Shown one piece after another: positions 1 to 64,000 of a DNA stretch of 64,000 nt (within the stretch, counting starts at the first letter, position 1; each line of letters starts with the position of its first letter). Below the pieces are notes generated by a model. The model made no database searches, was not told the origin of the DNA, and was given only the letters and a program-made list of their open reading frames with translations. The stretch covers positions 186,001 through 250,000 of the forward strand of contig JADZDM010000012.1 of NCBI GenBank assembly GCA_020851035.1. Reading direction: 5' to 3'. This DNA comes from Gemmatimonadaceae bacterium. GTDB taxonomy: Bacteria; Gemmatimonadota; Gemmatimonadetes; Gemmatimonadales; Gemmatimonadaceae. The translations under genes were made by a program, and so were the position numbers.

Positions 1-2
1 CA

Positions 3-491
3 CCGGCCCCGCTGCTCTCGTTCGACCGGTTCTTCTCGGGCAGCGGCTCGCCGCCGCGCGCGCGGCTCGACGACGGCCCCATGGCGGCACCTGTTGCGTC
101 GTCGTCGGCGGCGCCCGTCGTGCCGCCGCCCTCGCCGTCGCTGTCGCCGACCTTCGGCGGGGTGCCGGTGATCCCGCCGCCGCCGCCGGCCGCCACCCAG
201 CCGTGGGCGGCGTTCGAGCGGCAGGCTGCCGAGCCGCCTCTCTCGCCGGTTGCACCATCGGCGCCGCCGCCCACAGTGCCGCGCGACACCACGCCGGTCT
301 CGGGCCTGCCGGCGTGGATGCAGGTGACCCCGGAGATGCCGGCGGACGCCGTGCTCCCGGCTCCGGAGCCCGTGATGCCGGTCACTCCGGTTCCGCCGGC
401 TCCCCCCGAACCGCTGGTTGCCGAGCCGCCGCCGTCGCCGCCGCGGGACGCGCCGTCCGAGTTCCATCGCTGGCTCGAAGGGCTGTCGTGA
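3..491 (+). CDS. Partial proline-rich protein, C-terminal end
   Basis: The reading frame is open from the first bases of the window, so the N-terminus lies outside. The visible 162 residues are extremely rich in Pro, Ala and Val (runs of PP and PPPP), which looks like a disordered linker or tail, and end in a short more ordered segment, SEFHRWLEGLS. No enzymatic motif is visible in this part. Its TGA stop overlaps the GTG start of the downstream aroQ, so the two are probably co-transcribed. The family cannot be named from this fragment; a Pro-rich low-complexity tail is compatible with a cell-envelope or regulatory protein but this is not evidence of function. Confidence 0.6.
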   Translation, partial: PAPLLSFDRFFSGSGSPPRARLDDGPMAAPVASSSAAPVVPPPSPSLSPTFGGVPVIPPPPPAATQPWAAFERQAAEPPLSPVAPSAPPPTVPRDTTPVSGLPAWMQVTPEMPADAVLPAPEPVMPVTPVPPAPPEPLVAEPPPSPPRDAPSEFHRWLEGLS

Positions 492-949
492 GCGACTCGC
501 CTGCCGGGTGCCGGATCGCGGTGCTGCACGGGCCGAACCTGAACCTGCTTGGTGAACGCGAACCGGCGGTGTACGGCACCACGACGTTGTCGGAGATCGA
601 CGCCCGCCTGTCGGCGCTGGCCCGGGCCCACGGCGCGGCCGTGGAGACGTTCCAGGCGAACGGCGAAGGGGAGCTGATCGACACCATCCACGGCTGGCGT
701 GGTGGTCGCGTGCAGGGCGCGCTGGTGAACGCCGGCGCCTTCACGCACACCTCGCTCGCGCTGCGCGATGCACTCACGGCCGTGCGCGTGCCCTTCGTGG
801 AGGTGCACCTGTCGAACATCTATGCGCGCGAGCCGGAGCGGCGGCATTCAATGCTCGCGCCGGCGGCGCTGGGCGTGGTGTGCGGCTTCGGCGCGCGGAG
901 CTACGAGCTGGCGCTGCAGGCGCTGCTGGCGCACCTGTCGCCGTCGTGA
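488..949 (+). CDS. aroQ: Type II 3-dehydroquinate dehydratase
   Basis: It converts 3-dehydroquinate to 3-dehydroshikimate in the shikimate pathway (cytosol). The 153-residue length is that of the type II family. Near the N-terminus is the HGPNLNLLGEREPAVYG segment carrying the Arg and Tyr of the active-site lid; further on come NAGAFTHTSLALRDAL and FVEVHLSNIYAREPERR, the usual substrate-binding segments. The GTG at 488 overlaps the previous stop and places the first beta strand correctly; longer in-frame starts would add a nonsense N-terminus antisense-like in composition. The stop overlaps the GTG of the peptidase gene. Family assignment is secure. Confidence 0.95.
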   Translation: MSDSPAGCRIAVLHGPNLNLLGEREPAVYGTTTLSEIDARLSALARAHGAAVETFQANGEGELIDTIHGWRGGRVQGALVNAGAFTHTSLALRDALTAVRVPFVEVHLSNIYAREPERRHSMLAPAALGVVCGFGARSYELALQALLAHLSPS

Positions 950-2040
950 CGCGACCCGACCACGCCGCCAGGGTCAGCAGGCTGGTGGACTCGATGGCGG
1001 AGCACCACCTGGATGGCCTGCTGGTGTCGAGCCTCGCGAACGTGCGCTACCTGACGGGGTTCTCGGGCAGCAACGCCCTCGTGTTCGTGACGGCGCGCGG
1101 GTCGGTCACGCTCGTCACCGACTTCCGCTACCAGACGCAGGTGGTGGATGAGGTGGACGGCCTCGCGCGCGTGGTGATCGCGAGCAGCAGCCTGTGGACC
1201 GACCTGTGGGCCGTGCTCTCGACGCTCCCGGGGCTCGAGGTGGTGGGGTTCGAGAGCGCGCACCTGCTGCATCGTGACTTCGAGCGGCTGCTCGGTGACG
1301 GGGCGCGATGGCAGTGGCGTCCGTCGCGCGACCTGATCGAGGCGCTGCGCGAGCGCAAGGATGCCGCGGAGGTCGCATTGATCGAGGCCGCGGCAGGGAT
1401 GGCGACCGCGGCACTGGCGGCGACGCTGCCGCAGATCCGGGCGGGCCAGAGTGAGACGGCGATTGCGGGGATCCTGGAGAAGGCGCTGCGCGACACCGGC
1501 AGCGAGGGCTATCCCTTCGCGACGATCGTGGCCTCGGGCCCGCGATCGGCGTTGCCGCATGCCCGCAGTTCGGAGCGAACGGTCGAGCTCGGTGATTTCC
1601 TGCTGATCGACTTCGGTGCGATCCACGCCGGGTACTGCTCGGACATCACGCGCACGGTCGTGATCGGGGTAGCTTCTCCGGAGCAGAGGACCCTGTATGA
1701 TGCGGTCCGCGTGTCGCAGGAGAAGGCATGCACCGAGGTGCGGGCCGGGATGCGCGGTCGTGAAGCCGATGCGATTGCTCGTGATTACCTGAAGTCGGTG
1801 GGGCTGGCAGACGCGTTCGGGCACTCGCTCGGGCACGGCATCGGCCTCGAAGTGCATGAAGGCCCGCGCCTGGCCACGTCGGCCGACGCGATCCTCCCGC
1901 TCGATGCGGTGGTGACAGTCGAGCCGGGTGTGTATCGTGCAGGGTGGGGCGGCGTGCGCATCGAGGATGATGTGCTCCTCTCCGCGACCGGCCCCCGTCG
2001 ATTGACCGAATTCCCCCGCGAGCTGCTGGAACTCACCTGA
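946..2040 (+). CDS. pepP: M24B metallopeptidase (Xaa-Pro aminopeptidase/dipeptidase)
   Basis: This is a dinuclear-metal peptidase that cleaves X-Pro peptides. The 364-residue protein has an N-terminal creatinase-like domain (about residues 5-135) and a C-terminal pita-bread catalytic domain. All five metal ligands can be placed: D222 and D233 in the DFGAIHAGYCSDITRT segment, H297 in HSLGHGIG, E326 in VEPGVY and E340 in IEDD. Start GTG 946 is chosen because it overlaps the aroQ stop by 3 nt, a pattern repeated throughout this operon. Whether it is an aminopeptidase P or a prolidase (PepQ type) cannot be decided from sequence alone. Confidence 0.9.
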   Translation: MTRPDHAARVSRLVDSMAEHHLDGLLVSSLANVRYLTGFSGSNALVFVTARGSVTLVTDFRYQTQVVDEVDGLARVVIASSSLWTDLWAVLSTLPGLEVVGFESAHLLHRDFERLLGDGARWQWRPSRDLIEALRERKDAAEVALIEAAAGMATAALAATLPQIRAGQSETAIAGILEKALRDTGSEGYPFATIVASGPRSALPHARSSERTVELGDFLLIDFGAIHAGYCSDITRTVVIGVASPEQRTLYDAVRVSQEKACTEVRAGMRGREADAIARDYLKSVGLADAFGHSLGHGIGLEVHEGPRLATSADAILPLDAVVTVEPGVYRAGWGGVRIEDDVLLSATGPRRLTEFPRELLELT

Positions 2041-2077
2041 CCGTGCCCCTCGCGTCTTCCGCCGTCAGAGCCCACAC

Positions 2078-2563
2078 ATGATCGACCTGCGCTACCTCAA
2101 GAAAGTCCTCGAGATGCTCGACGAATCGACCGTCGACTCCCTGGAGATCACCTCCGACAAGGGGATGAAGCTCCGTGTCTCGAAGAGCCCCGCACAGCGC
2201 GGAGGCGCGGTGCTTGGCACGCACATGGTGTCGGCGCCGCCGATGGCCGCTGCGCCGGCCGCAGCGGCACCGGCCGCGCCCGCGCCGGGCGCCGGCGAGG
2301 CCACCAAGGCCGCCTCGTCACTGCTCGAGGTGAAGTCGCCGATGGTCGGCACCTTCTACGCGAAGCCGGAACCGGGGGCGAATCCCTACGCCTCGGTCGG
2401 CACCCGAGTCACCAAGGGGCAGATCCTCTGCATCATCGAGGCGATGAAGATCATGAACGAGATCGAGTGCGATGTGTCCGGCACCGTCGTCGACGTCATG
2501 GTGCAGGACTCCTCGGCGGTCGAGTATGGACAGGTCCTCTTCCGCGTCGACCCCAATGGCTGA
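2078..2563 (+). CDS. accB: Biotin carboxyl carrier protein of acetyl-CoA carboxylase
   Basis: It carries the carboxylated biotin between the AccC and AccAD half-reactions in malonyl-CoA synthesis. The 161 residues show an N-terminal helical segment (YLKKVLEMLDESTVDSLEI), an Ala/Pro-rich linker at about 48-80, and a C-terminal biotinyl domain with the EAMKIMNEIE motif; biotinylated Lys is K124. Start ATG 2078 gives the normal N-terminus. The gene ends inside the first codons of the PilT-type gene (8-nt overlap), so accB, the ATPase gene and accC look like one transcription unit. Confidence 0.95.
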   Translation: MIDLRYLKKVLEMLDESTVDSLEITSDKGMKLRVSKSPAQRGGAVLGTHMVSAPPMAAAPAAAAPAAPAPGAGEATKAASSLLEVKSPMVGTFYAKPEPGANPYASVGTRVTKGQILCIIEAMKIMNEIECDVSGTVVDVMVQDSSAVEYGQVLFRVDPNG

Positions 2564-3746
2564 CCCGACGGCGGCTGGCGGGAACCCGACGGTCGGTGAC
2601 AAGCCGATCAGCGGGCACGGGAAGCAGCTCTCGGCGCAGCTGCGCAGCTGGCTCGCGGCGCTGATCGAGCGGGACGGCTCCGACCTGCACCTGAAGGTCG
2701 GGCGGCCGCCGACGATCCGGCTCGCGGGTGACCTCGTCGGCCTCGATCATCCCTCGCTGAAGGCCGAGGATCTCTCGGCACTGGCGGAGCAGATCATGCC
2801 GCAGCGCTACCTCAAGGAGTTCCAGCAGACGCGCGAGGCCGACTTCGCGATCGGCGTCTCGGGCATCGGCCGGTTCCGCGTGAATGCGTACCAGCAGCGC
2901 GGCACGGTGTCGTTCGCGCTCCGCGGCATCCCGTACCAGACGCGCACCGCGACGGAGCTGCACCTGCCGTCGGTGGTCGAGGAGCTGGCGCTCCGGCCGC
3001 GCGGGCTGGTGCTCGTCACCGGCATCACCGGGTCGGGGAAGAGCACCGCGCTGGCCGCGATGATCCACCACGTGAACCAGCATCGCTCGGCGAACATCAT
3101 CACGATCGAGGACCCTGTCGAGTTCCTGCACCGCGACATGCGGAGCCACGTGAGCCAGCGCGAGGTGGGGACGGACACGCTGAGCTTCAGCTCCGCGCTC
3201 CGCCGCGTGCTGCGCCAGGACCCCGACGTGATCCTGATCGGCGAGATCCGCGACCTCGACACGCTCGACACGGCGCTCAAGGCGGCGGACACCGGGCACC
3301 TCGTGTTCTCGACGCTCCACACCACCGATGCGTCCTCGACCATCGCGCGCATCCTGAGCTTCTACCCGCCGCACCAGCAGGCGGAGGTGCGCTTCAACCT
3401 GGCCAATGCGCTGGCGGGGATCATCTCGCTGCGCCTGGTGCCGCGGAAGGACGGGAAGGGCCGCGTGCCCGCCTGCGAGGTGCTGGTCAACACGGCGGCA
3501 GTGCGCGACAAGATCCGCGACCCCGCGGCGTCACTCGACATCATCGAGCTGATCAAGGACGGGACCGTGCAGTACGGCATGCAGACGTTCGACCAGAGCC
3601 TGCTGTCGTGGTACACGCGCGGCGTGATCAGCTACGACCAGGCGCTGTTCTACGCGACCAACCCGAGCGAGTTCGCGCTGCAGATCCAGGGCGTCGGCTC
3701 GGCGAGCGACACGTCGTGGGATGCCTTCCGCAATGCCCAGGCCTGA
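2556..3746 (+). CDS. pilT: PilT/PilU-type type IV pilus retraction ATPase
   Basis: A cytoplasmic hexameric ATPase of the secretion-ATPase superfamily that powers pilus retraction. In 396 residues it has an N-terminal PAS-like domain (about 25-130), Walker A GITGSGKST at 156-164, the Asp box with IITIEDPVEF, Walker B with DPDVILIGEIRD and the His box STLHTTDA. The C-terminus (GMQTFDQSLLSWY, then ISYDQALFYA) resembles PilU more than classic PilT, where AIRNLIRE is expected and is not seen. ATG 2556 is chosen because it overlaps the accB end; the gene stops 6 nt before accC. No other pilus gene is in the window. Confidence 0.88.
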   Translation: MADPTAAGGNPTVGDKPISGHGKQLSAQLRSWLAALIERDGSDLHLKVGRPPTIRLAGDLVGLDHPSLKAEDLSALAEQIMPQRYLKEFQQTREADFAIGVSGIGRFRVNAYQQRGTVSFALRGIPYQTRTATELHLPSVVEELALRPRGLVLVTGITGSGKSTALAAMIHHVNQHRSANIITIEDPVEFLHRDMRSHVSQREVGTDTLSFSSALRRVLRQDPDVILIGEIRDLDTLDTALKAADTGHLVFSTLHTTDASSTIARILSFYPPHQQAEVRFNLANALAGIISLRLVPRKDGKGRVPACEVLVNTAAVRDKIRDPAASLDIIELIKDGTVQYGMQTFDQSLLSWYTRGVISYDQALFYATNPSEFALQIQGVGSASDTSWDAFRNAQA

Positions 3747-3752
3747 GGCGTC

Positions 3753-5105
3753 ATGTTCAAGAAAGTCCTGATCGCCAATCGTGGGGAGATCGCGCTGCGG
3801 GTGATCCGTGCCTGCCGTGAGCTGGGGATCCAGACGGTGGCGGTGTACTCGGAGGCGGATCGCGACTCGCTGCACGTGCGCTTCGCGGACGACGACGTCT
3901 GCATCGGCCCGGCCGCGGGGCGTGAGAGCTACCTGAAGATCCCGCGGATCATCGCGGCGGCGGAGATCACGGGGGCCGACGCCATCCATCCGGGGTACGG
4001 CTTCCTCGCCGAGAACGCGGAGTTCAGCGAGACCTGCACCGCGTCGGGGATCACGTTCATCGGCCCGACGGCACACCAGATCCGGGTGATGGGTGACAAG
4101 GCATCGGCGCGCAAGGCGATGTCGGAGTGCGGGGTCCCGATCGTGCCGGGCACGCCCGGCCCGGTGGAGGACGTCGACGAGGCGCTCGCCTTCGCGGAGT
4201 CGATCGGCTTCCCGGTCATCATCAAGGCGTCGGCCGGCGGCGGCGGCAAGGGCATGCGCGTGGCCAAGGATGCCGACGACTTCGCGCGCAGCTTCAACCT
4301 CGCGCGCAGCGAGGCGCTGTCGGCGTTCGGCAACGGCGACGTCTACGTCGAGAAGTACCTCCTGAAGCCGCGGCACATCGAGTTCCAGATCCTCGGCGAC
4401 ACGCACGGCAACTGCGTGCACCTCGGGGAGCGCGACTGCTCCGTGCAGCGGCGCCACCAGAAGCTGATCGAGGAGGCACCGTCGCCGGCGATGTCGCCGG
4501 ACCTGCGCCTGCGCATGGGCGCGGACGCGGTGCGCGGGGCGAAGGCGATCGACTACGTCGGTGCGGGCACGATCGAGATGCTGCTCGACACGGACGGGTC
4601 GTACTACTTCATGGAGATGAACACGCGCATCCAGGTCGAGCACCCGGTGACGGAGATGCTGACGGGCGTGGACCTGGTGCAGGAGCAGATCCGCGTGGCC
4701 GCCGGGTTGCCGCTGCGCGTGACGGAACTGCCGGCCCTGCGCGGGCACGTGATCGAGTGCCGCGTGAACGCGGAGGACCCGATGCGCAACTTCCAGCCGT
4801 CGCCGGGGCGGATCAACACCTTCCACCCGCCCGGTGGCCCGGGCGTGCGCATCGACAGCCATGTCTACGCCGGCTACACCGTGCCGCCGTACTACGACTC
4901 GCTGCTGGCCAAGCTGATCGTGCAGGCGCCGACGCGTGCCGAGGCGGTGAAGCGGATGCAGGTGGCGCTGGAGAGCTTCATCATCGAGGGACCGACGACG
5001 ACGATCCCGTTCCTCGCCAAGGTCATGCAGAACGCCACGTTCCAGTCCGGCGACTTCGACACGAAGTTCCTCGAGCGCGAGACCGACCTCTTCGCGAAGG
5101 AGTGA
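3753..5105 (+). CDS. accC: Acetyl-CoA carboxylase, biotin carboxylase subunit
   Basis: It carboxylates the biotin on AccB using ATP and bicarbonate. At 450 residues the length is normal. It starts with [19 protein letters not shown] (biotin carboxylase N domain), continues with [10 protein letters not shown], the glycine-rich ATP-grasp loop [13 protein letters not shown] (about 157-169), and [15 protein letters not shown] with the catalytic Glu/Arg region. The C-terminal domain ends with [20 protein letters not shown]. It stands 6 nt after the PilT-type gene and directly abuts comB, supporting one operon. Confidence 0.97.
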
Positions 5106-5867
5106 GTGGTGCGTGTTGATGTCTACCTGGCCCCGTCGGAACTGACCCCGGCGGCGCTGGACGGGCGCGTGGTGGCGGTGATCGACGTGCTGCGTGCCAC
5201 CACCACCATCGCCGCCGCCCTGCATGCCGGGGCGCGCACCGTGGCGCCGTTCGTGGAGACGGAGGACGCGGTGCGTGCGGCGAGGCAGTTCGAGCGCGGC
5301 GAGGTGACGCTGGCGGGCGAGCGCAACATGGTCGTGATCCCCGGCTTCCACCTTGGCAACAGTCCGCTCGAGTTCACGAGCGCGGCGGTGAAGGACCGGA
5401 CCGTGCTCCTGACCACGACGAATGGCACGCGTGCGCTGCTGGCGGTCGAGGACGCGAAGGCGGTCTACGCGGCGAGCTTCGTGAACTTCTCGGTGACGGT
5501 CGAGCGCCTTGCGGCGGCGCTGGCGGCGGGGCAGCCGGTCGCGATCGTGTGTGCGGCGAGTGAGGGCGAGATGGCACTCGAGGACGCCGGCTGCGCGGGG
5601 CGGTACGTGCGCCGCCTGCGCGAACTGCACCCGGCGACCGCCGGGAACGACGGGGCCGTGCTCGCCGAGCTGCTGGCGGCGCACTACGGCGACGACATCG
5701 TGGGCCTGTTCGGCGCGGCGTCGCATGGAGCGGCACTGCTGGCGGCCGGCTTCGACGACGACCTGCACGTCTGCGCGTCGGTCGACCTCTACCCCGTGCT
5801 GGCGGAGTACCGTGAGCGCGCCGTGCGTCGGGCGGCACCGGGCGCGGCGACGGCCCGGGGGGCGTGA
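5106..5867 (+). CDS. comB: 2-phosphosulfolactate phosphatase (ComB family)
   Basis: ComB proteins hydrolyse 2-phosphosulfolactate in the coenzyme M route of archaea; in bacteria that lack that route the physiological substrate is uncertain. The 253-residue protein shows the family blocks VIDVLRATTTIAAAL near residue 22, AGERN followed by PGFHLGNSPLEF near 75-95, and LTTTNGTRA near 105. Start is the GTG immediately after the accC stop; a second in-frame GTG follows at 5109. It stops 1 nt before the first possible ftsK start. Family assignment is good, substrate open. Confidence 0.85.
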   Translation: MVRVDVYLAPSELTPAALDGRVVAVIDVLRATTTIAAALHAGARTVAPFVETEDAVRAARQFERGEVTLAGERNMVVIPGFHLGNSPLEFTSAAVKDRTVLLTTTNGTRALLAVEDAKAVYAASFVNFSVTVERLAAALAAGQPVAIVCAASEGEMALEDAGCAGRYVRRLRELHPATAGNDGAVLAELLAAHYGDDIVGLFGAASHGAALLAAGFDDDLHVCASVDLYPVLAEYRERAVRRAAPGAATARGA

Positions 5868-5868
5868 G

Positions 5869-8268
5869 GTGGTGGTGAAGCGCGAGATGAGCGGCGTCGG
5901 GCTGCTGCTGCTCGGTGTGTTCCTGGCCGGCCTGCTGATGACGTACGCGATCAGCACCGACGGCGGCCTGCTCGAGGTGCGTGGCGCGTTCGGCGCCATC
6001 GGCGCGGCCATCGTGGCCCCGCTGGTGACGATCCTCGGCTGGAGCGGCGTGGTCGTCCTGCCGGTGCTGCCAGCGGTGCACGGGCTCCGGCTGCTCGGCC
6101 GGCTCGACCGGGGCGAGGACCGCAGCTGGCTCTGGTTCATGGGTGGCGTGCTGCTGCTGGCTCCGATCGGCTTCGCGCTCGGCCTCCGCGTGGGCCGCGA
6201 GACGAGCCTCGTCGCCGGTGTCTGGGGCGGGATGGTCGCGTTCTACCTCACGAAGTTCGTGGGGTATGTGGGCGCGTGGCTCGCGGTGCTGGCGGCACTC
6301 TCGGGGCTGACGATCGGGACGCTGGCGTGGAACCCGATCCTCGCGCTCTTCGATCGCGCCCCGAAGGTTGCGGCCGCGCTCACGCCGACCCGTGGCGACC
6401 CGTCGCTGGCGGCGCTCGCCATGGCCCCGCCGCCGGAGGAGATGCCGGCCATCGAGAGCTTTGCCGGCCCATCGCTGGCGCGTGATCCGGGGGCACCCGC
6501 GTCGCGGTCGCGCACACGGGCGCCTGTCGCGTCGGGCGACGACGATGCGCTCGACGAGGCGGATGGCTCGGAGGTCTGGGAGCGGGATGACGAGGCGGCC
6601 GAGGAGCCGGAGGCTGTCGTCATGCCCGCCGCGCCCGCCGCGAAGGCTCGCGCGGCGCCGGCATCGCGCGAGCAGCGCGTGACCGCGGCGATCGAGGCGA
6701 CCGCCGTGCCGGATGACGACGATGCGAGCACGTTGCTGCCGCCGACGTCCCTGCTCACCGAACCGCCGCCGCGGAACGTGGACGCCAACCGGCGCGAGCT
6801 GGATGCGAGCGGCGTGCGCCTGATGGCGGCGCTGAAGACGTTCCGCGTGGAGGGGCAGCTGGTGGGTCGCACCACGGGCCCGACGGTGACGCAATTCGAG
6901 GTGGAGCCGGCGGCGGGGGTGAAGGTACGGCAGTTCGCGTCGCTGTCGAACGACCTGGCGCTGGCGATGCGCGCCAACAGCATCCGCATCGTCGCACCGA
7001 TCCCGGGGAAGGGCGCCGTGGGCATCGAGGTGCCGAACCCGAACCCGGAGATGGTGGCGTTCCGCGAGATCGTCGAGCACCCGGAGTACAGCTCGGCGCG
7101 CGCGGCGCTGCCGGTGGCGCTGGGCAAGGACCTCGAGGGCCGGCCGGTGATCGCGGACCTGGCGAAGATGCCACACCTGCTGATCGCGGGGGCGACGGGC
7201 TCGGGCAAGTCGGTGTGCGTGAACACGATCATCACCTCGCTGATCTACCGCCACACCCCCGCCACGCTGCGGTTCCTGATGGTGGACCCGAAGATGGTCG
7301 AGCTCTCGGTGTACAACACGCTGCCGCACCTGCGGCACAAGGTGATCACCGACAACCGCGACGCGGCGGCGGTGCTGAAGTGGGCGGTGCTGGAGATGCA
7401 GGACCGGTACGCGCTGCTGGCCGCCAACGGCTGTCGCAACGTGCAGGACTTCAACCGGCGCGTCACCGAGGGCGCGCGCCTGCAGAAGCCGCGCAACCCG
7501 GAGGTGGCGTTCGAGGTGAACACCTATGACGGCGGGATCCTGCCGTACATCGTGGTGATCATCGACGAGATGGCCGACCTGATGATGACGGTGCAGGGGG
7601 AGGTGGAGACGCCGATCGCGATGCTGGCGCAGAAGGCGCGAGCGATCGGGATCCACCTGATCCTGGCGACGCAGCGGCCGAGCGTGAACGTGATCACGGG
7701 CCTGATCAAGGCGAACTTCCCGAGCCGGATCGCGTTCCGCGTGGCGAGCCAGATCGACAGCCGCACGATCCTCGACGGCTCGGGGGCGGAGTCGCTGCTG
7801 GGCAACGGCGACATGCTGTTCCTGCCGCCCGGCAAGTCGGAGCCGGGGCGCCTGCAGGGGGCATACCTCTCCAGTGAGGAGACGGAGCGCCTGATGCACT
7901 GGTACGACGCGCAGCGGGCACGCGCCGATGCCGAGCGCGAGGCGGCGGGCGAGGTGGTGGTGGCTGCGGTGGCGGAGCCGGACATCCTGGAGCAGATCCG
8001 CGCACGGGAGGCGGCGGATGCCGGCGGGGCGGACGAGGATCCGGACACCGTGGACCGCGACAAGCTGTTCCGGGAGGCCGCGGAGCTCTGCATCCAGCAC
8101 CAGGGCGGGAGCACGTCGCTGCTGCAGCGCCGGCTCAAGATCGGCTACGGCCGTGCCGCACGCATCATCGACCAGCTGCACTTCGCGGGCATCCTCGGAC
8201 CGCCGGACGGGAGCAAGCCGCGCGACGTGCTGAAGGGCTTCCAGGACCTGGACGAGATCTGCGGGTGA
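5869..8268 (+). CDS. ftsK: DNA translocase FtsK/SpoIIIE
   Basis: An inner-membrane-anchored hexameric motor that pumps chromosomal DNA through the septum and acts on dif/XerCD. About 799 residues: four hydrophobic segments in the first 150, an acidic/Ala/Pro-rich linker (about 160-300), then the motor with Walker A GATGSGKS at 441-448, Walker B VVIIDEMADLMM and the QRPSVNVITG block. The C-terminal winged-helix gamma domain (about 720-795; STSLLQRRLKIGYGRAARI) binds polar KOPS/SRS-type sequences. Starts possible at three tandem GTGs (5869, 5872, 5875) or ATG 5887; the last gives the cleanest N-terminus, MSGVGLLLLG. Confidence 0.93.
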   Translation: MVVKREMSGVGLLLLGVFLAGLLMTYAISTDGGLLEVRGAFGAIGAAIVAPLVTILGWSGVVVLPVLPAVHGLRLLGRLDRGEDRSWLWFMGGVLLLAPIGFALGLRVGRETSLVAGVWGGMVAFYLTKFVGYVGAWLAVLAALSGLTIGTLAWNPILALFDRAPKVAAALTPTRGDPSLAALAMAPPPEEMPAIESFAGPSLARDPGAPASRSRTRAPVASGDDDALDEADGSEVWERDDEAAEEPEAVVMPAAPAAKARAAPASREQRVTAAIEATAVPDDDDASTLLPPTSLLTEPPPRNVDANRRELDASGVRLMAALKTFRVEGQLVGRTTGPTVTQFEVEPAAGVKVRQFASLSNDLALAMRANSIRIVAPIPGKGAVGIEVPNPNPEMVAFREIVEHPEYSSARAALPVALGKDLEGRPVIADLAKMPHLLIAGATGSGKSVCVNTIITSLIYRHTPATLRFLMVDPKMVELSVYNTLPHLRHKVITDNRDAAAVLKWAVLEMQDRYALLAANGCRNVQDFNRRVTEGARLQKPRNPEVAFEVNTYDGGILPYIVVIIDEMADLMMTVQGEVETPIAMLAQKARAIGIHLILATQRPSVNVITGLIKANFPSRIAFRVASQIDSRTILDGSGAESLLGNGDMLFLPPGKSEPGRLQGAYLSSEETERLMHWYDAQRARADAEREAAGEVVVAAVAEPDILEQIRAREAADAGGADEDPDTVDRDKLFREAAELCIQHQGGSTSLLQRRLKIGYGRAARIIDQLHFAGILGPPDGSKPRDVLKGFQDLDEICG

Positions 8269-8343
8269 GCTGACGCAGCAGAACGATGATTGGTGCGTGA
8301 TGCGGGTGTGCGCGAGGGTCGCGTGCACCCGCATCTTCGCGCC

Positions 8344-8736
8344 ATGACACAGACCAAGGCACAGGCGCTTGGCGCCCTCGGAGAGCGCATCGCGGAGCGG
8401 TGGCTGGTCCGCGATGGCTGGCAGGTGGTGGACCGGCGGTGGCGGTCGGGTCGGCGGGACCTGGACCTGGTGGCGATCCGCGGGAACGTGGTGGCGTTCG
8501 TGGAGGTGAAGACGCGTCGCAGCACGTGGTCGGGGGGGCCGGTGGAGGCGGTCAACTGGCGGAAGCAGCGCGAGCTGACCCGATCGGCGCAGGCGTGGAT
8601 CGACCAGCGCGGGACGCTGGTGGCGCCGGCGCCGGCGGTGTTCCGGTTCGACGTGGTGGGGGTGGTGGCGAGCCGGGAACGGGTCGGGGTGTGTCACGTG
8701 ACGGCCGCCTTCCCGGCGTTCCAGGCGGCGCAGTGA
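8344..8736 (+). CDS. yraN: YraN/UPF0102 family endonuclease-like protein
   Basis: A small (130 aa) predicted Holliday-junction-resolvase-fold nuclease of unknown biological role. The PD-(D/E)XK-like core is visible: GERIAERWL, then RRDLDLVAIRGNVVAFVEVKTR with the Asp and E-x-K residues, followed by KQRELTRSAQAWI. ATG 8344 gives the family's usual start (LGALGERIAERW). It lies 75 nt after ftsK and 184 nt before recA; the following gap contains the recA promoter. Confidence 0.88.
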   Translation: MTQTKAQALGALGERIAERWLVRDGWQVVDRRWRSGRRDLDLVAIRGNVVAFVEVKTRRSTWSGGPVEAVNWRKQRELTRSAQAWIDQRGTLVAPAPAVFRFDVVGVVASRERVGVCHVTAAFPAFQAAQ

Positions 8737-8803
8737 GGCCGGCCGGCGGGGCACCAGCGGCGTGGCGCGCGAGGCGTCGGTCGGCCGGATCGGATCCGGG
8801 GGC

Positions 8804-8870
8804 TTGACGGCGTTTGTTCGGTTTCGTATTCTCTTCGGGCGCCGGGGCGTTTGCCCGGATTCACTAGATT
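8804..8870 (+). promoter_or_regulatory. recA promoter region
   Basis: A sigma70-like pair TTGACG (8804-8809) and TATTCT (8827-8832) with 17-nt spacing lies about 90 nt upstream of recA. A second -10-like hexamer TAGATT is at 8865-8870, closer to the start, without a clear -35. No convincing LexA palindrome of the known types was found, so SOS control cannot be claimed. A ribosome-binding site AGGAGA stands about 8 nt before the recA ATG. Confidence 0.6.
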
Positions 8871-8920
8871 AGCGGTTCCGGGCCCGGTGGCGCCGCGACC
8901 TTCCATGCAGGAGAACCGAG

Positions 8921-9973
<1,053 letters not shown>

Positions 9974-10020
9974 CAGGATGGTGATGCGCGTCGCCGCAGG
10001 GCCGCAGGTGCCGTGGCGGT

Positions 10021-10905
10021 GTGATGCGCATCGCTGACGCGGGAGCACGCGGGGGGATGGAGTCGGAGCGGCGCGGGGCCCGGTACCCTGCGACGGACGA
10101 CGCCGTCCCCTCGTCTCGTGCGCGGGCCGGCGAGCGCGGCGCGGCGGCCCGTGCGCAGCGTCGTCAGGGGGCGGCCGAGGTGGTGTTGCAACCGCCGGTG
10201 CGGGTGATGGGTGTGGCCGAGGATCCCCGGGTGAAGGGGCGGGTCCGTGTGCGCTGCCAGGGGGCCGGAGGAACGGTCACACTGGTTATCGGCGCCAGCG
10301 GGGTTCGCGCGTTCAACGTGCGGACGGGCATGGTCCTGGATTCGGTTGGCTGGGCGGCGCTCTCGCGAGAGGCGCGGGTGGTGCATGCGCAGGATGCGGC
10401 GCTCCGAATGCTGTCGACCACCCGGCGCAGCCGCCGTGACCTGGAGCTGCGCTTGCGGCGTCGGGAGCAGGATCCGACGGTGATCGGCGACGCGCTCGGG
10501 AGGCTCGACGCACTGGGGCTCCTGAACGAGGATGAGTTCGCCCTTGCCGAGGCGGCGGCGCAGTTGCGCAACGCATCGCGGAGCAGCGGGGCGGTGAAGC
10601 GCCGCCTTCGCCAGCGCGGGGTGTCGGCCGATGTCGTGGAGGCGGCCGTGGCCTCGGTGGTGGAGAGCGAGGGGATCGACGATGCGGCGCGATGTGACGA
10701 GGCGGCGACGAAGCGGGTGCGGCAGTTGCGTGGCCTGGATCGTCAGGCGGCGCAGCGGCGGCTGGGCGGATTCCTGCTGCGCCGGGGTTTCTCCCCCGAC
10801 CTGGTGTTCGCGGCCTGCCGGCGGGCGCTGGCTGGCTGGGGCGGTGCCGGGGCCGCTGACACGGAAGCCGACGGCGAGGCGGACGGCGCCGACGAGCACA
10901 CGTAG
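10021..10905 (+). CDS. recX: RecX family regulatory protein
   Basis: RecX binds RecA filaments and inhibits them. The frame reaches 294 codons from GTG 10021, but the recognisable protein starts with a beta-rich segment near residue 60 (RVKGRVRVRCQGAGG) and then the tandem three-helix repeats: ALRMLSTTRRSRRDLELRLR, IGDALGRLDALGLLNEDEF and KRRLRQRGVSADVVEAAV. The first roughly 55 residues are Arg/Ala-rich and probably unstructured; in-frame alternatives include ATG 10057. Position directly after recA supports the call. The C-terminus ends in an acidic GEADGADEHT tail. Confidence 0.88.
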   Translation: MMRIADAGARGGMESERRGARYPATDDAVPSSRARAGERGAAARAQRRQGAAEVVLQPPVRVMGVAEDPRVKGRVRVRCQGAGGTVTLVIGASGVRAFNVRTGMVLDSVGWAALSREARVVHAQDAALRMLSTTRRSRRDLELRLRRREQDPTVIGDALGRLDALGLLNEDEFALAEAAAQLRNASRSSGAVKRRLRQRGVSADVVEAAVASVVESEGIDDAARCDEAATKRVRQLRGLDRQAAQRRLGGFLLRRGFSPDLVFAACRRALAGWGGAGAADTEADGEADGADEHT

Positions 10906-10918
10906 TCCCGCAGGAGCG

Positions 10919-10947
10919 TCGACGTAACTCTCGGTCGCGCATATATT
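10919..10947 (+). promoter_or_regulatory. alaS promoter, probably giving a leaderless mRNA
   Basis: TCGACG (10919-10924), 17 nt, then TATATT (10942-10947) with only 9 nt to the alaS ATG at 10957. A transcript starting 6-9 nt after the -10 would begin at or within 3 nt of the ATG, leaving no room for a ribosome-binding site. The AT-rich stretch is striking against the GC-rich surroundings. The promoter overlaps nothing coding: recX stops at 10905. Confidence 0.6.
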
Positions 10948-10956
10948 TGGCGGTCT

Positions 10957-13710
10957 ATGCTCGCGTCTGAGATCCGCTCCCGATTCCTGGCCTACTTCGA
11001 GCGCCAGCACCACGTCATCCGGCCCTCGTCGTCGCTCGTCCCCGCGGACGACCCGACGCTGATGTTCACCAACGCCGGCATGGTCCAGTTCAAGCGCGTC
11101 TTCCTGGGGCAGGAGGAGACGACGTTCGGCCGGCGTGCCACCACCTCGCAGAAGTGTGTGCGGGCGGGGGGCAAGCACAACGATCTCGAGCAGGTGGGGC
11201 ATACCGCCCGGCACCACACGTTCTTCGAGATGCTCGGCAACTTCTCCTTCGGCGACTACTTCAAGCGCGATGCCATCCGTTTCGCGTGGGAGTTCGTGAC
11301 CGAGGAACTCCGGATCCCGCGGGAGCACCTTCGCGTGACGGTGTTCCACGAGGATGCCGAGGCGCGGCAGCTCTGGAAGGATGTGGCGGGCGTGCCCGAG
11401 AGCCGGATCTACGGCTTGGGCGCGAAGGACAACTTCTGGCAGATGGCCGACACCGGCCCGTGTGGCCCGTGCACGGAAATCTTCGTCGACCTTGCCGCGA
11501 CCGCGACCGACTGGGCGTTCCCTGACGGTGCGACCGGCGAATGGACGCGCACCGACCTCGCCGAGTTCTCGTTGGACGCGTTCGTGGAGGGGGCAGAAGC
11601 GGGGCGTTTCGTCGAGATCTGGAATCTCGTGTTCATGCAGTTCGACAAGCAGCCCGACGGCACCAACCTGCCGTTGCCGGCACCGAGCGTGGACACGGGT
11701 GCTGGGCTCGAGCGGATCGCGGCGGTGATGCAGGGGGTGAGTAACAACTTCCACACCGACGTCTTCACGCCGCTGATCGCGGCGGTCGAGGCGGCGGTCG
11801 GGATCACCTATCCGTACCGTCCGGGCGCCGGGCTGGGCACGGCCCGTGATGCTGAGGGGAAGGTCATCGATCCGGCGAGTTTCCGCGTGCTCGCGGACCA
11901 TGCGCGCGCGACGGCATTCCTGCTGGCCGACGGGGTGTTCCCCGCGAACGACGGGCGAGGGTACGTGCTGCGCCGCATCCTCCGGCGCGGTGTGCGCCAT
12001 GCGTGGCTGCTCGGGCGTCGCGAACCGACGCTCGTGCACGTCGTGCAGGCCGTGATCGACAGCATGGGTGATGTCTTCCCCGAGTTGCGATCGCGGGCGA
12101 AGCACATCCTCGACACCACGCGGGCCGAGGAGGTGCGTTTCCTGGCCACGATCGATGCCGGGATGTCGCGCTTCGAGGAGCTCGCGCCGCTGGGCAGCAC
12201 GCAGGGGTCGACCGCGATCCGCGGCACGGTGAGCGGGCAGGACGTGTTCACGCTGTACGACACGTACGGGTTCCCGATCGACCTGACGGAGCTGATGGCG
12301 CGCGAGCGCGGCTACCTGGTGGACATCGCCGGCTTCGAGGCGGCGCTGCAGGTGCAGCGGTCCGCGAGCCAGGAGGATCGCAAGAGCCGGAAGATCGGCG
12401 TCGGTGCGGATGTGCTGGCGGACATGGCGGCGTGGCAGGTGGAGCCGGCGTCGCTGGCGTCGGCGCAGTTCGTGGGCTACGACGTGCTGGAGACGACGAC
12501 GCGGGTCGCGGCGATCCGCGCGCTCGAGGACGGCCGCGCGGCGGTGATCCTCCGGGATGCACCGTTCTACACGGAGTCGGGTGGACAGGTGTCGGACACC
12601 GGACTCGTGACCGGCACCGGCTGGACGCTGGCGGTGGAGGATGTGAAGAAGGTGGATGGCCGGACGGCGGTGATCGGCACGGCGTCCGGGACGGTGGCGT
12701 TCGGCCAGGTGCGCGCCAGCGTGCCGTCGAGCGCGCGGCGTGACACGGAACGGAACCACACCGCTACCCACCTGCTGCATGCCGCGCTGCGCCAGGTGCT
12801 GGGTGACCATGTGCACCAGGCCGGGTCGCTGGTGAGTCCCGACCGCCTGCGGTTCGACTTCGCGCACCATGGTCCGGTGACGCCGGCGCAGCGTGCCGAG
12901 ATCGAGGCGATCGTGAACCGTGAGATCTGGGCGGGCACGCCGGTGGTGACGCGCGTGATGGCCCACGCGGACGCGATCGCGGATGGCGCCATGGCGCTGT
13001 TCAACGAGAAGTACGGGGACATGGTGCGCGTGGTGGGTGTCGGCGGGTTCTCGAAGGAGCTGTGCGGAGGCACCCATGTGCGCAACACGGCCGAGATCGG
13101 GCTCTTCGTGCTGGTGCACGAGACCGGGGTGGCAGCGGGCGTGCGTCGTGTCGAGGCGCTGACCGCGCGTGCGGCGTTCGCGCACCTGCGGGCGCGCGAG
13201 GCGTTGCTGGTGGAGTCGGCGGAGCTGCTGAAGGCCAACCAGATCGAGACCGTGCCGCGGAAGCTGCAGGCGCTGCTCGACGAGCGGCGGACGCTCGAGA
13301 AGCGTGTCGCGGAGGCCATGAAGGGGGGCGGCGGCGGCCTGGCGGACCTGCTGTCGAAGGCAGTCACCGTGCACGGCGTGGCGCTGGTGGCCGGCGAGAT
13401 CGTCGGCGTGCCGGACATGAAGTCGTTGCAGGCCATGGGTGAGGCGCTGCGGGAGAAGCTGGGCAGCGGCATCGGCGTGCTGGCGACGCAGTTCGAGGAT
13501 GGCAAGGCAGCGATGGTGGCAGTGGTCAGCGACGACGTGCGCGCGCGTGGCACGGGCGCCGACGCGATCGTGAAGGCGCTGGCGGCGCTCGGTGGCGGGC
13601 GGGGTGGCGGGAAGCCGCACCTGGCGCAGGCCGGCCTTCCCGATGCCGCCGCGATCGCGACCGTGCTCGGGGCGACGGAAGGGGTGGTTGCGGGTCTCGT
13701 GCAGGGCTGA
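10957..13710 (+). CDS. alaS: Alanyl-tRNA synthetase
   Basis: It charges tRNA-Ala and edits mischarged Ser/Gly. At 917 residues it is slightly longer than the usual 875. The N-terminal class II core is seen from SSSLVPADDPTLMFTNAGM; the editing domain carries the zinc-binding HTATHLLH near residue 605 and CGGTHVRNTAEIG near 705; the C-terminal DHHA1-like C-Ala domain ends with GGGRGGGKPHLAQAG. The ATG is fixed by the near-invariant N-terminal EIRSRFLAYF segment and lies 9 nt from a -10 element. Confidence 0.97.
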   Translation: MLASEIRSRFLAYFERQHHVIRPSSSLVPADDPTLMFTNAGMVQFKRVFLGQEETTFGRRATTSQKCVRAGGKHNDLEQVGHTARHHTFFEMLGNFSFGDYFKRDAIRFAWEFVTEELRIPREHLRVTVFHEDAEARQLWKDVAGVPESRIYGLGAKDNFWQMADTGPCGPCTEIFVDLAATATDWAFPDGATGEWTRTDLAEFSLDAFVEGAEAGRFVEIWNLVFMQFDKQPDGTNLPLPAPSVDTGAGLERIAAVMQGVSNNFHTDVFTPLIAAVEAAVGITYPYRPGAGLGTARDAEGKVIDPASFRVLADHARATAFLLADGVFPANDGRGYVLRRILRRGVRHAWLLGRREPTLVHVVQAVIDSMGDVFPELRSRAKHILDTTRAEEVRFLATIDAGMSRFEELAPLGSTQGSTAIRGTVSGQDVFTLYDTYGFPIDLTELMARERGYLVDIAGFEAALQVQRSASQEDRKSRKIGVGADVLADMAAWQVEPASLASAQFVGYDVLETTTRVAAIRALEDGRAAVILRDAPFYTESGGQVSDTGLVTGTGWTLAVEDVKKVDGRTAVIGTASGTVAFGQVRASVPSSARRDTERNHTATHLLHAALRQVLGDHVHQAGSLVSPDRLRFDFAHHGPVTPAQRAEIEAIVNREIWAGTPVVTRVMAHADAIADGAMALFNEKYGDMVRVVGVGGFSKELCGGTHVRNTAEIGLFVLVHETGVAAGVRRVEALTARAAFAHLRAREALLVESAELLKANQIETVPRKLQALLDERRTLEKRVAEAMKGGGGGLADLLSKAVTVHGVALVAGEIVGVPDMKSLQAMGEALREKLGSGIGVLATQFEDGKAAMVAVVSDDVRARGTGADAIVKALAALGGGRGGGKPHLAQAGLPDAAAIATVLGATEGVVAGLVQG

Positions 13711-13736
13711 GCCAGACACGACCGGAGGGACGGGGG

Positions 13737-14069
13737 ATGCCGACACCAGCAGGGGCATGGATCGCGGCGCACGTCGAGCAGCCGCCGGCGGCGCTGCGCG
13801 CACGGCTGGATGCGATCCTGGATCGTGAGCGTGCGGGGGCCGGCAGCGGCGAGGTCGCGCCGGACCTGCTGGCGGCGGGACAGCGGCTGCTGGCGGAGAT
13901 CCTCGGTGCCGGCTCCACCCAGCGGGACGCCGCACTGGACCTGCTCACGGCCGATGCTCTCGTGACGTACGCGTTCGAGGCCGCGGCGGAGGATCCGGCG
14001 CGCCTCGACGAGCGGGCCGGGGCGGCGATGCGAGCCATGTCGGCCGTGGTGGATGCCCGGGCGCGCTGA
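13737..14069 (+). CDS. Small Ala/Arg-rich hypothetical protein
   Basis: A 110-residue protein without a signal peptide or membrane segment. Predicted mainly helical from its composition (Ala, Leu, Arg, Glu); no catalytic motif seen. It sits 26 nt after alaS and 18 nt before the CpsB-type phosphatase gene on the same strand, and good codon-position GC bias across its length supports it being translated. Function unknown; co-transcription with the phosphatase gene is the only hint. Confidence 0.6.
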   Translation: MPTPAGAWIAAHVEQPPAALRARLDAILDRERAGAGSGEVAPDLLAAGQRLLAEILGAGSTQRDAALDLLTADALVTYAFEAAAEDPARLDERAGAAMRAMSAVVDARAR

Positions 14070-14087
14070 CGCCGGCGCGGTGCGGGG

Positions 14088-14873
14088 ATGATCGACATCC
14101 ACACGCACCTGCTGCCAGGTGTGGACGATGGCGCGCGCACGCAGGCGCAGTCGCTGGAGGTGCTGCACCGGTTCGCGGCCGTGGGGGTGACCTGTGTCGT
14201 GGTGACTCCGCACCTGGCCGCGACCGAGGCCGCGCGGATGCCGACGGAGCGGTACCGTCGCCTCCACCGCGAGCTGTGCGAGGCCGCGCCGCCGACGCTC
14301 ACGATCCAGCGCGGCTGGGAGATCATGCTGGACCGCCCCGGTGTGGACCTGACGGCCCTGCATCTCCGGCTGGGAGCCTCGAACGCGATCCTGGTGGAGT
14401 TCCCGCGCGGGCTGCTGCCCTCGGGTACGGAGCTCGAGTTGCAGCGCCTGCGGCAGAGCGGCGTGTTGCCGGTGGTGGCGCATCCCGAGCGGTATGGCGG
14501 CGCGACGCTCGACCTCGTCCGGAAATGGCGGGCATCCGGCGCGGTGATCCAGACCGATACTGCCTACCTGCTGGGGGAGGGGGAGCGCTCCGTGCTGGCC
14601 CGTGGCCTGCTCTCCGAGGGGCTGATCGACGTGCTGGCCAGTGACAACCATGGCGACGCGCGATCGTTGTGGGCGGCGCAGCAGTGGCTGGCGGAGATCG
14701 GTGCCACCGAGGCGATGGGACTTCTCACGCAGGTGAACCCGGCGGCGCTGCTGAGCGACAAGCGTTTGGTGCCCGTGCCGCCGGTGCGGCCGGAGAAGGG
14801 GATGTTCTCGCGGTTGCGCGAACTGCTCGGCCGTCGTCGCGAGACACCGCTGCGCAACACACCCATTGCCTGA
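14088..14873 (+). CDS. CpsB/YwqE-type PHP-fold tyrosine-protein phosphatase
   Basis: Metal-dependent phosphatases of this family dephosphorylate bacterial tyrosine kinases and their substrates and so tune polysaccharide export. In 261 residues the PHP metal ligands are visible: DIHTHLLPGVDDG at residues 3-15, VVTPHLAATEAARMP near 44, the glutamate in LVEFPRG, VVAHPERY near 130 and LASDNHGD near 187. A BY-kinase partner is not in this window: the Wzz-type protein at 34.2 kb has no kinase domain. An acting role on sugar phosphates is also possible for PHP proteins. Confidence 0.82.
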   Translation: MIDIHTHLLPGVDDGARTQAQSLEVLHRFAAVGVTCVVVTPHLAATEAARMPTERYRRLHRELCEAAPPTLTIQRGWEIMLDRPGVDLTALHLRLGASNAILVEFPRGLLPSGTELELQRLRQSGVLPVVAHPERYGGATLDLVRKWRASGAVIQTDTAYLLGEGERSVLARGLLSEGLIDVLASDNHGDARSLWAAQQWLAEIGATEAMGLLTQVNPAALLSDKRLVPVPPVRPEKGMFSRLRELLGRRRETPLRNTPIA

Positions 14874-14880
14874 GAGGCTG

Positions 14881-15450
14881 ATGTCGAGGGTCGATCACAT
14901 CACTCGTGCGCTGCACGAGCTGTCGGACACCGCCCTGCGGACCGCGGCGGAGATCGGGCCGCAGCTGGACCGGGCGGCCGAGATGGTGCAGGAGACGGTC
15001 GCCCGCGGGGGCACGCTCTTCTTCTGCGGCAACGGCGGCAGTGCCGCCGACGCGCAGCACCTCGCGACGGAGTACGTCGTGCGGTACACGCGCAACCGCG
15101 CGGCGTATCCGGCCGTGGCGCTCACCACCGACACCTCACTGATCACCGCGGCCGGGAACGACTTCGGCTTCGACCACATCTTCGAGCGGCAGGTGGAGGC
15201 GCTCTGCCGCGCGGGTGACCTGCTGGTGATCCACTCCACGAGCGGGAACTCGCCGAACGTGCTGCTGGCCGCGGCCGCGGCGCGGGCGAAGGGGGTGGCC
15301 GTGCTGGCGTTCAGCGCGCGCGACGGCGGGGCGCTGCTCGCGGCGGCGGATCACTCGGTGGTGATCCCGACCCAGCGCACGGACCGGGCGCAGGAGCTGC
15401 ACCTGAACATCGAGCATGCCATCTGCGACCTGATCGAGGCGACGCTATGA
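14881..15450 (+). CDS. gmhA: SIS-domain isomerase, GmhA type (sedoheptulose-7-phosphate isomerase)
   Basis: GmhA converts sedoheptulose 7-phosphate to D-glycero-D-manno-heptose 7-phosphate, the first step of heptose synthesis for LPS. The 189-residue protein contains FCGNGGSAADAQHLATE near 45 and HSTSGNSPNVLLAA near 118, both sugar-phosphate-binding loops, and ELHLNIEHAICDLIE at the end with the catalytic Glu and His typical of GmhA rather than of regulatory SIS proteins. ATG 14881 is preferred; TTG 14866 is in frame but overlaps the upstream stop. Its last codon overlaps the SDR start (ATGA). Confidence 0.85.
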   Translation: MSRVDHITRALHELSDTALRTAAEIGPQLDRAAEMVQETVARGGTLFFCGNGGSAADAQHLATEYVVRYTRNRAAYPAVALTTDTSLITAAGNDFGFDHIFERQVEALCRAGDLLVIHSTSGNSPNVLLAAAAARAKGVAVLAFSARDGGALLAAADHSVVIPTQRTDRAQELHLNIEHAICDLIEATL

Positions 15451-16202
15451 TCGACCTGCGGGGACGACGCGTGGTGGTGACCGGTGGCGGGCGGGGAATC
15501 GGCGCCGCGGCCTGCGTGCTGTTCGCGCGCGCCGGCGCCGACGTGGTGGTGGGCTACCGCTCCCGCCGCACCGAGGCGGAGTCGGTGGCGCTGGAGTGCA
15601 TCTCGTACGGCGTGCGCGCGGCGGCGGTGGCGGCCGACCTCTCGCAGCGTGGCGGGGCGGATGCCCTCTGCATTGCGGCCACCGCCACGCTCGGCGCGAT
15701 CGACATCGTGGTGGCGAACGCCGGCTTCTGGCCCACGGCGCCGGAGCCGATCGCGACGATGACGGATGCGCGGTGGCACGACACCGCCGCGCAGAACTAC
15801 GAGGCGATGTTCCAGGTGGCGCGGGCGGCGGCGCGGAGCGTGACGGATGGCGGGCGCATCGTCTTCGTGAGCAGCACTGCGGGACAGCGCGGCGAGGCGT
15901 TCCACGCCGACTACGCGGCGGCGAAGGGGGCGATGATCTCGCTGGTGAAGTCGATCGCGATCGAGCTGGCGCCGCGCCAGGTGACGGTGAACGCCGTCGC
16001 GCCGGGTTGGGTGGACACCGAGGCGATCGCGCCGGTGGTGTTCGGCTCCGAGGCGAAGCGCGTGGCGGCGGCGATCCCGATCGGTCGGATGGCCTCGCCG
16101 GCGGACATCGCCGGCCCGATCGTCTTCCTCGCCAGTCCGCTGGCGCGGCACGTCACGGGGGAGATCCTGAACGTGAACGGCGGCAGCGTGCTGTGCGGGT
16201 GA
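15447..16202 (+). CDS. Short-chain dehydrogenase/reductase, substrate unknown
   Basis: A 251-residue classical SDR: NAD(P)-binding TGGGRGIGAA at 11-20, NAG motif in VVANAGFWP near 90, catalytic Ser in VFVSSTAGQRG and YAAAKGA (YxxxK), then the PGWVDTEAI segment. Motifs are intact, so it should be active. Sequence style is like FabG/3-oxoacyl reductases, but the neighbours (GmhA-like isomerase, asparaginase) do not reveal a substrate. It overlaps gmhA by 4 nt, which implies translational coupling. Confidence 0.85.
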   Translation: MIDLRGRRVVVTGGGRGIGAAACVLFARAGADVVVGYRSRRTEAESVALECISYGVRAAAVAADLSQRGGADALCIAATATLGAIDIVVANAGFWPTAPEPIATMTDARWHDTAAQNYEAMFQVARAAARSVTDGGRIVFVSSTAGQRGEAFHADYAAAKGAMISLVKSIAIELAPRQVTVNAVAPGWVDTEAIAPVVFGSEAKRVAAAIPIGRMASPADIAGPIVFLASPLARHVTGEILNVNGGSVLCG

Positions 16203-16224
16203 CGCGCGTCCGGGGCGTCGCACC

Positions 16225-17196
16225 ATGATCGCGATGGTGTTCACCGGCGGGACGATCTCGATGCGCGTGGATCCCCTCGCCGGCGGCGCGGTGCCGGCGC
16301 TCGATGCGCGTGACATCCTCGCGGCGGCGCACGGCATCGAGGACCTCGCCGACCTGCGCATCGAGGAGTGGGGCCGCTTTCCCGGGCCCCACATGGATGC
16401 GGAGCGGATGTGGGCGCTGCGTGCGCGGCTGCTCGAGCTCGTGGACGACCCGGCGGTGGATGGCGTGGTCGTGACGCACGGGACGGACACGATCGAGGAG
16501 ACAGCCTACCTGGTCGCGCGATCGGTCCTCACGGAGAAGCCCATCGTCTTCACCGGGGCGATGCGCAACCTGAGTGAGCTGGGCTGGGACGGACCGGCCA
16601 ACCTGGTCGATGCCGTCCGCGTGGCCACGCACGCCGAGGCGCGGGGGTACGGGGTGCTGCTCGTGATGAACGGGCGCGCGTATTCCGCGGTGGACGTGAC
16701 CAAGGCGCACACGCACGTGCTCGATGCCTTCGAGAGTCCGGGCCTCGGGCCCGTGGCCGAGGTGGACGACGAGGCGGTGATCTTCCGGCGCGCGCTGCCG
16801 GTGCAGCGTCCCGTGCTCACGCCGGACGCGCCGGCAACGCCGGTGGACATCGTGGGGGCGTGGGCCGGCGCGGATGGTCGCCTGCTGGACGCCGTCCTGC
16901 CGACGGCGCGCGGTGTCGTGATCGCAGCGCTCGGCCGCGGCAACCTGCCGATCCTGATGGCTGACGCCGTGGGGCGCTGGCGGGATGCCGGCAAGCCTGT
17001 CGTGATCACCAGCCGCACCGGGCGCGGGCGCGTGGGCCGCACGTACGGGTACCCCGGCGGCGGGAAGCGACTGGGCGAACTCGGGACGATCTTCGCCGGT
17101 GCGCAGCGTGCGACGCAGGCCCGGATCGACCTGATGCTCGCGCTGGGCGCGGGGTTGTCCGGCGACGCGCTGGCGGCGGTGTTCGCCGGCTCCTGA
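16225..17196 (+). CDS. Asparaginase/glutaminase family protein
   Basis: It is expected to hydrolyse L-asparagine to aspartate and ammonia. The 323-residue protein carries both active-site signatures: FTGGTISM at 6-13 (nucleophilic Thr) and VVTHGTDTIEETAYL near 78 (Thr-Asp pair with a downstream Lys in EKP). FTGAMRNLSELGWDGPANL is the next conserved block. No signal peptide is seen, so it is likely the cytoplasmic type. It is the last plus-strand gene before a convergent minus-strand gene, with only 14 nt between and no terminator visible. Confidence 0.87.
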   Translation: MIAMVFTGGTISMRVDPLAGGAVPALDARDILAAAHGIEDLADLRIEEWGRFPGPHMDAERMWALRARLLELVDDPAVDGVVVTHGTDTIEETAYLVARSVLTEKPIVFTGAMRNLSELGWDGPANLVDAVRVATHAEARGYGVLLVMNGRAYSAVDVTKAHTHVLDAFESPGLGPVAEVDDEAVIFRRALPVQRPVLTPDAPATPVDIVGAWAGADGRLLDAVLPTARGVVIAALGRGNLPILMADAVGRWRDAGKPVVITSRTGRGRVGRTYGYPGGGKRLGELGTIFAGAQRATQARIDLMLALGAGLSGDALAAVFAGS

Positions 17197-17210
17197 CCCT
17201 GCTCGCGCGG

Positions 17211-17642
17211 CTACGCGACGCGGGTGGTGGTGGTCTCGCCGGCGCGGGTCCATTTCGAGAAGCACTGCCAGCCGAACTCCTGCGCGGCCCGGATCTGGTC
17301 CGGCAGGCCGAACCAGTCGGTGTAGCCCCGCTCGCGGGCCTTCCACTCGCAGTTCCACTCGAAGGCGAAACGATGCTGCCCGCCGGCCACGTCGGTAACG
17401 AGCACCTGCCCGACGAAGTCCGCGCAGCCGCTGATGGCATCGACGTGGACGCTGTCCACCTCGATCGCCGGTTCGGCGTGCAGGAGCTGGGCGATGGTGC
17501 GCAACACCTTCACGCGCGGACTGCCCCCGCCCGCCGTGATGCGGGGGGCGGTGCGCCGGTCGGTGAAGGCCGCCAGATCGGTGCGGAACGCCGGCGTCGC
17601 GCGGGAGGCGGCCAGCAGCGGCTCGAGTTCGGCGAAAGTCAT
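17211..17642 (-). CDS. Hypothetical protein, 143 aa
   Basis: Not recognised. The protein begins MTFAELEPLLAASRATPAF and ends TRAGETTTTRVA; the middle has an aromatic-rich beta segment (RFAFEWNCEWKARERGYTDWFGLPDQ) with several Trp and two Cys (a third Cys lies further toward the C-terminus). No signal peptide or membrane span. It is convergent with the asparaginase gene and divergent from cca. Just upstream of the ATG, on the minus strand, TACCTT ends 6 nt before the start, so a leaderless transcript is possible. Frame and composition support a real gene; function unknown. Confidence 0.7.
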   Translation of the reverse strand: MTFAELEPLLAASRATPAFRTDLAAFTDRRTAPRITAGGGSPRVKVLRTIAQLLHAEPAIEVDSVHVDAISGCADFVGQVLVTDVAGGQHRFAFEWNCEWKARERGYTDWFGLPDQIRAAQEFGWQCFSKWTRAGETTTTRVA

Positions 17643-17648
17643 GGGTGA

Positions 17649-17675
17649 AAGGTAACAGGTCAGTGCCGCTATCTT
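17649..17675. promoter_or_regulatory. Divergent -10-like elements between the 143-aa gene and cca
   Basis: On the minus strand TACCTT lies at 17654-17649, 6 nt before the ATG at 17642. On the plus strand TATCTT lies at 17670-17675, 6 nt before an ATG at 17682 that opens a 21-codon reading frame stopping at 17747, across the proposed cca start GTG 17740. -35 boxes are not clear on either strand. The call rests on the match to other -10 elements in this window. Confidence 0.35.
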
Positions 17676-17739
17676 CCCGGCATGGCAGAGCGTGCATCCT
17701 CCCACTGTGTGTGGCGCCACGGCGCAGCGGAGTCGCGAC

Positions 17740-19050
17740 GTGGGTGAGGCGCTCATCCGTCCGCCGTCCGCCGTGCGTGACATCGCCGCCAGGCTCGAAG
17801 GGGCCGGGTTCGAGACGTGGTGCGTGGGTGGCGCCGTCCGGGATGCCCTGCTGGGGCGAGCGGACCTCGACTGGGACCTGGCCACGGCCGCGCTGCCCGG
17901 CGACGTGAAGCGGCTCTTCCCGCGCACGGTGCCGGTGGGCATCGAGCACGGCACGATCGGCGTGTTCGGCAGCGACGGCCGGTTGCACGAGGTGACGACG
18001 TTCCGCGCCGACGTCGAGACCGATGGTCGGCACGCGGTGGTGCGCTTCGGCGTCTCGCTGGAGGAGGACCTGGCGCGCCGCGACTTCACGATCAACGCGA
18101 TCGCCTGGTCACCGGCTCGCGGGGAGTTGCGCGATCCCTTCGGCGGGCGCGCCGACCTGCAGGCGGGGCTCGTGCGTGCCGTGGGCATGCCCGGAGACCG
18201 CATGGCGGAGGATCGCCTGCGCGCGCTGCGCGCCATCCGCTTCGCCTCGCGCTTCGGGTTCGCGATCGATGCCGATACGTGGGCGGCGATCGTGGCCAGC
18301 GCCCCGGCGCTCGGTCGCCTGTCGGTGGAACGGGTGCTGCAGGAGTGGACCAAGACGCTGGAGCAGGTGCGCTGTCCCTCGGTCGCCTTCGAACGCTGGC
18401 GTGCCGCGGGCGCCCTGCGGGCGTTGGTGCCGGCACTGCACGACGTGGACGTGCGGTACTTCCGCGCCGTGGATGCGGTCCCGCTGCCGGCGACATCGGC
18501 GCGTGAGGAACGCGCCTCGCTGCGCCGCCTGGTGCGCCTCGCGGTGCCGTTCATGGCGCTCGGCGGCACGGGTGCGCAACGGGCGCTGGTGGCGCTGCGT
18601 GCGTCCAACCAGGCGGTCGCGTTCGCCGGTGCCGTCGCTGCGGCCTGGGAGTCGTTCGGGCCGGCGCTGGCGGCGCACGCCTCGAGCGGCAACGGTGTGG
18701 ACGCCGCGCTGCGGCGGACAGTGTCGAAGATCGGCCGGATGCGCGTGGCGGGCACGCTGCGCGCGCTGGCGGCGGTCTGGGCGGCCGGCAGGGCGGCGGG
18801 CGATCCGGCGCCGGCGCCGATGGCCGTGCGGCGACTGGCGCGCCAGATGCTCAGGGTCGCATTCCGGGATCCGGTCGCGATCAGCGACCTGGCCGTCACG
18901 GGCACCGACCTGCAGGAGGCCGGCATCGGGGCCGGTCCACGGATGGGAACTATCTTGCACGGGCTGCTGGACCTGGTGCTGGATGATCCTGCACTGAACA
19001 CGCACGGACACCTGCTGGCGCACGCACGCCGCATGGCAGGGGAGGGATGA
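17740..19050 (+). CDS. cca: CCA tRNA nucleotidyltransferase / poly(A) polymerase family
   Basis: It adds or repairs the 3'-CCA of tRNAs. Class II nucleotidyltransferase head: ETWCVGGAVRDALLG near 20-34, the DLDWDLATAA metal-binding Asp pair, then RRDFTINAIAW and AEDRLRALRAIRFASRFGF, the usual neck motifs. The C-terminal half is helical and degenerate; no HD phosphohydrolase motif is seen. GTG 17740 is preferred because GGAG stands 7 nt before it; GTG 17692 is an in-frame alternative (452 aa). A CCA enzyme versus an A-adding enzyme cannot be separated by eye. The stop abuts the next gene. Confidence 0.87.
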   Translation: MGEALIRPPSAVRDIAARLEGAGFETWCVGGAVRDALLGRADLDWDLATAALPGDVKRLFPRTVPVGIEHGTIGVFGSDGRLHEVTTFRADVETDGRHAVVRFGVSLEEDLARRDFTINAIAWSPARGELRDPFGGRADLQAGLVRAVGMPGDRMAEDRLRALRAIRFASRFGFAIDADTWAAIVASAPALGRLSVERVLQEWTKTLEQVRCPSVAFERWRAAGALRALVPALHDVDVRYFRAVDAVPLPATSAREERASLRRLVRLAVPFMALGGTGAQRALVALRASNQAVAFAGAVAAAWESFGPALAAHASSGNGVDAALRRTVSKIGRMRVAGTLRALAAVWAAGRAAGDPAPAPMAVRRLARQMLRVAFRDPVAISDLAVTGTDLQEAGIGAGPRMGTILHGLLDLVLDDPALNTHGHLLAHARRMAGEG

Positions 19051-19581
19051 GTGGCGTTTTTCCGTGAACCGGTACCGGAGGTCTCGGTGTGGCGACGCTT
19101 CCGCGACACGACGGATGCGTACGCCGTGCTCCGCCGCGACGGCCTGGTGGGCGTGCGGGCGGTCGGCAATGCCGAGGCGATGGTCGAACTCTTCATCGCA
19201 CTGGTTCCGGAGTGCCCCGACCCGGTCGCACTGTCCGTCGATGACTGGCGCGGCGGGCGCAGCTGGCGTGCCGACGCGGTGACGCAAGCCGGCTTCCTCG
19301 ATGCGTTCTATCCGCTGCGGGTGCCGATGATCGGGGCCGGCGGCATCGAGATCACGCTCGAGGCGGGAGGTGAGCAGCTGTCGCTGTCTGCCCACCTCGA
19401 GGTGGTGGCGTGGGCACGCACCGACCGGTGGATCTACCTGCTGGATCGTGCGGGACTGCGCGAGCGGCCCCGGGTGCGCGGCCGCCTCTGGCGACCGGCG
19501 CGTGGCGCCTTCCCGCCGGCAGCGATGCTCGACGCGGGCATCGCGACGCTGGTGGAGCAGCTGGCCATGACGCCCGCGTGA
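19051..19581 (+). CDS. Hypothetical protein, 176 aa
   Basis: Not recognised. Starts at GTG 19051 directly after the cca stop, with AGGGGAGGG before it as a ribosome-binding site. The sequence alternates hydrophobic strands (GGIEITLEAGGEQLSLSAH, then ARTDRWIYLLDRA), suggesting a mostly beta soluble protein; no signal peptide or membrane span. Its TGA overlaps the ATG of rarA by one base. It therefore belongs to a cca - unknown - rarA unit, but nothing in the sequence tells its role. Confidence 0.7.
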   Translation: MAFFREPVPEVSVWRRFRDTTDAYAVLRRDGLVGVRAVGNAEAMVELFIALVPECPDPVALSVDDWRGGRSWRADAVTQAGFLDAFYPLRVPMIGAGGIEITLEAGGEQLSLSAHLEVVAWARTDRWIYLLDRAGLRERPRVRGRLWRPARGAFPPAAMLDAGIATLVEQLAMTPA

Positions 19582-20969
19582 TGGCGCGTCGCGGCAGCAG
19601 CAGCGCACCGCCACCGGGACTCTTCAGCGAGACCGTGGCGACGGCGCCGCTGGCGCATCGGCTGCGCCCGCGCACGCTCGACGAGTACGTGGGGCAGCGC
19701 CAGCTCTTCACGCCGGGCACGCCGGTGTTCGACGCGATCGAGAAGGGCGTGCTCGGCTCGATGATCCTCTGGGGGCCGCCCGGCACCGGGAAGACGACGC
19801 TGGCGCGGCTGGTGGCCCAGCGGGTGGGCTGGAATTTCGAGCCGTTCAGTGCGGTGAGTGACGGCGTGCCACGGCTGCGCGTGATTGCGGAGCAGGCGCG
19901 GCAGCGGCTGCTGGCTGGTGGCGGGCGCACGCTGCTGTTCGTGGACGAGATCCATCGCATGAACGCCGCACAGCAGGACGCGCTGCTGCCGATCGTGGAG
20001 GACGGCACCGTCACGCTCATCGGCGCGACGACCGAGGCGCCGAGCTTCGAGATCAATGCCGCGCTGCTGAGTCGTGCGCGGGTGGTGGTGTTGCAGCCGC
20101 TGGCGGACGCGGACTTGCGCGCGCTGCTCGATCGCGCGTTGCGTGACACCGATCGCGGGCTGGGCGCGCGCAGGCTGGCGGCCGACGGGGAGACGCTCGA
20201 CGCGCTGGCCCGCTGGGCCGATGGCGACGCGCGGCGCGCCCTTGGCACGCTGGAGGCGGCGGCCGCGGCGCTGGACGACGGCGGGGTGCTCACCGTCGAG
20301 CTGCTGGAACGTGCGCTGCAGCAGCGGTTGCCACGGCACGACAAGAGTGGCGAGCAGCACTTCGACCTGCTGTCGGCGTACCACAAGTCGCTGCGCGGCA
20401 GCGACGTGCAGGGGGCGCTGTACTGGATGGCGCGCATGATCAACGCCGGCGAGGACCCGATGACGCTCTTCCGCCGTGCGATGGCGATGGCGGCGGAGGA
20501 CATCGGGGTGGCCGACCCGCGGGCGTTGCAGATGGCCGTGGCGGCGCGCGATGCCTTCCACATGCTGGGGGCACCCGAGGGGCTCATCCCGCTCGCCGAG
20601 ATGACGATCTACCTCGCCACGGCGCCGAAGTCGAACCGCGTGAAGGTGGCGCTGGATGCGGCGCTGGCGAGTGCGCGGGAGACGCCGAACGCGCCGGTGC
20701 CGATGCAGCTGCGCAACGCGCCGACCCGGCTGCACGCGTCGCTGGGCTACGGTGCCGCGTACGAGTACGCCCATGCGCAGCCGGGCGGTGTACCAGCGCA
20801 CTCGCACCTCCCTGACGAGGTGGCGGGGGCCACGTTCTACGAGCCATCGCCGCTTGGCTACGAGAAGGAGATCGCGAAGCGGCTCGACTGGTGGGCGGCG
20901 CGCATCGCGGAGCGGACCGGCACCGGCGGCGGGCCTGCCGACGCGGCCGGTGGGCCGGTGGCAGGGTGA
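19581..20969 (+). CDS. rarA: Replication-associated recombination ATPase RarA (MgsA)
   Basis: An AAA+ clamp-loader-like ATPase acting at stalled forks. 462 residues: short N-terminal tail, LAHRLRPRTLDEYVGQ at about 22-37, Walker A GPPGTGKT at 65-72, Walker B LLFVDEIHRMN with the family's His, sensor 1 ATTEAPSFEINAALLSR, and the C-terminal tetramerisation domain (KSLRGSDVQGALYWMARM; FHMLGAPEGLIPLAE). ATG 19581 overlaps the previous stop. Length matches the family (about 440). Confidence 0.95.
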   Translation: MARRGSSSAPPPGLFSETVATAPLAHRLRPRTLDEYVGQRQLFTPGTPVFDAIEKGVLGSMILWGPPGTGKTTLARLVAQRVGWNFEPFSAVSDGVPRLRVIAEQARQRLLAGGGRTLLFVDEIHRMNAAQQDALLPIVEDGTVTLIGATTEAPSFEINAALLSRARVVVLQPLADADLRALLDRALRDTDRGLGARRLAADGETLDALARWADGDARRALGTLEAAAAALDDGGVLTVELLERALQQRLPRHDKSGEQHFDLLSAYHKSLRGSDVQGALYWMARMINAGEDPMTLFRRAMAMAAEDIGVADPRALQMAVAARDAFHMLGAPEGLIPLAEMTIYLATAPKSNRVKVALDAALASARETPNAPVPMQLRNAPTRLHASLGYGAAYEYAHAQPGGVPAHSHLPDEVAGATFYEPSPLGYEKEIAKRLDWWAARIAERTGTGGGPADAAGGPVAG

Positions 20970-21000
20970 GGGAACGTCCATTCATTCCGGAGGAGTGCTG

Positions 21001-21489
21001 ATGCAGGTGCCCGAGATCCGTCGTCGTGCCGTGTGCCTGGCCGTGGTGCTGGCCGCCGCCGTGAGCGGTTGCGCGACCGCGGCGCGCGCGATCTTCACGC
21101 AGCCCGACGTGGGCTTCCGCGGGGTGGGTGTGCGATCGATCGGGTTGGATGGCGCCGACCTCGAGGTCCTGCTGAACATCTACAACCCGAACGGCTACTC
21201 GCTTGGCGCGTCGCAGCTGCAGTACCGCCTGCTGGTGGACAGTGTCGAGATCGGTTCGGGGGCGATCGACAGCGGATTCTCGGTGAAGGAGCGGGACTCG
21301 ATGGTGGTGCGGCTGCCGGTGCGCGTGGGGTTCCGGGCGCTGCAGACGGTGGGCCCGAGGCTGCTGCGCGGCGGTGAGATCCCGTACCGGCTGATGGGTG
21401 CCGTTAGCTTGAAGTCATTCGCCGGCACGTTCAGCCGCCAGTTCAACGAGGCGGGACGATTCGATGCCGCCAGGACCTTCCGACCATGA
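21001..21489 (+). CDS. LEA type 2 (WHy-domain) lipoprotein
   Basis: A 162-residue predicted lipoprotein. The signal peptide (RRRAVCLAVVLAAAVSGC) ends in a lipobox with Cys at about residue 23. The mature part has the LEA2/WHy pattern: a strand-rich repeat with GADLEVLLNIYNPNGYSL, YRLLVDSVEIGSG and a polar SVKERDSMVVRLPV stretch. Such proteins are tied to desiccation or hypersensitive-response domains; the bacterial function is unclear. GGAGGAG precedes the ATG by about 6 nt. It lies between rarA and hflX. Confidence 0.8.
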   Translation: MQVPEIRRRAVCLAVVLAAAVSGCATAARAIFTQPDVGFRGVGVRSIGLDGADLEVLLNIYNPNGYSLGASQLQYRLLVDSVEIGSGAIDSGFSVKERDSMVVRLPVRVGFRALQTVGPRLLRGGEIPYRLMGAVSLKSFAGTFSRQFNEAGRFDAARTFRP

Positions 21490-21546
21490 CCGAGGTGTGC
21501 CATCGCGCGTGATTCGATCACCCTGACGCCGCCGACCGAGCGCGCG

Positions 21547-22797
21547 TTGCTGGTGGGTGCCCCGCGCAAGCGCACGGCGGCTCGGCACCAGGTGGATGAA
21601 CACCTCGCCGAGCTGGCGCGGCTGGCGGACACCGCCGGAGCCGAGATCTGCGGCACGCTCACGCAGCAGATCGACCGGCCGCACGTGGGCACCTACCTCG
21701 GCTCGGGCAAGCTCGACGAGTTGCGCGAGCGCGTGAACGAGCTGGGGGCGACGCTGGTGGTCTTCGACGACGAGCTCAGTCCCACGCAGGGCAAGAACAT
21801 CGAGAGTATCGTGGGCACGCGGGTCATGGATCGCGCGGAGCTGATCCTCGACATCTTCGCGACGCGGGCGCGCAGCAGCGAGGCGCGGATGCAGGTGGAG
21901 CTGGCGCAGCTCAACTACATGCTGCCGCGGCTGACGCGGATGTGGACGCACCTGGAGAAGTTCCGTGGCGGCATCGGCATGCGGGGCCCGGGTGAGACGC
22001 AGCTCGAGACGGACCGTCGCCTGATCGGCCACCGCATCCGCGTGCTGCGCGAGCGGCTGCAGGACGTGACGCGGCACCGGGCCACGGTGCGTGCGCACCG
22101 CGAGGGGGCGTTCCGCGTGTCGCTGGTGGGATACACGAACGCGGGCAAGAGCTCGATCCTGCGCTCGCTGAGCGGCTCGGCGGATGTGTATGTCGAGGAT
22201 CGCCTGTTCGCGACGCTCGACCCGCTCACGCGCGACGTGGACCTCGGTGAGGGGTACCATTGCCTGCTCACAGACACCGTCGGGTTCATCCGGAAGCTGC
22301 CCCACCACCTGGTGGCGAGCTTCCGGGCGACGCTCGACGAGGTGCGGGAGGCCGACCTGCTGCTGCACGTGATCGATGCCAGCCACCCGAGCTGGGAGGA
22401 ACACCGCCTGGTGGTGGACGAGGTGCTCACGGAGCTCGGTGCGATCGACACGCCGCTGGTGCACGTCTTCAACAAGATGGACCTGCTCACTCCCGAGGTG
22501 GACGAGGCGGTGCGGACGCGGGTGGGGAACCTGATCCCCGGCTCGATCTTCGTGTCGGCCGAGGCACCGGGCGCCCTCGAGCCGCTGCGTGAGCGGTTGC
22601 GTGCCGGCGTGCGCGCGGTGCGCCCGATCGTGCGGGTGCGGGTGCCGGTGGCCGACGGCCGGCTGCTCTCCACGCTCTACCGCCAGGGCGAGGTGCTGGA
22701 GCAGGCCGCAGATGGCGAGGACCTGCTCGTGCGGGTGCGGGTGGATGCCGTGCTGCGCGGCCGGCTGGAGCGCGACGGGGTGCTGGTGCGGTCGTGA
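21547..22797 (+). CDS. hflX: GTPase HflX
   Basis: A ribosome-associated GTPase that splits stalled 70S ribosomes. The N-terminal HflX domain includes RPHVGTYLGSGKLDEL near 58 and FDDELSPTQGKNIE near 78; then RGGIGMRGPGETQLETDRR near 140; G1 is GYTNAGKSS near 196, G3 DTVGFIRKLP near 240, G4 NKMD near 310. Length 416. Oddly, the conserved ERALLVGA strand straddles the TTG at 21547 and the frame is open to 21490 without ATG, GTG or TTG upstream, so the true start may be TTG 21547, or a rare ATC/CTG codon upstream. Confidence 0.93.
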   Translation: MLVGAPRKRTAARHQVDEHLAELARLADTAGAEICGTLTQQIDRPHVGTYLGSGKLDELRERVNELGATLVVFDDELSPTQGKNIESIVGTRVMDRAELILDIFATRARSSEARMQVELAQLNYMLPRLTRMWTHLEKFRGGIGMRGPGETQLETDRRLIGHRIRVLRERLQDVTRHRATVRAHREGAFRVSLVGYTNAGKSSILRSLSGSADVYVEDRLFATLDPLTRDVDLGEGYHCLLTDTVGFIRKLPHHLVASFRATLDEVREADLLLHVIDASHPSWEEHRLVVDEVLTELGAIDTPLVHVFNKMDLLTPEVDEAVRTRVGNLIPGSIFVSAEAPGALEPLRERLRAGVRAVRPIVRVRVPVADGRLLSTLYRQGEVLEQAADGEDLLVRVRVDAVLRGRLERDGVLVRS

Positions 22798-22868
22798 GCA
22801 GGGCGGCGCAGAGGCGCGTAACGTGGTGCTCTGCCTGCACTTCGGTGGCTCGCCCCGGTCTCGTCCGC

Positions 22869-22907
22869 TAGATTGCGGCCGGGCGTGCGGCACCCGCTGC
22901 GGTGCCG
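22869..22907 (+). promoter_or_regulatory. gmd promoter -10 and leader hairpin
   Basis: TAGATT at 22869-22874 matches the other -10-like hexamers of this window (recA second site, wzi, wbaP). Downstream, CGGCACC (22888-22894) and GGTGCCG (22901-22907) form a 7-bp stem with a 6-nt loop inside the predicted leader, before the ATG at 22936. No T-run follows, so it is not a normal terminator; it may be a leader structure. The site marks the beginning of the polysaccharide locus. Confidence 0.4.
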
Positions 22908-22935
22908 TCCCGATGACCCACACTTCCCGACCTCC

Positions 22936-23934
22936 ATGTCTCCTCGCAAGGCGCTGATCACAGGCATCACCGGGCAGGACGGCTCGTACCTCGCGGAATT
23001 CCTGCTCGGCAAGGGATACGAGGTCCACGGCATCGTCCGGCGCGCGAGCACGTTCAACACCGAGCGGATCGACCCGCTGTATGAGCTGCCGAACATCTCG
23101 TCGGGCTCGCACCTGCAGCTGCACTACGGTGACCTCGGCGACTCGTCGTCGCTGCAGCGGGTGCTGGCGGCGGTGATGCCGGATGAGGTGTACAACCTCG
23201 GGGCCCAGAGCCACGTGCGCGTGAGCTTCGACGTGCCGGAGTACACCACCGACGTCACCGGGACCGGGACGCTTCGGCTGCTGGAGGCGATGCGCAGCCT
23301 GGGGATCAAGCCGAAGTTCTACCAGGCGAGTTCGAGCGAGCAGTACGGGCTGGTGCAGCAGGTGCCGCAGACCGAGGCCACGCCGTTCTACCCGCGGTCG
23401 CCATACGGCTGCGCCAAGGTGTACGCGCACATGCTGACGGTGAACTATCGCGAGAGCTACGGCTTCCCGGCGAGCTGCGGCATCCTGTTCAACCACGAGA
23501 GCCCGCGGCGGGGCGAGAACTTCGTGACGCGCAAGATCACGCGCGGCCTGACCCGCATCAAGGTCGGCATCCAGCAGACGCTGGCGCTCGGCAACCTCGA
23601 TGCGCAGCGCGACTGGGGCTTCGCGGGCGACTACGTGGAGGCGATGTGGCTCATGTTGCAGCAGGACGTGGCGGATGACTTCGTGATCGCCACCGGCGAG
23701 ACGCACAGCGTGCAGGAGTTCCTCGACGAGGCGGCCGCGTACCTCGACCTCGACTGGCGGGCGGTGGTGACGCAGAACCCGCGGCACCTGCGGCCCGCCG
23801 AGGTGGACCTGCTGCTGGGTGACGCCTCGAAGGCGCGGCGCGTCCTCGGCTGGGAGCCGAAGGTCACCTTCCGTGGCCTCGTCCAGCTGATGTGCGACGC
23901 CGACCTGGCCCTGGCCCAGCGCGAAGCGCGCTAG
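22936..23934 (+). CDS. gmd: GDP-mannose 4,6-dehydratase
   Basis: It makes GDP-4-keto-6-deoxy-D-mannose, precursor of D-rhamnose, L-fucose and related sugars. 332 residues: Rossmann [15 protein letters not shown] at about 10-24, QASSSEQYG near 132, catalytic [11 protein letters not shown] (YxxxK) and the very typical [18 protein letters not shown] reductase (Rmd or Fcl) that would finish GDP-rhamnose or GDP-fucose is not identifiable in the window, so the end product is open. First gene of the polysaccharide region, preceded by a -10-like TAGATT. Confidence 0.95.
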
Positions 23935-23980
23935 CCGGCCGGCGTCGCCGCACGACCATCCCTGCCTTCACACGACGGAC

Positions 23981-24991
23981 ATGACCCGCATCCTGCTCAC
24001 CGGCGCTGCCGGCTTCATCGGCTCCCACGTCGCCATCACGCTGCTCGAGCGTGGCGACGAGGTGACCGGCATCGACAACCTGAACGACTACTACGACCCG
24101 ACGTTGAAGGAGGCCCGGCTGGCCCGCCTGACGGGGCGCCCGGGCTTCACGTTCCGCCGGCTCGACGTGGCGGACCGGCCCGGGATGGAGGCGCTGTTCC
24201 GCGAGGGGCGGTTCGACAAGGTGATCCACCTCGCGGCGCAGGCCGGCGTGCGGTACTCGCTCGAGAACCCGCATGCGTACATCGACAGCAACATCGTCGG
24301 CTTCACGAACGTCCTCGAGGGGTGCCGGCACAACGGCGTGCAGCACCTGACGTACGCGTCGTCGTCGAGCGTGTATGGCGCGAACACCGCGATGCCGTTC
24401 AGCGTGCACCAGAACGTGGACCATCCGCTGTCACTGTACGCGGCCACGAAGAAGGCGAACGAGCTGATGGCGCACACCTACAGCCACCTGTACCGCCTGC
24501 CGACCACCGGGCTGCGCTTCTTCACCGTGTACGGCCCGTGGGGCCGCCCCGACATGGCGATGTTCCTGTTCGCGAAGGCGATCCTGTCGGGCCGGCCGAT
24601 CGACGTGTACAACCACGGCCAGATGCGCCGTGACTTCACGTACATCGACGACATTGCCGAGGGCGTGGTGCGGACGAACGACCGGACCGCCCCGGTGAAC
24701 GAGGCCTGGGATGGCGCGGCGCCCGACCCGGGCACCAGCGCGGCCCCCTACCGGCTGTACAACATCGGCAACCACAATCCCTGCGAGCTGCTGTACCTGA
24801 TCGAGACGCTCGAGAAGGCGCTGGGGAGGCCGGCCATCCGGAACATGATGCCGATGCAGATGGGCGACGTGCCCGCGACCTACGCCGACGTGCAGGACCT
24901 GACGCGGGACACGGGGTTCACGCCGGCCACGCCGATCGAGACCGGCGTGGAGCGCTTCGTGCGCTGGTATCGCGACTACTACAAGGTCTGA
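23981..24991 (+). CDS. UDP-glucuronate 4-epimerase type NAD-dependent epimerase
   Basis: Expected to interconvert UDP-glucuronate and UDP-galacturonate, giving an acidic sugar for the surface glycan. 336 residues with [12 protein letters not shown] at about 7-18, [19 protein letters not shown] near 86, [11 protein letters not shown] near 125, [13 protein letters not shown] (YxxxK) and the signature [14 protein letters not shown] plus [14 protein letters not shown]. These family marks separate it from GalE and from Fcl. It follows gmd by 46 nt and ends before a strong inverted repeat. Confidence 0.9.
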
Positions 24992-25001
24992 CGCGGCCGT
25001 C

Positions 25002-25030
25002 GATCCCGCGGCCGCACCGGCCGCGGGATC
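25002..25030. terminator. Bidirectional hairpin between convergent genes
   Basis: A perfect 12-bp inverted repeat, GATCCCGCGGCC (25002-25013) and GGCCGCGGGATC (25019-25030), with a 5-nt loop, lies between the plus-strand epimerase gene (ends 24991) and the minus-strand dehydratase gene (ends 25052). There is no T-run on either side, so it may act with Rho or through stem stability alone. Its position between two convergent stops makes a shared terminator the simplest reading. Confidence 0.7.
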
Positions 25031-25051
25031 GTGCCACGCCGGCGCGGGCAC

Positions 25052-27001
25052 TCAGCCCCGCGCGGCGCCCATGGCCAGCGTGGGGCGTTCCATCGCCTCT
25101 CCCGCCGGCGCTGCGCGGACCGCACGACCCGGGGAGTCGAAGTCCGGCACGATCTCCTCGAGGCTGCGGCGCAGGTACGAGTCGCTGGCGTTGCGCATGG
25201 CGGACTCGATGAGCTGGACGATCTGCATGTAGACGCGCAGGTCGGGTGCCTGGTAGCGCGCCTTCATGATCTTCGGGTGCGTGGTCTTGAGCACCTCGTC
25301 GCCGGAGAAGAACAGCTCCTCGTAGAGCTTCTCGCCCGGGCGCACCCCGTTGAAGACGATCTCGATGTCCTCGCCCTCGGTCAGGCCGGAGAGCCGGATC
25401 AGGTCGAGTGCGAGGTCGTAGATGCGCACGGGCTCACCCATGTCGAGGCAGAAGACCTCGCCACCGGTGCCGATCGCGCCGGCTTGCAGCACCAGCCGCG
25501 TGGCCTCGGGTATCGTCATGAAGAACCGGCGCATCTCCGGGTGCGTGAGCGTGATCGGCCCGCCGTTGCGGATCTGGCGCATGAAGGTGGGCACCACGCT
25601 GCCGCGGCTCCCGAGCACGTTGCCGAAGCGCACCGCCATGAAGTGCACCTGGTGCGTGTGCGCGGCATGGGAGACGATCATCTCGGCGACCCGCTTGGTG
25701 GCACCCATGATGTTGGCCGGGCGCACCGCCTTGTCGGTCGAGATCAGCACGAAGTGCTGCACCCCGGAGTCGAGCGCGCTGGTCACCACGTTGCGGGTGC
25801 CGACGACGTTGTTCAGCACCGCCTCGATGACGTTGTCCTCCATCAGCGGCACGTGCTTGTGCGCCGCCGCATGGAAGACGGCAAACGGCCGCCAGTCCTG
25901 GAAGACGCGGTGGATCCGCTCGGCGTCCTTCACGTCCGCGATGATCGGCACCGTGCGCACATCGGGGAAGCGCTCACGGAGCTCGGCGTGGATCTCGAAG
26001 ATCGAGTTCTCGCCGTGGCCCAGCAGGATGATGTGGCCCGGGTCGAGCGTGGCGATCTGCCGGCAGAGTTCGCTGCCGATCGAGCCACCGGCACCCGTGA
26101 TCAGGATGGTGCGGCCCGCGGCCATCGACTGCAGGCCCTGCAGGTCCACCTCGACCGACTCCCGGCGGAGCAGGTCACCGATCTGCACCTGTCGCAGGGC
26201 GGCGATGGAGACGCGGCCGCTGAGCAGGTCGTCGAGTCCCGGCACCGTGCGCGCCTCGACCCCGGCTTCACGGGCGAGGTGGACGATGCGGCGGATGAAC
26301 GACCCCGGCGCCGACGGCGTGGCGATCACCACCAGGTCGAGCTTCGCGGCCTTGGCGATCTCCACCATGTCGCTGGTGTGCCCGAGCACGGGCAGGCCGA
26401 GGATCCGCTTGCCGTGCAGCGAGTAGTCGTCGTCGAGGAAGCCGAAGGCCACCATGCCGGTCCGGTCGCTCTTGATCATCTCGCGCGCCACCAGCTGGCC
26501 CGCAGAGCCGGCACCCACGATGAGGGTCATCCGGCCCTCGCGCGCCGGTCGTGCACGGCCGAACGCGCGCTGCCGCCGTGCCCGCGCCACGAGCCGGATG
26601 CAGACCGCGCCTCCCATGAAGATCAGGGAATCGAGGAGCAGCACCGACCATGGCACCGGCGTGCCGGTGAACGCGGCAACCGCGCGGCCACCGATGACGG
26701 TGAGCGCGGTGGTGAAGACGCCTGTGTAGAAGAGCAGGACGGCCTCGCGAACGCTGGCGTAGCGCCACGCCTGGGAGTAGGCCCCGGTGGCGTAGAAGAT
26801 CACGAAGCGGATGACACACACCGCGAACGCGTACTTCGGCAGCAGCTCATCGTAGGGCGCCGGCAGCGGCCAGCGTTCGAAACGTGCGAGCGCCGCCAGC
26901 AGGGTCGCCGCGAGGCTCACGATCAGGTCGGCGGACCCAAGCACCCGTGTCCGCGTCGTGGACACGCGGGACAGCGATTGGGGGGTGACTACACCCGTCA
27001 T
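25052..27001 (-). CDS. Membrane-bound UDP-HexNAc 4,6-dehydratase (CapD/PglF/FlaA1 long type)
   Basis: This enzyme class removes water from UDP-GlcNAc to give the 4-keto-6-deoxy sugar that begins bacillosamine or FucNAc-type pathways. About 649 residues: four to five membrane spans in the first 150, a CoA-binding-like Rossmann region (GAGSAGQLVAREM), then the SDR domain with TGAGGSIGSELCRQIA and STDKAV followed by NIMGATKR, where Met replaces the usual SDR Tyr, as in PglF. The start is ATG 27001; an earlier in-frame ATG at 27055 is possible. With the PglE-, PglD- and PglC-like genes it would complete a bacillosamine-like set. Confidence 0.88.
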   Translation of the reverse strand: MTGVVTPQSLSRVSTTRTRVLGSADLIVSLAATLLAALARFERWPLPAPYDELLPKYAFAVCVIRFVIFYATGAYSQAWRYASVREAVLLFYTGVFTTALTVIGGRAVAAFTGTPVPWSVLLLDSLIFMGGAVCIRLVARARRQRAFGRARPAREGRMTLIVGAGSAGQLVAREMIKSDRTGMVAFGFLDDDYSLHGKRILGLPVLGHTSDMVEIAKAAKLDLVVIATPSAPGSFIRRIVHLAREAGVEARTVPGLDDLLSGRVSIAALRQVQIGDLLRRESVEVDLQGLQSMAAGRTILITGAGGSIGSELCRQIATLDPGHIILLGHGENSIFEIHAELRERFPDVRTVPIIADVKDAERIHRVFQDWRPFAVFHAAAHKHVPLMEDNVIEAVLNNVVGTRNVVTSALDSGVQHFVLISTDKAVRPANIMGATKRVAEMIVSHAAHTHQVHFMAVRFGNVLGSRGSVVPTFMRQIRNGGPITLTHPEMRRFFMTIPEATRLVLQAGAIGTGGEVFCLDMGEPVRIYDLALDLIRLSGLTEGEDIEIVFNGVRPGEKLYEELFFSGDEVLKTTHPKIMKARYQAPDLRVYMQIVQLIESAMRNASDSYLRRSLEEIVPDFDSPGRAVRAAPAGEAMERPTLAMGAARG

Positions 27002-27296
27002 GGAAATCCGTGGAAAGAAGACACCGTCACCATCCGGTGACGGCGCATGCGTCACTAGCGGCGAGGTACCGGGGAGAGCTGCATCGGGTCACACTGGTGT
27101 CCATCGTGGAAAGCAGCGTCAGGAGCAATGGGCAAATATCGCGCAGGAAGCCCGTGAACGTCAGGGGCGCTCCGGCAGTCAAATCACTGTGCCGTCGAAT
27201 CTTACGACGATCCAACGCGTCCCGGGAAATGCGACCCCGCCCGACGGGAAGTGTCGGCGGATGCCGCGACATTGCCGAGCAAGCTCGGCTGTTCGC
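27002..27296 (-). other. Non-coding gap between wzxE-like and pglF-like genes
   Basis: 295 nt with lower GC than the neighbours and no credible gene. Just after the wzxE-like stop is the palindrome GCCGAGCAAGCTCGGC (27274-27289), and next to it CCGAC/GTCGG arms (27241-27245, 27253-27257); neither has a T-run but they could end the wecD-wzxE transcript. On the minus strand TAAGAT near 27205 could be a -10 for the pglF-like gene, with no clear -35. Confidence 0.35.
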
Positions 27297-28601
27297 TCAT
27301 CCGGTCAGGGTTCGCGACGTCTCCGTGACCGGCTGGCGCTGGTGAAACCACACGAGTGCGGCCACGGCAACGGCAAGGTAGAGGCCATAGCTGAGGACGT
27401 ACGCATGCTGCACGCTGAGCAGCGACGGCGCGGCGTGCACGGCCCGCGTGACGAAGAGCGTGAGCATGCCGGCCTGCAACACTTCTGCGCCCACGTAGAG
27501 CCACACCGAGCCACGTGCGATACCGAGAAAACCGATGGTATACGCGGAGACGCGCAGGGTGTCGCCGAGCAACTGCCATCCCATGAGCGGCGCCATGCCG
27601 GCGAACGCCTCCGAGAAGAGCAGGCGGATGACGAGGTGGCGGGCGAGATGGATGCCGACGGCGAACAGCGCGAACGAGGGCGCGATGACCGCGACGTAGC
27701 GCCACACGACGCGGACCTGGTCGCGCCCGCTGGCGAGCGAGGCGAGGCGCGGCATGTAGTACGTCGCGAGGAAGACGGTGAAGAAGCCGAGGTATGCGCC
27801 GGAGAGGCGGCTCGTTGCCTGCCAGAGTCCGGTGGCTTCATTGCCGAGCTGTGCCGTGAGGAGTTTGCGAATGGCGATCTCTGCCGTTGGAAAAGCCACG
27901 GCTGAGGTGACGGCCATCGTGGAGAAGCGGAGCAGGCCGAGGAAGTCCGTCCGGTCGATGCCGGGCACGATCCGGCGCGTGAGCGGCGAGCGGAGCGCCA
28001 CCCAGATCGCCGGCACTCCGGTGCAACTCATCACGAAGAGCAGCGCCAGCCCCGATCCGGCAATGCCAAGCGTGCGGATCAGGAGCCATGCGACGGGAAG
28101 GGCGATCAGGTGCCCGAGGATGGTGATCCGGGCGTATTCCTTCGGCTGCCGGAGTCCGTTGCCCGCCGCGATCACGGCGCTGCCGATGAACGCGAGGAGA
28201 TGGGCGGGCCCGAGCCACCGGATCAGCCAGGCGTACTCGGCCGTGGAGAAGAGTGCCGTGGAGATCGCGGCGGCGAACAGGAGTGTTGCGGCGGCCACGA
28301 GCAGCGAGAACACGCCACCGTACACGACCGTCGCGCCGAGGAAGCGCAGGAGGCGACGGGGCCGGTGGCTGAACTCGGCGACGTACTTGGTGATCCCGGT
28401 CGCGATGCCGCCGCCGGCGAAGACCGTGGTCATGGTGATCAGGCTCATGAAGTTGCCGAGGAGGCCGAAGCCACCCGGACCGACGTAGAGCGCGATCATC
28501 TTCACGACCACGAGGTTGGCCACCATGCGGAGGCCGTGCGCGATGGCAGCTGCCAGTGACGCCGTGACGACATCGCCGGAACGCCGCGGCGGGCGGGTCA
28601 T
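27297..28601 (-). CDS. wzxE: Wzx flippase, WzxE (O-antigen translocase) type
   Basis: A polytopic inner-membrane protein (434 aa, about 12 hydrophobic spans) of the MATE/PST flippase class that moves lipid-linked repeat units to the periplasm. The N-terminal GPGGFGLLGNFMSLITM and GIATGITKYVAEF segments are typical of the WzxE/O-antigen translocase subgroup from enterobacterial common antigen loci. It overlaps the upstream WecD-like gene by 4 nt, and with the WecE-like gene 9 kb away recalls the enterobacterial wecD-wecE-wzxE set. A second, unrelated Wzx is at 59-60.6 kb. Confidence 0.85.
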   Translation of the reverse strand: MTRPPRRSGDVVTASLAAAIAHGLRMVANLVVVKMIALYVGPGGFGLLGNFMSLITMTTVFAGGGIATGITKYVAEFSHRPRRLLRFLGATVVYGGVFSLLVAAATLLFAAAISTALFSTAEYAWLIRWLGPAHLLAFIGSAVIAAGNGLRQPKEYARITILGHLIALPVAWLLIRTLGIAGSGLALLFVMSCTGVPAIWVALRSPLTRRIVPGIDRTDFLGLLRFSTMAVTSAVAFPTAEIAIRKLLTAQLGNEATGLWQATSRLSGAYLGFFTVFLATYYMPRLASLASGRDQVRVVWRYVAVIAPSFALFAVGIHLARHLVIRLLFSEAFAGMAPLMGWQLLGDTLRVSAYTIGFLGIARGSVWLYVGAEVLQAGMLTLFVTRAVHAAPSLLSVQHAYVLSYGLYLAVAVAALVWFHQRQPVTETSRTLTG

Positions 28602-29374
28602 CGGGAATAGCGCTTGTGGTAGCCGCTGAGCAGCGCCTGGAACGTGAAATTGAAGCGGCTGTAGAGGTTCACGATCGGCACGTTGGCGGCGGAGATGAGC
28701 GTGCGGGCCTCGCGCACCTCCTGCGTGCGGACCAGGCGCATCACCTCGGCCCAGAGAGGCACGCCCATGAGTGCGTGCGAGGTCTTCACGCCGGTGAGGA
28801 TCAGGTCCGCCACGTCGCCGTGCCGTTGCTGGACATGGAGGCCGATCACGTCATCGCCGGCGCAGTAGGCGTAGACCTCGCTGCCCTGTGCGACGAGGTC
28901 GGCGAGCCAGCGGCGGTACCGCAACCCGGCGAGTTCCCGCGAGATGTACAGGTCCTCGTGAAACCGCCCGTGCTCGAAGGCCGATTCGAGGATCGACTCC
29001 ATGGCCTCGTGGTCCTCCGGTCCGGCCGGGCGAAGCACGGCGCCGCGCCGGATCCAGCGGTCCATCTCGCCGGATTTCTGGACCTGGGTATGCGCCACCC
29101 GGAAGCTGCACTCGGCGTGGTAGAAGCCCGCTTCCGTCAGTGCGCGCCGGAGGGCCCGGGCGTCGGCCGCCACGCGGGTGTAGGCGAAGCCGGCGTCCCG
29201 GCGTGCCGCCTCGGCGTCGAACGCCGCGAGCAGCGCCGCCAGCTCGGCAGGGTCCTCGCCGCGGAGCGCGGTGATCTCGAGACAGGGGAAGCCGAGGGTG
29301 CGCTGGTCCCACGGCGCCTCACGGAACTCGAGGGCGGTGCTGTCGGAGGTTCGGAGGGTGAGGGCAGCGGCCAT
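28598..29374 (-). CDS. GNAT acetyltransferase, WecD-like (dTDP-4-amino-sugar N-acetyltransferase)
   Basis: WecD acetylates dTDP-Fuc4N to dTDP-Fuc4NAc. The 258-residue protein has a two-part layout like WecD: an N-terminal region with FREAPWDQRTLGFPCLEI and a C-terminal GNAT core (about 120-250) with FEHGRFHEDLYIS, a beta-strand ending ADLILTGVKTSHALMG and the final IVNLYSRFNFTFQALLSGYHKRY, close to the NxxAxxLYxxxGF GNAT ending. It is first in a two-gene minus-strand unit with wzxE, behind a TATTAT -10. Assignment rests on motif style and on the WecE and WzxE companions. Confidence 0.8.
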   Translation of the reverse strand: MAAALTLRTSDSTALEFREAPWDQRTLGFPCLEITALRGEDPAELAALLAAFDAEAARRDAGFAYTRVAADARALRRALTEAGFYHAECSFRVAHTQVQKSGEMDRWIRRGAVLRPAGPEDHEAMESILESAFEHGRFHEDLYISRELAGLRYRRWLADLVAQGSEVYAYCAGDDVIGLHVQQRHGDVADLILTGVKTSHALMGVPLWAEVMRLVRTQEVREARTLISAANVPIVNLYSRFNFTFQALLSGYHKRYSR

Positions 29375-29406
29375 GGTGGATCGAAGGGACGAAGAAGCGC
29401 TGGAGC

Positions 29407-29494
29407 ATAATACGGCCGGCGTGGTGCAGCCCTGGCGCGCGCGGGGCGCTGCGCCGCGGTGATGCTGACGCGGGAGGCGGGGCGGGAGTATCTT
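29407..29494. promoter_or_regulatory. Divergent promoters for the wecD-wzxE and wbj units
   Basis: On the minus strand TATTAT (29412-29407) lies 32 nt before the wecD-like ATG. On the plus strand CTGACG (29465-29470), 18 nt, TATCTT (29489-29494) precedes the wbjB TTG at 29550 by about 55 nt, and GGAG at 29541 is its ribosome-binding site. Both hexamers fit the TAnnnT -10 pattern seen elsewhere in the window. No operator is recognised between them. Confidence 0.55.
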
Positions 29495-29549
29495 ACATGG
29501 ATGTTCCTGTCCCGGGTGACGGGATGCGACCGGAGCTCACGGAGAACGA

Positions 29550-30608
29550 TTGGCACTCGACACGTCCGTCTTTCGCGACAAGACGCTACTGATCACCGGT
29601 GGAACCGGGACGTTCGGCAATGCCGTCCTGCGCCGCTTCCTGGGCCTCGACCTGCGCGAGATCCGGATCTTCAGCCGGGACGAGAAGAAGCAGGACGACA
29701 TGCGGCGCGAGTATCGCGACCCGCGGATCAAGTACTACATCGGGGATGTCCGGTCGCCGGAGAGCCTGCGGGATGCGACGGCGCAGGTCGACATCGTCTT
29801 CCACGCGGCGGCGCTGAAGCAGGTGCCGTCGTGTGAGTTCTACCCGATGGAGGCGATCCAGACCAACGCCATCGGCACCGAGAACCTGCTCAACGCGGCG
29901 GTGGCCAGCGGCGTGAGCCGGGTGGTGGTGCTGAGCACGGACAAGGCGGCGTATCCCATCAACGCCATGGGCCTCTCCAAGGGGCTGATGGAGAAGCTGA
30001 TGATGGCGAAGGCGCAGGTGGCGGCGGCCCGCGGGACGATCCTCTGCGGCACGCGGTACGGCAACGTGATGGCGTCGCGCGGTTCGGTGATCCCGCTCTT
30101 CATCGAGCAGGTGCGAGCCGGCGAGCCGCTGACGATCACGGACCCGCGGATGACGCGGTTCATGATGTCGATCGACGATGCGGTGGACCTCGTGCTCTAC
30201 GCCTTCACGCACGCCCAGCCGGGGGACCTCTTCGTGCAGAAGGCGCCGGCGGCGACCACCGAGACGCTGGCGAAGGCGGTGCTCTCGATCTTCGGCTCCG
30301 ACGGCCCGCTGCGGAGCATCGGCACTCGGCACGGCGAGAAGCTCTACGAGACGCTGCTGACGCGCGAGGAGATGGCGCGGGCGGTGGACCATGGCGAGTA
30401 CTACCGCGTGCCGCCCGACACGCGCGACCTGAACTATGCGAAGTACTTCACCGAGGGTGAGCCGGCGTGGGCCGAGGTCGAGGACTATCACTCGCACAAC
30501 ACGCGCCGGCTCGACGTGGACGAGATGGCGTCGCTGCTCCTGACGCTCGGGCTGGTGCGGGACGAGCTGGCGGCATACCGGGCGCAGCGCAGCGCCACGC
30601 CCTCGTGA
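29550..30608 (+). CDS. wbjB: UDP-GlcNAc 4,6-dehydratase / 5-epimerase, WbjB/CapE type
   Basis: First enzyme of UDP-L-FucNAc synthesis: it dehydrates and epimerises UDP-GlcNAc. 352 residues, soluble short form without membrane spans: TGGTGTFGNAVLRRFL at about 16-31, FSRDEKKQDDMRR near 44, HAAALKQVPSCEFYPMEA near 84, LSTDKAAYPINAMGLSK (Met in place of SDR Tyr) and CGTRYGNVMASRGSV. The C-terminal SHNTRRLDV stretch is typical of WbjB/CapE. TTG start is fixed by GGAG 6 nt upstream. Stop overlaps the next start (GTGA). Confidence 0.92.
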   Translation: MALDTSVFRDKTLLITGGTGTFGNAVLRRFLGLDLREIRIFSRDEKKQDDMRREYRDPRIKYYIGDVRSPESLRDATAQVDIVFHAAALKQVPSCEFYPMEAIQTNAIGTENLLNAAVASGVSRVVVLSTDKAAYPINAMGLSKGLMEKLMMAKAQVAAARGTILCGTRYGNVMASRGSVIPLFIEQVRAGEPLTITDPRMTRFMMSIDDAVDLVLYAFTHAQPGDLFVQKAPAATTETLAKAVLSIFGSDGPLRSIGTRHGEKLYETLLTREEMARAVDHGEYYRVPPDTRDLNYAKYFTEGEPAWAEVEDYHSHNTRRLDVDEMASLLLTLGLVRDELAAYRAQRSATPS

Positions 30609-31729
30609 CGCAGGTCCTCGTCACCGGCGCGCAGGGGTTCATCGGCCGGCACGTGATGCTGGCGCTGCAGGCACGTGAGGGGGTGACGGTGACCGGTGTG
30701 GACCGCGGCACACCGGCTGACGCACTGGACGCCGCGGTGTGCGCCGCCGACGTGGTCGTGCACCTTGCGGGCGTGAACCGGCCGGAGGACCCGGCGGATT
30801 TCATGACCGGTAACGCCGGCCTGACGCAGCGCATCTGCGCGGTGGCGCAGCGCGGCGGGCGCGCGCCGCTGATCGTGCTGTCGTCGTCGATCCAGGCCGC
30901 CGCCGACAATCCGTACGGGCGGAGCAAGCTGGCCGCCGAGGAGGCGGTCGCGGCGTGGGCGGCGGGCGGTGCGGGGAGCGCCGTGGTGCTGCGGTTGTCG
31001 AACGTGTTCGGCAAGTGGTGCCGCCCCAACTACAACTCGGCCGTGGCGACGTTCTGTCATGCCGTCGCCACGGGGGCGCCGTACACGGTGCGCGACCCGG
31101 CGGCGATCGTGCCGCTGGTCCATGTCGACGACGTCGTCCAGGCCGTCCTGGCGTCACTCGACGAGCGGCTGCCGGTGGGCACCGTCGAGCGTCGCGAGGC
31201 GGGACCGGTCACGCCGGTGTCACTCGGGGCCCTGACGGCGCTGATCGAGTCGTTCCGGGCCAGCCGGGAGACGCTGCGGCTGCCCGACTTCTCGACGCGT
31301 TTCGTGCAGGCCCTCTATGCGACCTACCTCTCGTACCTGCCCGGGGACGGCTTCGCCTACGACCTGAAGCTGTTCACCGATCCGCGCGGCACGCTGGCCG
31401 AGGTGCTCAAGGGTGACGGCTTCGGGCAGATCTTCGTGTCGCGCACCAAACCCGGCATCACGCGCGGGAACCACTGGCACCACACCAAGGTGGAGAAGTT
31501 CCTCGTGGTCGAGGGCGAGGCGGTGATCCGCTTCCGCAAGGTGGACTCGGCCGAGGTGCTCTCGTACGCGGTGCGCGGTGACCGGTTCCGCGTGGTGGAC
31601 ATTCCGCCGGGATACACCCATTCCATCGAGAACACCGGCACGACGGACATGGTCTGCCTGTTCTGGGCCAGCGAGATCTTCGATCCCGCGCGGCCGGATA
31701 CCCGATTCGAGGACGTGCTCCGTGCGTAA
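30605..31729 (+). CDS. wbjC: Bifunctional epimerase/reductase with cupin domain, WbjC/CapF type
   Basis: Second enzyme of UDP-L-FucNAc synthesis: C-3 epimerisation by a cupin domain and C-4 reduction by an SDR domain. 374 residues: TGAQGFIGRHVMLALQ near 6, LSSSIQAAADNPYGRSKLAAEE (YxxxK) near 97, then from about 250 the cupin domain with RTKPGITRGNHWHHTKVEKF, whose His residues are the metal ligands, and IPPGYTHSIENTG. GTG 30605 overlaps the wbjB stop. The two-domain fusion is diagnostic for this family. Confidence 0.93.
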   Translation: MTQVLVTGAQGFIGRHVMLALQAREGVTVTGVDRGTPADALDAAVCAADVVVHLAGVNRPEDPADFMTGNAGLTQRICAVAQRGGRAPLIVLSSSIQAAADNPYGRSKLAAEEAVAAWAAGGAGSAVVLRLSNVFGKWCRPNYNSAVATFCHAVATGAPYTVRDPAAIVPLVHVDDVVQAVLASLDERLPVGTVERREAGPVTPVSLGALTALIESFRASRETLRLPDFSTRFVQALYATYLSYLPGDGFAYDLKLFTDPRGTLAEVLKGDGFGQIFVSRTKPGITRGNHWHHTKVEKFLVVEGEAVIRFRKVDSAEVLSYAVRGDRFRVVDIPPGYTHSIENTGTTDMVCLFWASEIFDPARPDTRFEDVLRA

Positions 31730-32891
31730 GCTGCGAGTGATGACGGTGGTGGGAACGCGGCCGGAGATCATCCGGCTCTCGAGGGTGCTGCCGCTGCTCG
31801 ATCGCCACACCGAGCACGTGCTGGTGCACACCGGCCAGAACTACGACTACGAGCTGAACGAGATCTTCTTCCGCGACCTCGACCTGCGCGCGCCCGACGT
31901 GTTCCTCGGTGCGGCCGGCGACACGCCCGCCGAGACGATCGGGCAGGTGATCGCGCGGACGGACCGCGCGCTGGTGGAGCACCGTCCCGAGGCGCTGCTG
32001 GTGCTGGGGGACACGAACAGCTGCCTGGCGGCACTGGCGGCCAAGCGGCGCCGCGTGCCCGTGTTCCACATGGAGGCGGGCAACCGGTGCTTCGACCAGC
32101 GGGTGCCGGAGGAGATCAACCGGCGGATCGTCGACCACATCAGCGACATCAACCTCCCGTACAGCGACATCTCGCGCGAGTACCTGCTGCGCGAGGGGCT
32201 GCCGCCGGACCGGATCATCAAGACCGGCAGCCCGATGTTCGAGGTGCTCACGCACTTCCGTCCGCGCATCGAGGCCTCCGACGTCCGCAGCCGGCTCGGG
32301 CTCACCACGGGAGAGTACTTCGTGGTCAGCGTGCACCGTGAGGAGAACGTGGATGCGCCGGCGCAGTTCACCGAGTTCGCGCGCCTCCTCAACGGGATCG
32401 CCGCCACCCACGGCCGGCGCGTGATCGTCTCCACGCACCCGCGGACGCGCAAGCGGATCGAGGCCGCGGGCATCGTGCTCCACGAGCGGGTCGAGCTCCT
32501 CAAGCCGCTGGGCTTCCACGACTACGTGCACCTGCAGCTGCATGCGGCGGCGGTGCTGTCCGACAGCGGCACGATCAATGAGGAATCGTCGATCCTGAAC
32601 TTCCCGGCCGTGAACCTGCGCGATGCCTTCGAGCGCCCGGAGGCGATCGAGGAGGGCAGTGTCATGCTCACGGGGCTGAACCTCGAGAATGTCGAGCGTG
32701 CCCTGAGCGTGCTCGCAGCCCAGCCGCGCGGCGACACGCGCCTGCTGCGCCCGGTGGCCGACTACCAGATGCCGAACGTCTCCGACAAGGTGCTGCGCAT
32801 CATCCTGTCGTACACCGACTACGTGCGTCGCGTGGTCTGGCGCGAGGCCCCGGTCGACGCACCGCCGGCCGCGACCCCGGGCGCCGGCTGA
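31722..32891 (+). CDS. wbjD: UDP-N-acetyl-hexosamine 2-epimerase, WbjD/CapG (WecB-like)
   Basis: Third enzyme of UDP-L-FucNAc synthesis, 2-epimerising UDP-L-PneNAc-type intermediate. 389 residues of GT-B-like fold: VVGTRPEIIRLSRVLPLLD near 9, HTGQNYDYELNEIFF near 36, LGDTNSCLAALAAKRR near 90, HMEAGNRCFDQRVPEEINRR, and SDSGTINEESSILNFP near 282. These match nonhydrolysing 2-epimerases, and the order wbjB-C-D assigns the substrate. GTG 31722 overlaps wbjC by 8 nt. Confidence 0.92.
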   Translation: MRKLRVMTVVGTRPEIIRLSRVLPLLDRHTEHVLVHTGQNYDYELNEIFFRDLDLRAPDVFLGAAGDTPAETIGQVIARTDRALVEHRPEALLVLGDTNSCLAALAAKRRRVPVFHMEAGNRCFDQRVPEEINRRIVDHISDINLPYSDISREYLLREGLPPDRIIKTGSPMFEVLTHFRPRIEASDVRSRLGLTTGEYFVVSVHREENVDAPAQFTEFARLLNGIAATHGRRVIVSTHPRTRKRIEAAGIVLHERVELLKPLGFHDYVHLQLHAAAVLSDSGTINEESSILNFPAVNLRDAFERPEAIEEGSVMLTGLNLENVERALSVLAAQPRGDTRLLRPVADYQMPNVSDKVLRIILSYTDYVRRVVWREAPVDAPPAATPGAG

Positions 32892-32907
32892 CCGCGGTGT
32901 CGCGCTG

Positions 32908-34182
32908 ATGCGCATCCTGCTGCTGTCGCAGTGGTTCGACCCGGAGCCCGCGATCAAGGGCATGGCGTTCGCACAGGCCCTGCGTGCCCGCGGGCACGAG
33001 GTGACGGTGCTCACGGGCTTCCCGAACTATCCCGACGGCGTGGTCTACCCGGGGTTCAGGCTGCGGGCGGTGGATGACCAAATGGTCGACGGGATCCGCG
33101 TGCGGCGGGTGTGGCTGTACCCGAGCCACGATCGCGGCGCGCTCAAGCGGGTGGCGAACTACGTCAGCTTCGCGCTCTCGGCGGCCGTCTCCGGATTCCG
33201 GGGACTTCCGCGGCCGGACGTGATCTACGCCTACCACCCACCGATCACGATCGGCATTCCGGCCGTCGTGCTGGGCCGTCGCTGGCGGGTGCCGTTCGTG
33301 CTCGACGTGCAGGATCTCTGGCCGGACACCGTGGCGGCATCGGGGATGATGTCGCGTCCGGCACTCCTCGGCATCCTGCAGCGGTTCTGCGCCTATGTGT
33401 ACCGCAGCGCTGCCCACGTGGTGGTGCTGTCGCCGGGCTTCAGGACGGAACTGGTCGCGCGCGGCCTGCCGTCGGAGCGCGTGACGGTGATCCCGAACTG
33501 GAGCCCCGAGGCGACGTCGTCCGGCGAGCCGGATGCGGCGGCGGAGCGCGCGGCGCTGGGGTTCGGCGACCGGCTGGTGGTGCTCTTCGCGGGCACGATG
33601 GGGGTGTCACAGCACCTGCAGGTGGTGCTCGATGCAGCCCGCGAGGCGCACACGCGCGTGCCCGCCGCCCTGTTCGTGTTCATCGGCGGCGGGACGGACC
33701 GGGCGACACTCGAGGCCGCAGCCGCCGGGTTGCCGAACGTGCGGTTCCTGCCGCGGCGCAGCATGGCGGAGATGCCGCCGCTGCTCGCGGCGGCCGACGT
33801 GCTGCTGGTGCACCTGCGCGACGAGCCGCTCTTCCGCATCACGATCCCATCGAAGACGCAGGCGTACCTGGCCGCGGGCCGTCCGATCCTGATGGCGGTG
33901 CGCGGTGACGCGGCTGCCATGGTCGCCGCCGCCGGTGCCGGGATGGTGGTGCCGCCCGACGACGCCGCGGCCCTGGTGGATGCGGTGGCCGCGCTGGCGG
34001 CGCTGGGTCCGGCCGGTCGTGATGCGCTTGGCCGCGCCGGTCGCGAGTATTACGCTGCGCACCTGAGCCTCGATGCCGGCGTGACGGCGTTCGAGCGTGT
34101 GTTCTCCCTCCTGACCACCGCGTCCACCCATGACAGTTCCGCATCGAGTCCGGCGGCCGCGCTGGCGGGGAAGGCGTCGTGA
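32908..34182 (+). CDS. wbuB: GT4 glycosyltransferase, WbuB type (probable L-FucNAc transferase)
   Basis: WbuB-type enzymes add L-FucNAc to lipid-linked intermediates. 424 residues of GT-B fold: N domain opening SQWFDPEPAIKGMAFAQAL and LTGFPNYPDGVVYPGFR, then LDVQDLWPDTVAASGMM near 133, a short hydrophobic membrane-associating segment, and the donor-binding domain with VLFAGTMGVSQHLQ near 232 and LRDEPLFRITIPSKTQAYLA near 306, which are the WbuB/WbjE hallmarks. It follows the UDP-L-FucNAc trio by 16 nt, which fits the substrate. Stop overlaps the wzz-type start by 4 nt. Confidence 0.87.
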   Translation: MRILLLSQWFDPEPAIKGMAFAQALRARGHEVTVLTGFPNYPDGVVYPGFRLRAVDDQMVDGIRVRRVWLYPSHDRGALKRVANYVSFALSAAVSGFRGLPRPDVIYAYHPPITIGIPAVVLGRRWRVPFVLDVQDLWPDTVAASGMMSRPALLGILQRFCAYVYRSAAHVVVLSPGFRTELVARGLPSERVTVIPNWSPEATSSGEPDAAAERAALGFGDRLVVLFAGTMGVSQHLQVVLDAAREAHTRVPAALFVFIGGGTDRATLEAAAAGLPNVRFLPRRSMAEMPPLLAAADVLLVHLRDEPLFRITIPSKTQAYLAAGRPILMAVRGDAAAMVAAAGAGMVVPPDDAAALVDAVAALAALGPAGRDALGRAGREYYAAHLSLDAGVTAFERVFSLLTTASTHDSSASSPAAALAGKAS

Positions 34183-35219
34183 GCGCTGAGGCGTCGGCGG
34201 CGCCGGGCGAGCTGACCTTCGCCGGCCTGATGGTCTTCCTGCTCCGCAGCCGGCGCGTTCTGCTCGTCTGCGCCCTCACCGGCCTCGTGCTCGGTGTCGC
34301 CGCCGCCCGGCTGCGGAGTCCGCGCTACTCCGTGAGCGCCTCGTTCACCCCGCAGACCTCCACTGACCAGGGGCGCGGCGGCCTGGCCGGACTGGCCGGC
34401 ATGGCCGGGTCGCTCGGCGTGTCGCTCGGTGGGCTCTCCGGCGCGGCACTCTCGCCGCAGTTCTACGCCGAGCTGCTGAAGACGCGCGACGTGCTGGTGC
34501 CCATCGTGCGCGACTCGTTCCCCGGCCGCGCAGGCGCGGCCGGTCGCCGGGCCATCCCGGAACTGCTCGACGTCGGCGGCGAGACGGCGGCGCTGCGCGA
34601 GGAACGGGCGAGCCAGCGGATGCGCGAGAAGGTGCTCGAGGTCGGGGTGTCGGCCAAGACCGGCATCGTGTCGGTGAAGGTCACGACCACCTCGCCGGAG
34701 CTGTCCCTCTCCCTGGCGCAGCGGCTGCTCGAGGAGCTCAACCGCTACAATCTCCGCACCCGGCAGAGCCAGGCCGGTGCGGAGCGGAAGTTCGCCGAGG
34801 CGCGACTGGCCGAGGCGCGCATCTCGCTGCGGGAGGGCGAGGACCAGCTGCAACGCTTCATGCAGACGAACCGGTCGTACCAGGGCGCACCCGACCTCGT
34901 CTTCCAGCAGTCACGCCTCGAGCGAGAGGTCGCCACGCGCCAGCAGCTCGTCGTGTCCCTCGCACAGGCGCATGAGGAGTCGCGTCTGCGTGAGGTGCGT
35001 GACACGCCGGTGATCACCGTGGTGGAGAGCGCCAGGCTCCCCGCGTTGCCGGATTCCCGCTTCACGGTGATCTTCGGGCTGGTCGGGCTGATGCTGGGCT
35101 CACTCCTCGCGCTCGCGTATGCCATCGTGCGCGAGTCGGTCCGCAGCAGCGCGCGCTCGTCGTCCGTCGACAGCGTGGCGTTCACCGAGGAGGTCAGCCG
35201 GCTGCGGCGCTCGTCGTGA
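34179..35219 (+). CDS. wzz: Wzz/GumC-type chain-length determinant, without kinase domain
   Basis: An inner-membrane PCP protein controlling polysaccharide length. 346 residues: TM1 (about 28-47, RRVLLVCALTGLVLGVAAA), a periplasmic alpha-helical region with a Gly-rich loop (GGLAGLAGMAGSLGVSLGG) and coiled coil around RQSQAGAERKFAEARLAEA, and TM2 at about 293-313 (FGLVGLMLGSLLALAYAIV). The protein stops shortly after TM2: no Walker A or Tyr-rich tail of a BY-kinase is present. Its 3' end overlaps the convergent wzy gene by 26 nt. Confidence 0.85.
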   Translation: MSAEASAAPGELTFAGLMVFLLRSRRVLLVCALTGLVLGVAAARLRSPRYSVSASFTPQTSTDQGRGGLAGLAGMAGSLGVSLGGLSGAALSPQFYAELLKTRDVLVPIVRDSFPGRAGAAGRRAIPELLDVGGETAALREERASQRMREKVLEVGVSAKTGIVSVKVTTTSPELSLSLAQRLLEELNRYNLRTRQSQAGAERKFAEARLAEARISLREGEDQLQRFMQTNRSYQGAPDLVFQQSRLEREVATRQQLVVSLAQAHEESRLREVRDTPVITVVESARLPALPDSRFTVIFGLVGLMLGSLLALAYAIVRESVRSSARSSSVDSVAFTEEVSRLRRSS

Positions 35220-36447
35220 CCGGGACGGTGCGCCCGCGCGAGGGGGATTCCTGCGCGGCCTGCCGCACCGCACTGTGGGCGGCAACCGTCATGAGGCAGA
35301 GCAGGGCCACGTTGGCGCGGTTGGCGGTGATCACCGGTCCGCCGAGCGAGGCCACCGCGACGAAGAGCGTGAGTGTCGCGAGCAGGCGCCCCTCGGCGCT
35401 GCGCGGTGCCTGCACCGCGGCGAGCAGCAGCAACAGCAGCCAGCAGGCGTAGCCGGTGATCGCCAGCACGCCGCCCTGGTAGAAGTACTCCAGGTAGCCG
35501 TTGTCGAGCGGCAGGTGCGCGCCGAGCCCGAAGCCCGCGACCCAGTTGGATTGCGTGTACAGCGCGGTGAAGAGCTGCCCGACGTCGGTCTCCGATCCAC
35601 CGAAGCGACCGGCCGTGAGGGCGAGCACCACGCCGCCGCTGTCGAGCAGGTCGAGGAGCGAGGTGGCGTAGGTCTCGTTGAAGCGCCACACGCCGATGCC
35701 GATGGCGGCCAGCCCGGCCACCGACACGAGGATGGCGGTGGTGAGCCGGATGACGCGCAGGGCGATCGCGAGCAGCACTCCGAGCCCGAGGCCGAGCACC
35801 ACGAAGTTCTTCGAGAGCGAGAGCATCCCGCCCGCGAGGACGCAGAGCATGCCGAGCCCGAGGAACAGGGGGCCGGCCTGGCGCCGTGCGCGGAGGTAGA
35901 TCGCGGCGAAGAGCGCGACGCTGTAGAACGTGCCGGCTTCCAGCGGCTGGTTGAAGATCCCGGTGAAGCGCCCGATGGCGAGTGCCTGGGCCCACACGCT
36001 CGTCTCGCCGGAGCGCACCCACGGCCCGAGCAGCCCGCCGATGTCCGTGACGGCACTGAGTGCGGCGACGGCGCCGACAGGGATGGCGACGCCGAGGATC
36101 GCGCGCGAGACCACGACGGTGGCCGCGGGTTCGTGGGCGAACACCGTCGCCGCCGCGAGGCAGATCACCGGCGGGAGCATCAGCCTGATGAAGCTGCTCA
36201 CGACGCTTGCATCGGCACCGGCATCCGGCGACACCGTGCTGCTCATGGCGAGGGCCACGAGGCTCACGAAGAGCGCCAGCGCGGCGGCGAGCACGATCGC
36301 GGGGAGCCTGCAGCGCCCCAGCCCGAAGGCGATGGCCCCCCAGAGTGCGAGTGCCGTGAACAGCAGGTGCTCGGTGCGGAGGCCGCCCGGCAGGTAGGGC
36401 AGGAAGGCGCATGCCATCAGCAGCAGGGCCCGCACCCGCGTGCTCAT
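35194..36447 (-). CDS. wzy: Wzy-type O-antigen polymerase/ligase family membrane protein
   Basis: A polytopic protein (417 aa, about 11 hydrophobic spans) of the O-antigen polymerase class; a loop with SGETSVWAQALAIGRFTGIFNQPLEAGTF-like residues around 165-195 and another with GFGLGAHLPLDNGYLEY near 320 lie between spans and contain the conserved His/Asn positions of such proteins. Expected to polymerise lipid-linked repeats in the periplasm; a ligase role cannot be excluded. It is last of a five-gene minus-strand unit. Its stop codon lies inside the convergent wzz gene. GTG 36450 is an alternative start. Confidence 0.78.
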   Translation of the reverse strand: MSTRVRALLLMACAFLPYLPGGLRTEHLLFTALALWGAIAFGLGRCRLPAIVLAAALALFVSLVALAMSSTVSPDAGADASVVSSFIRLMLPPVICLAAATVFAHEPAATVVVSRAILGVAIPVGAVAALSAVTDIGGLLGPWVRSGETSVWAQALAIGRFTGIFNQPLEAGTFYSVALFAAIYLRARRQAGPLFLGLGMLCVLAGGMLSLSKNFVVLGLGLGVLLAIALRVIRLTTAILVSVAGLAAIGIGVWRFNETYATSLLDLLDSGGVVLALTAGRFGGSETDVGQLFTALYTQSNWVAGFGLGAHLPLDNGYLEYFYQGGVLAITGYACWLLLLLLAAVQAPRSAEGRLLATLTLFVAVASLGGPVITANRANVALLCLMTVAAHSAVRQAAQESPSRGRTVPVTTSAAAG

Positions 36448-37730
36448 CACGTCGACCGGGGGGCCGTGAACGACTGGTTCCGTCGCGCGGCGAACGCCGT
36501 CGCCGGCGAGACACGGTCGCGGACGCCGAGCATCAGGCAGGAGACTGCCGCCGTGAGTGGTGACGGCAGGTCGCGCGGAGCAGCAACGGGCTCGAGACGG
36601 GGCACCTGCGCCAGCAGGCCGGTCACCGTGGCCGCGACGCCGAACTCCTCGGCCTTCCGCCGGCAGGCCTCGCCGATCCGCGCGCGCACCTCGCGGTCAC
36701 GGAGCACCGCGAGCAGCGCCGCCGTCATGTCGATGCGCGCTCTTCCCTCGACGTGCTCGTTGTACGACAGGTCGGGGATGTCGGAGAGGAAGCCGTAGCT
36801 CTCCGCGACGTCAAGTGACTCGATGCCGATGAGTGCCGGCACGCCGACGGCCGCGGCCTCGAGGAGCGCGGTGCCGCTGCCGACGAACACCGTGGCTGCC
36901 GTCACTTCCGCGGCGATCGCGCCGTAGGGGAGCTGGCCGACGAACTCCACCACATCAGCGACACCGAGGTCGGTGGCGAGGCGGCGCAGGACCGGCTCTT
37001 CAGGGCCGCGGCCGACGATGCGGTAGCGGATACCGGGACACGCCGCGCGCAGCGCCGGCAGCGCGGCGATGACGTGCCGATTGTAGGTCTTGAAGTCGAC
37101 GAGGTTGCCCACCGACACGATCACGGGTGCCGCGGGTCCGTCGTAGCTGGCCGGCGCGGGCGGGATGTCGATGCCGATCGGGAGGACGGGGGCGGACGCA
37201 TAGCTGCGGCCGAAGAACGCGGCGTAGTGATCGCGCGTCGCATCGTTGAAGAACAGCAGGTTCGCATCCGGCACCGCGCGGAAGAGCGCCTGGGCGCCAT
37301 CGGTGAAGCGACCTGGCGCGACGCGGTACATGAACTCGTTCTGGTGGTACACGCCCACCGACAGCCGCCGTCCCGGATCGGCGGCGCAGAGCCGGTGCGC
37401 GAACCAGAGGCCGAAGATCCCCATGGCATGCACGGGGACGCCCGCCGGCGGCAGTGCGCGGCGCAGTCGCGCCCAGTCGATCGGCGCGAACACGCTGAGC
37501 AGTCCGCGCACCGGCAGCGTGGAGAACGCGGACACGTCGATGATCGTGGCCACCGAGCCCAGCTCGCGGTGCAGCGCCTCGTCCACGCGGGGTGAGAGGA
37601 GGAGGATCGTCGCCCGCAGGCCCCGGCGCGCGAGTTCCCGGCTGGTGCGCATCAGGAACGTCGTGCCCCCGTTCATCGTGAGCACGTTGGCGACGAAGAT
37701 CATTCCCGACCCGTCACCGCCGGCTGTCAC
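36447..37730 (-). CDS. GT4-family glycosyltransferase
   Basis: A cytoplasmic sugar transferase of GT-B fold, 427 residues. The N domain opens FVANVLTMNGGTTFLMRTSREL after a short tail; the C domain has VISVGNLVDFKTYNRHVI near 232, YRIVGRGPEEPVLRRLA near 268 and GTALLEAAAVGVPALIGIESLDVAESYG near 315, the GT4 donor-site layout with a Glu pair differing slightly from EX7E. Start GTG 37730 overlaps the wecE stop; ATG 37703 also fits the fold. Donor and acceptor are unknown. It precedes wzy in the same unit. Confidence 0.8.
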   Translation of the reverse strand: MTAGGDGSGMIFVANVLTMNGGTTFLMRTSRELARRGLRATILLLSPRVDEALHRELGSVATIIDVSAFSTLPVRGLLSVFAPIDWARLRRALPPAGVPVHAMGIFGLWFAHRLCAADPGRRLSVGVYHQNEFMYRVAPGRFTDGAQALFRAVPDANLLFFNDATRDHYAAFFGRSYASAPVLPIGIDIPPAPASYDGPAAPVIVSVGNLVDFKTYNRHVIAALPALRAACPGIRYRIVGRGPEEPVLRRLATDLGVADVVEFVGQLPYGAIAAEVTAATVFVGSGTALLEAAAVGVPALIGIESLDVAESYGFLSDIPDLSYNEHVEGRARIDMTAALLAVLRDREVRARIGEACRRKAEEFGVAATVTGLLAQVPRLEPVAAPRDLPSPLTAAVSCLMLGVRDRVSPATAFAARRNQSFTAPRST

Positions 37731-38875
37731 GTGCCGGCGGCCGCGATCGCGTGCACGTGGGTGCCGGTCCGGTCGATGATCCGGGCCAGCTGGGCGTCGG
37801 TCAGCTCGTAATACAGCGGGAGCCGGAGCAGTCCATCCGCGAACCGGTCGCAATTCGGGAGCGGACGCCCGTCATGCAGGCGATGGAAGTACGGACTGCT
37901 GTGCAGCGACACGTAGTGGAACACGGCCAGGATGCCGTCCGCCTTGAGGCGCCGGATGAGCTCGGACCGCTGCCCGAGGTCCGGCGCCACGAGGTAGAAC
38001 ATGTGCCCGTTGTTGGTGGCCCACGCTGGCAGCACCGGACTCACGAAGCCATGCGCGGACAGCGGCCGGAACGCGGCGGCGTACTGTTCCCAGATGGCGA
38101 TGCGGCGCGCCTGGATCGCCTCGATGCTCTCGAGCTGCGCGTAGAGGTACGCTGCGATGATGTCCGAGGGCAGGAACGAGCTCCCCACGTCCACCCAGCC
38201 GTACTTGTCGATCTCGCCGCGGAAGAACGCCGACCGGTTGGTGCCCTTCTCCCGGATGATCTCGGCGCGTGCCCCATGCACCGGATCGTTCACCGCCAGC
38301 AGGCCGCCCTCGCCGGCGATGATGTTCTTCGTCTCATGGAAGGAAAAGGCACCGAGCTGACCGATGGTGCCGAGCTGCCGTCCGCGGTACGTGGACTCGA
38401 TGGCCTGCGCCGCATCCTCCACCACCGCGATCCCGCGGGCCGACGCCATCGCCATGACGGGATCCATGTCCACTGCGATGCCGGCGTAGTGCACCACGAC
38501 GATCGCCCGCGTGCGGTCGGTGATCAGCGCCCGGATCGCCTCCGGATCCACGTTGGGTGAATCGGGAAGGCTGTCCGCGAAGCGGATCGTCGCGCCGCGC
38601 AGGACGAAGGCATTGGCGCTGGACACGAAGGTGTACGAGGGGACGATCACCTCGTCGCCCGGGGCGATGTCGAGCAGCAGCGCACACATCTCGAGCGCGT
38701 CCGTGCACGAGGTGGTGAGCAGCGCCTTGGGCAGGCCGTAGCGCTGCTCGAAGAAGGCATGGCACCGCTTCGTGAACACCCCGTCGCCGGAGATCTTGCC
38801 GGACGCCACCGCTTCCGCGATGTAGACGAGCTCGCGCCCGTGCAGGTATGGCTTGTTGAACGGAATCGAGGTCAT
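37727..38875 (-). CDS. wecE: dTDP-4-amino-4,6-dideoxygalactose transaminase, WecE/RffA type
   Basis: PLP-dependent sugar aminotransferase that makes dTDP-Fuc4N from dTDP-4-keto-6-deoxyglucose. 382 residues (WecE is 376): N-terminal IPFNKPYLHGRELVYI, the SCTDALEMCALLLDI block near 48, VHYAGIAVDMDPV near 128, VEDAAQAIES with the PLP-binding Asp, and FSFHETKNIIAGEGGL, whose Lys binds PLP and whose HETKN sequence is typical of WecE. ATG 38875 gives the family start. A -10-like TATGTT at 38946-38941 may give it an extra promoter. Confidence 0.88.
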   Translation of the reverse strand: MTSIPFNKPYLHGRELVYIAEAVASGKISGDGVFTKRCHAFFEQRYGLPKALLTTSCTDALEMCALLLDIAPGDEVIVPSYTFVSSANAFVLRGATIRFADSLPDSPNVDPEAIRALITDRTRAIVVVHYAGIAVDMDPVMAMASARGIAVVEDAAQAIESTYRGRQLGTIGQLGAFSFHETKNIIAGEGGLLAVNDPVHGARAEIIREKGTNRSAFFRGEIDKYGWVDVGSSFLPSDIIAAYLYAQLESIEAIQARRIAIWEQYAAAFRPLSAHGFVSPVLPAWATNNGHMFYLVAPDLGQRSELIRRLKADGILAVFHYVSLHSSPYFHRLHDGRPLPNCDRFADGLLRLPLYYELTDAQLARIIDRTGTHVHAIAAAGT

Positions 38876-38984
38876 GACGCGAGGCAGGACAGTGGTGGGT
38901 GCCGGGGGCGGGGGAGTGGCCGCGCACCCGGGACTGCGACAACATACCGCGCCGACGGCCGGGCCTGCCAGCACTCCGCCGGTT

Positions 38985-40124
38985 TCAGCCGACGAGCAGG
39001 CTCCGGCACCGCTCGATCACGCGATCCTGCTGCGCCGTCAGGAGACTCGAGGACGACGGCAGGCAGATTCCCGTGCGGTACAGGTCCTCCGCGACCGCAC
39101 CGCCGACGCATTCCGCGCCCGCATACAGTGGCTGCGTGTGCATCGGTCGCCAGACCGGACGCGCCTCGATGTTCTCCGCCGCCAGGCTGGTCACGAGCGC
39201 GGCCGGCGTGGTGCGCGCCCCGGCGGCCGCGTCCAGGTAGCAGACCGAGAGCCAGCGCGTGTGTGTGCCCCATCCCGCCTCGGGCTGGAACGTCACGCCC
39301 GGCGCATCGCCGAGCGAGGCCACGTAGCGGTCGAACACCGCGCGCCGGCTCGCGACGCGATCGTCGAGCACGCGCAGCTGGCCGCGGCCGATGCCGGCGA
39401 GGACGTTGCTCATCCGGTAGTTGTACCCGAGCTCTGCGTGCACGTACTCGATCGCCGGTTCGCGGGACTGGTTGGCCCACTTCTTCATGCGGGCGACCTG
39501 CGCCGGGTCGTCGCAGAGGATCATGCCACCACCGGTGGTGGTGATGATCTTGTTGCCGTTGAAGCTGAGGAGTGCGTACGACGCCGTGGTGCCGGTCGGG
39601 CGCCCCCGATAGCGTGCGCCGAGCGACTCGGCGGCGTCCTCCACCAGCACCACGCCGAATGCCGTGCAGGCGGCGGCGATCCGGTCGATGTCACAGTGCT
39701 GGCCGTAGAGGTGCACCGCGACGAGCGCCTTCGGGAGGGTGCCCGACACCGCGGCGGCGCGCAGGTACTCCTCCACCAGGCTGGCGTCGATGTTGCCGGA
39801 GATGCGCTCACTGTCGATGAAGACCGGCTGCGCGCCAAGGTAGGTGATCGGGAAGACGGAGCCGGCGAAGGTGAGCGTCGACACGGCGACGCGATCACCC
39901 GCACCGACACCGATCGCGCGCAGGATCAGGTGCAGCGCCGCGGTGCCGGAGGTGACGGCGAGCGCGTGCCGCGTGCCGCCGAGGTACGCCGCCATCTCCT
40001 GCTCGAACGCATCGAGGTTCGGCCCGACCGACGACAGCCAGTTCGAGGCGAAGGCCTCCTGCACGAACGTGAGTTCTTCGGGGCCCATGTGCGGAACGGA
40101 GAGATAGATGCGTTCGTGTGCCAT
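38985..40124 (-). CDS. pglE: UDP-4-keto sugar aminotransferase, PglE/DegT family
   Basis: A PLP enzyme expected to aminate UDP-4-keto-6-deoxy-GlcNAc in a bacillosamine-like route. 379 residues: IYLSVPHMGPEELTFVQEAF at the start with the SNWLSSVGPNL segment typical of PglE/EpsN-type proteins, TSGTAALHLILRAIG near 59, VHLYGQHCDIDRI near 130, EDAAESLGARYRG, and SFNGNKIITTTGGGM with the PLP Lys near 187. Differs from the adjacent WecE-type enzyme in motif and size, so the two probably act on different donors. Same transcription unit as the wzi-type gene upstream. Confidence 0.85.
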   Translation of the reverse strand: MAHERIYLSVPHMGPEELTFVQEAFASNWLSSVGPNLDAFEQEMAAYLGGTRHALAVTSGTAALHLILRAIGVGAGDRVAVSTLTFAGSVFPITYLGAQPVFIDSERISGNIDASLVEEYLRAAAVSGTLPKALVAVHLYGQHCDIDRIAAACTAFGVVLVEDAAESLGARYRGRPTGTTASYALLSFNGNKIITTTGGGMILCDDPAQVARMKKWANQSREPAIEYVHAELGYNYRMSNVLAGIGRGQLRVLDDRVASRRAVFDRYVASLGDAPGVTFQPEAGWGTHTRWLSVCYLDAAAGARTTPAALVTSLAAENIEARPVWRPMHTQPLYAGAECVGGAVAEDLYRTGICLPSSSSLLTAQQDRVIERCRSLLVG

Positions 40125-40180
40125 GTGAGGTGTCCGGGAGGGACTGCGTGGACCGTGACCGGTGTTGGACGGCGAGGCGA

Positions 40181-41863
40181 TCAGAAGATGGTCGTCGAGG
40201 CGCGTGCGTAGACGTTCCACGCCGTGCGACGGAGTTGCCAGACGCCGGCGTACAGCGCCCCGACCTCGAGGCTCCGGCTGGCGGCGCCGCGCTGGTCGAG
40301 GGTGGCCGCCGAGAGGTCGTAGAGCCAGTCGTACGCCTTCGGGATGATGACCGGGGGTGGGCGGTACAGGCCCTCGACATCGGTGATGACGACGGAGCGC
40401 GGGCGCCAGCGCTGGAGCGCGATGCGACGGGAACCGGTTGCCGTGAAACGCTCCCAGGCCACGCGCTGCCCGCTCACCACGCCGGCACCGATCGGCGCAC
40501 CGAGGAGCTGGCCATCACTCGTGTGGCCCTGCAGCAGCGACCCGTTCGTGTACAGCGCACCCTGCGGACGCTGCTGTGCGATCGGGCGGATGTCGCCATC
40601 GAACAGCTCGATGGTCAGGAGGCTGATCGCGCTCGCGCTGCTGCTGGTGGCGATGCGCACGCTGCTCAGCAGGGCGCCATTGTTCTCCGGCTCCTGCACG
40701 AGGTCGCGTCCGCTGTAGTTGTAGTCGTCACGCAGCAGCTCGACGGTCGTCTCGAGCCGCGCCTTCGGCACCCGCACGCGGATGAAGAGCGAGCCGAGTT
40801 GGTTCGAGATGCTGTCGGCGGCGGCGGGGCCGAGCACCTCGTCTCCGCTGAACAGCCCGGAGAACGGCTTGGCCCATCCCGTCCACTGGCGTCCGCTGCC
40901 GCGCCAGGGCAGGTGATAGAAGCGCGTCGCGCCGATCTCGAGCGCCTGGAGTGCCGCCGGTGTGAAGCTGGCACTCAGCCCCGTGGCCATGCGCCGCCGC
41001 CCCGAGGCGGTGATCGAGGCGAAGGTGTCCGTCGCGGTGACGATCGACCAGTTGCTCTGCTCGAGCACACCGAGGACGTACCGTGCGGACAGGGTGCCGA
41101 ATGGTCCCAGCCGCACGCCGGCCGCGTTGGTGCCGGCGAAGATCCGCGAGAATCCGCCGGCATTCGCGCCGAGGATCGCGGGAAAGGTCTCGCCCGGTCC
41201 CCACCCCTCGCTGGCAGAGCTGATGCCGGCCGTGAGGCCGAAGGCCGAGACGCGGAGCGAGCTCTCGCCCGGGAGGAGGCGCGTCTCCGGGCGGATACCG
41301 CGGCGCTGCGGCAGGTCCACCACCTCGGTGTATTGCGGGTCGACGAGGTCGGACAGCCGCTCGGGAAAGAACTGCGGCATGAGCGGGAAGCCGGCGTTCT
41401 GGCTGAAGGCCAGCGCGGGCGCCGCGAGCGCAGTCAGGTGTCGCGTCTCGAACACGGCGCCGGCGCCGAGCGCGGCATTCAGGCCGCGGCCCTGCCACAT
41501 GGCGCCGTCGTTCGCGCCCCAGGGCATGGAGGAGTTCGCGCTGACGAAGAGTTGTGCGCCGGCGGCCCGCCGGTCTCGTGTGGCCTGCAGCAGTGCCGCC
41601 CGCCAGGGATGCGGCGTGGAGTCCGCGAGCATCGCGGCCCGCAACTCGGCAGGGAGGAGGCCGCGCGCCGCTGTTGGCAGTGGGTGCATGCGGCCGGCCA
41701 CGGCCGCCGCGCGCAGGTAGCGTTCGATGGACCCGCCCACCGGTGCACCGAGCGCTGCCGACCGCGGTCCCGCGTCGGCCTGCCACTGGGCCGCGGCGGT
41801 GGTCCAGGGGCAGGCCAGCAGCGCCAGCCGCATGGCGGCAGTCGTCAATCGGGTGACCGTCAT
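40181..41863 (-). CDS. wzi: Wzi-like capsule/EPS assembly outer-membrane protein (paralog A)
   Basis: Wzi proteins are outer-membrane beta barrels that anchor capsule at the surface. About 560 residues: signal peptide (MRLALLACPWTTAAA) then a periplasmic helical part (SIERYLRAAAVAG) and alternating strands to a C-terminal aromatic end. The block NSSMPWGANDGAMWQGRG and GWGPGETFPAILGANAGGF are the family marks. ATG 41863 lies only 7 nt after a TAGATT -10, implying a leaderless mRNA. It is first in the minus-strand unit wzi - pglE - wecE - GT - wzy and divergent from paralog B. Confidence 0.82.
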   Translation of the reverse strand: MTVTRLTTAAMRLALLACPWTTAAAQWQADAGPRSAALGAPVGGSIERYLRAAAVAGRMHPLPTAARGLLPAELRAAMLADSTPHPWRAALLQATRDRRAAGAQLFVSANSSMPWGANDGAMWQGRGLNAALGAGAVFETRHLTALAAPALAFSQNAGFPLMPQFFPERLSDLVDPQYTEVVDLPQRRGIRPETRLLPGESSLRVSAFGLTAGISSASEGWGPGETFPAILGANAGGFSRIFAGTNAAGVRLGPFGTLSARYVLGVLEQSNWSIVTATDTFASITASGRRRMATGLSASFTPAALQALEIGATRFYHLPWRGSGRQWTGWAKPFSGLFSGDEVLGPAAADSISNQLGSLFIRVRVPKARLETTVELLRDDYNYSGRDLVQEPENNGALLSSVRIATSSSASAISLLTIELFDGDIRPIAQQRPQGALYTNGSLLQGHTSDGQLLGAPIGAGVVSGQRVAWERFTATGSRRIALQRWRPRSVVITDVEGLYRPPPVIIPKAYDWLYDLSAATLDQRGAASRSLEVGALYAGVWQLRRTAWNVYARASTTIF

Positions 41864-41870
41864 CGCGGGC

Positions 41871-41876
41871 AATCTA
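41871..41876 (-). promoter_or_regulatory. -10 element of wzi paralog A, leaderless geometry
   Basis: On the minus strand TAGATT is followed by 7 nt and the ATG at 41863. The same hexamer occurs before gmd, wbaP and recA. No clear -35. If the mRNA starts 6-8 nt after the hexamer it begins at the start codon itself. Confidence 0.5.
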
Positions 41877-42036
41877 GCCCGTCGTGCCGGGCGGTGGCAC
41901 GCGGCCGTTCGACCCGCGGTGCGCACGCATGCGCTGCTTGCGTCGGCTTTCGCAAGCCACGAAGTTCGACGTGCGGGCGGCCGCGTGTCCATCGCGCCGG
42001 CACCACCCGGTGCCACTTCATCTCCACACCGAGCCC

Positions 42037-43707
42037 TTGCGACGCATTCGCACAGCCATTCGCGGCCTGATGGTGCCGCACGCCCGATTGCTGTGCGTGG
42101 CCTCGCAGCTGGTGTGTGCGCCGGTGCTCACCGGCCAGGCGGCCGTCTCGTTGTACAGGCTCGGGTCGCCGGAAGACCAGCGCGACCGCCGGCTGTCCAT
42201 CCAGCGCGATTCACAGGCGCCGGTGCGCCGCCTGATGCAGTCGGCCACCACGCGCACGCGACTGGTGCTGGACAGTGCCGGGCGCCTGCGCATCGCGGCG
42301 GTGCTGCCGGATGCGCAGCTGACCTACAACTCCGATTTCCCCTGGACCCTGAACGACGGTGCGATGTGGGCCGGCCGCGGCACCACCGTCCAGGTGAGCG
42401 GTGGCGTGGCGCTGACCTGGCAGCGACTGCGCGTGATCGTGGCGCCGACGTTCTGGCGGGCAACGAACACCGACTATGCGCGACCCACGGACCCGGAAAT
42501 CGTCCCGCCCATCCCGGCGCCACGCAATCCGTACGGATCGCCGTACCACTGGTACTCGCGATCAATGGACATGCCGCGCCGTTTCGGGCCCGGCAGCGTC
42601 GCGGCCACCGACCTGGGCACATCCGCTGCCTGGCTGTCGTGGGACAAGGTGGAGGCGGGCCTGGCCAATGAGCAGGAGTGGTGGGGCCCGGGATTGCAGA
42701 ATGCCCTGTTGCTGAGCAACAACGCTGCGGGGTTCGGGCATGCGTTCGTGCGCACGCGCCAGCCGCTGCAGACACGCATCGGCGCGGTGGACGCCCGCTA
42801 TCTCGTCGGGACGCTCACGACCTCACGGTTCTTCGAGGACGGCAAGCCGACGTCGCCGGCGCGCGCCATCGGTGCGGCGATCGTCACGCTCCAGCCGCGC
42901 CGCGCGCCGGGGCTCACGATCGGCACGGCACGGATGGTCATCGGCGCCATCGAGGAGCGCCCTGACGTGCTGGGACGGCTCTTCGACGTCTTCCGGAACG
43001 TCGGACGGCCCAACGCGCGTCCCTTCTGGGACCCGACACAGACGCGCGGGCGTGACCAGCTCTTCGAACTCTTCGGGCACTACTCGCCGCCGGGCTCCGG
43101 TCTCGAAGTCTGGTACGACTGGGGCCGTGCGGAGCAACCGCGCACGCTGGGCGACCTGCTGGGGGATGTGGGGCATTCACAGGCGTTCACGGCCGGACTG
43201 CAGGGGATCCGCCGCCTGTCCCCGACGTGGAGCCTCGGCGTCCAGCTCGAACACACGCAGACGGAGCAGAGCAGCTCCTATCGCGCGCGGCCCACCGGCA
43301 GCTGGTACACGAGCCGGTCCGTGATCCAGGGCTTCACGCAGCGAGGGCAGGTGCTGGGCGCGGCAGTCGGGCCCGGGGCGAACAGCCAGTTCCTCGCCGT
43401 GGACGGGCACTCCGATCGCTGGTCGGTCGGCGCGTTCGCGGGGCGGCTGCGGTGGGACGACGACTCGTTCTACTCGATCAACAAGCCGATGGGGAATGGG
43501 CTCTGCAAGCACGACGTGTCGCTGTACGGAGGCGTGCGCGGCGTGCTGCGCACCCGGACGACGCTGCTCGCATCGTCGGTCACGATGCAGAACCGGCTGA
43601 ACGCGTACTGGGCGTCGACGGGGCTCTGCTTCTTCGCCGAGGAGAACGTGGATCGCCGGAACCTGACGCTGCAGTTCAGCATCACGCCGCGCCTGCCGGT
43701 GCCCTGA
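42037..43707 (+). CDS. Wzi-like capsule/EPS assembly outer-membrane protein (paralog B)
   Basis: About 556 residues from TTG 42037, which gives a basic n-region (RRIRTAIRG) before the hydrophobic ARLLCVASQLVCAPVLTG; ATG 42070 is the alternative. The mature part shares with paralog A the NS-x-x-PW-x-x-NDGAMW-x-GRG block (near residue 98) and a WWGPGLQNALLLSNNAAGFGHAF segment close to Wzi proteins. Strand-rich, ending in Phe-containing RNLTLQFSITPRLPVP, fitting a beta barrel. It is divergent from paralog A and followed by the ACP operon. Confidence 0.82.
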   Translation: MRRIRTAIRGLMVPHARLLCVASQLVCAPVLTGQAAVSLYRLGSPEDQRDRRLSIQRDSQAPVRRLMQSATTRTRLVLDSAGRLRIAAVLPDAQLTYNSDFPWTLNDGAMWAGRGTTVQVSGGVALTWQRLRVIVAPTFWRATNTDYARPTDPEIVPPIPAPRNPYGSPYHWYSRSMDMPRRFGPGSVAATDLGTSAAWLSWDKVEAGLANEQEWWGPGLQNALLLSNNAAGFGHAFVRTRQPLQTRIGAVDARYLVGTLTTSRFFEDGKPTSPARAIGAAIVTLQPRRAPGLTIGTARMVIGAIEERPDVLGRLFDVFRNVGRPNARPFWDPTQTRGRDQLFELFGHYSPPGSGLEVWYDWGRAEQPRTLGDLLGDVGHSQAFTAGLQGIRRLSPTWSLGVQLEHTQTEQSSSYRARPTGSWYTSRSVIQGFTQRGQVLGAAVGPGANSQFLAVDGHSDRWSVGAFAGRLRWDDDSFYSINKPMGNGLCKHDVSLYGGVRGVLRTRTTLLASSVTMQNRLNAYWASTGLCFFAEENVDRRNLTLQFSITPRLPVP

Positions 43708-43809
43708 TCGGGACTGGCGGTCTCATCTGCAGGGTGTGTGGGCGTCGTGTCGTAGCCGGCTGTCGGGGGCGCATGGACAGTGCTGCTCTCCCCGTGCGGT
43801 CGAATCCGT

Positions 43810-43815
43810 TATCTT
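43810..43815 (+). promoter_or_regulatory. -10 element upstream of the ACP-FabG-ligase-LuxE-LuxC operon
   Basis: TATCTT at 43810-43815, 54 nt before the ACP start codon, in a 162-nt gap after the wzi paralog B gene. A -35 box is not convincing. Its match to the TATCTT elements before wbjB (29489) and near cca (17670) supports it. Confidence 0.45.
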
Positions 43816-43869
43816 GCACCGTTGCTACCAGCCTCGTGCGGCGAGGCGATTCTCACCGACTTCCTGCTC

Positions 43870-44112
43870 ATGTCCCAGCTCGACACGCTCAAGACGGCTT
43901 TCGCGACGGCGCTTGGCCTGCCCCCGACCACCGAGTTCGAATCGCTCGAGTACCGCAAGATTCCGGAGTGGGATTCGGTCGCGCACATGGCGCTGGTGAT
44001 GGAGATCGAGACGGCCTTCGACATCATGCTGCCCACGGACGACGTGATCGGCCTCAGCAGCTTCGCGAAGGCGCAGGAGATCGTCGCGAAGCACGGCGCC
44101 ACGGGTGCTTGA
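43870..44112 (+). CDS. Acyl carrier protein
   Basis: An 80-residue free-standing carrier protein: helix I (LDTLKTAFATALGL), then PEWDSVAHMALVMEIETAF with the phosphopantetheine attachment Ser at S36, and helix III around VIGLSSFAKAQEIV. Acidic, right length. It does not look like the housekeeping fatty-acid ACP (no DSLDTVEL) and is followed by, and overlaps by 8 nt, a FabG-like reductase, so it is probably dedicated to this operon. Confidence 0.88.
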   Translation: MSQLDTLKTAFATALGLPPTTEFESLEYRKIPEWDSVAHMALVMEIETAFDIMLPTDDVIGLSSFAKAQEIVAKHGATGA

Positions 44113-44848
44113 GCACCGGGTCGCGCTGGTCACCGGCTCCACGCGCGGCATCGGCTGGGCGATCGCCGAGGCCTTCGCGGCCGCCGGGGCCACCGTCGTG
44201 CTCCACGGCCGCACGGCGGGTGAGGCGCTCGATGCGCGGGCGGCCGACCTCACCGTGCGCTTCGGCGTGCCGGCCCTCGCGGTTGCAGCGGACCTGACTG
44301 ACACGGCGCAGTTGCGTGCCGTCTTCCAGCAGGTCTTCCGCACGTACCGCCGGCTCGATGTCCTCGTGAACAACGCGGGTGTGCTCGAGGACGGCCTGCT
44401 CGGCATGATCCCCGAGGAGACGGTCCGTCACACGCTGGCGATCAACCTGCTGGCACCGATCCTGGCCACGCAGGAAGCGTCGCGCCTGATGGGGCGGCAG
44501 AAGTCGGGCTCGATCATCAACATCAGCTCGATCATCGGCCGCGTGGGGAACGAAGGGCAGTCGGTCTACGCCGCCTCGAAGGCGGGCGTGATCGGCCTGA
44601 CACTGGCAAGCGCGAAGGAGCTGGCACCGCGCGGCATCCGCGTGAACGCCATCGCGCCTGGCTTCATCGCCACCGACATGGTCGCCCAGCTGCCGCCAGA
44701 GAAACATGCCGAGCGGTTGCGTGGCGTGAAGATGGGTCGCATCGGGACGCCGGAGGATGTCGCGGCGGCCGTGTTGTTCCTCGCCAGCGACCAGTCGACC
44801 TACGTGACGGGGCAGGTGCTCGGCGTGGACGGGGGGATGCTGGTGTGA
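44105..44848 (+). CDS. 3-oxoacyl-ACP reductase-like SDR (FabG type)
   Basis: Expected to reduce a 3-ketoacyl chain on the neighbouring ACP to the (R)-3-hydroxyacyl form. 247 residues: TGSTRGIGWAIAEAFA at about 10-25, LVNNAGVLEDGLLGM near 89, ISSIIGRVGNEGQSVYAASKAG with Ser and YxxxK, and APGFIATDMV. Motifs intact. Start GTG 44105 overlaps the ACP gene; the end overlaps the ligase start (GTGA). Dedicated rather than housekeeping, since no other fab gene is near. Confidence 0.88.
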   Translation: MLEHRVALVTGSTRGIGWAIAEAFAAAGATVVLHGRTAGEALDARAADLTVRFGVPALAVAADLTDTAQLRAVFQQVFRTYRRLDVLVNNAGVLEDGLLGMIPEETVRHTLAINLLAPILATQEASRLMGRQKSGSIINISSIIGRVGNEGQSVYAASKAGVIGLTLASAKELAPRGIRVNAIAPGFIATDMVAQLPPEKHAERLRGVKMGRIGTPEDVAAAVLFLASDQSTYVTGQVLGVDGGMLV

Positions 44849-46260
44849 TTGCCGACCTGCGGCAGCGCGGCGCCGCGCAGGCCGTGTTCGATGGCGCAGG
44901 CGGCCGCTGGCTGGGTGCGGACGAGCTGCTGGCCCGTGCGGCCGAGTGCGCGGCGCGCATCCGTCACCGCGTGGATGCGCCTGCGCTGATCGTGCTGCTC
45001 TGCGACAATTCGATCGAGGCGCTGGTCGGCTACCTGGCCGCCTTCACGCTCGAGTGGCCGGTGGCGATGGTCGACGCCGGGATGCCGGCGGACCAGCGCG
45101 ACCGCATCCTCACGCGCTACGAGCCGGCGGTGGTGATCGGGAGTTCCGCGGAACTCGATCCCGCTGGCGTGACGCACGACGGGAGCACGGCCACGCCGGC
45201 GCTGTACTTCGCCGGGCGGCAAACGCCCCCGGTTGCGGCTGGCCTCGCGCTCCTCCTGCCGACCTCCGGCTCCACGGGGTCGCCGAAGTTCGTGCGGCTC
45301 TCGCGCACGGCCGTCGAGGCCAACGCGCGCAGCATTGCCGCGGCGCTCGGCATCGGCGAGGGGCAGCGCGCGATCACCAGCCTCTCGATGCACTACTCCT
45401 ACGGCCTGTCGGTGGTGAACAGCCACCTGATTGCTGGCGGGGAGCTCGTGCTCACGGGTGAGAACCTGCTCTCCGACGCCTTCTGGACGCTGGTGCGTGA
45501 CCAGGCGTGCACGTCGATGGCCGGCGTGCCGTACTCGTACCAGTTGCTCCGCCGGCTGGACCTGGATGCGCTGAACGTGCCGCACCTCCGGACGCTGACG
45601 CAGGCGGGCGGCCGGCTCGACCCGAAACTCATCTCGCATTTCCATGACCTCGCGGTGCGGCGCGGCGGACGCCTGTTCGTGATGTACGGGCAGACCGAGG
45701 CGACCGCGCGCATCACGATCCTGCCCGCCGCCGCGCTGCCCTCGAAGCTTGGCAGCGTGGGTCCGGCCGTGCCCGGCGGCACGTTGTGCATCGAAAACGA
45801 GGACGGCGTGGTGCTCGACGAGCCCGGACACATCGGCAGCATCGTGTATCGCGGACCCAACGTGATGCTCGGCTATGCGAGTGATGCCGCCGACCTCGCG
45901 CTCGGCGACGAGCATGGGGGTCGACTCGTGACCGGTGACCTGGGCTACCTCGATGCGGACGGCTGCCTCTTCATCACCGGCCGGTTGAAGCGGATCAGCA
46001 AGGTGAACGGCTACCGCCTGAACCTCGACGAGGTGGAGGCGCAGATTGCGCCGCACGGTGCCGTGGCCGTGCTCGGCGGGGATGACCGGATCGTCGTCTT
46101 CTGTGAGGGCTGGGACGCGGCGCGGCGCGAGGACGTGCTCGTGTCCACGGCGAAGCAGTTCCGGCTCCACCGCTCCTCGTTCGTGTTCCGCGACATCGAC
46201 CGGTTGCCGACGCTCGCGAGTGGGAAGGTCGACTACCGTGCCCTGGGAGAGCTGCTGTGA
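44845..46260 (+). CDS. AMP-binding acyl/aryl ligase (acyl-ACP or acyl-CoA synthetase)
   Basis: ANL-superfamily enzyme (471 aa) that adenylates a carboxylate and passes it to a thiol, here probably the operon's ACP. Motifs: LLPTSGSTGSPKFVRLS (P-loop, near 135), YGQTEATARI (near 281), RLVTGDLGYLDADGCLFITGR (near 356) and SKVNGYRLNLDEVEAQI hinge region, and a C-terminal SGKVDYRAL with the catalytic Lys. All catalytic parts are present. Overlaps both neighbours by 4 nt (fabG-like and luxE-like), so the three must be translated together. Confidence 0.87.
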   Translation: MIADLRQRGAAQAVFDGAGGRWLGADELLARAAECAARIRHRVDAPALIVLLCDNSIEALVGYLAAFTLEWPVAMVDAGMPADQRDRILTRYEPAVVIGSSAELDPAGVTHDGSTATPALYFAGRQTPPVAAGLALLLPTSGSTGSPKFVRLSRTAVEANARSIAAALGIGEGQRAITSLSMHYSYGLSVVNSHLIAGGELVLTGENLLSDAFWTLVRDQACTSMAGVPYSYQLLRRLDLDALNVPHLRTLTQAGGRLDPKLISHFHDLAVRRGGRLFVMYGQTEATARITILPAAALPSKLGSVGPAVPGGTLCIENEDGVVLDEPGHIGSIVYRGPNVMLGYASDAADLALGDEHGGRLVTGDLGYLDADGCLFITGRLKRISKVNGYRLNLDEVEAQIAPHGAVAVLGGDDRIVVFCEGWDAARREDVLVSTAKQFRLHRSSFVFRDIDRLPTLASGKVDYRALGELL

Positions 46261-47339
46261 GCCGCACGATCGAGGAACTGCTGGCGGCCCCGGTGTTCGG
46301 GTCGTCGCAGGCGGAGAAGGAGGCCACGCTCCTGCCGCTGCTGAACGCGCTGACGGCGCACCATGCCGCGCACTGCGCGCCCTACGACCGCCTGCTGGCC
46401 GGCACCGGGGCGACGCGCGTCGCGTCGCGGCTGGCGGATGTGCCCTGGCTGCCCGTGGGCCTGTTCAAGAGTCACGAGCTGGTGTCCGTGGGGGCGCCCG
46501 ACGTGTTCAAGGTGATGACGTCGAGTGGCACCACCGGCCAGGCCGTGAGCCGGATCATCCTCGACCAGCGCACGGCGGACCTGCAGACGCGCGCGCTGGT
46601 GCGCATCATGACGCATGTGCTCGGGCCTGACCGGCTGCCGATGCTGGTGCTCGACACGAAGTCGATCATCCGCAACCGGACGCAGTTCGCGGCGCGCGGG
46701 GCCGGCGTGCTGGGCATGATGACCTTCGGGCGGAATGCCGTCTGGGCGCTGGACGACGAGATGGACCTGGACATCCCGGCCGTCGAGGCCTTCCTCGCGA
46801 AGCACGGGAACGCGCCGTTCCTGATGTTTGGCTTCACGTTCATGGCGTGGAAGTACTTCATCCAGCGCCTGGCGGACCGCGGGCTCGACCTGTCGCAGGG
46901 CATCCTGGTCCACAGCGGCGGCTGGAAGAAGCTGCAGGACGAGGCGGTGGACAACGCCACGTTTCGTGCCCGGCTCCAGGCCATGACGGGGCTGCACCGC
47001 ATCTACAACTTCTATGGCATGGTGGAGCAGGTGGGGAGCGTCTTCCTGGAGGGCGACGACGGGTTCCTGTACCCGCCGGCCTTCGCCGACGTGATCATCC
47101 GCGACCCCGAGACGTGGGACGAGGCGCCGGTCGGCACCCCGGGGGTGATCCAGGTGCTCAGCGCCCTGCCGCACAGCTACCCGGGGCACTCGATCCTGAC
47201 GGAGGACATGGGCATCGTGCATTCGGTGGATGCGAACACCACCGGGCGCGGCGGCAAGGCCTTCACCGTGATCGGGCGTGCGCCGCGCGCCGAGCTCCGC
47301 GGCTGCAGCGACGTGCACGCGTTCGCGGCCAGCACATGA
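46257..47339 (+). CDS. LuxE-like acyl-protein synthetase
   Basis: LuxE activates a fatty acid with ATP and, with LuxC, passes it on for reduction to aldehyde in the luminescence system. 360 residues: MTSSGTTGQAVSRIILD near 83 (AMP-binding loop), FTFMAWKYFIQRL near 197, HSGGWKKLQDEAVD near 220, RIYNFYGMVEQVGSVFLE near 247. LuxE is acylated on a Cys near its C-terminus; C350 in RGCSD here is a candidate, not proved. Four-nt overlaps on both sides. No luxAB is present, so bioluminescence is not the function. Confidence 0.88.
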   Translation: MSRTIEELLAAPVFGSSQAEKEATLLPLLNALTAHHAAHCAPYDRLLAGTGATRVASRLADVPWLPVGLFKSHELVSVGAPDVFKVMTSSGTTGQAVSRIILDQRTADLQTRALVRIMTHVLGPDRLPMLVLDTKSIIRNRTQFAARGAGVLGMMTFGRNAVWALDDEMDLDIPAVEAFLAKHGNAPFLMFGFTFMAWKYFIQRLADRGLDLSQGILVHSGGWKKLQDEAVDNATFRARLQAMTGLHRIYNFYGMVEQVGSVFLEGDDGFLYPPAFADVIIRDPETWDEAPVGTPGVIQVLSALPHSYPGHSILTEDMGIVHSVDANTTGRGGKAFTVIGRAPRAELRGCSDVHAFAAST

Positions 47340-48580
47340 TCGCCCAGTCGATCGTGCCGGCCAGCGGGCCGGTGGACGTGGCCGCGACCATCGCGCGGTT
47401 CCAGGCCGACGCAGACACCTCGCTGATGCCCTTCGACGAGGGGGTGCTCGCCATCGCCGCGTCGCTGAGCCGCCGTCTCGCGACCGACGCCGAGGCCCGC
47501 ACGTTCCCGGCGCTGCAGGCGCTGGCATTCTGGATGCGCAAGGCGGAGCTGCTCCGGCTGCGCGACGCGTTCCGCCGGCTGGAGGACGCCTCGAGGATCC
47601 TGGTGCCGCGTGGCACGGTGTTCCACATCCCGCCGGCAAACGTGGACACGCTCTTCGTCTACTCCTGGTTGCTCGCGGTGCTGGCGGGCAACCGGAACGT
47701 CGTCCGGCTCTCCTCGCGCATGTCACGGCAGGGCAGCCTCCTCTGCCGGATGCTGAACGAGGAGTTCCACCAGCATCGTGATGGCCTGCTGGCGCGCAAC
47801 ACGATCATGCTGAGTTACGGGCACGACGCCGACATCTCGGCGGCGCTGTCGGCGATCTGCGACGTGCGCGTGGTGTGGGGTGGTGATGGCACGGTGAACG
47901 CGATGCGGAAGGTGCCGCTGCCGGCCCATGCCGTCGAGATGACGTTCCCCGACCGCTACTCCTGGGCTGCGCTCCAGGTGGACGCCTTCCTGGCGCTCGA
48001 CGAGGAGGCGCGCGACACGCTGGCGGACCAGTTCTACAACGACACGTTCTGGTTCGACCAGCTCGGCTGCTCGTCGCCGCGGACGGTGGTCTGGGTGGGC
48101 GAGGCGGGGCGCGGGGCGCAGGCGGCGGCGCAGTTCGGTGACGCCGTCGCCGCCCGGATCCGGGCACGTGGATACCGCGTGGACGTGGGCGCCTCGCTGG
48201 CGAAGCGGACCTTCGCATACCGCGCGGTGCTCGACCAGCCGGTGTCGCGGGTGTCATGGGTGTCGAACGAGCTCGCCGTCGCGGACCTTGCGGCGATGGC
48301 ACCGATGGATCGCGGACATCCCGGCGGCGGCTTCCTCTTCCAGCGCGTGGTGCCGGACCTGTCGGAGATCGGCGGGTTGCTGTCCTCCCGCGACCAGACG
48401 CTGGCATACTTCGGATTCACACCGGACTCGATGCGCGCGTTCGCCGCGACACTCGGGTCCCGGTCGTTCGATCGCATCGTGCCGATCGGCGAGGCGCTGC
48501 GGTTCGACCGGTACTGGGATGGCTATGACCTGCTGGCGCAGTTCACGCGCCAGGTGACGATCGGATCCTCGCAGTCGTGA
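47336..48580 (+). CDS. LuxC-like acyl-CoA/acyl-protein reductase
   Basis: An NADPH-dependent enzyme of the aldehyde dehydrogenase fold that reduces thioesters to aldehydes. 414 residues: VPRGTVFHIPPANVDTLFVYS near 88, LAGNRNVVRLSSRMS near 115, VVWGGDGTVNAMR near 183 and FWFDQLGCSSPRTVVWVG with catalytic Cys C245. The overlap of 4 nt with the LuxE-like gene fits a LuxC-LuxE complex. Ten nt later comes the PglD-like acyltransferase gene, hinting that the aldehyde or acyl product meets sugar chemistry. Confidence 0.9.
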   Translation: MIAQSIVPASGPVDVAATIARFQADADTSLMPFDEGVLAIAASLSRRLATDAEARTFPALQALAFWMRKAELLRLRDAFRRLEDASRILVPRGTVFHIPPANVDTLFVYSWLLAVLAGNRNVVRLSSRMSRQGSLLCRMLNEEFHQHRDGLLARNTIMLSYGHDADISAALSAICDVRVVWGGDGTVNAMRKVPLPAHAVEMTFPDRYSWAALQVDAFLALDEEARDTLADQFYNDTFWFDQLGCSSPRTVVWVGEAGRGAQAAAQFGDAVAARIRARGYRVDVGASLAKRTFAYRAVLDQPVSRVSWVSNELAVADLAAMAPMDRGHPGGGFLFQRVVPDLSEIGGLLSSRDQTLAYFGFTPDSMRAFAATLGSRSFDRIVPIGEALRFDRYWDGYDLLAQFTRQVTIGSSQS

Positions 48581-48590
48581 GCGGTGTGCC

Positions 48591-49244
48591 ATGCGCCTGA
48601 TCATCGTCGGTGCCGGCGGCTTCGGCCGCGAGGTGCTGCAGTACGTGCGTGACCGCGGCGTGGACGAGGTGGTCGGGTTCGTCGATGACCGCGCCGAGTC
48701 GGTGCTCGCGGCGCCGGGCCTGCCGCCCTGGCTCGGGTCCCTGGAGACGCATGTGCTGGATGCCGCTGCGCAGTACGTGATCGGGATCGGGAAGCCATCG
48801 GTGCGGGCGGCCATCGCCAGCCGGCTCGAGGCTGCGGGGGCGGTGTTCGGCTCCGTGGTGCATCCCACGGCCTACGTGCCGCCGACGGCCACGCTGGGCC
48901 GCGGCTGCGTGGTCGCGCCCGGGGCACATGTCGGGCCGTACGCCGTGCTCGGCGACCATGCGGTGCTCAACGTGCTGGCGAGTGTCGGGCATGACGCCTG
49001 CATCGGCCGGGCCACGGTGTTCTCACCGTACGCGGTGATCAACGGCGCGGCGCAGCTCGGCGACGAGGTGTTCCTCGGCACGCACGCCACCGTGCTGGCC
49101 GGCGTGCGTGTCGGCACGGGAGCGCAGGTGTCGGCCGGCGCCGTCGTCTATCGCGAGGTCGAGGCCTACGCCCTCGCGCAGGGCGATCCGGCGCGATCAC
49201 GCGTGATGTTCGCGCCTGCGGCACCGGCCCCAGATGCATCCTGA
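48591..49244 (+). CDS. pglD: PglD/NeuD-type sugar N- or O-acyltransferase
   Basis: Left-handed beta-helix acyltransferase that N-acetylates UDP-4-amino sugars in the bacillosamine route. 217 residues: N-terminal Rossmann-like nucleotide-sugar part (LIIVGAGGFGREVLQYV), then hexapeptide repeats from about 85 (HPTAYVPPTATLGRGCVV, GPYAVLGDHAVLN). The catalytic His of this family would be in NVLASVGHDACIG (H at about 127). It directly follows LuxC and precedes the PglC-like gene; its acyl donor could be acetyl-CoA or an acyl-ACP made by the upstream operon. Confidence 0.88.
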   Translation: MRLIIVGAGGFGREVLQYVRDRGVDEVVGFVDDRAESVLAAPGLPPWLGSLETHVLDAAAQYVIGIGKPSVRAAIASRLEAAGAVFGSVVHPTAYVPPTATLGRGCVVAPGAHVGPYAVLGDHAVLNVLASVGHDACIGRATVFSPYAVINGAAQLGDEVFLGTHATVLAGVRVGTGAQVSAGAVVYREVEAYALAQGDPARSRVMFAPAAPAPDAS

Positions 49245-49283
49245 GCGTTCGCCGCGCGCCGCGCGCAACGGCGCGTGCTGCGC

Positions 49284-49913
49284 ATGCTGAAGCGGCTGTT
49301 CGACCTGCTGCTGGTGCTGATCGGCGCGGTGGTCTGGGTTCCCGCGCTTGCTGTCGTGGCCGTGCTCGTGCGCACGCGCCTCGGGACGCCCGTGTTCTTC
49401 CGGCAGGAGCGCCCCGGCCTGCATGGCCGGCCGTTCATGATGGTGAAGTTCCGGAGCATGACCGACGCGCGTGACGCCAGCGGCGCACTGCTCCCGGACG
49501 CCGACCGCCTGCCGCACTTCGGACGCCGGCTGCGCGCCACCTCGCTGGACGAGTTGCCGGAACTGCTGAACGTGCTGAGCGGCGAGATGAGCCTCGTCGG
49601 TCCCCGCCCGCTGCTGATGCGCTACCTGGACCGCTACACCCCGCGGCAGCGGCGGCGGCACGAGATGAAGCCGGGCATCACCGGGCTGGCGCAGGTGTCG
49701 GGCCGCAACGCGCTTGGCTGGCCGGAGCGCCTCGAGCTGGACGTGCAGTACGTGGAACGGCAGTCGTTGCTGCTGGACATCCGCATCCTCTGGCGCACCG
49801 TCATGGCCGTCGTGCGTCGCGATGGCATCAGTGCCGCCGGCGAGGCCACGATGGCCGAGTTCACCGGGGCGCCCGATGCACCCGTGACGCCGGAATCGCC
49901 GTTGCTCCGCTGA
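49284..49913 (+). CDS. pglC: PglC-type monotopic phosphoglycosyl transferase
   Basis: It transfers sugar-1-phosphate from a UDP sugar to undecaprenyl phosphate, starting a repeat unit. 209 residues, the minimal catalytic form: re-entrant helix KRLFDLLLVLIGAVVWVP, then FFRQERPGLHGRPFMMVKFRSM, the catalytic Asp-Glu in SLDELPELLNVLSGEMS and the VGPRPLL and KPGITGLAQVSGRN blocks. GTG 49275 is a possible earlier start. The PglD neighbour makes a UDP-diNAc-bacillosamine-like donor the best guess. A second, large initiating transferase is at 54.2 kb. Confidence 0.9.
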   Translation: MLKRLFDLLLVLIGAVVWVPALAVVAVLVRTRLGTPVFFRQERPGLHGRPFMMVKFRSMTDARDASGALLPDADRLPHFGRRLRATSLDELPELLNVLSGEMSLVGPRPLLMRYLDRYTPRQRRRHEMKPGITGLAQVSGRNALGWPERLELDVQYVERQSLLLDIRILWRTVMAVVRRDGISAAGEATMAEFTGAPDAPVTPESPLLR

Positions 49914-49931
49914 TCGTGCCGTGCCACCGCC

Positions 49932-51077
49932 TCAGGGCCGCGTGGCCTCGAGCGCGGCGACGGCGATGCCGGTGGCGAGCAGGTGGGCGGTGCAGCGGTG
50001 GGCGAGGGCCGACTGGTGGAGGCCATCCGCCGTCAGCAGGTCGGCATAGCCGTAGCGCTGCGCATCGATTGCTGCCGACATCCAGCCGTAGCGCCGCGCC
50101 GTGCTCACGCCGAGGGAATCCGCGACACCGGTGACGAGCGCGATGTACTGGCGGTATTCCTCCGACTCGCCCGCTCCGCGGAAACGCTGCGGGTCGAGGA
50201 GGACGACGTCGATGCCGCGTTCCTGGAGGCGCGTGATCGTGCGACGGGTGTACTCACGCACGACGTCGAACGGCAGGCGCTTGAGTGCGTCGTTGGTCCC
50301 CGTCTGCAGCACCACGAGGTCCGGCGCGTGGGCAAGGACATCGCTGTCGAGGCGCGCGTCGAGCTGGTCCGACGAGTTGCCGGGAATGCCGGCATTGAGC
50401 ACCGTGATCGTGCTGCCGGGAAAGCCCCGTTGCAGCATGCCCTGCAGCTGTGCGGGGTACGCCTCGTCCTGCGTGGTCAGGCCGGTGCCGAAGGTCGAGC
50501 TCGAGCCCAGTGCGACGATGGTGAGCGGCTGGCCCGCCTGGAGCCGCGCGGCACTTCGCACGAGGTTCTGGAAGTGCGGCAGCCGCTGGTCGATCAGCGG
50601 GCAACTCCTCGCATCGTCACCACCCATGATCGCGCCGGGCAGGGTCACGACGCGGAAGGTCACGGGTGCCCCGTTGCCGACGCGCACGTCCACCTGGTAC
50701 GGACGGGCATCGCGCGCCAGCCACCGTGGCAGGCGCACGCGACCTGTGGTGTCGGTGCGCAGGATTCCGCTCGTGATCTCGAGGGCGCCGGCGGTGGCGC
50801 TGTAGCGGACGCGGGTGCGGACGAGGGCACGACCGACGGAATCGCGGACACGCACCACCGCGGGAGCCGGAGCGTCGGCCACGGACGACACGTACTGCAG
50901 GGTCGGGGATTCCGCCGCGAGGACGGCTGGAATGTCGGTCTCAGGGCCGGCGGGGTGGCCGTTCCGGCAGCCTGCGAGGCCCAGCAGGGCGGTCAGGACG
51001 GGCAGGGTGCCGATGGCGCGGGTGCAGGGGCGCCGTCTGCCTGGCGAACGGCTGGCTGGCTCGGTGCGGAAGGACAC
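49932..51077 (-). CDS. Ig-like plus SGNH hydrolase-type lipoprotein (paralog A)
   Basis: A 381-residue predicted lipoprotein: basic n-region (SPGRRRPC), hydrophobic LPVLTALLGLAGC with lipobox Cys, an N-terminal Ig-like (Big_1-style) domain at about 55-140 (VVRVRDSVGRALVRTRVRYS, TDTTGRVRL), then an SGNH domain with GSSSTFGTG (block I Ser), GIPGNSSDQ (Gly/Asn), GTNDALKRL and the C-terminal ADGLHQSALAH (His). Full catalytic set, so an esterase or acetyl-transfer role is likely. GTG 51077 is chosen because GGAG lies 6-8 nt upstream and a -10 lies at 51121. Confidence 0.83.
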   Translation of the reverse strand: MSFRTEPASRSPGRRRPCTRAIGTLPVLTALLGLAGCRNGHPAGPETDIPAVLAAESPTLQYVSSVADAPAPAVVRVRDSVGRALVRTRVRYSATAGALEITSGILRTDTTGRVRLPRWLARDARPYQVDVRVGNGAPVTFRVVTLPGAIMGGDDARSCPLIDQRLPHFQNLVRSAARLQAGQPLTIVALGSSSTFGTGLTTQDEAYPAQLQGMLQRGFPGSTITVLNAGIPGNSSDQLDARLDSDVLAHAPDLVVLQTGTNDALKRLPFDVVREYTRRTITRLQERGIDVVLLDPQRFRGAGESEEYRQYIALVTGVADSLGVSTARRYGWMSAAIDAQRYGYADLLTADGLHQSALAHRCTAHLLATGIAVAALEATRP

Positions 51078-51115
51078 GTGCCGTGCTCCGGGAACGAGGC
51101 GATCGCTGCGCGTGC

Positions 51116-51121
51116 ATGATA
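51116..51121 (-). promoter_or_regulatory. -10 element of SGNH lipoprotein paralog A
   Basis: TATCAT on the minus strand, about 38 nt before the proposed GTG at 51077. It lies downstream of ATG 51128, so that upstream in-frame start would not be in the mRNA. This decides the start in favour of GTG 51077. No clear -35. Confidence 0.4.
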
Positions 51122-51199
51122 CGGACATGCGCAGTCGAGGGCTTCGTCGCCGCCGAGCTCAGCAATAAGCTGGCGGCGGGTCGTTCCGGGCACAAGGGG

Positions 51200-52756
51200 T
51201 CAGGCCACGTGTCGCGCGCGCTCCGGGGTGGCCTCCGCCCCCGCCACGGCCAGGACGGCCTCGGCAGGGGAGAGCTGCGGGGCCGGGGCAGCCCAGAACC
51301 GGAGGCGCTTGCCGAGCCACCGGGTGAGCGGTTCCACGACCTTCTCGTGGGCATGCAGTGCGACCACACCCGAGATCGCGACATAGAGCAGCGCCAGCAC
51401 CAGCTCCCACAGGCTGGAGCTCTCCGGTCGTCCACCGAAGAGCAGCGGACGGCCGACGACCAGGTTGCGGGCGATGATCAGGCCGGCGAGCGGGACACCG
51501 TGCAGCAGGTAGAGCGAGAAGCCGGCCCCGCCGAGCCGCTGGAAGACCGGGCGGCCGAGCCAGCGGGTGAGCGCCGAGCCAAGGCGTGCCAGTGGCGTCT
51601 GCGGCGCATCGGTGCCTGCGCGCTGCGCCGCACCGATCTCCGTCAGGCCGAGGAACAGCAGGCAGGCAATCGGGATGACGATGCCGTTGTGCATCAGCAC
51701 GTACGGCACGACGACGGTGTTGAGGATGCAGGCGACCAGCAGCGCGACGACGCCGATGGAGAGGATCACCTGTGCACGCGCGGCGATCCAGCCGGCATAC
51801 CCGCGATGCACGCGCGCGAGCAGCACCCCGACGAGGAATTCCGGGATCCGGACGAGCGGATTGGTGTGCAGCCACGAGAGCCAGTAGTCGGTGGCGGTGT
51901 GGTCCGCGTTCGACTCCCCGTGCACGAGCAGCACCACGGTGGCGACCGACAGGCTGAACGTGATGCCTGCGACGAGCCCGGCGAGCGCCGCGCGCGGCGT
52001 CAGCCTGGCGATGCGCGGACCGATCCACGGGAACAGCGCCCAGCTCGTGAGCAGCACGGTCATGGTCCACGACGGATCGTTGAGGTCCCACACGTAGGTG
52101 GGGAACCACGCCTGCTGGCCGAGCAGGTTCACGCCGATGGAGGCCGCGACGTCACCCCACGGCCGGTCACCGTGTGCGAGGATGAACTGCGGGATGCGCA
52201 GCGCCTGCGTGAGCACGAGCAGCGGCGCAAAGCGGAGGAGCCGGCTGCGCCAGAGGCTCTTCGCGCTGCGCGTCATGCCGCCATGCTCGGGGGACAGCGT
52301 GCCGACGGCCAGTGCGTAGCCGCCGAGCACGAGGAAGAGGCTCGTGCCGGCGAAGGCGAACGCGGCGAACCGCCCGAGGGCTGCAAGGATGTAGCCAGCG
52401 AGGGCCAGGATCCCGCCCTGCGCGACATAGCGGGGGGCGATGTCGGCGGCGATCGCGCCGAAGCTGGTGTGCAGCAGCACAACCCAGAGGCTCACCACCC
52501 AGCGCAGCCCGGTGATCGGGGCCATCGCGCCCTTCCGGTCGGGTCCGGCCGCGAGCCGGGGCGCCGCCGCCGCTTCGGGCGGCTGGTGCGTGATGCCCAC
52601 GGCGCGGACCGTGGGCGGCGTGAGGGAACGGCGCACCGACGGCTGGCTGCCGGTGATGCGGCGCTGCGACCCGGTGATGGACAGGGCGCGTCCGTCGGGG
52701 CGCGGCGCGGTGGACGCCTGGTTGGTCGACGGCGGCGTCTGCGTGGCCGGCGTCAT
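51200..52756 (-). CDS. Acyltransferase-3 family membrane O-acyltransferase (OafA type)
   Basis: An inner-membrane enzyme that O-acylates surface glycans with acyl-CoA-derived groups. 518 residues: a long Pro/Ser/Thr-rich cytoplasmic tail (1-75), then TM1 with GLRWVVSLWVVLLHTSFG, carrying the family's Arg and His near 85-95, and about ten more spans including RSRLLRFAPLLVLTQAL and FSLYLLHGVPLAGLII. It ends in an Ala/Glu-rich cytoplasmic tail. ATGA overlap with the upstream SGNH paralog B gene supports a two-component transferase/SGNH module, as in other bacteria with separate or fused SGNH domains. Confidence 0.87.
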   Translation of the reverse strand: MTPATQTPPSTNQASTAPRPDGRALSITGSQRRITGSQPSVRRSLTPPTVRAVGITHQPPEAAAAPRLAAGPDRKGAMAPITGLRWVVSLWVVLLHTSFGAIAADIAPRYVAQGGILALAGYILAALGRFAAFAFAGTSLFLVLGGYALAVGTLSPEHGGMTRSAKSLWRSRLLRFAPLLVLTQALRIPQFILAHGDRPWGDVAASIGVNLLGQQAWFPTYVWDLNDPSWTMTVLLTSWALFPWIGPRIARLTPRAALAGLVAGITFSLSVATVVLLVHGESNADHTATDYWLSWLHTNPLVRIPEFLVGVLLARVHRGYAGWIAARAQVILSIGVVALLVACILNTVVVPYVLMHNGIVIPIACLLFLGLTEIGAAQRAGTDAPQTPLARLGSALTRWLGRPVFQRLGGAGFSLYLLHGVPLAGLIIARNLVVGRPLLFGGRPESSSLWELVLALLYVAISGVVALHAHEKVVEPLTRWLGKRLRFWAAPAPQLSPAEAVLAVAGAEATPERARHVA

Positions 52757-53862
52757 GGTGCGGCCGTGCCGAGCATCGCGCCGACGATGCCGGTGCTCAC
52801 GAGGGTGGCCGTGCACTCGTGACCGAGGTCGGTCGGGTGCAGGTAGTCCGACGACAGGAGCTGGTCGTAGGTGTACACCTGGCGGTCGAGCATCTCGTCG
52901 TACCAGAGGAAGCGACGTGCGGTCGAGACGCCGACGTCGGCGCCCTCGGCGCGCAGCACCGACTGGAATTCCCGGTAGACACTGCCGCCGCCGAAGCCGC
53001 GGTAGCGCTGGCTGTCGAGCAGGATGACGTCGATGCCGCGTCCGCGAAGCCGTGTGAGCATGCGCCGGAGCGGCAGGCGGAGTGAATCGATCGGCATGCC
53101 GCGGATGGCCTCGATGGTGGCCGACTGCAGGAGCACCAGCTGTGGTGCGTGCGACAGCACGGCCGACTCGAGGCGCGCATCCATGTCGGGCGCCTTCGCT
53201 CCCGTCAGCCCGGCGTTGACCATCGTGATCGACGCGTCGGGGAAGGCACGGCGCAGTTGCGCCGCCGTCTGTTCGACGTAGCCCAGGCCCGGTCGCGACG
53301 CCCCCTCGCCGGCGGTCGAGCTCGACCCGTACGCGACGATCGTCAGCGGTCGTCCGCTGCGCAGCCGCGCGAGCGTGGAGTCGAGGTGCGCGAAGGGGAC
53401 GCGCAGTGAGTCGCTGAGCGGGCAGCGTTGCCGCATCGAGGAATCGCGCAGGAACTGCGGCACGGCCAGCGCGGTGAACGTGAGGCCAGCCGTGTTGCCG
53501 GCGCGCACGACCGTCCGATACATGGACGGGATGCTGAGGCGCCACGACGGCATGGTGGCGCGTCCGTCGCCATCGGTGCGTCGCACCTGCGTGAGCGAGT
53601 CACCGGCAGCGCCGACGCTGGTGAAGCGGACGCTCACGCTGGTGAGCGGCAGCCCCGCCGCATCCCGGACGACGATGCTCGGTGGCAGTGCGGCCTCGGC
53701 GTACGCGTCCGCCACCTGCGATGCCGGTGAGAGCGCCTCGACCTGTGCGGCCAGCGCATCGTTGTCGGAGGGCGCCTCGACCGGCCCGGCATCGCAACCG
53801 GCGATGACGAGCAGCAGGAACGGCCACACGGCGCGGCCGGGGAGTGTGCGGTGGATTTGCAT
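52753..53862 (-). CDS. Ig-like plus SGNH hydrolase-type lipoprotein (paralog B)
   Basis: A 369-residue paralog of the 49.9-kb lipoprotein: signal peptide PGRAVWPFLLLVIAGC with lipobox, an Ig-like domain (SIVVRDAAGLPLTSVSVRF, TDGDGRATMP), then SGNH blocks YGSSSTAGEGA (Ser) and VNAGLTGAKAPDM, and the C-terminal SDYLHPTDLGHECTA (His). The third block, GTND in paralog A, here reads QSATIEAIRG, and the block-III Asn is missing at that place. The catalytic Ser and the Asp/His remain. It overlaps the acyltransferase gene by 4 nt and is read first in that unit. Confidence 0.82.
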   Translation of the reverse strand: MQIHRTLPGRAVWPFLLLVIAGCDAGPVEAPSDNDALAAQVEALSPASQVADAYAEAALPPSIVVRDAAGLPLTSVSVRFTSVGAAGDSLTQVRRTDGDGRATMPSWRLSIPSMYRTVVRAGNTAGLTFTALAVPQFLRDSSMRQRCPLSDSLRVPFAHLDSTLARLRSGRPLTIVAYGSSSTAGEGASRPGLGYVEQTAAQLRRAFPDASITMVNAGLTGAKAPDMDARLESAVLSHAPQLVLLQSATIEAIRGMPIDSLRLPLRRMLTRLRGRGIDVILLDSQRYRGFGGGSVYREFQSVLRAEGADVGVSTARRFLWYDEMLDRQVYTYDQLLSSDYLHPTDLGHECTATLVSTGIVGAMLGTAAP

Positions 53863-54243
53863 AAGGTCCCTGGCGGACGCGGGGCGTTCGCCAGCGTTAA
53901 GGCACGGGTGGGTGCTGGGCTTGCAGCGAGCAGACGAGAATCCACACGTGAGGGCAACTCTTCCCTACGTCCGTCCAAGTCTCGGACGGTCAGGTCCTTT
54001 TGTGTGATGTGGTCGCGCCGCCGCCTCGAGCGCCTCCGGGTTGCCGGATGTGACGGATGGGCCGGGGCCGCGTCGCCTGCGGCGCGGCGGGCGCCCGATA
54101 CTCCGATGGACGTGCGCTGTTAGATTCCCGGAGCTTTGCAGTCCAGCGCCTCTGGTCGGCATCCGCCGCTGGAGTCCCCCCGCGAGCCGCTGAACCCCAC
54201 GCGTGTCGTCCTGCCTGTACGAATCTGCGGCTGAGTCCGCTTT
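53863..54243. other. Divergent intergenic region, 381 nt
   Basis: No credible gene. It separates the minus-strand SGNH-acyltransferase unit from the plus-strand wbaP-type unit. AT content is higher than around it. Plus strand: TAGATT at 54121-54126 matches the window's -10 elements, leaving a leader of about 110 nt before GTG 54244. An inverted repeat CCGTCC (53971-53976) and GGACGG (53984-53989) with a 7-nt loop lies in the middle; it has no T-run and could be an operator or leader structure. A minus-strand -10 is not clear. Confidence 0.4.
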
Positions 54244-55794
54244 GTGAGCGCGTCCAATCCACCGTCGCGGCGGCAGCGCCGCCGCGTGTCACCCGAGTCC
54301 GGCAGCACACACGCCGTCCGGGGCCCGGAGTACGACGGCGTTCCGCTGCCCGAGGTGCTGCACGCGCGCGCACCGCATGCAGTCTGGCGCCACGTCTGGC
54401 GGAGTGTGCTCCGCGTGCTGGTGCTGGTCGCGGTGGACCTCGTCACGCTCGAGGTGATGCGGATCCTGCTCTCCGCCGCGCGCGATCACGCCTGGTTCGG
54501 CGCCCGCGTCGCGTCCGAGGTGGCGGCCGTCGTCCCGGCGGGCACCGTCCCCGCGCTCCCGCTCCAGGTGGCGGTCCTCCTCGGCCTGGCGCTCTGTGGC
54601 GGTTACGTGGGTGGCGCCCGCAAGCGCCACGTGCGGAGCGTCGCGATGGGGGCCATGCTCGGCGTGCTCATGGCGGCATGGACGGACCTGTTCACGCCGC
54701 CGGCGCTCGCCCGGCTGGCCAGCGTGACGTTCGTGGGCCTCGCCATCGCGGTCACGCTGGTGGCCGTGCGCTTCGCCCTCGACCTCGTCGTGGCGCGTCT
54801 GCGACCGCGACGGAGCCGTGCGCTGCGCGCCATCCTCGTGGCGCCGAGCCGCGACCTGCGGGCCGGCCGCACGAATCCGGCGTTCGCCGACCCGACCGAG
54901 TTCCGCTTCGTCGGCGAGGTGGCCACCACCGAGATCGAACAGGCGGCGGGCCCGCTTGGTCCGACCAGCGCCATGATGCGCCTGATCGACGAGAACCGCG
55001 CCGATACCGTCGTCCTCTTCGGGCACCTCAGCGAGCCACTCGCCGAGCGGCTTGCGCGGGTGGCGGATGCGGCGGGATGCAACGTCGTGTGCCTGCCGCG
55101 CACGGTGGTGCTGCACGGCTTCGAGCCGCAGCTCGTCTTCCATCATGGCGATCCGTTGATGCGCCTGGTGCGGCCCGGCGAGCGCGGTCGCCAGCTCGTG
55201 GTGAAGCGGGCGATGGACCTCGTGATCGCCCTGCTGCTCCTGGTCGCGCTCGCGCCGCTGTTCCTGCTGATCGCGGTCGCCGTGCGCGTGACCTCACGAG
55301 GACCGGCCCTCTTCCGCCAGGTGCGTGTGGGGCAGGGCGGGCGACACTTCCACATGTGGAAGTTCCGCAGCATGGTCGCCAGCGCCGCGGAGCAACAGGC
55401 TGGCCTGCAGGACCGCAACGTCTACGGCGAGGAGCCGCTCTTCAAGATCGCGCACGACCCGCGGATCACGCGCCTGGGCACCTTCCTGCGGCGCACCAGC
55501 CTCGACGAGCTGCCGCAGTTCTGGAACGTGCTGCGCGGCGACATGTCGCTGGTGGGTCCCCGCCCGCCGCTGCCGGACGAGGTCGCGCGGTATGCCGAGC
55601 GGCACTTCGTGCGGCTCGACGTGCGTCCCGGGCTGACCGGGCCCTGGCAGGTGTCGGGGCGCAACCGGATCATCCACTTCGAGGACGTGGTCGCGCTCGA
55701 GACGGCGTACATCGCGGACTGGTCGTTTGCCCGGGATGCGGGCATCCTTCTCCGCACGCTGCCCGCCGTGATCCGGATGGACGGCGCGCTCTGA
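54244..55794 (+). CDS. wbaP: WbaP/WcaJ-type polyprenyl phosphoglycosyl transferase, large
   Basis: It starts a lipid-linked glycan by moving sugar-1-phosphate (Gal, Glc or other) to undecaprenyl phosphate. 516 residues: membrane spans between 55 and 190, a Rossmann-like region ([21 protein letters not shown]), and the C-terminal catalytic domain with [19 protein letters not shown] re-entrant helix, [42 protein letters not shown] with catalytic Asp-Glu, and [16 protein letters not shown] 54244 is the first start in frame. A separate small PGT at 49.3 kb suggests a second initiation. Confidence 0.88.
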
Positions 55795-55857
55795 TGCACG
55801 TGCCGGCGAGGACGCCGGCCGCGTGACGGGCACCCGGCCGGGCCAGTCTGCACCCAC

Positions 55858-58218
55858 ATGAGCACCCTCGTCGACAAGATCAGGCGCAGCCTCGAGCGCG
55901 ACAGCGACCTGCCGCTGTCCGAACGGGCCCGCAAGGGCGTCCGCTACCTGTTCGGCACGGTCCTCGCGCCCTCGTACCTCGCGGACGTGACGCGGCGCGG
56001 CGCCCGGGCGCGCACCGTCGGCCGTCCGCGCATCGTGAACGCCGGGACGATCACGATCGGCGACGACCTTGCACTCACGAGCACGTTCAGCCCGGTCGAG
56101 ATCGTGACGCAACCCGGGGCGACCATCACCATCGGCAGCGGCGTGCACGTGAACTACGGCACGTCGATCCGTGCGGCGTCCACGATCACCATCGGTGATC
56201 GCGCGAGCATCGGGCCGTACTGCATCATCGACGACACCGACCTGCTCGCGGATGCGATGCTCGCGTCGCCGATACGCATTGGCGCGTGCACCTGGCTTGC
56301 CGGTCGCGTGACGCTCCTGCCGGGCACGACGATCGGCGAGAACTCGGTCATCACGGCCGGCAGCATCGTCTCGGGCGAGATCCCGGCGAACGTCGTCGCC
56401 GGTGGCGTGCCGGCACGCGTGCTGCGCTCGCTGGCCGAGACGGCGGCGCCCGTGGCACCGGCACCGTCCAGCCGCACCGCCGTCGCGCCGCTTCGCGACA
56501 CCTACGCCACACCGGGGCTCGCGCCGCTGCGGGGGATGGTGCTCGCGGACTTCACCGTGGGCGACCTCGCCATCCGCCTTGCCGATGCCGCGGACGGCCC
56601 GGTGATGGAGGTGGTCGACGCACCCTTCTGCCAGACGACGCAGGGACTCCTCTCCGGCGCCCCCGCGGGCGCGGCGGACTTCGTGCTGGTGTGGACGCGC
56701 CCGGAACTCGCGCTGCCGGCGTTCGACCGCATCGTGCGCGGCGACGGCGCCAGCGAGGCGGACCTGCATGACGACGTCGATGCCTTCGCCACGCTCGTGC
56801 GGCGCGGCGCCACCTCGTACCGCATGGCGTTCGTGCCGACATGGGTCCAGCCGGCACACCAGCGTGGCCTGGGGCTCATCGACGCCCGGCCCGGTGGCGT
56901 GGCCTGGGCGCTGGCGCAGGCGAACGCGCGCCTCATGTCGCAGCTCGCCGATGTGCCGAACGTGTTCGTGCTGCATGCGCAGCGCTGGCACGAGGCGAGC
57001 GCGACGCGTGGCCGGTCGATGGCGAAGGGGTGGTACCTCGGCAAGGTGCCGTACTCCACCGACCTGTTCGCCGAGGTGGCGCTGGACCTGAAGGCGGCCG
57101 CCCGCGCGATCGCGGGCCAGGCGCGCAAGCTGCTGGTGCTGGACCTCGACGACACGCTGTGGGGCGGCATCGTCGGTGATGCGGGCTGGGAGAACCTCCA
57201 GCTCGGCGGGCACGACGGTGTGGGTGAGTCGTTCGTGGACTTCCAGCAGGCGGTGAAGGCGCTCACCCGGCGCGGGATCGTGCTCGGCATCGTCAGCAAG
57301 AACACCGAGAGCGTGGCGCTGGAGGCGATCGACCGGCATCCGCAGATGGTGCTGCGGCGATCCGACTTCGTGGGCTGGCGCATCAACTGGACGGACAAGG
57401 CGCAGAACATCGCCGACCTCGCCGCGGAGCTGAACCTCGGCCTGCAGTCGGTGGTGTTCATCGACGACAATCCCGTGGAACGCGCGCGGGTGCGTGAGGC
57501 ACTTCCCGAGGTCTTCGTGCCGGAGTGGCCGGAAGACAAGCTGCTCTACACGGAGCGCCTGGCCGCATTGCGATGCTTCGACTCGCCGGCCATCAGCCGC
57601 GAGGATGCGGAGCGCACCGCCCTCTACGCGGCGGAGCGGGAACGGGGCGCCGCGAAGGCGTCGGTCGGCTCGATCGACGAGTGGCTGGGGAGCCTCGGCA
57701 TCGCGGTGCACGTCGAGCCGCTGACGGCGGCCAACCTCGCCCGCACGGCGCAGCTGCTCAACAAGACGAACCAGATGAACCTCTCGACGCGCCGGCTGTC
57801 CGAGGCGGAACTGGTGGACTGGGCACGCGGCGAGGCGCGTGGGCTCTGGGCCGTGACCGTGTCGGACAAGTTCGGTTCGGCCGGGCTCACGGGCATCGTG
57901 AGTGTCGAGGCGGACAGTGCGGTGTGCCGGGTGGTGGACCTCGTGCTGAGCTGTCGCGTGATGGGCCGCCGGATCGAGCACCTGATGCTGCATCTCGCGG
58001 TGGAGTGGGCGCGCGCACGCGGGCTGTCCACACTGCACGTGACCCTGCGCCCGACCGCGAAGAACAAGCCCTGTCACGACCTGCTGCTCGCCTCCGACCT
58101 TGGCCGCGACGACAGCGGGCTGCAGTTCACCTGGGACTGCGCCACACCGTTCGCGGCGCCGGCGGGCATCGCGGTGGAGTGGATCGACGCACCGGCGTCA
58201 CCGGCCGGCGCCCGGTGA
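55858..58218 (+). CDS. Fusion: hexapeptide acyltransferase - FkbH-like HAD acyl-loading protein
   Basis: A 786-residue fusion. Residues about 55-190 are a left-handed beta helix (repeats around [31 protein letters not shown] with a typical LbH trimer core, ending GGVPARVLR). About 220-415 is the SGNH-like N domain found in FkbH proteins. HAD motif I is [11 protein letters not shown]429/D431, and the region VIVSKNTES follows. 620-750 resembles the GNAT-like tail ([17 protein letters not shown]). FkbH homologs dephosphorylate 1,3-bisphosphoglycerate and load glyceryl on an ACP. The GTG of the next gene overlaps its stop. Confidence 0.85.
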
Positions 58219-58988
58219 CGGCCGCGACCGGCGGCGCGGATGCGCAGGCGCAGCTCGCACGCTGCACCAGCGTGGGCACGGGGATCCGCATCGAGGGGCG
58301 GCTGCACGTCGAGAACCTCGGGCGGATCGCCGTGGGCGACAACGTGGTGCTGCGGTCCACGCCGGCGATGTCACACCTCGTCACCGGCCCGCACGGTGAC
58401 CTGCGCATCGGGCGCGGCGTGCAGGTCGGCCATGGCGCGGCCATCGCATGCCACGAGTCGATCGTGATCGGGGACGCGGCGCGCATCGGCCCATTCGCGA
58501 TGATCCTCGACACCGACTTCCACGAGGCCGGACGGCACGACTCGGCCGGCTCCACGGGAGCAATCCTGATCGGCGCCGGTGCGCGGCTGGGAGCCCGCGT
58601 GACCGTGCTCCGCGGTTCCACCATTGGTGACGGCGCGATCATCGAGCCGGGCAGCGTCGTCAAGGGCGAGGTGCCGGCCGGTGCGCGGGTCGCGGGCAAT
58701 CCGGCACGACCCGTGGCGGCGCACGGTGCCGCGGTGGGCCCACGGCGCGAGATCGGGATGGAGGCCGTGCTCGACGTGGTGACGCACACCTTCGGGCTGG
58801 CGGCGCGGCCGGGTGCTGACACCCCGCGCGACGGCGTGGCCGCCTGGGATTCGCTGGGGATGCTGAACCTGCTGCTCTCGCTCGAGCAGGTGTTCGGCGT
58901 GTCGGTGTCCGCCGAGGCGCTGTCGCGCGTGACGGTCGTGGGCGAGCTGCTTCCGCTGGTCGAAGGGGCGGAGGCTGTGCCGGGCTAG
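58215..58988 (+). CDS. Fusion: hexapeptide acyltransferase - acyl carrier protein
   Basis: A 257-residue protein. Residues about 12-165 are hexapeptide repeats (GIRIEGRLHVENLGRIAVG, RIGRGVQVGHGAAI, VIGDAARIGPFAMI) with the H-x-x-G style NLCH lacking but DTDFHEAG present, where the catalytic His may lie. Residues about 178-257 are an ACP: DGVAAWDSLGMLNLLLSLE, with S213 as phosphopantetheine site. A carrier domain fused directly to a sugar acyltransferase is uncommon. Together with the FkbH fusion it could take glyceryl-S-ACP to a sugar. Stop TAG is shared, in the CTAG palindrome, with the convergent wzx stop. Confidence 0.83.
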   Translation: MTAATGGADAQAQLARCTSVGTGIRIEGRLHVENLGRIAVGDNVVLRSTPAMSHLVTGPHGDLRIGRGVQVGHGAAIACHESIVIGDAARIGPFAMILDTDFHEAGRHDSAGSTGAILIGAGARLGARVTVLRGSTIGDGAIIEPGSVVKGEVPAGARVAGNPARPVAAHGAAVGPRREIGMEAVLDVVTHTFGLAARPGADTPRDGVAAWDSLGMLNLLLSLEQVFGVSVSAEALSRVTVVGELLPLVEGAEAVPG

Positions 58989-60559
58989 GCCGGCGTGTCC
59001 GGGATGACGGCGGGCGATGGTGTCTCACCGGCCCGGCCCGCCTTCACGATTGCCAGCAAGGCGCGCAGGTCGGCGATCGTCACCACCCGGATGGCCAGCG
59101 CCACCGCGACGTAGGCCAGCATGTCGATCGGGAGCCGGATGAAGCCCAGCGGCAGCATGAGCCGGTCGAGGACGAGCACCACGAGGGCCACGGCCAGCGA
59201 CTTCGCGATCGCGACCGCCGCACGCCGGTCGAGCGCCTGCCGCCCGCACAGCCAGAGCGAGACCACCGCCGTGAGGCTGATGCCGATGACCTCGGTGAGC
59301 GCCGCGCCCATCGCGACGCCGCCGACGCCGTACCAGCGCCCAAAGAGCGCGGCGAGCGGGCCGATCGCGAGGGCGCGCAGGGGGATGGCCACCACCGATG
59401 TTGCGGTCACAGCCCAGTGCCGGCCGTTCAGCACCAGCATCGCCGAGGCGATGATCGCGATGTACATCGGCATGAAGTCGAAGGCGAGCACGCGCAGCGC
59501 GGGGGCCGAGTTGGCGAACTTCGCGCCGAAGGCGAGCAGCACCAGCTCGTCGGCCGCGAGGATGATGAAGAGGGTGAACGGGATGATCATCACCATCAGC
59601 GCCTCGATGGCGCGACGCAGGATGGCGTAGGCTTCCCGCTCGCTGCGGTCGCGCGCGCGCGCCAGCAGCGGCATCATCACCCAGCTGATCAGCGGCGACA
59701 GCAGCATCGCGAGGCCGGCCAGGTTCGCCGACGCGCCGTACCAGCCGACCTCGTTCTTGTCGCTGGTGGCGAACTCCAGCGCCGCCGCAGTGAGGCGTGC
59801 ACCGATGTTCACGGCACCGGAGTTCAGGAAGTAGGGCAGGCTCGCGAGCAGCACCAGCTTCGTGGCCACCCGGTCGAAGCGGAACTCCACGTGCGCCAGC
59901 GTGCGCACCTGCGGGAGCAGCATGGCGGTCTTCACCAGCTCGGCGACGAGCAGCGGCAGCACGAGCAGTGGCAGTGACCCTTCGAGCAGGATCACCACCG
60001 CGAGGCCGGCCCCCCAGATCACCTTCGAGAGGACGTTCGCCACCGCCAGTCGCTTCACGTGGGTGGAGGCCTGGAGCAGCGCGGCCATCGAGTTGTTGTT
60101 GATCGTCGCGAGCTGCGCGAGGCCGAACACCAGCACGGCGTGCTGCACCACCGCCGGCCGGCCGGACGCACTGAGCGCGATCCACATGCCGCACAGCAGG
60201 ACGAGCGCAGCGAGCAGCCGCGCGACGAGCACCCCGCCCGCGAAGTCGGAGGCGTGCTTCTGTCGCACGGTGACTTCGCGGATGATGTAGGTGTCCACGC
60301 CGAGCTCCGCCAGCGTGAAGAATGCCGCGGAGAACGCGTCGGCGAAGTTGAATGCCCCGAACTGCGCCGGCCCCAGGTACCGCGGGAGCTGGAAGCGGAC
60401 GAAGAACGCCACGCCCCACGTCAGGATCAGCGAGCCGCCCAGCGTGACCGCATTGCGTCCCGCCACGCGGAGGTCGCGTGCGGCCGACTCCGCATGCTCG
60501 GCGGCGATCCGGGCCTGTGATGCCGGTGTGTGGGGCGCGCCGGGCGCCGGAACGTCCAC
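58985..60559 (-). CDS. wzx: Wzx-type lipopolysaccharide flippase (second)
   Basis: Polytopic membrane protein (524 aa, about 14 hydrophobic spans) of the polysaccharide flippase family: RNAVTLGGSLILTWGVAFFV near 35, RYLGPAQFGAFNFADAF near 62, ELGVDTYIIREVTVRQ near 86, and a C-terminal MurJ/Wzx-like half with LALVVLVLDRLMLPLGF. Start GTG 60559 (VDVPAPG) lies 5 nt after the GT stop. Unlike the WzxE-type flippase at 27.3 kb in motif and length. Convergent with the LbH-ACP gene, sharing a CTAG for both stops. Probably translocates the WbaP-initiated glycan. Confidence 0.85.
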   Translation of the reverse strand: MDVPAPGAPHTPASQARIAAEHAESAARDLRVAGRNAVTLGGSLILTWGVAFFVRFQLPRYLGPAQFGAFNFADAFSAAFFTLAELGVDTYIIREVTVRQKHASDFAGGVLVARLLAALVLLCGMWIALSASGRPAVVQHAVLVFGLAQLATINNNSMAALLQASTHVKRLAVANVLSKVIWGAGLAVVILLEGSLPLLVLPLLVAELVKTAMLLPQVRTLAHVEFRFDRVATKLVLLASLPYFLNSGAVNIGARLTAAALEFATSDKNEVGWYGASANLAGLAMLLSPLISWVMMPLLARARDRSEREAYAILRRAIEALMVMIIPFTLFIILAADELVLLAFGAKFANSAPALRVLAFDFMPMYIAIIASAMLVLNGRHWAVTATSVVAIPLRALAIGPLAALFGRWYGVGGVAMGAALTEVIGISLTAVVSLWLCGRQALDRRAAVAIAKSLAVALVVLVLDRLMLPLGFIRLPIDMLAYVAVALAIRVVTIADLRALLAIVKAGRAGETPSPAVIPDTPA

Positions 60560-60564
60560 CGGCG

Positions 60565-61842
60565 TCAGTGACCGGCCGGCACGGCCGGGTCCACGTGCTC
60601 CGCCGATGGTGCCGGGAGGCCGAGCGCGGCCGCGAGGCGGGTGCGCCCGACCACCGCCGAGTGGTTGGCGGTGAGGTACGCATGCCCGCTGCGCCGCAGC
60701 CGGTCGCGCAGGTCGCGGTCGCGCAGCAGCCGCACGACGCGCTCGGCGAAGGCGGCCGGCGCGTCCGCGACCAGCAACTCGGTGCCGTCGGTGACATGCA
60801 GCCCGGCCGCACCATCGGTCGTCGTGACCGTCGGCATGCCCGCACTGAACGCCTCGAGCAGCTTCATCCTGACGCCGCTGCCGCCGATCACCGGCGCCAC
60901 GAGGCCGATCGTCGTCCGGTACACCGTGTCGAGGTCCTCCACGAAGCCGAGGGCGCGGATCCCCGGCAGCCGCCAGTGCGGCGGCATCACCGGCGCGCCG
61001 TGCTCGTCGCGTGGCAGCCCCCCGCCGGCGATGTCGAGCGTGGCATCGGGCACCTGCGCGCGCACCAGCGGCCACACCTCGCGGCAGAACCAGTCGAGGC
61101 CCTGCACGTTCGGCTGCCATCCGAGCACGCCCACGTACACGAGCGACGGTGTGTCGACCCGTTCCGTGCGCGGGGCACGTGGCTCGATGAACGGCGGGAT
61201 GACGATCGCCTCCACGCCGGCCAGCGAGCGGAAGGCCTGCGCATCGAGCTGCGAAATGGCGATGACGGCATCCATGCGCCGGAGGATGCGGGCCTCGTAT
61301 GCCCGCACGCTGCGCGCCTCCCAGCGCACCACGCTGCGCATGCGCGCACCGAAGCTCTCCGCCAGGCGATCGAAGATCTCCCACTCCACGTTGTGCTGCT
61401 CGAGCACCACGCGCGCGCGCGGGGCGTGACGGCGCACATCCGCGAGGTAGGTGGCCATGCCGAGCGAGCCCAGGTAGACCACGTCGTAGTCGCCGGTGCG
61501 CAGGTGGCGCACGAGCAACGCGCGCATCGCGGCGTTGTCACACTTGCCGACGATGTACGGCACGCGGCGCAGGAACCGCAGCGCCAGCAGCCGGGGCAGG
61601 GTCTCCGGGTGGCGGCGCATGTGGATCGGCTGGAACACCGGGGCTTCGGTGCGGACGCACGGCAGCTCGGCATGCAGCGTGTCGATCGCCGCCTGCGGGA
61701 CGTCCAGGTTGCGGAGCGAGAGGAGCGTGATGCTCTCGAGTCCCTCGAGCCCGGCCAGGAGGCGGAGCTGGGTGAGGGTGCGCATGCGCAGCCCCCGATC
61801 CGCCGGGATCGGGAAGTCCACCGAGACGAACAACAGCTTCAC
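60565..61842 (-). CDS. GT4-like glycosyltransferase
   Basis: A 425-residue GT-B transferase: N domain opening LLFVSVDFPIPADRGLRMRT, an acceptor-side stretch RVVLEQHNVEWEIFDRL near 148, and the donor domain with LVYVGVLGWQPNVQGLDWF near 240 and VAPVIGGSGVRMKLLEAFSAGMPTV, a typical GT4 nucleotide-binding end with Glu in LLEAF. GTG 61842 is set by AGGAGA 10 nt upstream. Donor and acceptor unknown. It is transcribed from the 61.97-kb promoter with wzx. Confidence 0.85.
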   Translation of the reverse strand: MKLLFVSVDFPIPADRGLRMRTLTQLRLLAGLEGLESITLLSLRNLDVPQAAIDTLHAELPCVRTEAPVFQPIHMRRHPETLPRLLALRFLRRVPYIVGKCDNAAMRALLVRHLRTGDYDVVYLGSLGMATYLADVRRHAPRARVVLEQHNVEWEIFDRLAESFGARMRSVVRWEARSVRAYEARILRRMDAVIAISQLDAQAFRSLAGVEAIVIPPFIEPRAPRTERVDTPSLVYVGVLGWQPNVQGLDWFCREVWPLVRAQVPDATLDIAGGGLPRDEHGAPVMPPHWRLPGIRALGFVEDLDTVYRTTIGLVAPVIGGSGVRMKLLEAFSAGMPTVTTTDGAAGLHVTDGTELLVADAPAAFAERVVRLLRDRDLRDRLRRSGHAYLTANHSAVVGRTRLAAALGLPAPSAEHVDPAVPAGH

Positions 61843-62190
61843 GACGGCACGGTCTCCTCTTGCGGGCGCGGGATGCGGCTGGCGCATCCATCGGTCGACG
61901 ACTGCCGCGCGGCACAGTCGGTCACGCCGCGCTCGCCCGTCACGGGCCGGCAGACGGCGGCTGGAAGGATACGGCGACCGGGAGTGTGAAAGAAGGCGGC
62001 GGCCCCGGATATCCCGGCGGCGTGACGGGCGGGTGCGCGGTGCTGTGGCCTGCGGACCACCTCGCTCGTCTTCCTCCCGGGCGCATGTGGGCCTTATCCT
62101 TGGGGCTCGACAGGCTGCCGGCGCAGCCGGCCGATGGCAGCGCCGCCCGCAGCCGACACACCCGTTTCCCGCGTCCCCGAGTTCGCGCAC
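61843..62190. other. Divergent intergenic region between the GT and FkbM genes, 348 nt
   Basis: No gene seen. Two -10-like TATCCT hexamers point outward: minus strand 61971-61966 (leader about 120 nt to the GT start, with AGGAGA before its GTG) and plus strand 62095-62100, 30-90 nt before the FkbM-type start. An ATG at 62134 opens the same frame as the FkbM gene and would add 19 residues (MAAPPAADTPV). No clear -35 boxes. Confidence 0.45.
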
Positions 62191-63018
62191 ATGGTCAAGA
62201 CCACCGTCAAGAAACTGCTGACCTCCGTCGGCATCTTCGACGCGCTGCGCTACGGGCCGGCTTACGAGATCTTCCTCACGGTGTTCCGGCCCGAACAGGT
62301 GCGTGGCCGTGCCAGCGAGGTGGCCTTCTACCGGCGCATCCTCGGGACGATCCCGACCGGCGCGACGATCTTCGACGTCGGCGGGAACCGCGGGTTCAAG
62401 AGCGAAGTCTTCGTGCAGCTGGTGCCGAAGGTGATCTGCGTGGAACCTGACCGCTCCAACGTCGAGATCCTCCGGAAGAAGTTCCGCGGCACACCGGCCG
62501 TCACGGTGGTGGACTGCGCCGTCGGCGCGGCCGAGGGCGAGCTGATGTTCAACGTGATCGAGGCCGGCTCGGCCTACAACACGCTGAGCACGAAGTGGGT
62601 GGAATCGCTGGGCCAGGCGGACGGGAGCTCGCGGCCGGTGCTGACGCTCTCCGACCAGTACCCGGTCACCGTCGTGACGCTCGACAGCCTGATCGCGAAG
62701 TACGGCACGCCTCACTACATCAAGATCGACGTGGAAGGGTTCGAGCTCGAGGTGATGCGCGGCTTGTCGCGCCCGGTGCCGTTCATCTCGTTCGAGCTGA
62801 ACCTGCCCGACTTCCGGGGCGAGGGGGTCGAGATCGCGGAACGGCTGGCGTCGATCATGCCGGGCGTGCGCTTCAACTACTGCTCCGAGGCCGCCGCGGA
62901 CGCCTTCTCCTCGGCGCAGGACCTGAAGAGCGCCGCGTGGCTGGACGTGCGGGCGATGTGCGACCTGATCTCGACCACGTCCGCGCCGTACCTCGAGGTC
63001 TACGCACGCAATGCGTGA
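62191..63018 (+). CDS. FkbM-family methyltransferase
   Basis: SAM-dependent O-methyltransferase, often decorating sugars in polysaccharide clusters. 275 residues: class I SAM motif IFDVGGNRGFKSEVF near 58, VICVEPDRSNVEILRK near 82 with the acidic ribose-binding residue, VVDCAVGAAEGELMF near 100, and YIKIDVEGFELEVMRG near 176, which is the FkbM signature. Start: ATG 62191 (MVKTTVKKLL) preferred over ATG 62134. Substrate (sugar OH or carboxyl) unknown. Confidence 0.87.
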   Translation: MVKTTVKKLLTSVGIFDALRYGPAYEIFLTVFRPEQVRGRASEVAFYRRILGTIPTGATIFDVGGNRGFKSEVFVQLVPKVICVEPDRSNVEILRKKFRGTPAVTVVDCAVGAAEGELMFNVIEAGSAYNTLSTKWVESLGQADGSSRPVLTLSDQYPVTVVTLDSLIAKYGTPHYIKIDVEGFELEVMRGLSRPVPFISFELNLPDFRGEGVEIAERLASIMPGVRFNYCSEAAADAFSSAQDLKSAAWLDVRAMCDLISTTSAPYLEVYARNA

Positions 63019-63057
63019 GCGCCGCCGCGCGCGTCGTGCGGCCCGTGCAGGCCTGCG

Positions 63058-63639
63058 GTGAGCGCACTCGGTGACCTGGTCCGCGGCGTGCGCGCGGATC
63101 ACGCGGCGCTGCTGCGGGGCGATGAGCGGTATGGCCATCGCGCGGGCGGCGGCTCGTCCCTGGTGCTGGATGCCGTCCGCCGAATCGGCTTCCAGATGAT
63201 GATCGCGTACCGCTGGATGCGGTTCTTCAGGGCGATCGGGCTGGTGCCGGTCGCGATGGTGATCTCGCGGCTCATCCGGCACCTGTACGCGGCCGAGATC
63301 CACTGGGGCGCGGACCTCGCACCCGGCGTGGCGATCGTGCATGGTACCGCGCTCGTGCTGAGCCGCGAGGCCCGCGTCGGCAGCGGCTGCATCCTCTTCC
63401 AGTCCGTGACGCTCGGCGTGAGCATCGATCCCGTGACGCGTGAGGTCGGTGGCCCGACGCTCGAGGACGACGTGCACGTGGGACCGGGGGCGGCACTCCT
63501 CGGGCCGATCACCATCGGGCGCGGCACCAAGATCATGGCGAACGCGGTGGTGATGAACTCGGTGCCGGCGAACAGTGTCGTGGAGATCGCGTCGGCGACG
63601 ATCCGGACCCGCGCGCGCATCGAGCCCGGCGCCGGCTGA
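63058..63639 (+). CDS. Serine acetyltransferase-like hexapeptide acyltransferase
   Basis: A 193-residue LbH protein of the CysE/serine-acetyltransferase branch often found in polysaccharide clusters rather than for cysteine. N-terminal helical part (LVLDAVRRIGFQMMIAYRWMRF), then HLYAAEIHWGADLAPGVAIVHGTALV near 80 and hexapeptide coils GPITIGRGTKIMANAVVM. The CysE N-terminal domain is lacking in part. GTG 63058 starts it 39 nt after the FkbM gene. It may acetylate a sugar; cysteine synthesis cannot be excluded. Confidence 0.8.
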   Translation: MSALGDLVRGVRADHAALLRGDERYGHRAGGGSSLVLDAVRRIGFQMMIAYRWMRFFRAIGLVPVAMVISRLIRHLYAAEIHWGADLAPGVAIVHGTALVLSREARVGSGCILFQSVTLGVSIDPVTREVGGPTLEDDVHVGPGAALLGPITIGRGTKIMANAVVMNSVPANSVVEIASATIRTRARIEPGAG

Positions 63640-63651
63640 CGCGCTGGCGCG

Positions 63652-63999
63652 CTACGGGTCGAGCACCAGCGTCGATGCCGACATCGCCGGCATGCGGAAT
63701 CCGAGGGCGGTGCCCGGTGGGACGGTGAGGTCGGGAGCACGCTCCGGCACGGGGGCGCCGTGTCGCATGGTCCAGACCTGCGCCGTGGCGGGCTGTCCAC
63801 CGTGCACCACGGGAATCGTGGCCGGCAGCGTGGAGAGCGTGCGGTTGATCAGCACCAGCACCAGCCGTCCGTCGTCGCGCCGGCTGGCGTAGACGGAAGC
63901 CCGTTCGTCGTCCGACGACCACGCGCCGACTCCCGTGCGACCGAAACCATGGCCCGCCCCGTCGTAGTCGGTGAACAGCCGGAACGCACCGAACGCGTA
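63652..63999 (-). CDS. Partial glycoside hydrolase family 44-like protein (C-terminus)
   Basis: The frame stays open to the window edge, so the N-terminal catalytic part is missing. The visible 115 residues contain RLFTDYDGAGHGFGRTGV and SVYASRRDDGRLVLVLINR, a combination that recalls the beta-sandwich end of GH44 endoglucanases/xyloglucanases (NYDG-x-G-x-FG and YAA-x-x-x-x-x-G-x-L-x-x-x-x-INK). The tail resembles that domain's end (PGTALGFRMPAMSASTLVL). It lies beside the polysaccharide locus, 12 nt beyond the convergent acetyltransferase gene. Confidence 0.65.
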   Translation of the reverse strand, partial: YAFGAFRLFTDYDGAGHGFGRTGVGAWSSDDERASVYASRRDDGRLVLVLINRTLSTLPATIPVVHGGQPATAQVWTMRHGAPVPERAPDLTVPPGTALGFRMPAMSASTLVLDP

Positions 64000-64000
64000 G

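Follow-up and report, generated by a model that had tools for sequence, protein, structure and literature searches.

Why should a locus for glycan assembly encode an enzyme of the FkbH type, members of which have been put forward as the source of glyceryl-ACP in the tetronate and methoxymalonyl pathways (PMC7489565)? The window analysed here, 64,000 nucleotides of a Gemmatimonadaceae contig, raises this question at positions 55858–58988, where two overlapping genes, A and B, lie between the gene for a priming sugar transferase and that for a Wzx-like flippase. The priming enzyme, a polyprenyl glycosylphosphotransferase (54244–55794, plus strand; PF02397, 4e-65; TIGR03025, 325 bits against a cut-off of 295.55), ends 63 bp before gene A, with which it is likely to form one transcription unit, and the flippase gene (58985–60559, minus strand; PF01943, 1.6e-17; PF13440, 8.7e-16) is the convergent neighbour of gene B. 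We give roughly even odds (about 0.5) to the reading that the two proteins of A and B would form a module that acylates a surface glycan by way of a carrier, acting in full as set out below. Each part belongs to a known family; it is the two-gene fused layout that is rare, and no description of it was found in the open-licence library searched, in which no paper linked FkbH to O-antigen or HAD-IIIC to polysaccharide, or dealt with LbH-ACP fusion, although it may be described elsewhere.

Domain architecture of the two genes

Gene A (55858–58218, plus strand, ATG start, 786 aa) is an open reading frame with orthologues at L024, L067 and L157, in which a hexapeptide-repeat (LbH) domain is fused to an FkbH-like enzyme. 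Residues 422–743 match the FkbH family model TIGR01686 (271.7 bits, E = 8e-81), well over the curated cut-off of 146.65. Four regions can be distinguished, all on the plus strand: the LbH domain (residues ~55–190, 56020–56427; PF00132 and alignments), an SGNH-like region (~225–415, 56530–57102; model match and alignment), the HAD-IIIC catalytic domain (~422–579, 57121–57594; TIGR01681/TIGR01686 and conservation) and a GNAT-like tail (~614–764, 57697–58149; VIA-align) carrying an LSCR motif with Cys699. The AlphaFold model has a mean pLDDT of 79, and in VIA-align comparisons its residues 212–579 matched BF1531 (3slr; Z 34.2) and residues 614–764 matched GNAT proteins (Z ~14). The first-pass annotation, made from the sequence alone, had named all four regions; the LbH, HAD and GNAT parts hold, and the SGNH-like part holds by its position in the fold but not by motif, since no GDS serine motif was found in the aligned region, which reads ADF/SDF there. 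The HAD motif is D429-L-D431-D-T and the active site is intact on alignment (D429, D431, K514, D536, D537). Across 18 aligned FkbH sequences, a set that excluded the degenerate member G666 described below, D429, D431, S480, K481, N482, K514, D536, D537 and C699 were invariant. Cys699 is kept in every aligned member except G666, where the region is deleted, and may be the residue that holds the acyl group.

Gene B (58215–58988, plus strand, GTG start, 257 aa) overlaps the stop of gene A by 4 nt, GTGA; the coordinates of the pair as first read are exact. It has PF00132 hexapeptide repeats, as does gene A, in an LbH acyltransferase domain (residues ~18–167, 58266–58715; 4e-12; His103 codon at 58521–58523), followed by an acyl carrier domain (~179–254, 58749–58976; Ser213 codon at 58851–58853). 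A carrier domain with its serine at position 213 had been proposed on sight, and the predicted structure bears this out: the C-terminal domain forms four helices (182–193, 213–227, 233–237 and 242–251), Ser213 opening the second as in an ACP fold, and it matches known ACPs with a Foldseek probability of 1.0 and VIA-align Z scores of 10–11.5 (rmsd ~2 Å). By profile, the Pfam PP-binding score of 17.7 bits is weak and below the threshold of 20.8, and the L067 orthologue passes at 23.5 bits. The LbH parts of both models are of moderate confidence; for that of gene B the closest VIA-align matches were AntD and WlbB, at Z ~14.8 and an rmsd of ~12 Å, which supports the repeat fold but not its exact geometry. 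Two phosphopantetheinyl transferase genes are encoded in the window genome. A terminal module of the Pls/PosA type (adenylation-carrier-LbH), from nonribosomal peptide synthetases, was considered and rejected, TIGR02353 scoring 46.8 bits against a cut-off of 423.1 and over the LbH part only.

Recurrence of the pair and a degenerate copy

Across the phylum (395 genomes), an LbH-FkbH fusion was detected in the window genome and G032 only, and LbH-ACP likewise in these two. G032 belongs to another genus of the same family, and its genes (57% identity for A, 50–51% for B) keep the same order and the same 4-nt overlap, which argues that the pairing is not due to chance. A scan of named genomes had an overlapping pair among the matches listed in an uncultured proteobacterium MAG (G411, locus L067), and a search of the order to which G411 belongs recovered a further one in G666 (L157), so that the pair is present in at least four genomes in two phyla; no relative was found in viral contigs. 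Candidate fusions at L092, L096, L099, L117 and L131, in which tblastn had joined LbH to FkbH, were set aside once an open-reading-frame check revealed separate genes or no LbH.

A glycan-locus context accompanies the pair in three of the four genomes (the window, G032 and G411). In G032 it adjoins Wzx and glycosyltransferases, and in G411 its neighbours are an Acyl_transf_3 gene, polysaccharide export genes and glycosyltransferases. Sought next to Wzx in other genomes, as first suggested, the pair was found so placed in G032 and within a polysaccharide-export region in G411; in G666 there are no clear glycan-export genes near it. In G002, a sister species of the same genus as the window genome, the gene directly after a priming transferase of 77% identity encodes a plain LbH protein of 183 aa, 42% identical to gene B. 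The pair thus occupies the slot of an O-acetyltransferase-like gene in this relative, which would fit a change of the decorating group on the glycan encoded by the locus.

In a tree of 30 LbH domains, the four from gene A formed their own clade (support 99/97) and the four from gene B grouped at lower support (88/67). Because all gene A domains are split from all gene B domains, the A/B pair appears to have arisen once, and the simplest reading would be that it then travelled, or was inherited, as a unit.

The G666 copy (L157:11282–13971) serves as a natural experiment. Its two reading frames remain open, with the 4-nt overlap, and yet the HAD motifs have changed (T433A, SKN to VNP, K514E, DD to GA), the entire GNAT-like tail with Cys699 is missing, and gene A no longer matches TIGR01686; in gene B the carrier motif WDSLG has become WTAIG, with loss of the serine, and the LbH domain, which might have reverted to CoA donors, retains His103. 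HAD identity is 76–79% among the three intact members but 40–43% between these and G666, and LbH identity stays at 39–57%. That loader and carrier function were lost together finds its best explanation in this FkbH enzyme serving the carrier of its own pair; as one case, from a draft genome, it lends that relationship strong support, though not proof.

The wider family points the same way. An ACP lies within 1 kb in 68 of 80 related FkbH loci, against four ACP hits in the remaining 719 kb, a proportion that is somewhat circular, since these loci supplied part of the seeds for the ACP profile, although only ~9 of the 80 were used in this way. An LbH domain in the same frame as FkbH occurs in 1/80. 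The intact HAD loops, the ACP beside 68 of these 80 genes and the joint loss in G666 together support the loading of the fused carrier by FkbH, as first proposed. In G359 and in a Chthoniobacterales MAG (L080), where FkbH is unfused, the gene beside it joins a different LbH to an ACP, and these LbH domains form a clade of their own (100/100) in the tree of 30, which indicates that LbH-ACP fusion arose at least twice. The fusion of carrier and acyltransferase, which had been thought the part most likely undescribed, is thus not peculiar to this pair. Other unfused FkbH relatives have GNAT, AAC(3)-like, VOC or MaoC-SDR neighbours (named by sequence reading); at L070, L072, L073, L077, L079, L081–L083, L089 and L091 the FkbH gene is repeatedly found beside MaoC-SDR didomain or VOC (epimerase-like) genes, a hint that the glyceryl group carried on the ACP can be remodelled. 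We know of no assayed member of this FkbH-like subfamily. The combination of FkbH, ACP and a transferase recurs in bacteria of many phyla and in some archaea, so that confirming its activity would allow many loci to be annotated.

The window genome has a second, unfused FkbH (L027, G000:C20, ~8563–18037) with an overlapping ACP, whose neighbours read as MaoC-like, MBOAT-like and exosortase-like.

The proposed transfer and its alternatives

Which of the two LbH domains could act as the transferase? The first-pass annotation had left this as one of the two. All four gene B proteins share His103 with the plain LbH of G002, five aligned sequences in all, and this residue lies near the position of His115 of GAT, which we take to be the catalytic residue of that enzyme. 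At that position the four gene A proteins have L/L, C/P, V/P and I/P, and the loop is shortened or altered. The O-acetyltransferase-type histidine is thus found in gene B and not in the LbH domain of gene A; its conservation in all four gene B proteins supports an LbH transferase and narrows the choice to the carrier-fused domain as most likely the active one of the two. The gene A domain need not be inactive, since some LbH sugar N-acyltransferases (WlbB, QdtC) work without a catalytic histidine, and because the gene B LbH has N-acyltransferases of the AntD/WlbB type among its neighbours in fold, the case for a dead domain in gene A is weakened.

The reading that we favour would run as follows. 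A phosphopantetheinyl transferase would arm Ser213 of the gene B carrier. The FkbH part of gene A would take up a three-carbon acyl group, for which D-glyceryl from 1,3-bisphosphoglycerate is the likeliest candidate, dephosphorylate it at the HAD site and pass it to the carrier as a thioester, probably via Cys699 of the GNAT-like tail. The LbH domain of gene B, with His103 as base, would then move the glyceryl group to a sugar precursor or a lipid-linked repeat unit of the surrounding locus, to be flipped by Wzx; the accepting group would be a hydroxyl or, less probably, an amine. The LbH domain of gene A would mainly pair or stack with that of gene B, holding loader, carrier and transferase together. 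Of these steps, the loading of the fused carrier with a three-carbon acyl group by FkbH is very probable; that the group is glyceryl or glycerate-derived is fairly probable, and its transfer to a sugar by the LbH domain of gene B seems about equally plausible. Sequences and models establish the domain content, the intact motifs and the recurrence of the pair; we infer that the group is glyceryl, that a sugar accepts it and that the gene A LbH acts as a scaffold. More tentatively, the two LbH domains could be diverged paralogues in a mixed assembly, a silent one bringing the loader and an active one its own carrier, which would keep the acyl group within the complex all the way from glycolysis to the glycan.

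The carrier might instead hold another glycerate-derived acyl group (lactyl, methylated glyceryl or some other hydroxy acid), tailored from glyceryl-ACP before transfer by the LbH domain. The locus does encode an FkbM-type methyltransferase (62134–63018), which could methylate the glyceryl group or the sugar, unfused FkbH relatives lie beside MaoC-SDR, VOC and other acyl-modifying genes, and dimethylglyceric acid is a known glycan substituent (PMC3068675); yet no tailoring gene lies within the two-gene unit or was seen beside the pair in G032 or L067, and this variant appears rather unlikely. We hold in similarly low esteem the proposal that the gene B LbH is an ordinary acetyl-CoA-dependent sugar O-acetyltransferase, its carrier and FkbH serving a separate acceptor or enzyme and being fused for co-regulation only. 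It would account for the resemblance of the domain to O-acetyltransferases of the WcaF/WbbJ type, for the plain LbH in the same slot in G002, and for the retention of the LbH histidine in G666 after loader and carrier serine were lost. It sits poorly with a fusion conserved in four genomes of two phyla, with the independent fusion of a different LbH to an ACP beside FkbH, and with the lack of any other carrier consumer fixed beside the pair.

Less likely again is a non-glycan acceptor, a small molecule or protein being loaded in the manner of polyketide or nonribosomal synthesis. The characterised FkbH enzymes known to us all act in polyketide or related pathways, but we noticed no ketosynthase or condensation domain next to any of the four pairs, and around three of the four there are a priming transferase, glycosyltransferases, Wzx or export genes.

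Glyceryl loading onto an ACP by FkbH-type enzymes has been described in polyketide synthesis (PMC7489565; the work on OzmB is cited in PMC5318452). Gene A resembles the glyceryl-ACP synthases FkbH, OzmB and Mad7–Mad14 (HAD-IIIC, TIGR01686) in an FkbH domain that exceeds the family cut-off, intact HAD residues and an ACP partner; it differs from them in that its FkbH and the partner ACP are each joined to an LbH domain of their own, and the pair lies in a glycan locus rather than a polyketide cluster. With LbH sugar acyltransferases (WcaF/WbbJ and GAT; AntD and WlbB) gene B shares the hexapeptide repeats and a histidine near GAT His115, but unlike those that rely only on CoA it has its own acyl carrier domain. 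LpxA and LpxD are LbH enzymes that use an ACP-bound acyl donor, as is proposed for gene B, and the LpxD-ACP complexes 4ihf and 4ihh were among the matches to its carrier; in their case, however, the ACP is the free carrier of fatty acid synthesis and the acyl chain is long.

To our knowledge the Cj1295 locus of Campylobacter encodes no fused LbH-FkbH or LbH-ACP. It is comparable to the proposed module in that a surface glycan bears an acyl group derived from glycerate, dimethylglyceric acid being attached to the pseudaminic acid of Campylobacter flagellin (PMC3068675); the passages of that paper that were searched do not describe the enzymology of glycerate loading. Were the favoured reading correct, a building block of polyketide type, glyceryl-ACP, would be linked to the decoration of surface glycans by an acyltransferase that carries its own donor carrier, and the two-gene system would offer a simple test case for the attachment of glyceric acid groups to bacterial polysaccharides.

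Further putative acylation genes nearby

Upstream in the window, positions 43780–49913 encode a small ACP, a FabG-like SDR, an AMP-ligase, LuxE, LuxC, a NeuD-like LbH and a sugar transferase, suggesting a second carrier-based module for another acyl decoration. These are followed on the minus strand (49932–53862) by an acyltransferase-3-like membrane protein flanked by two secreted SGNH-like proteins, possibly a periplasmic acylation set. Just past the window (G000:C12:253280–254334; L004, L026) lie two adjacent minus-strand LbH genes, of which the first kind encodes a DSHFH motif and the other lacks the histidine, a possible second active/silent LbH pair of the locus.
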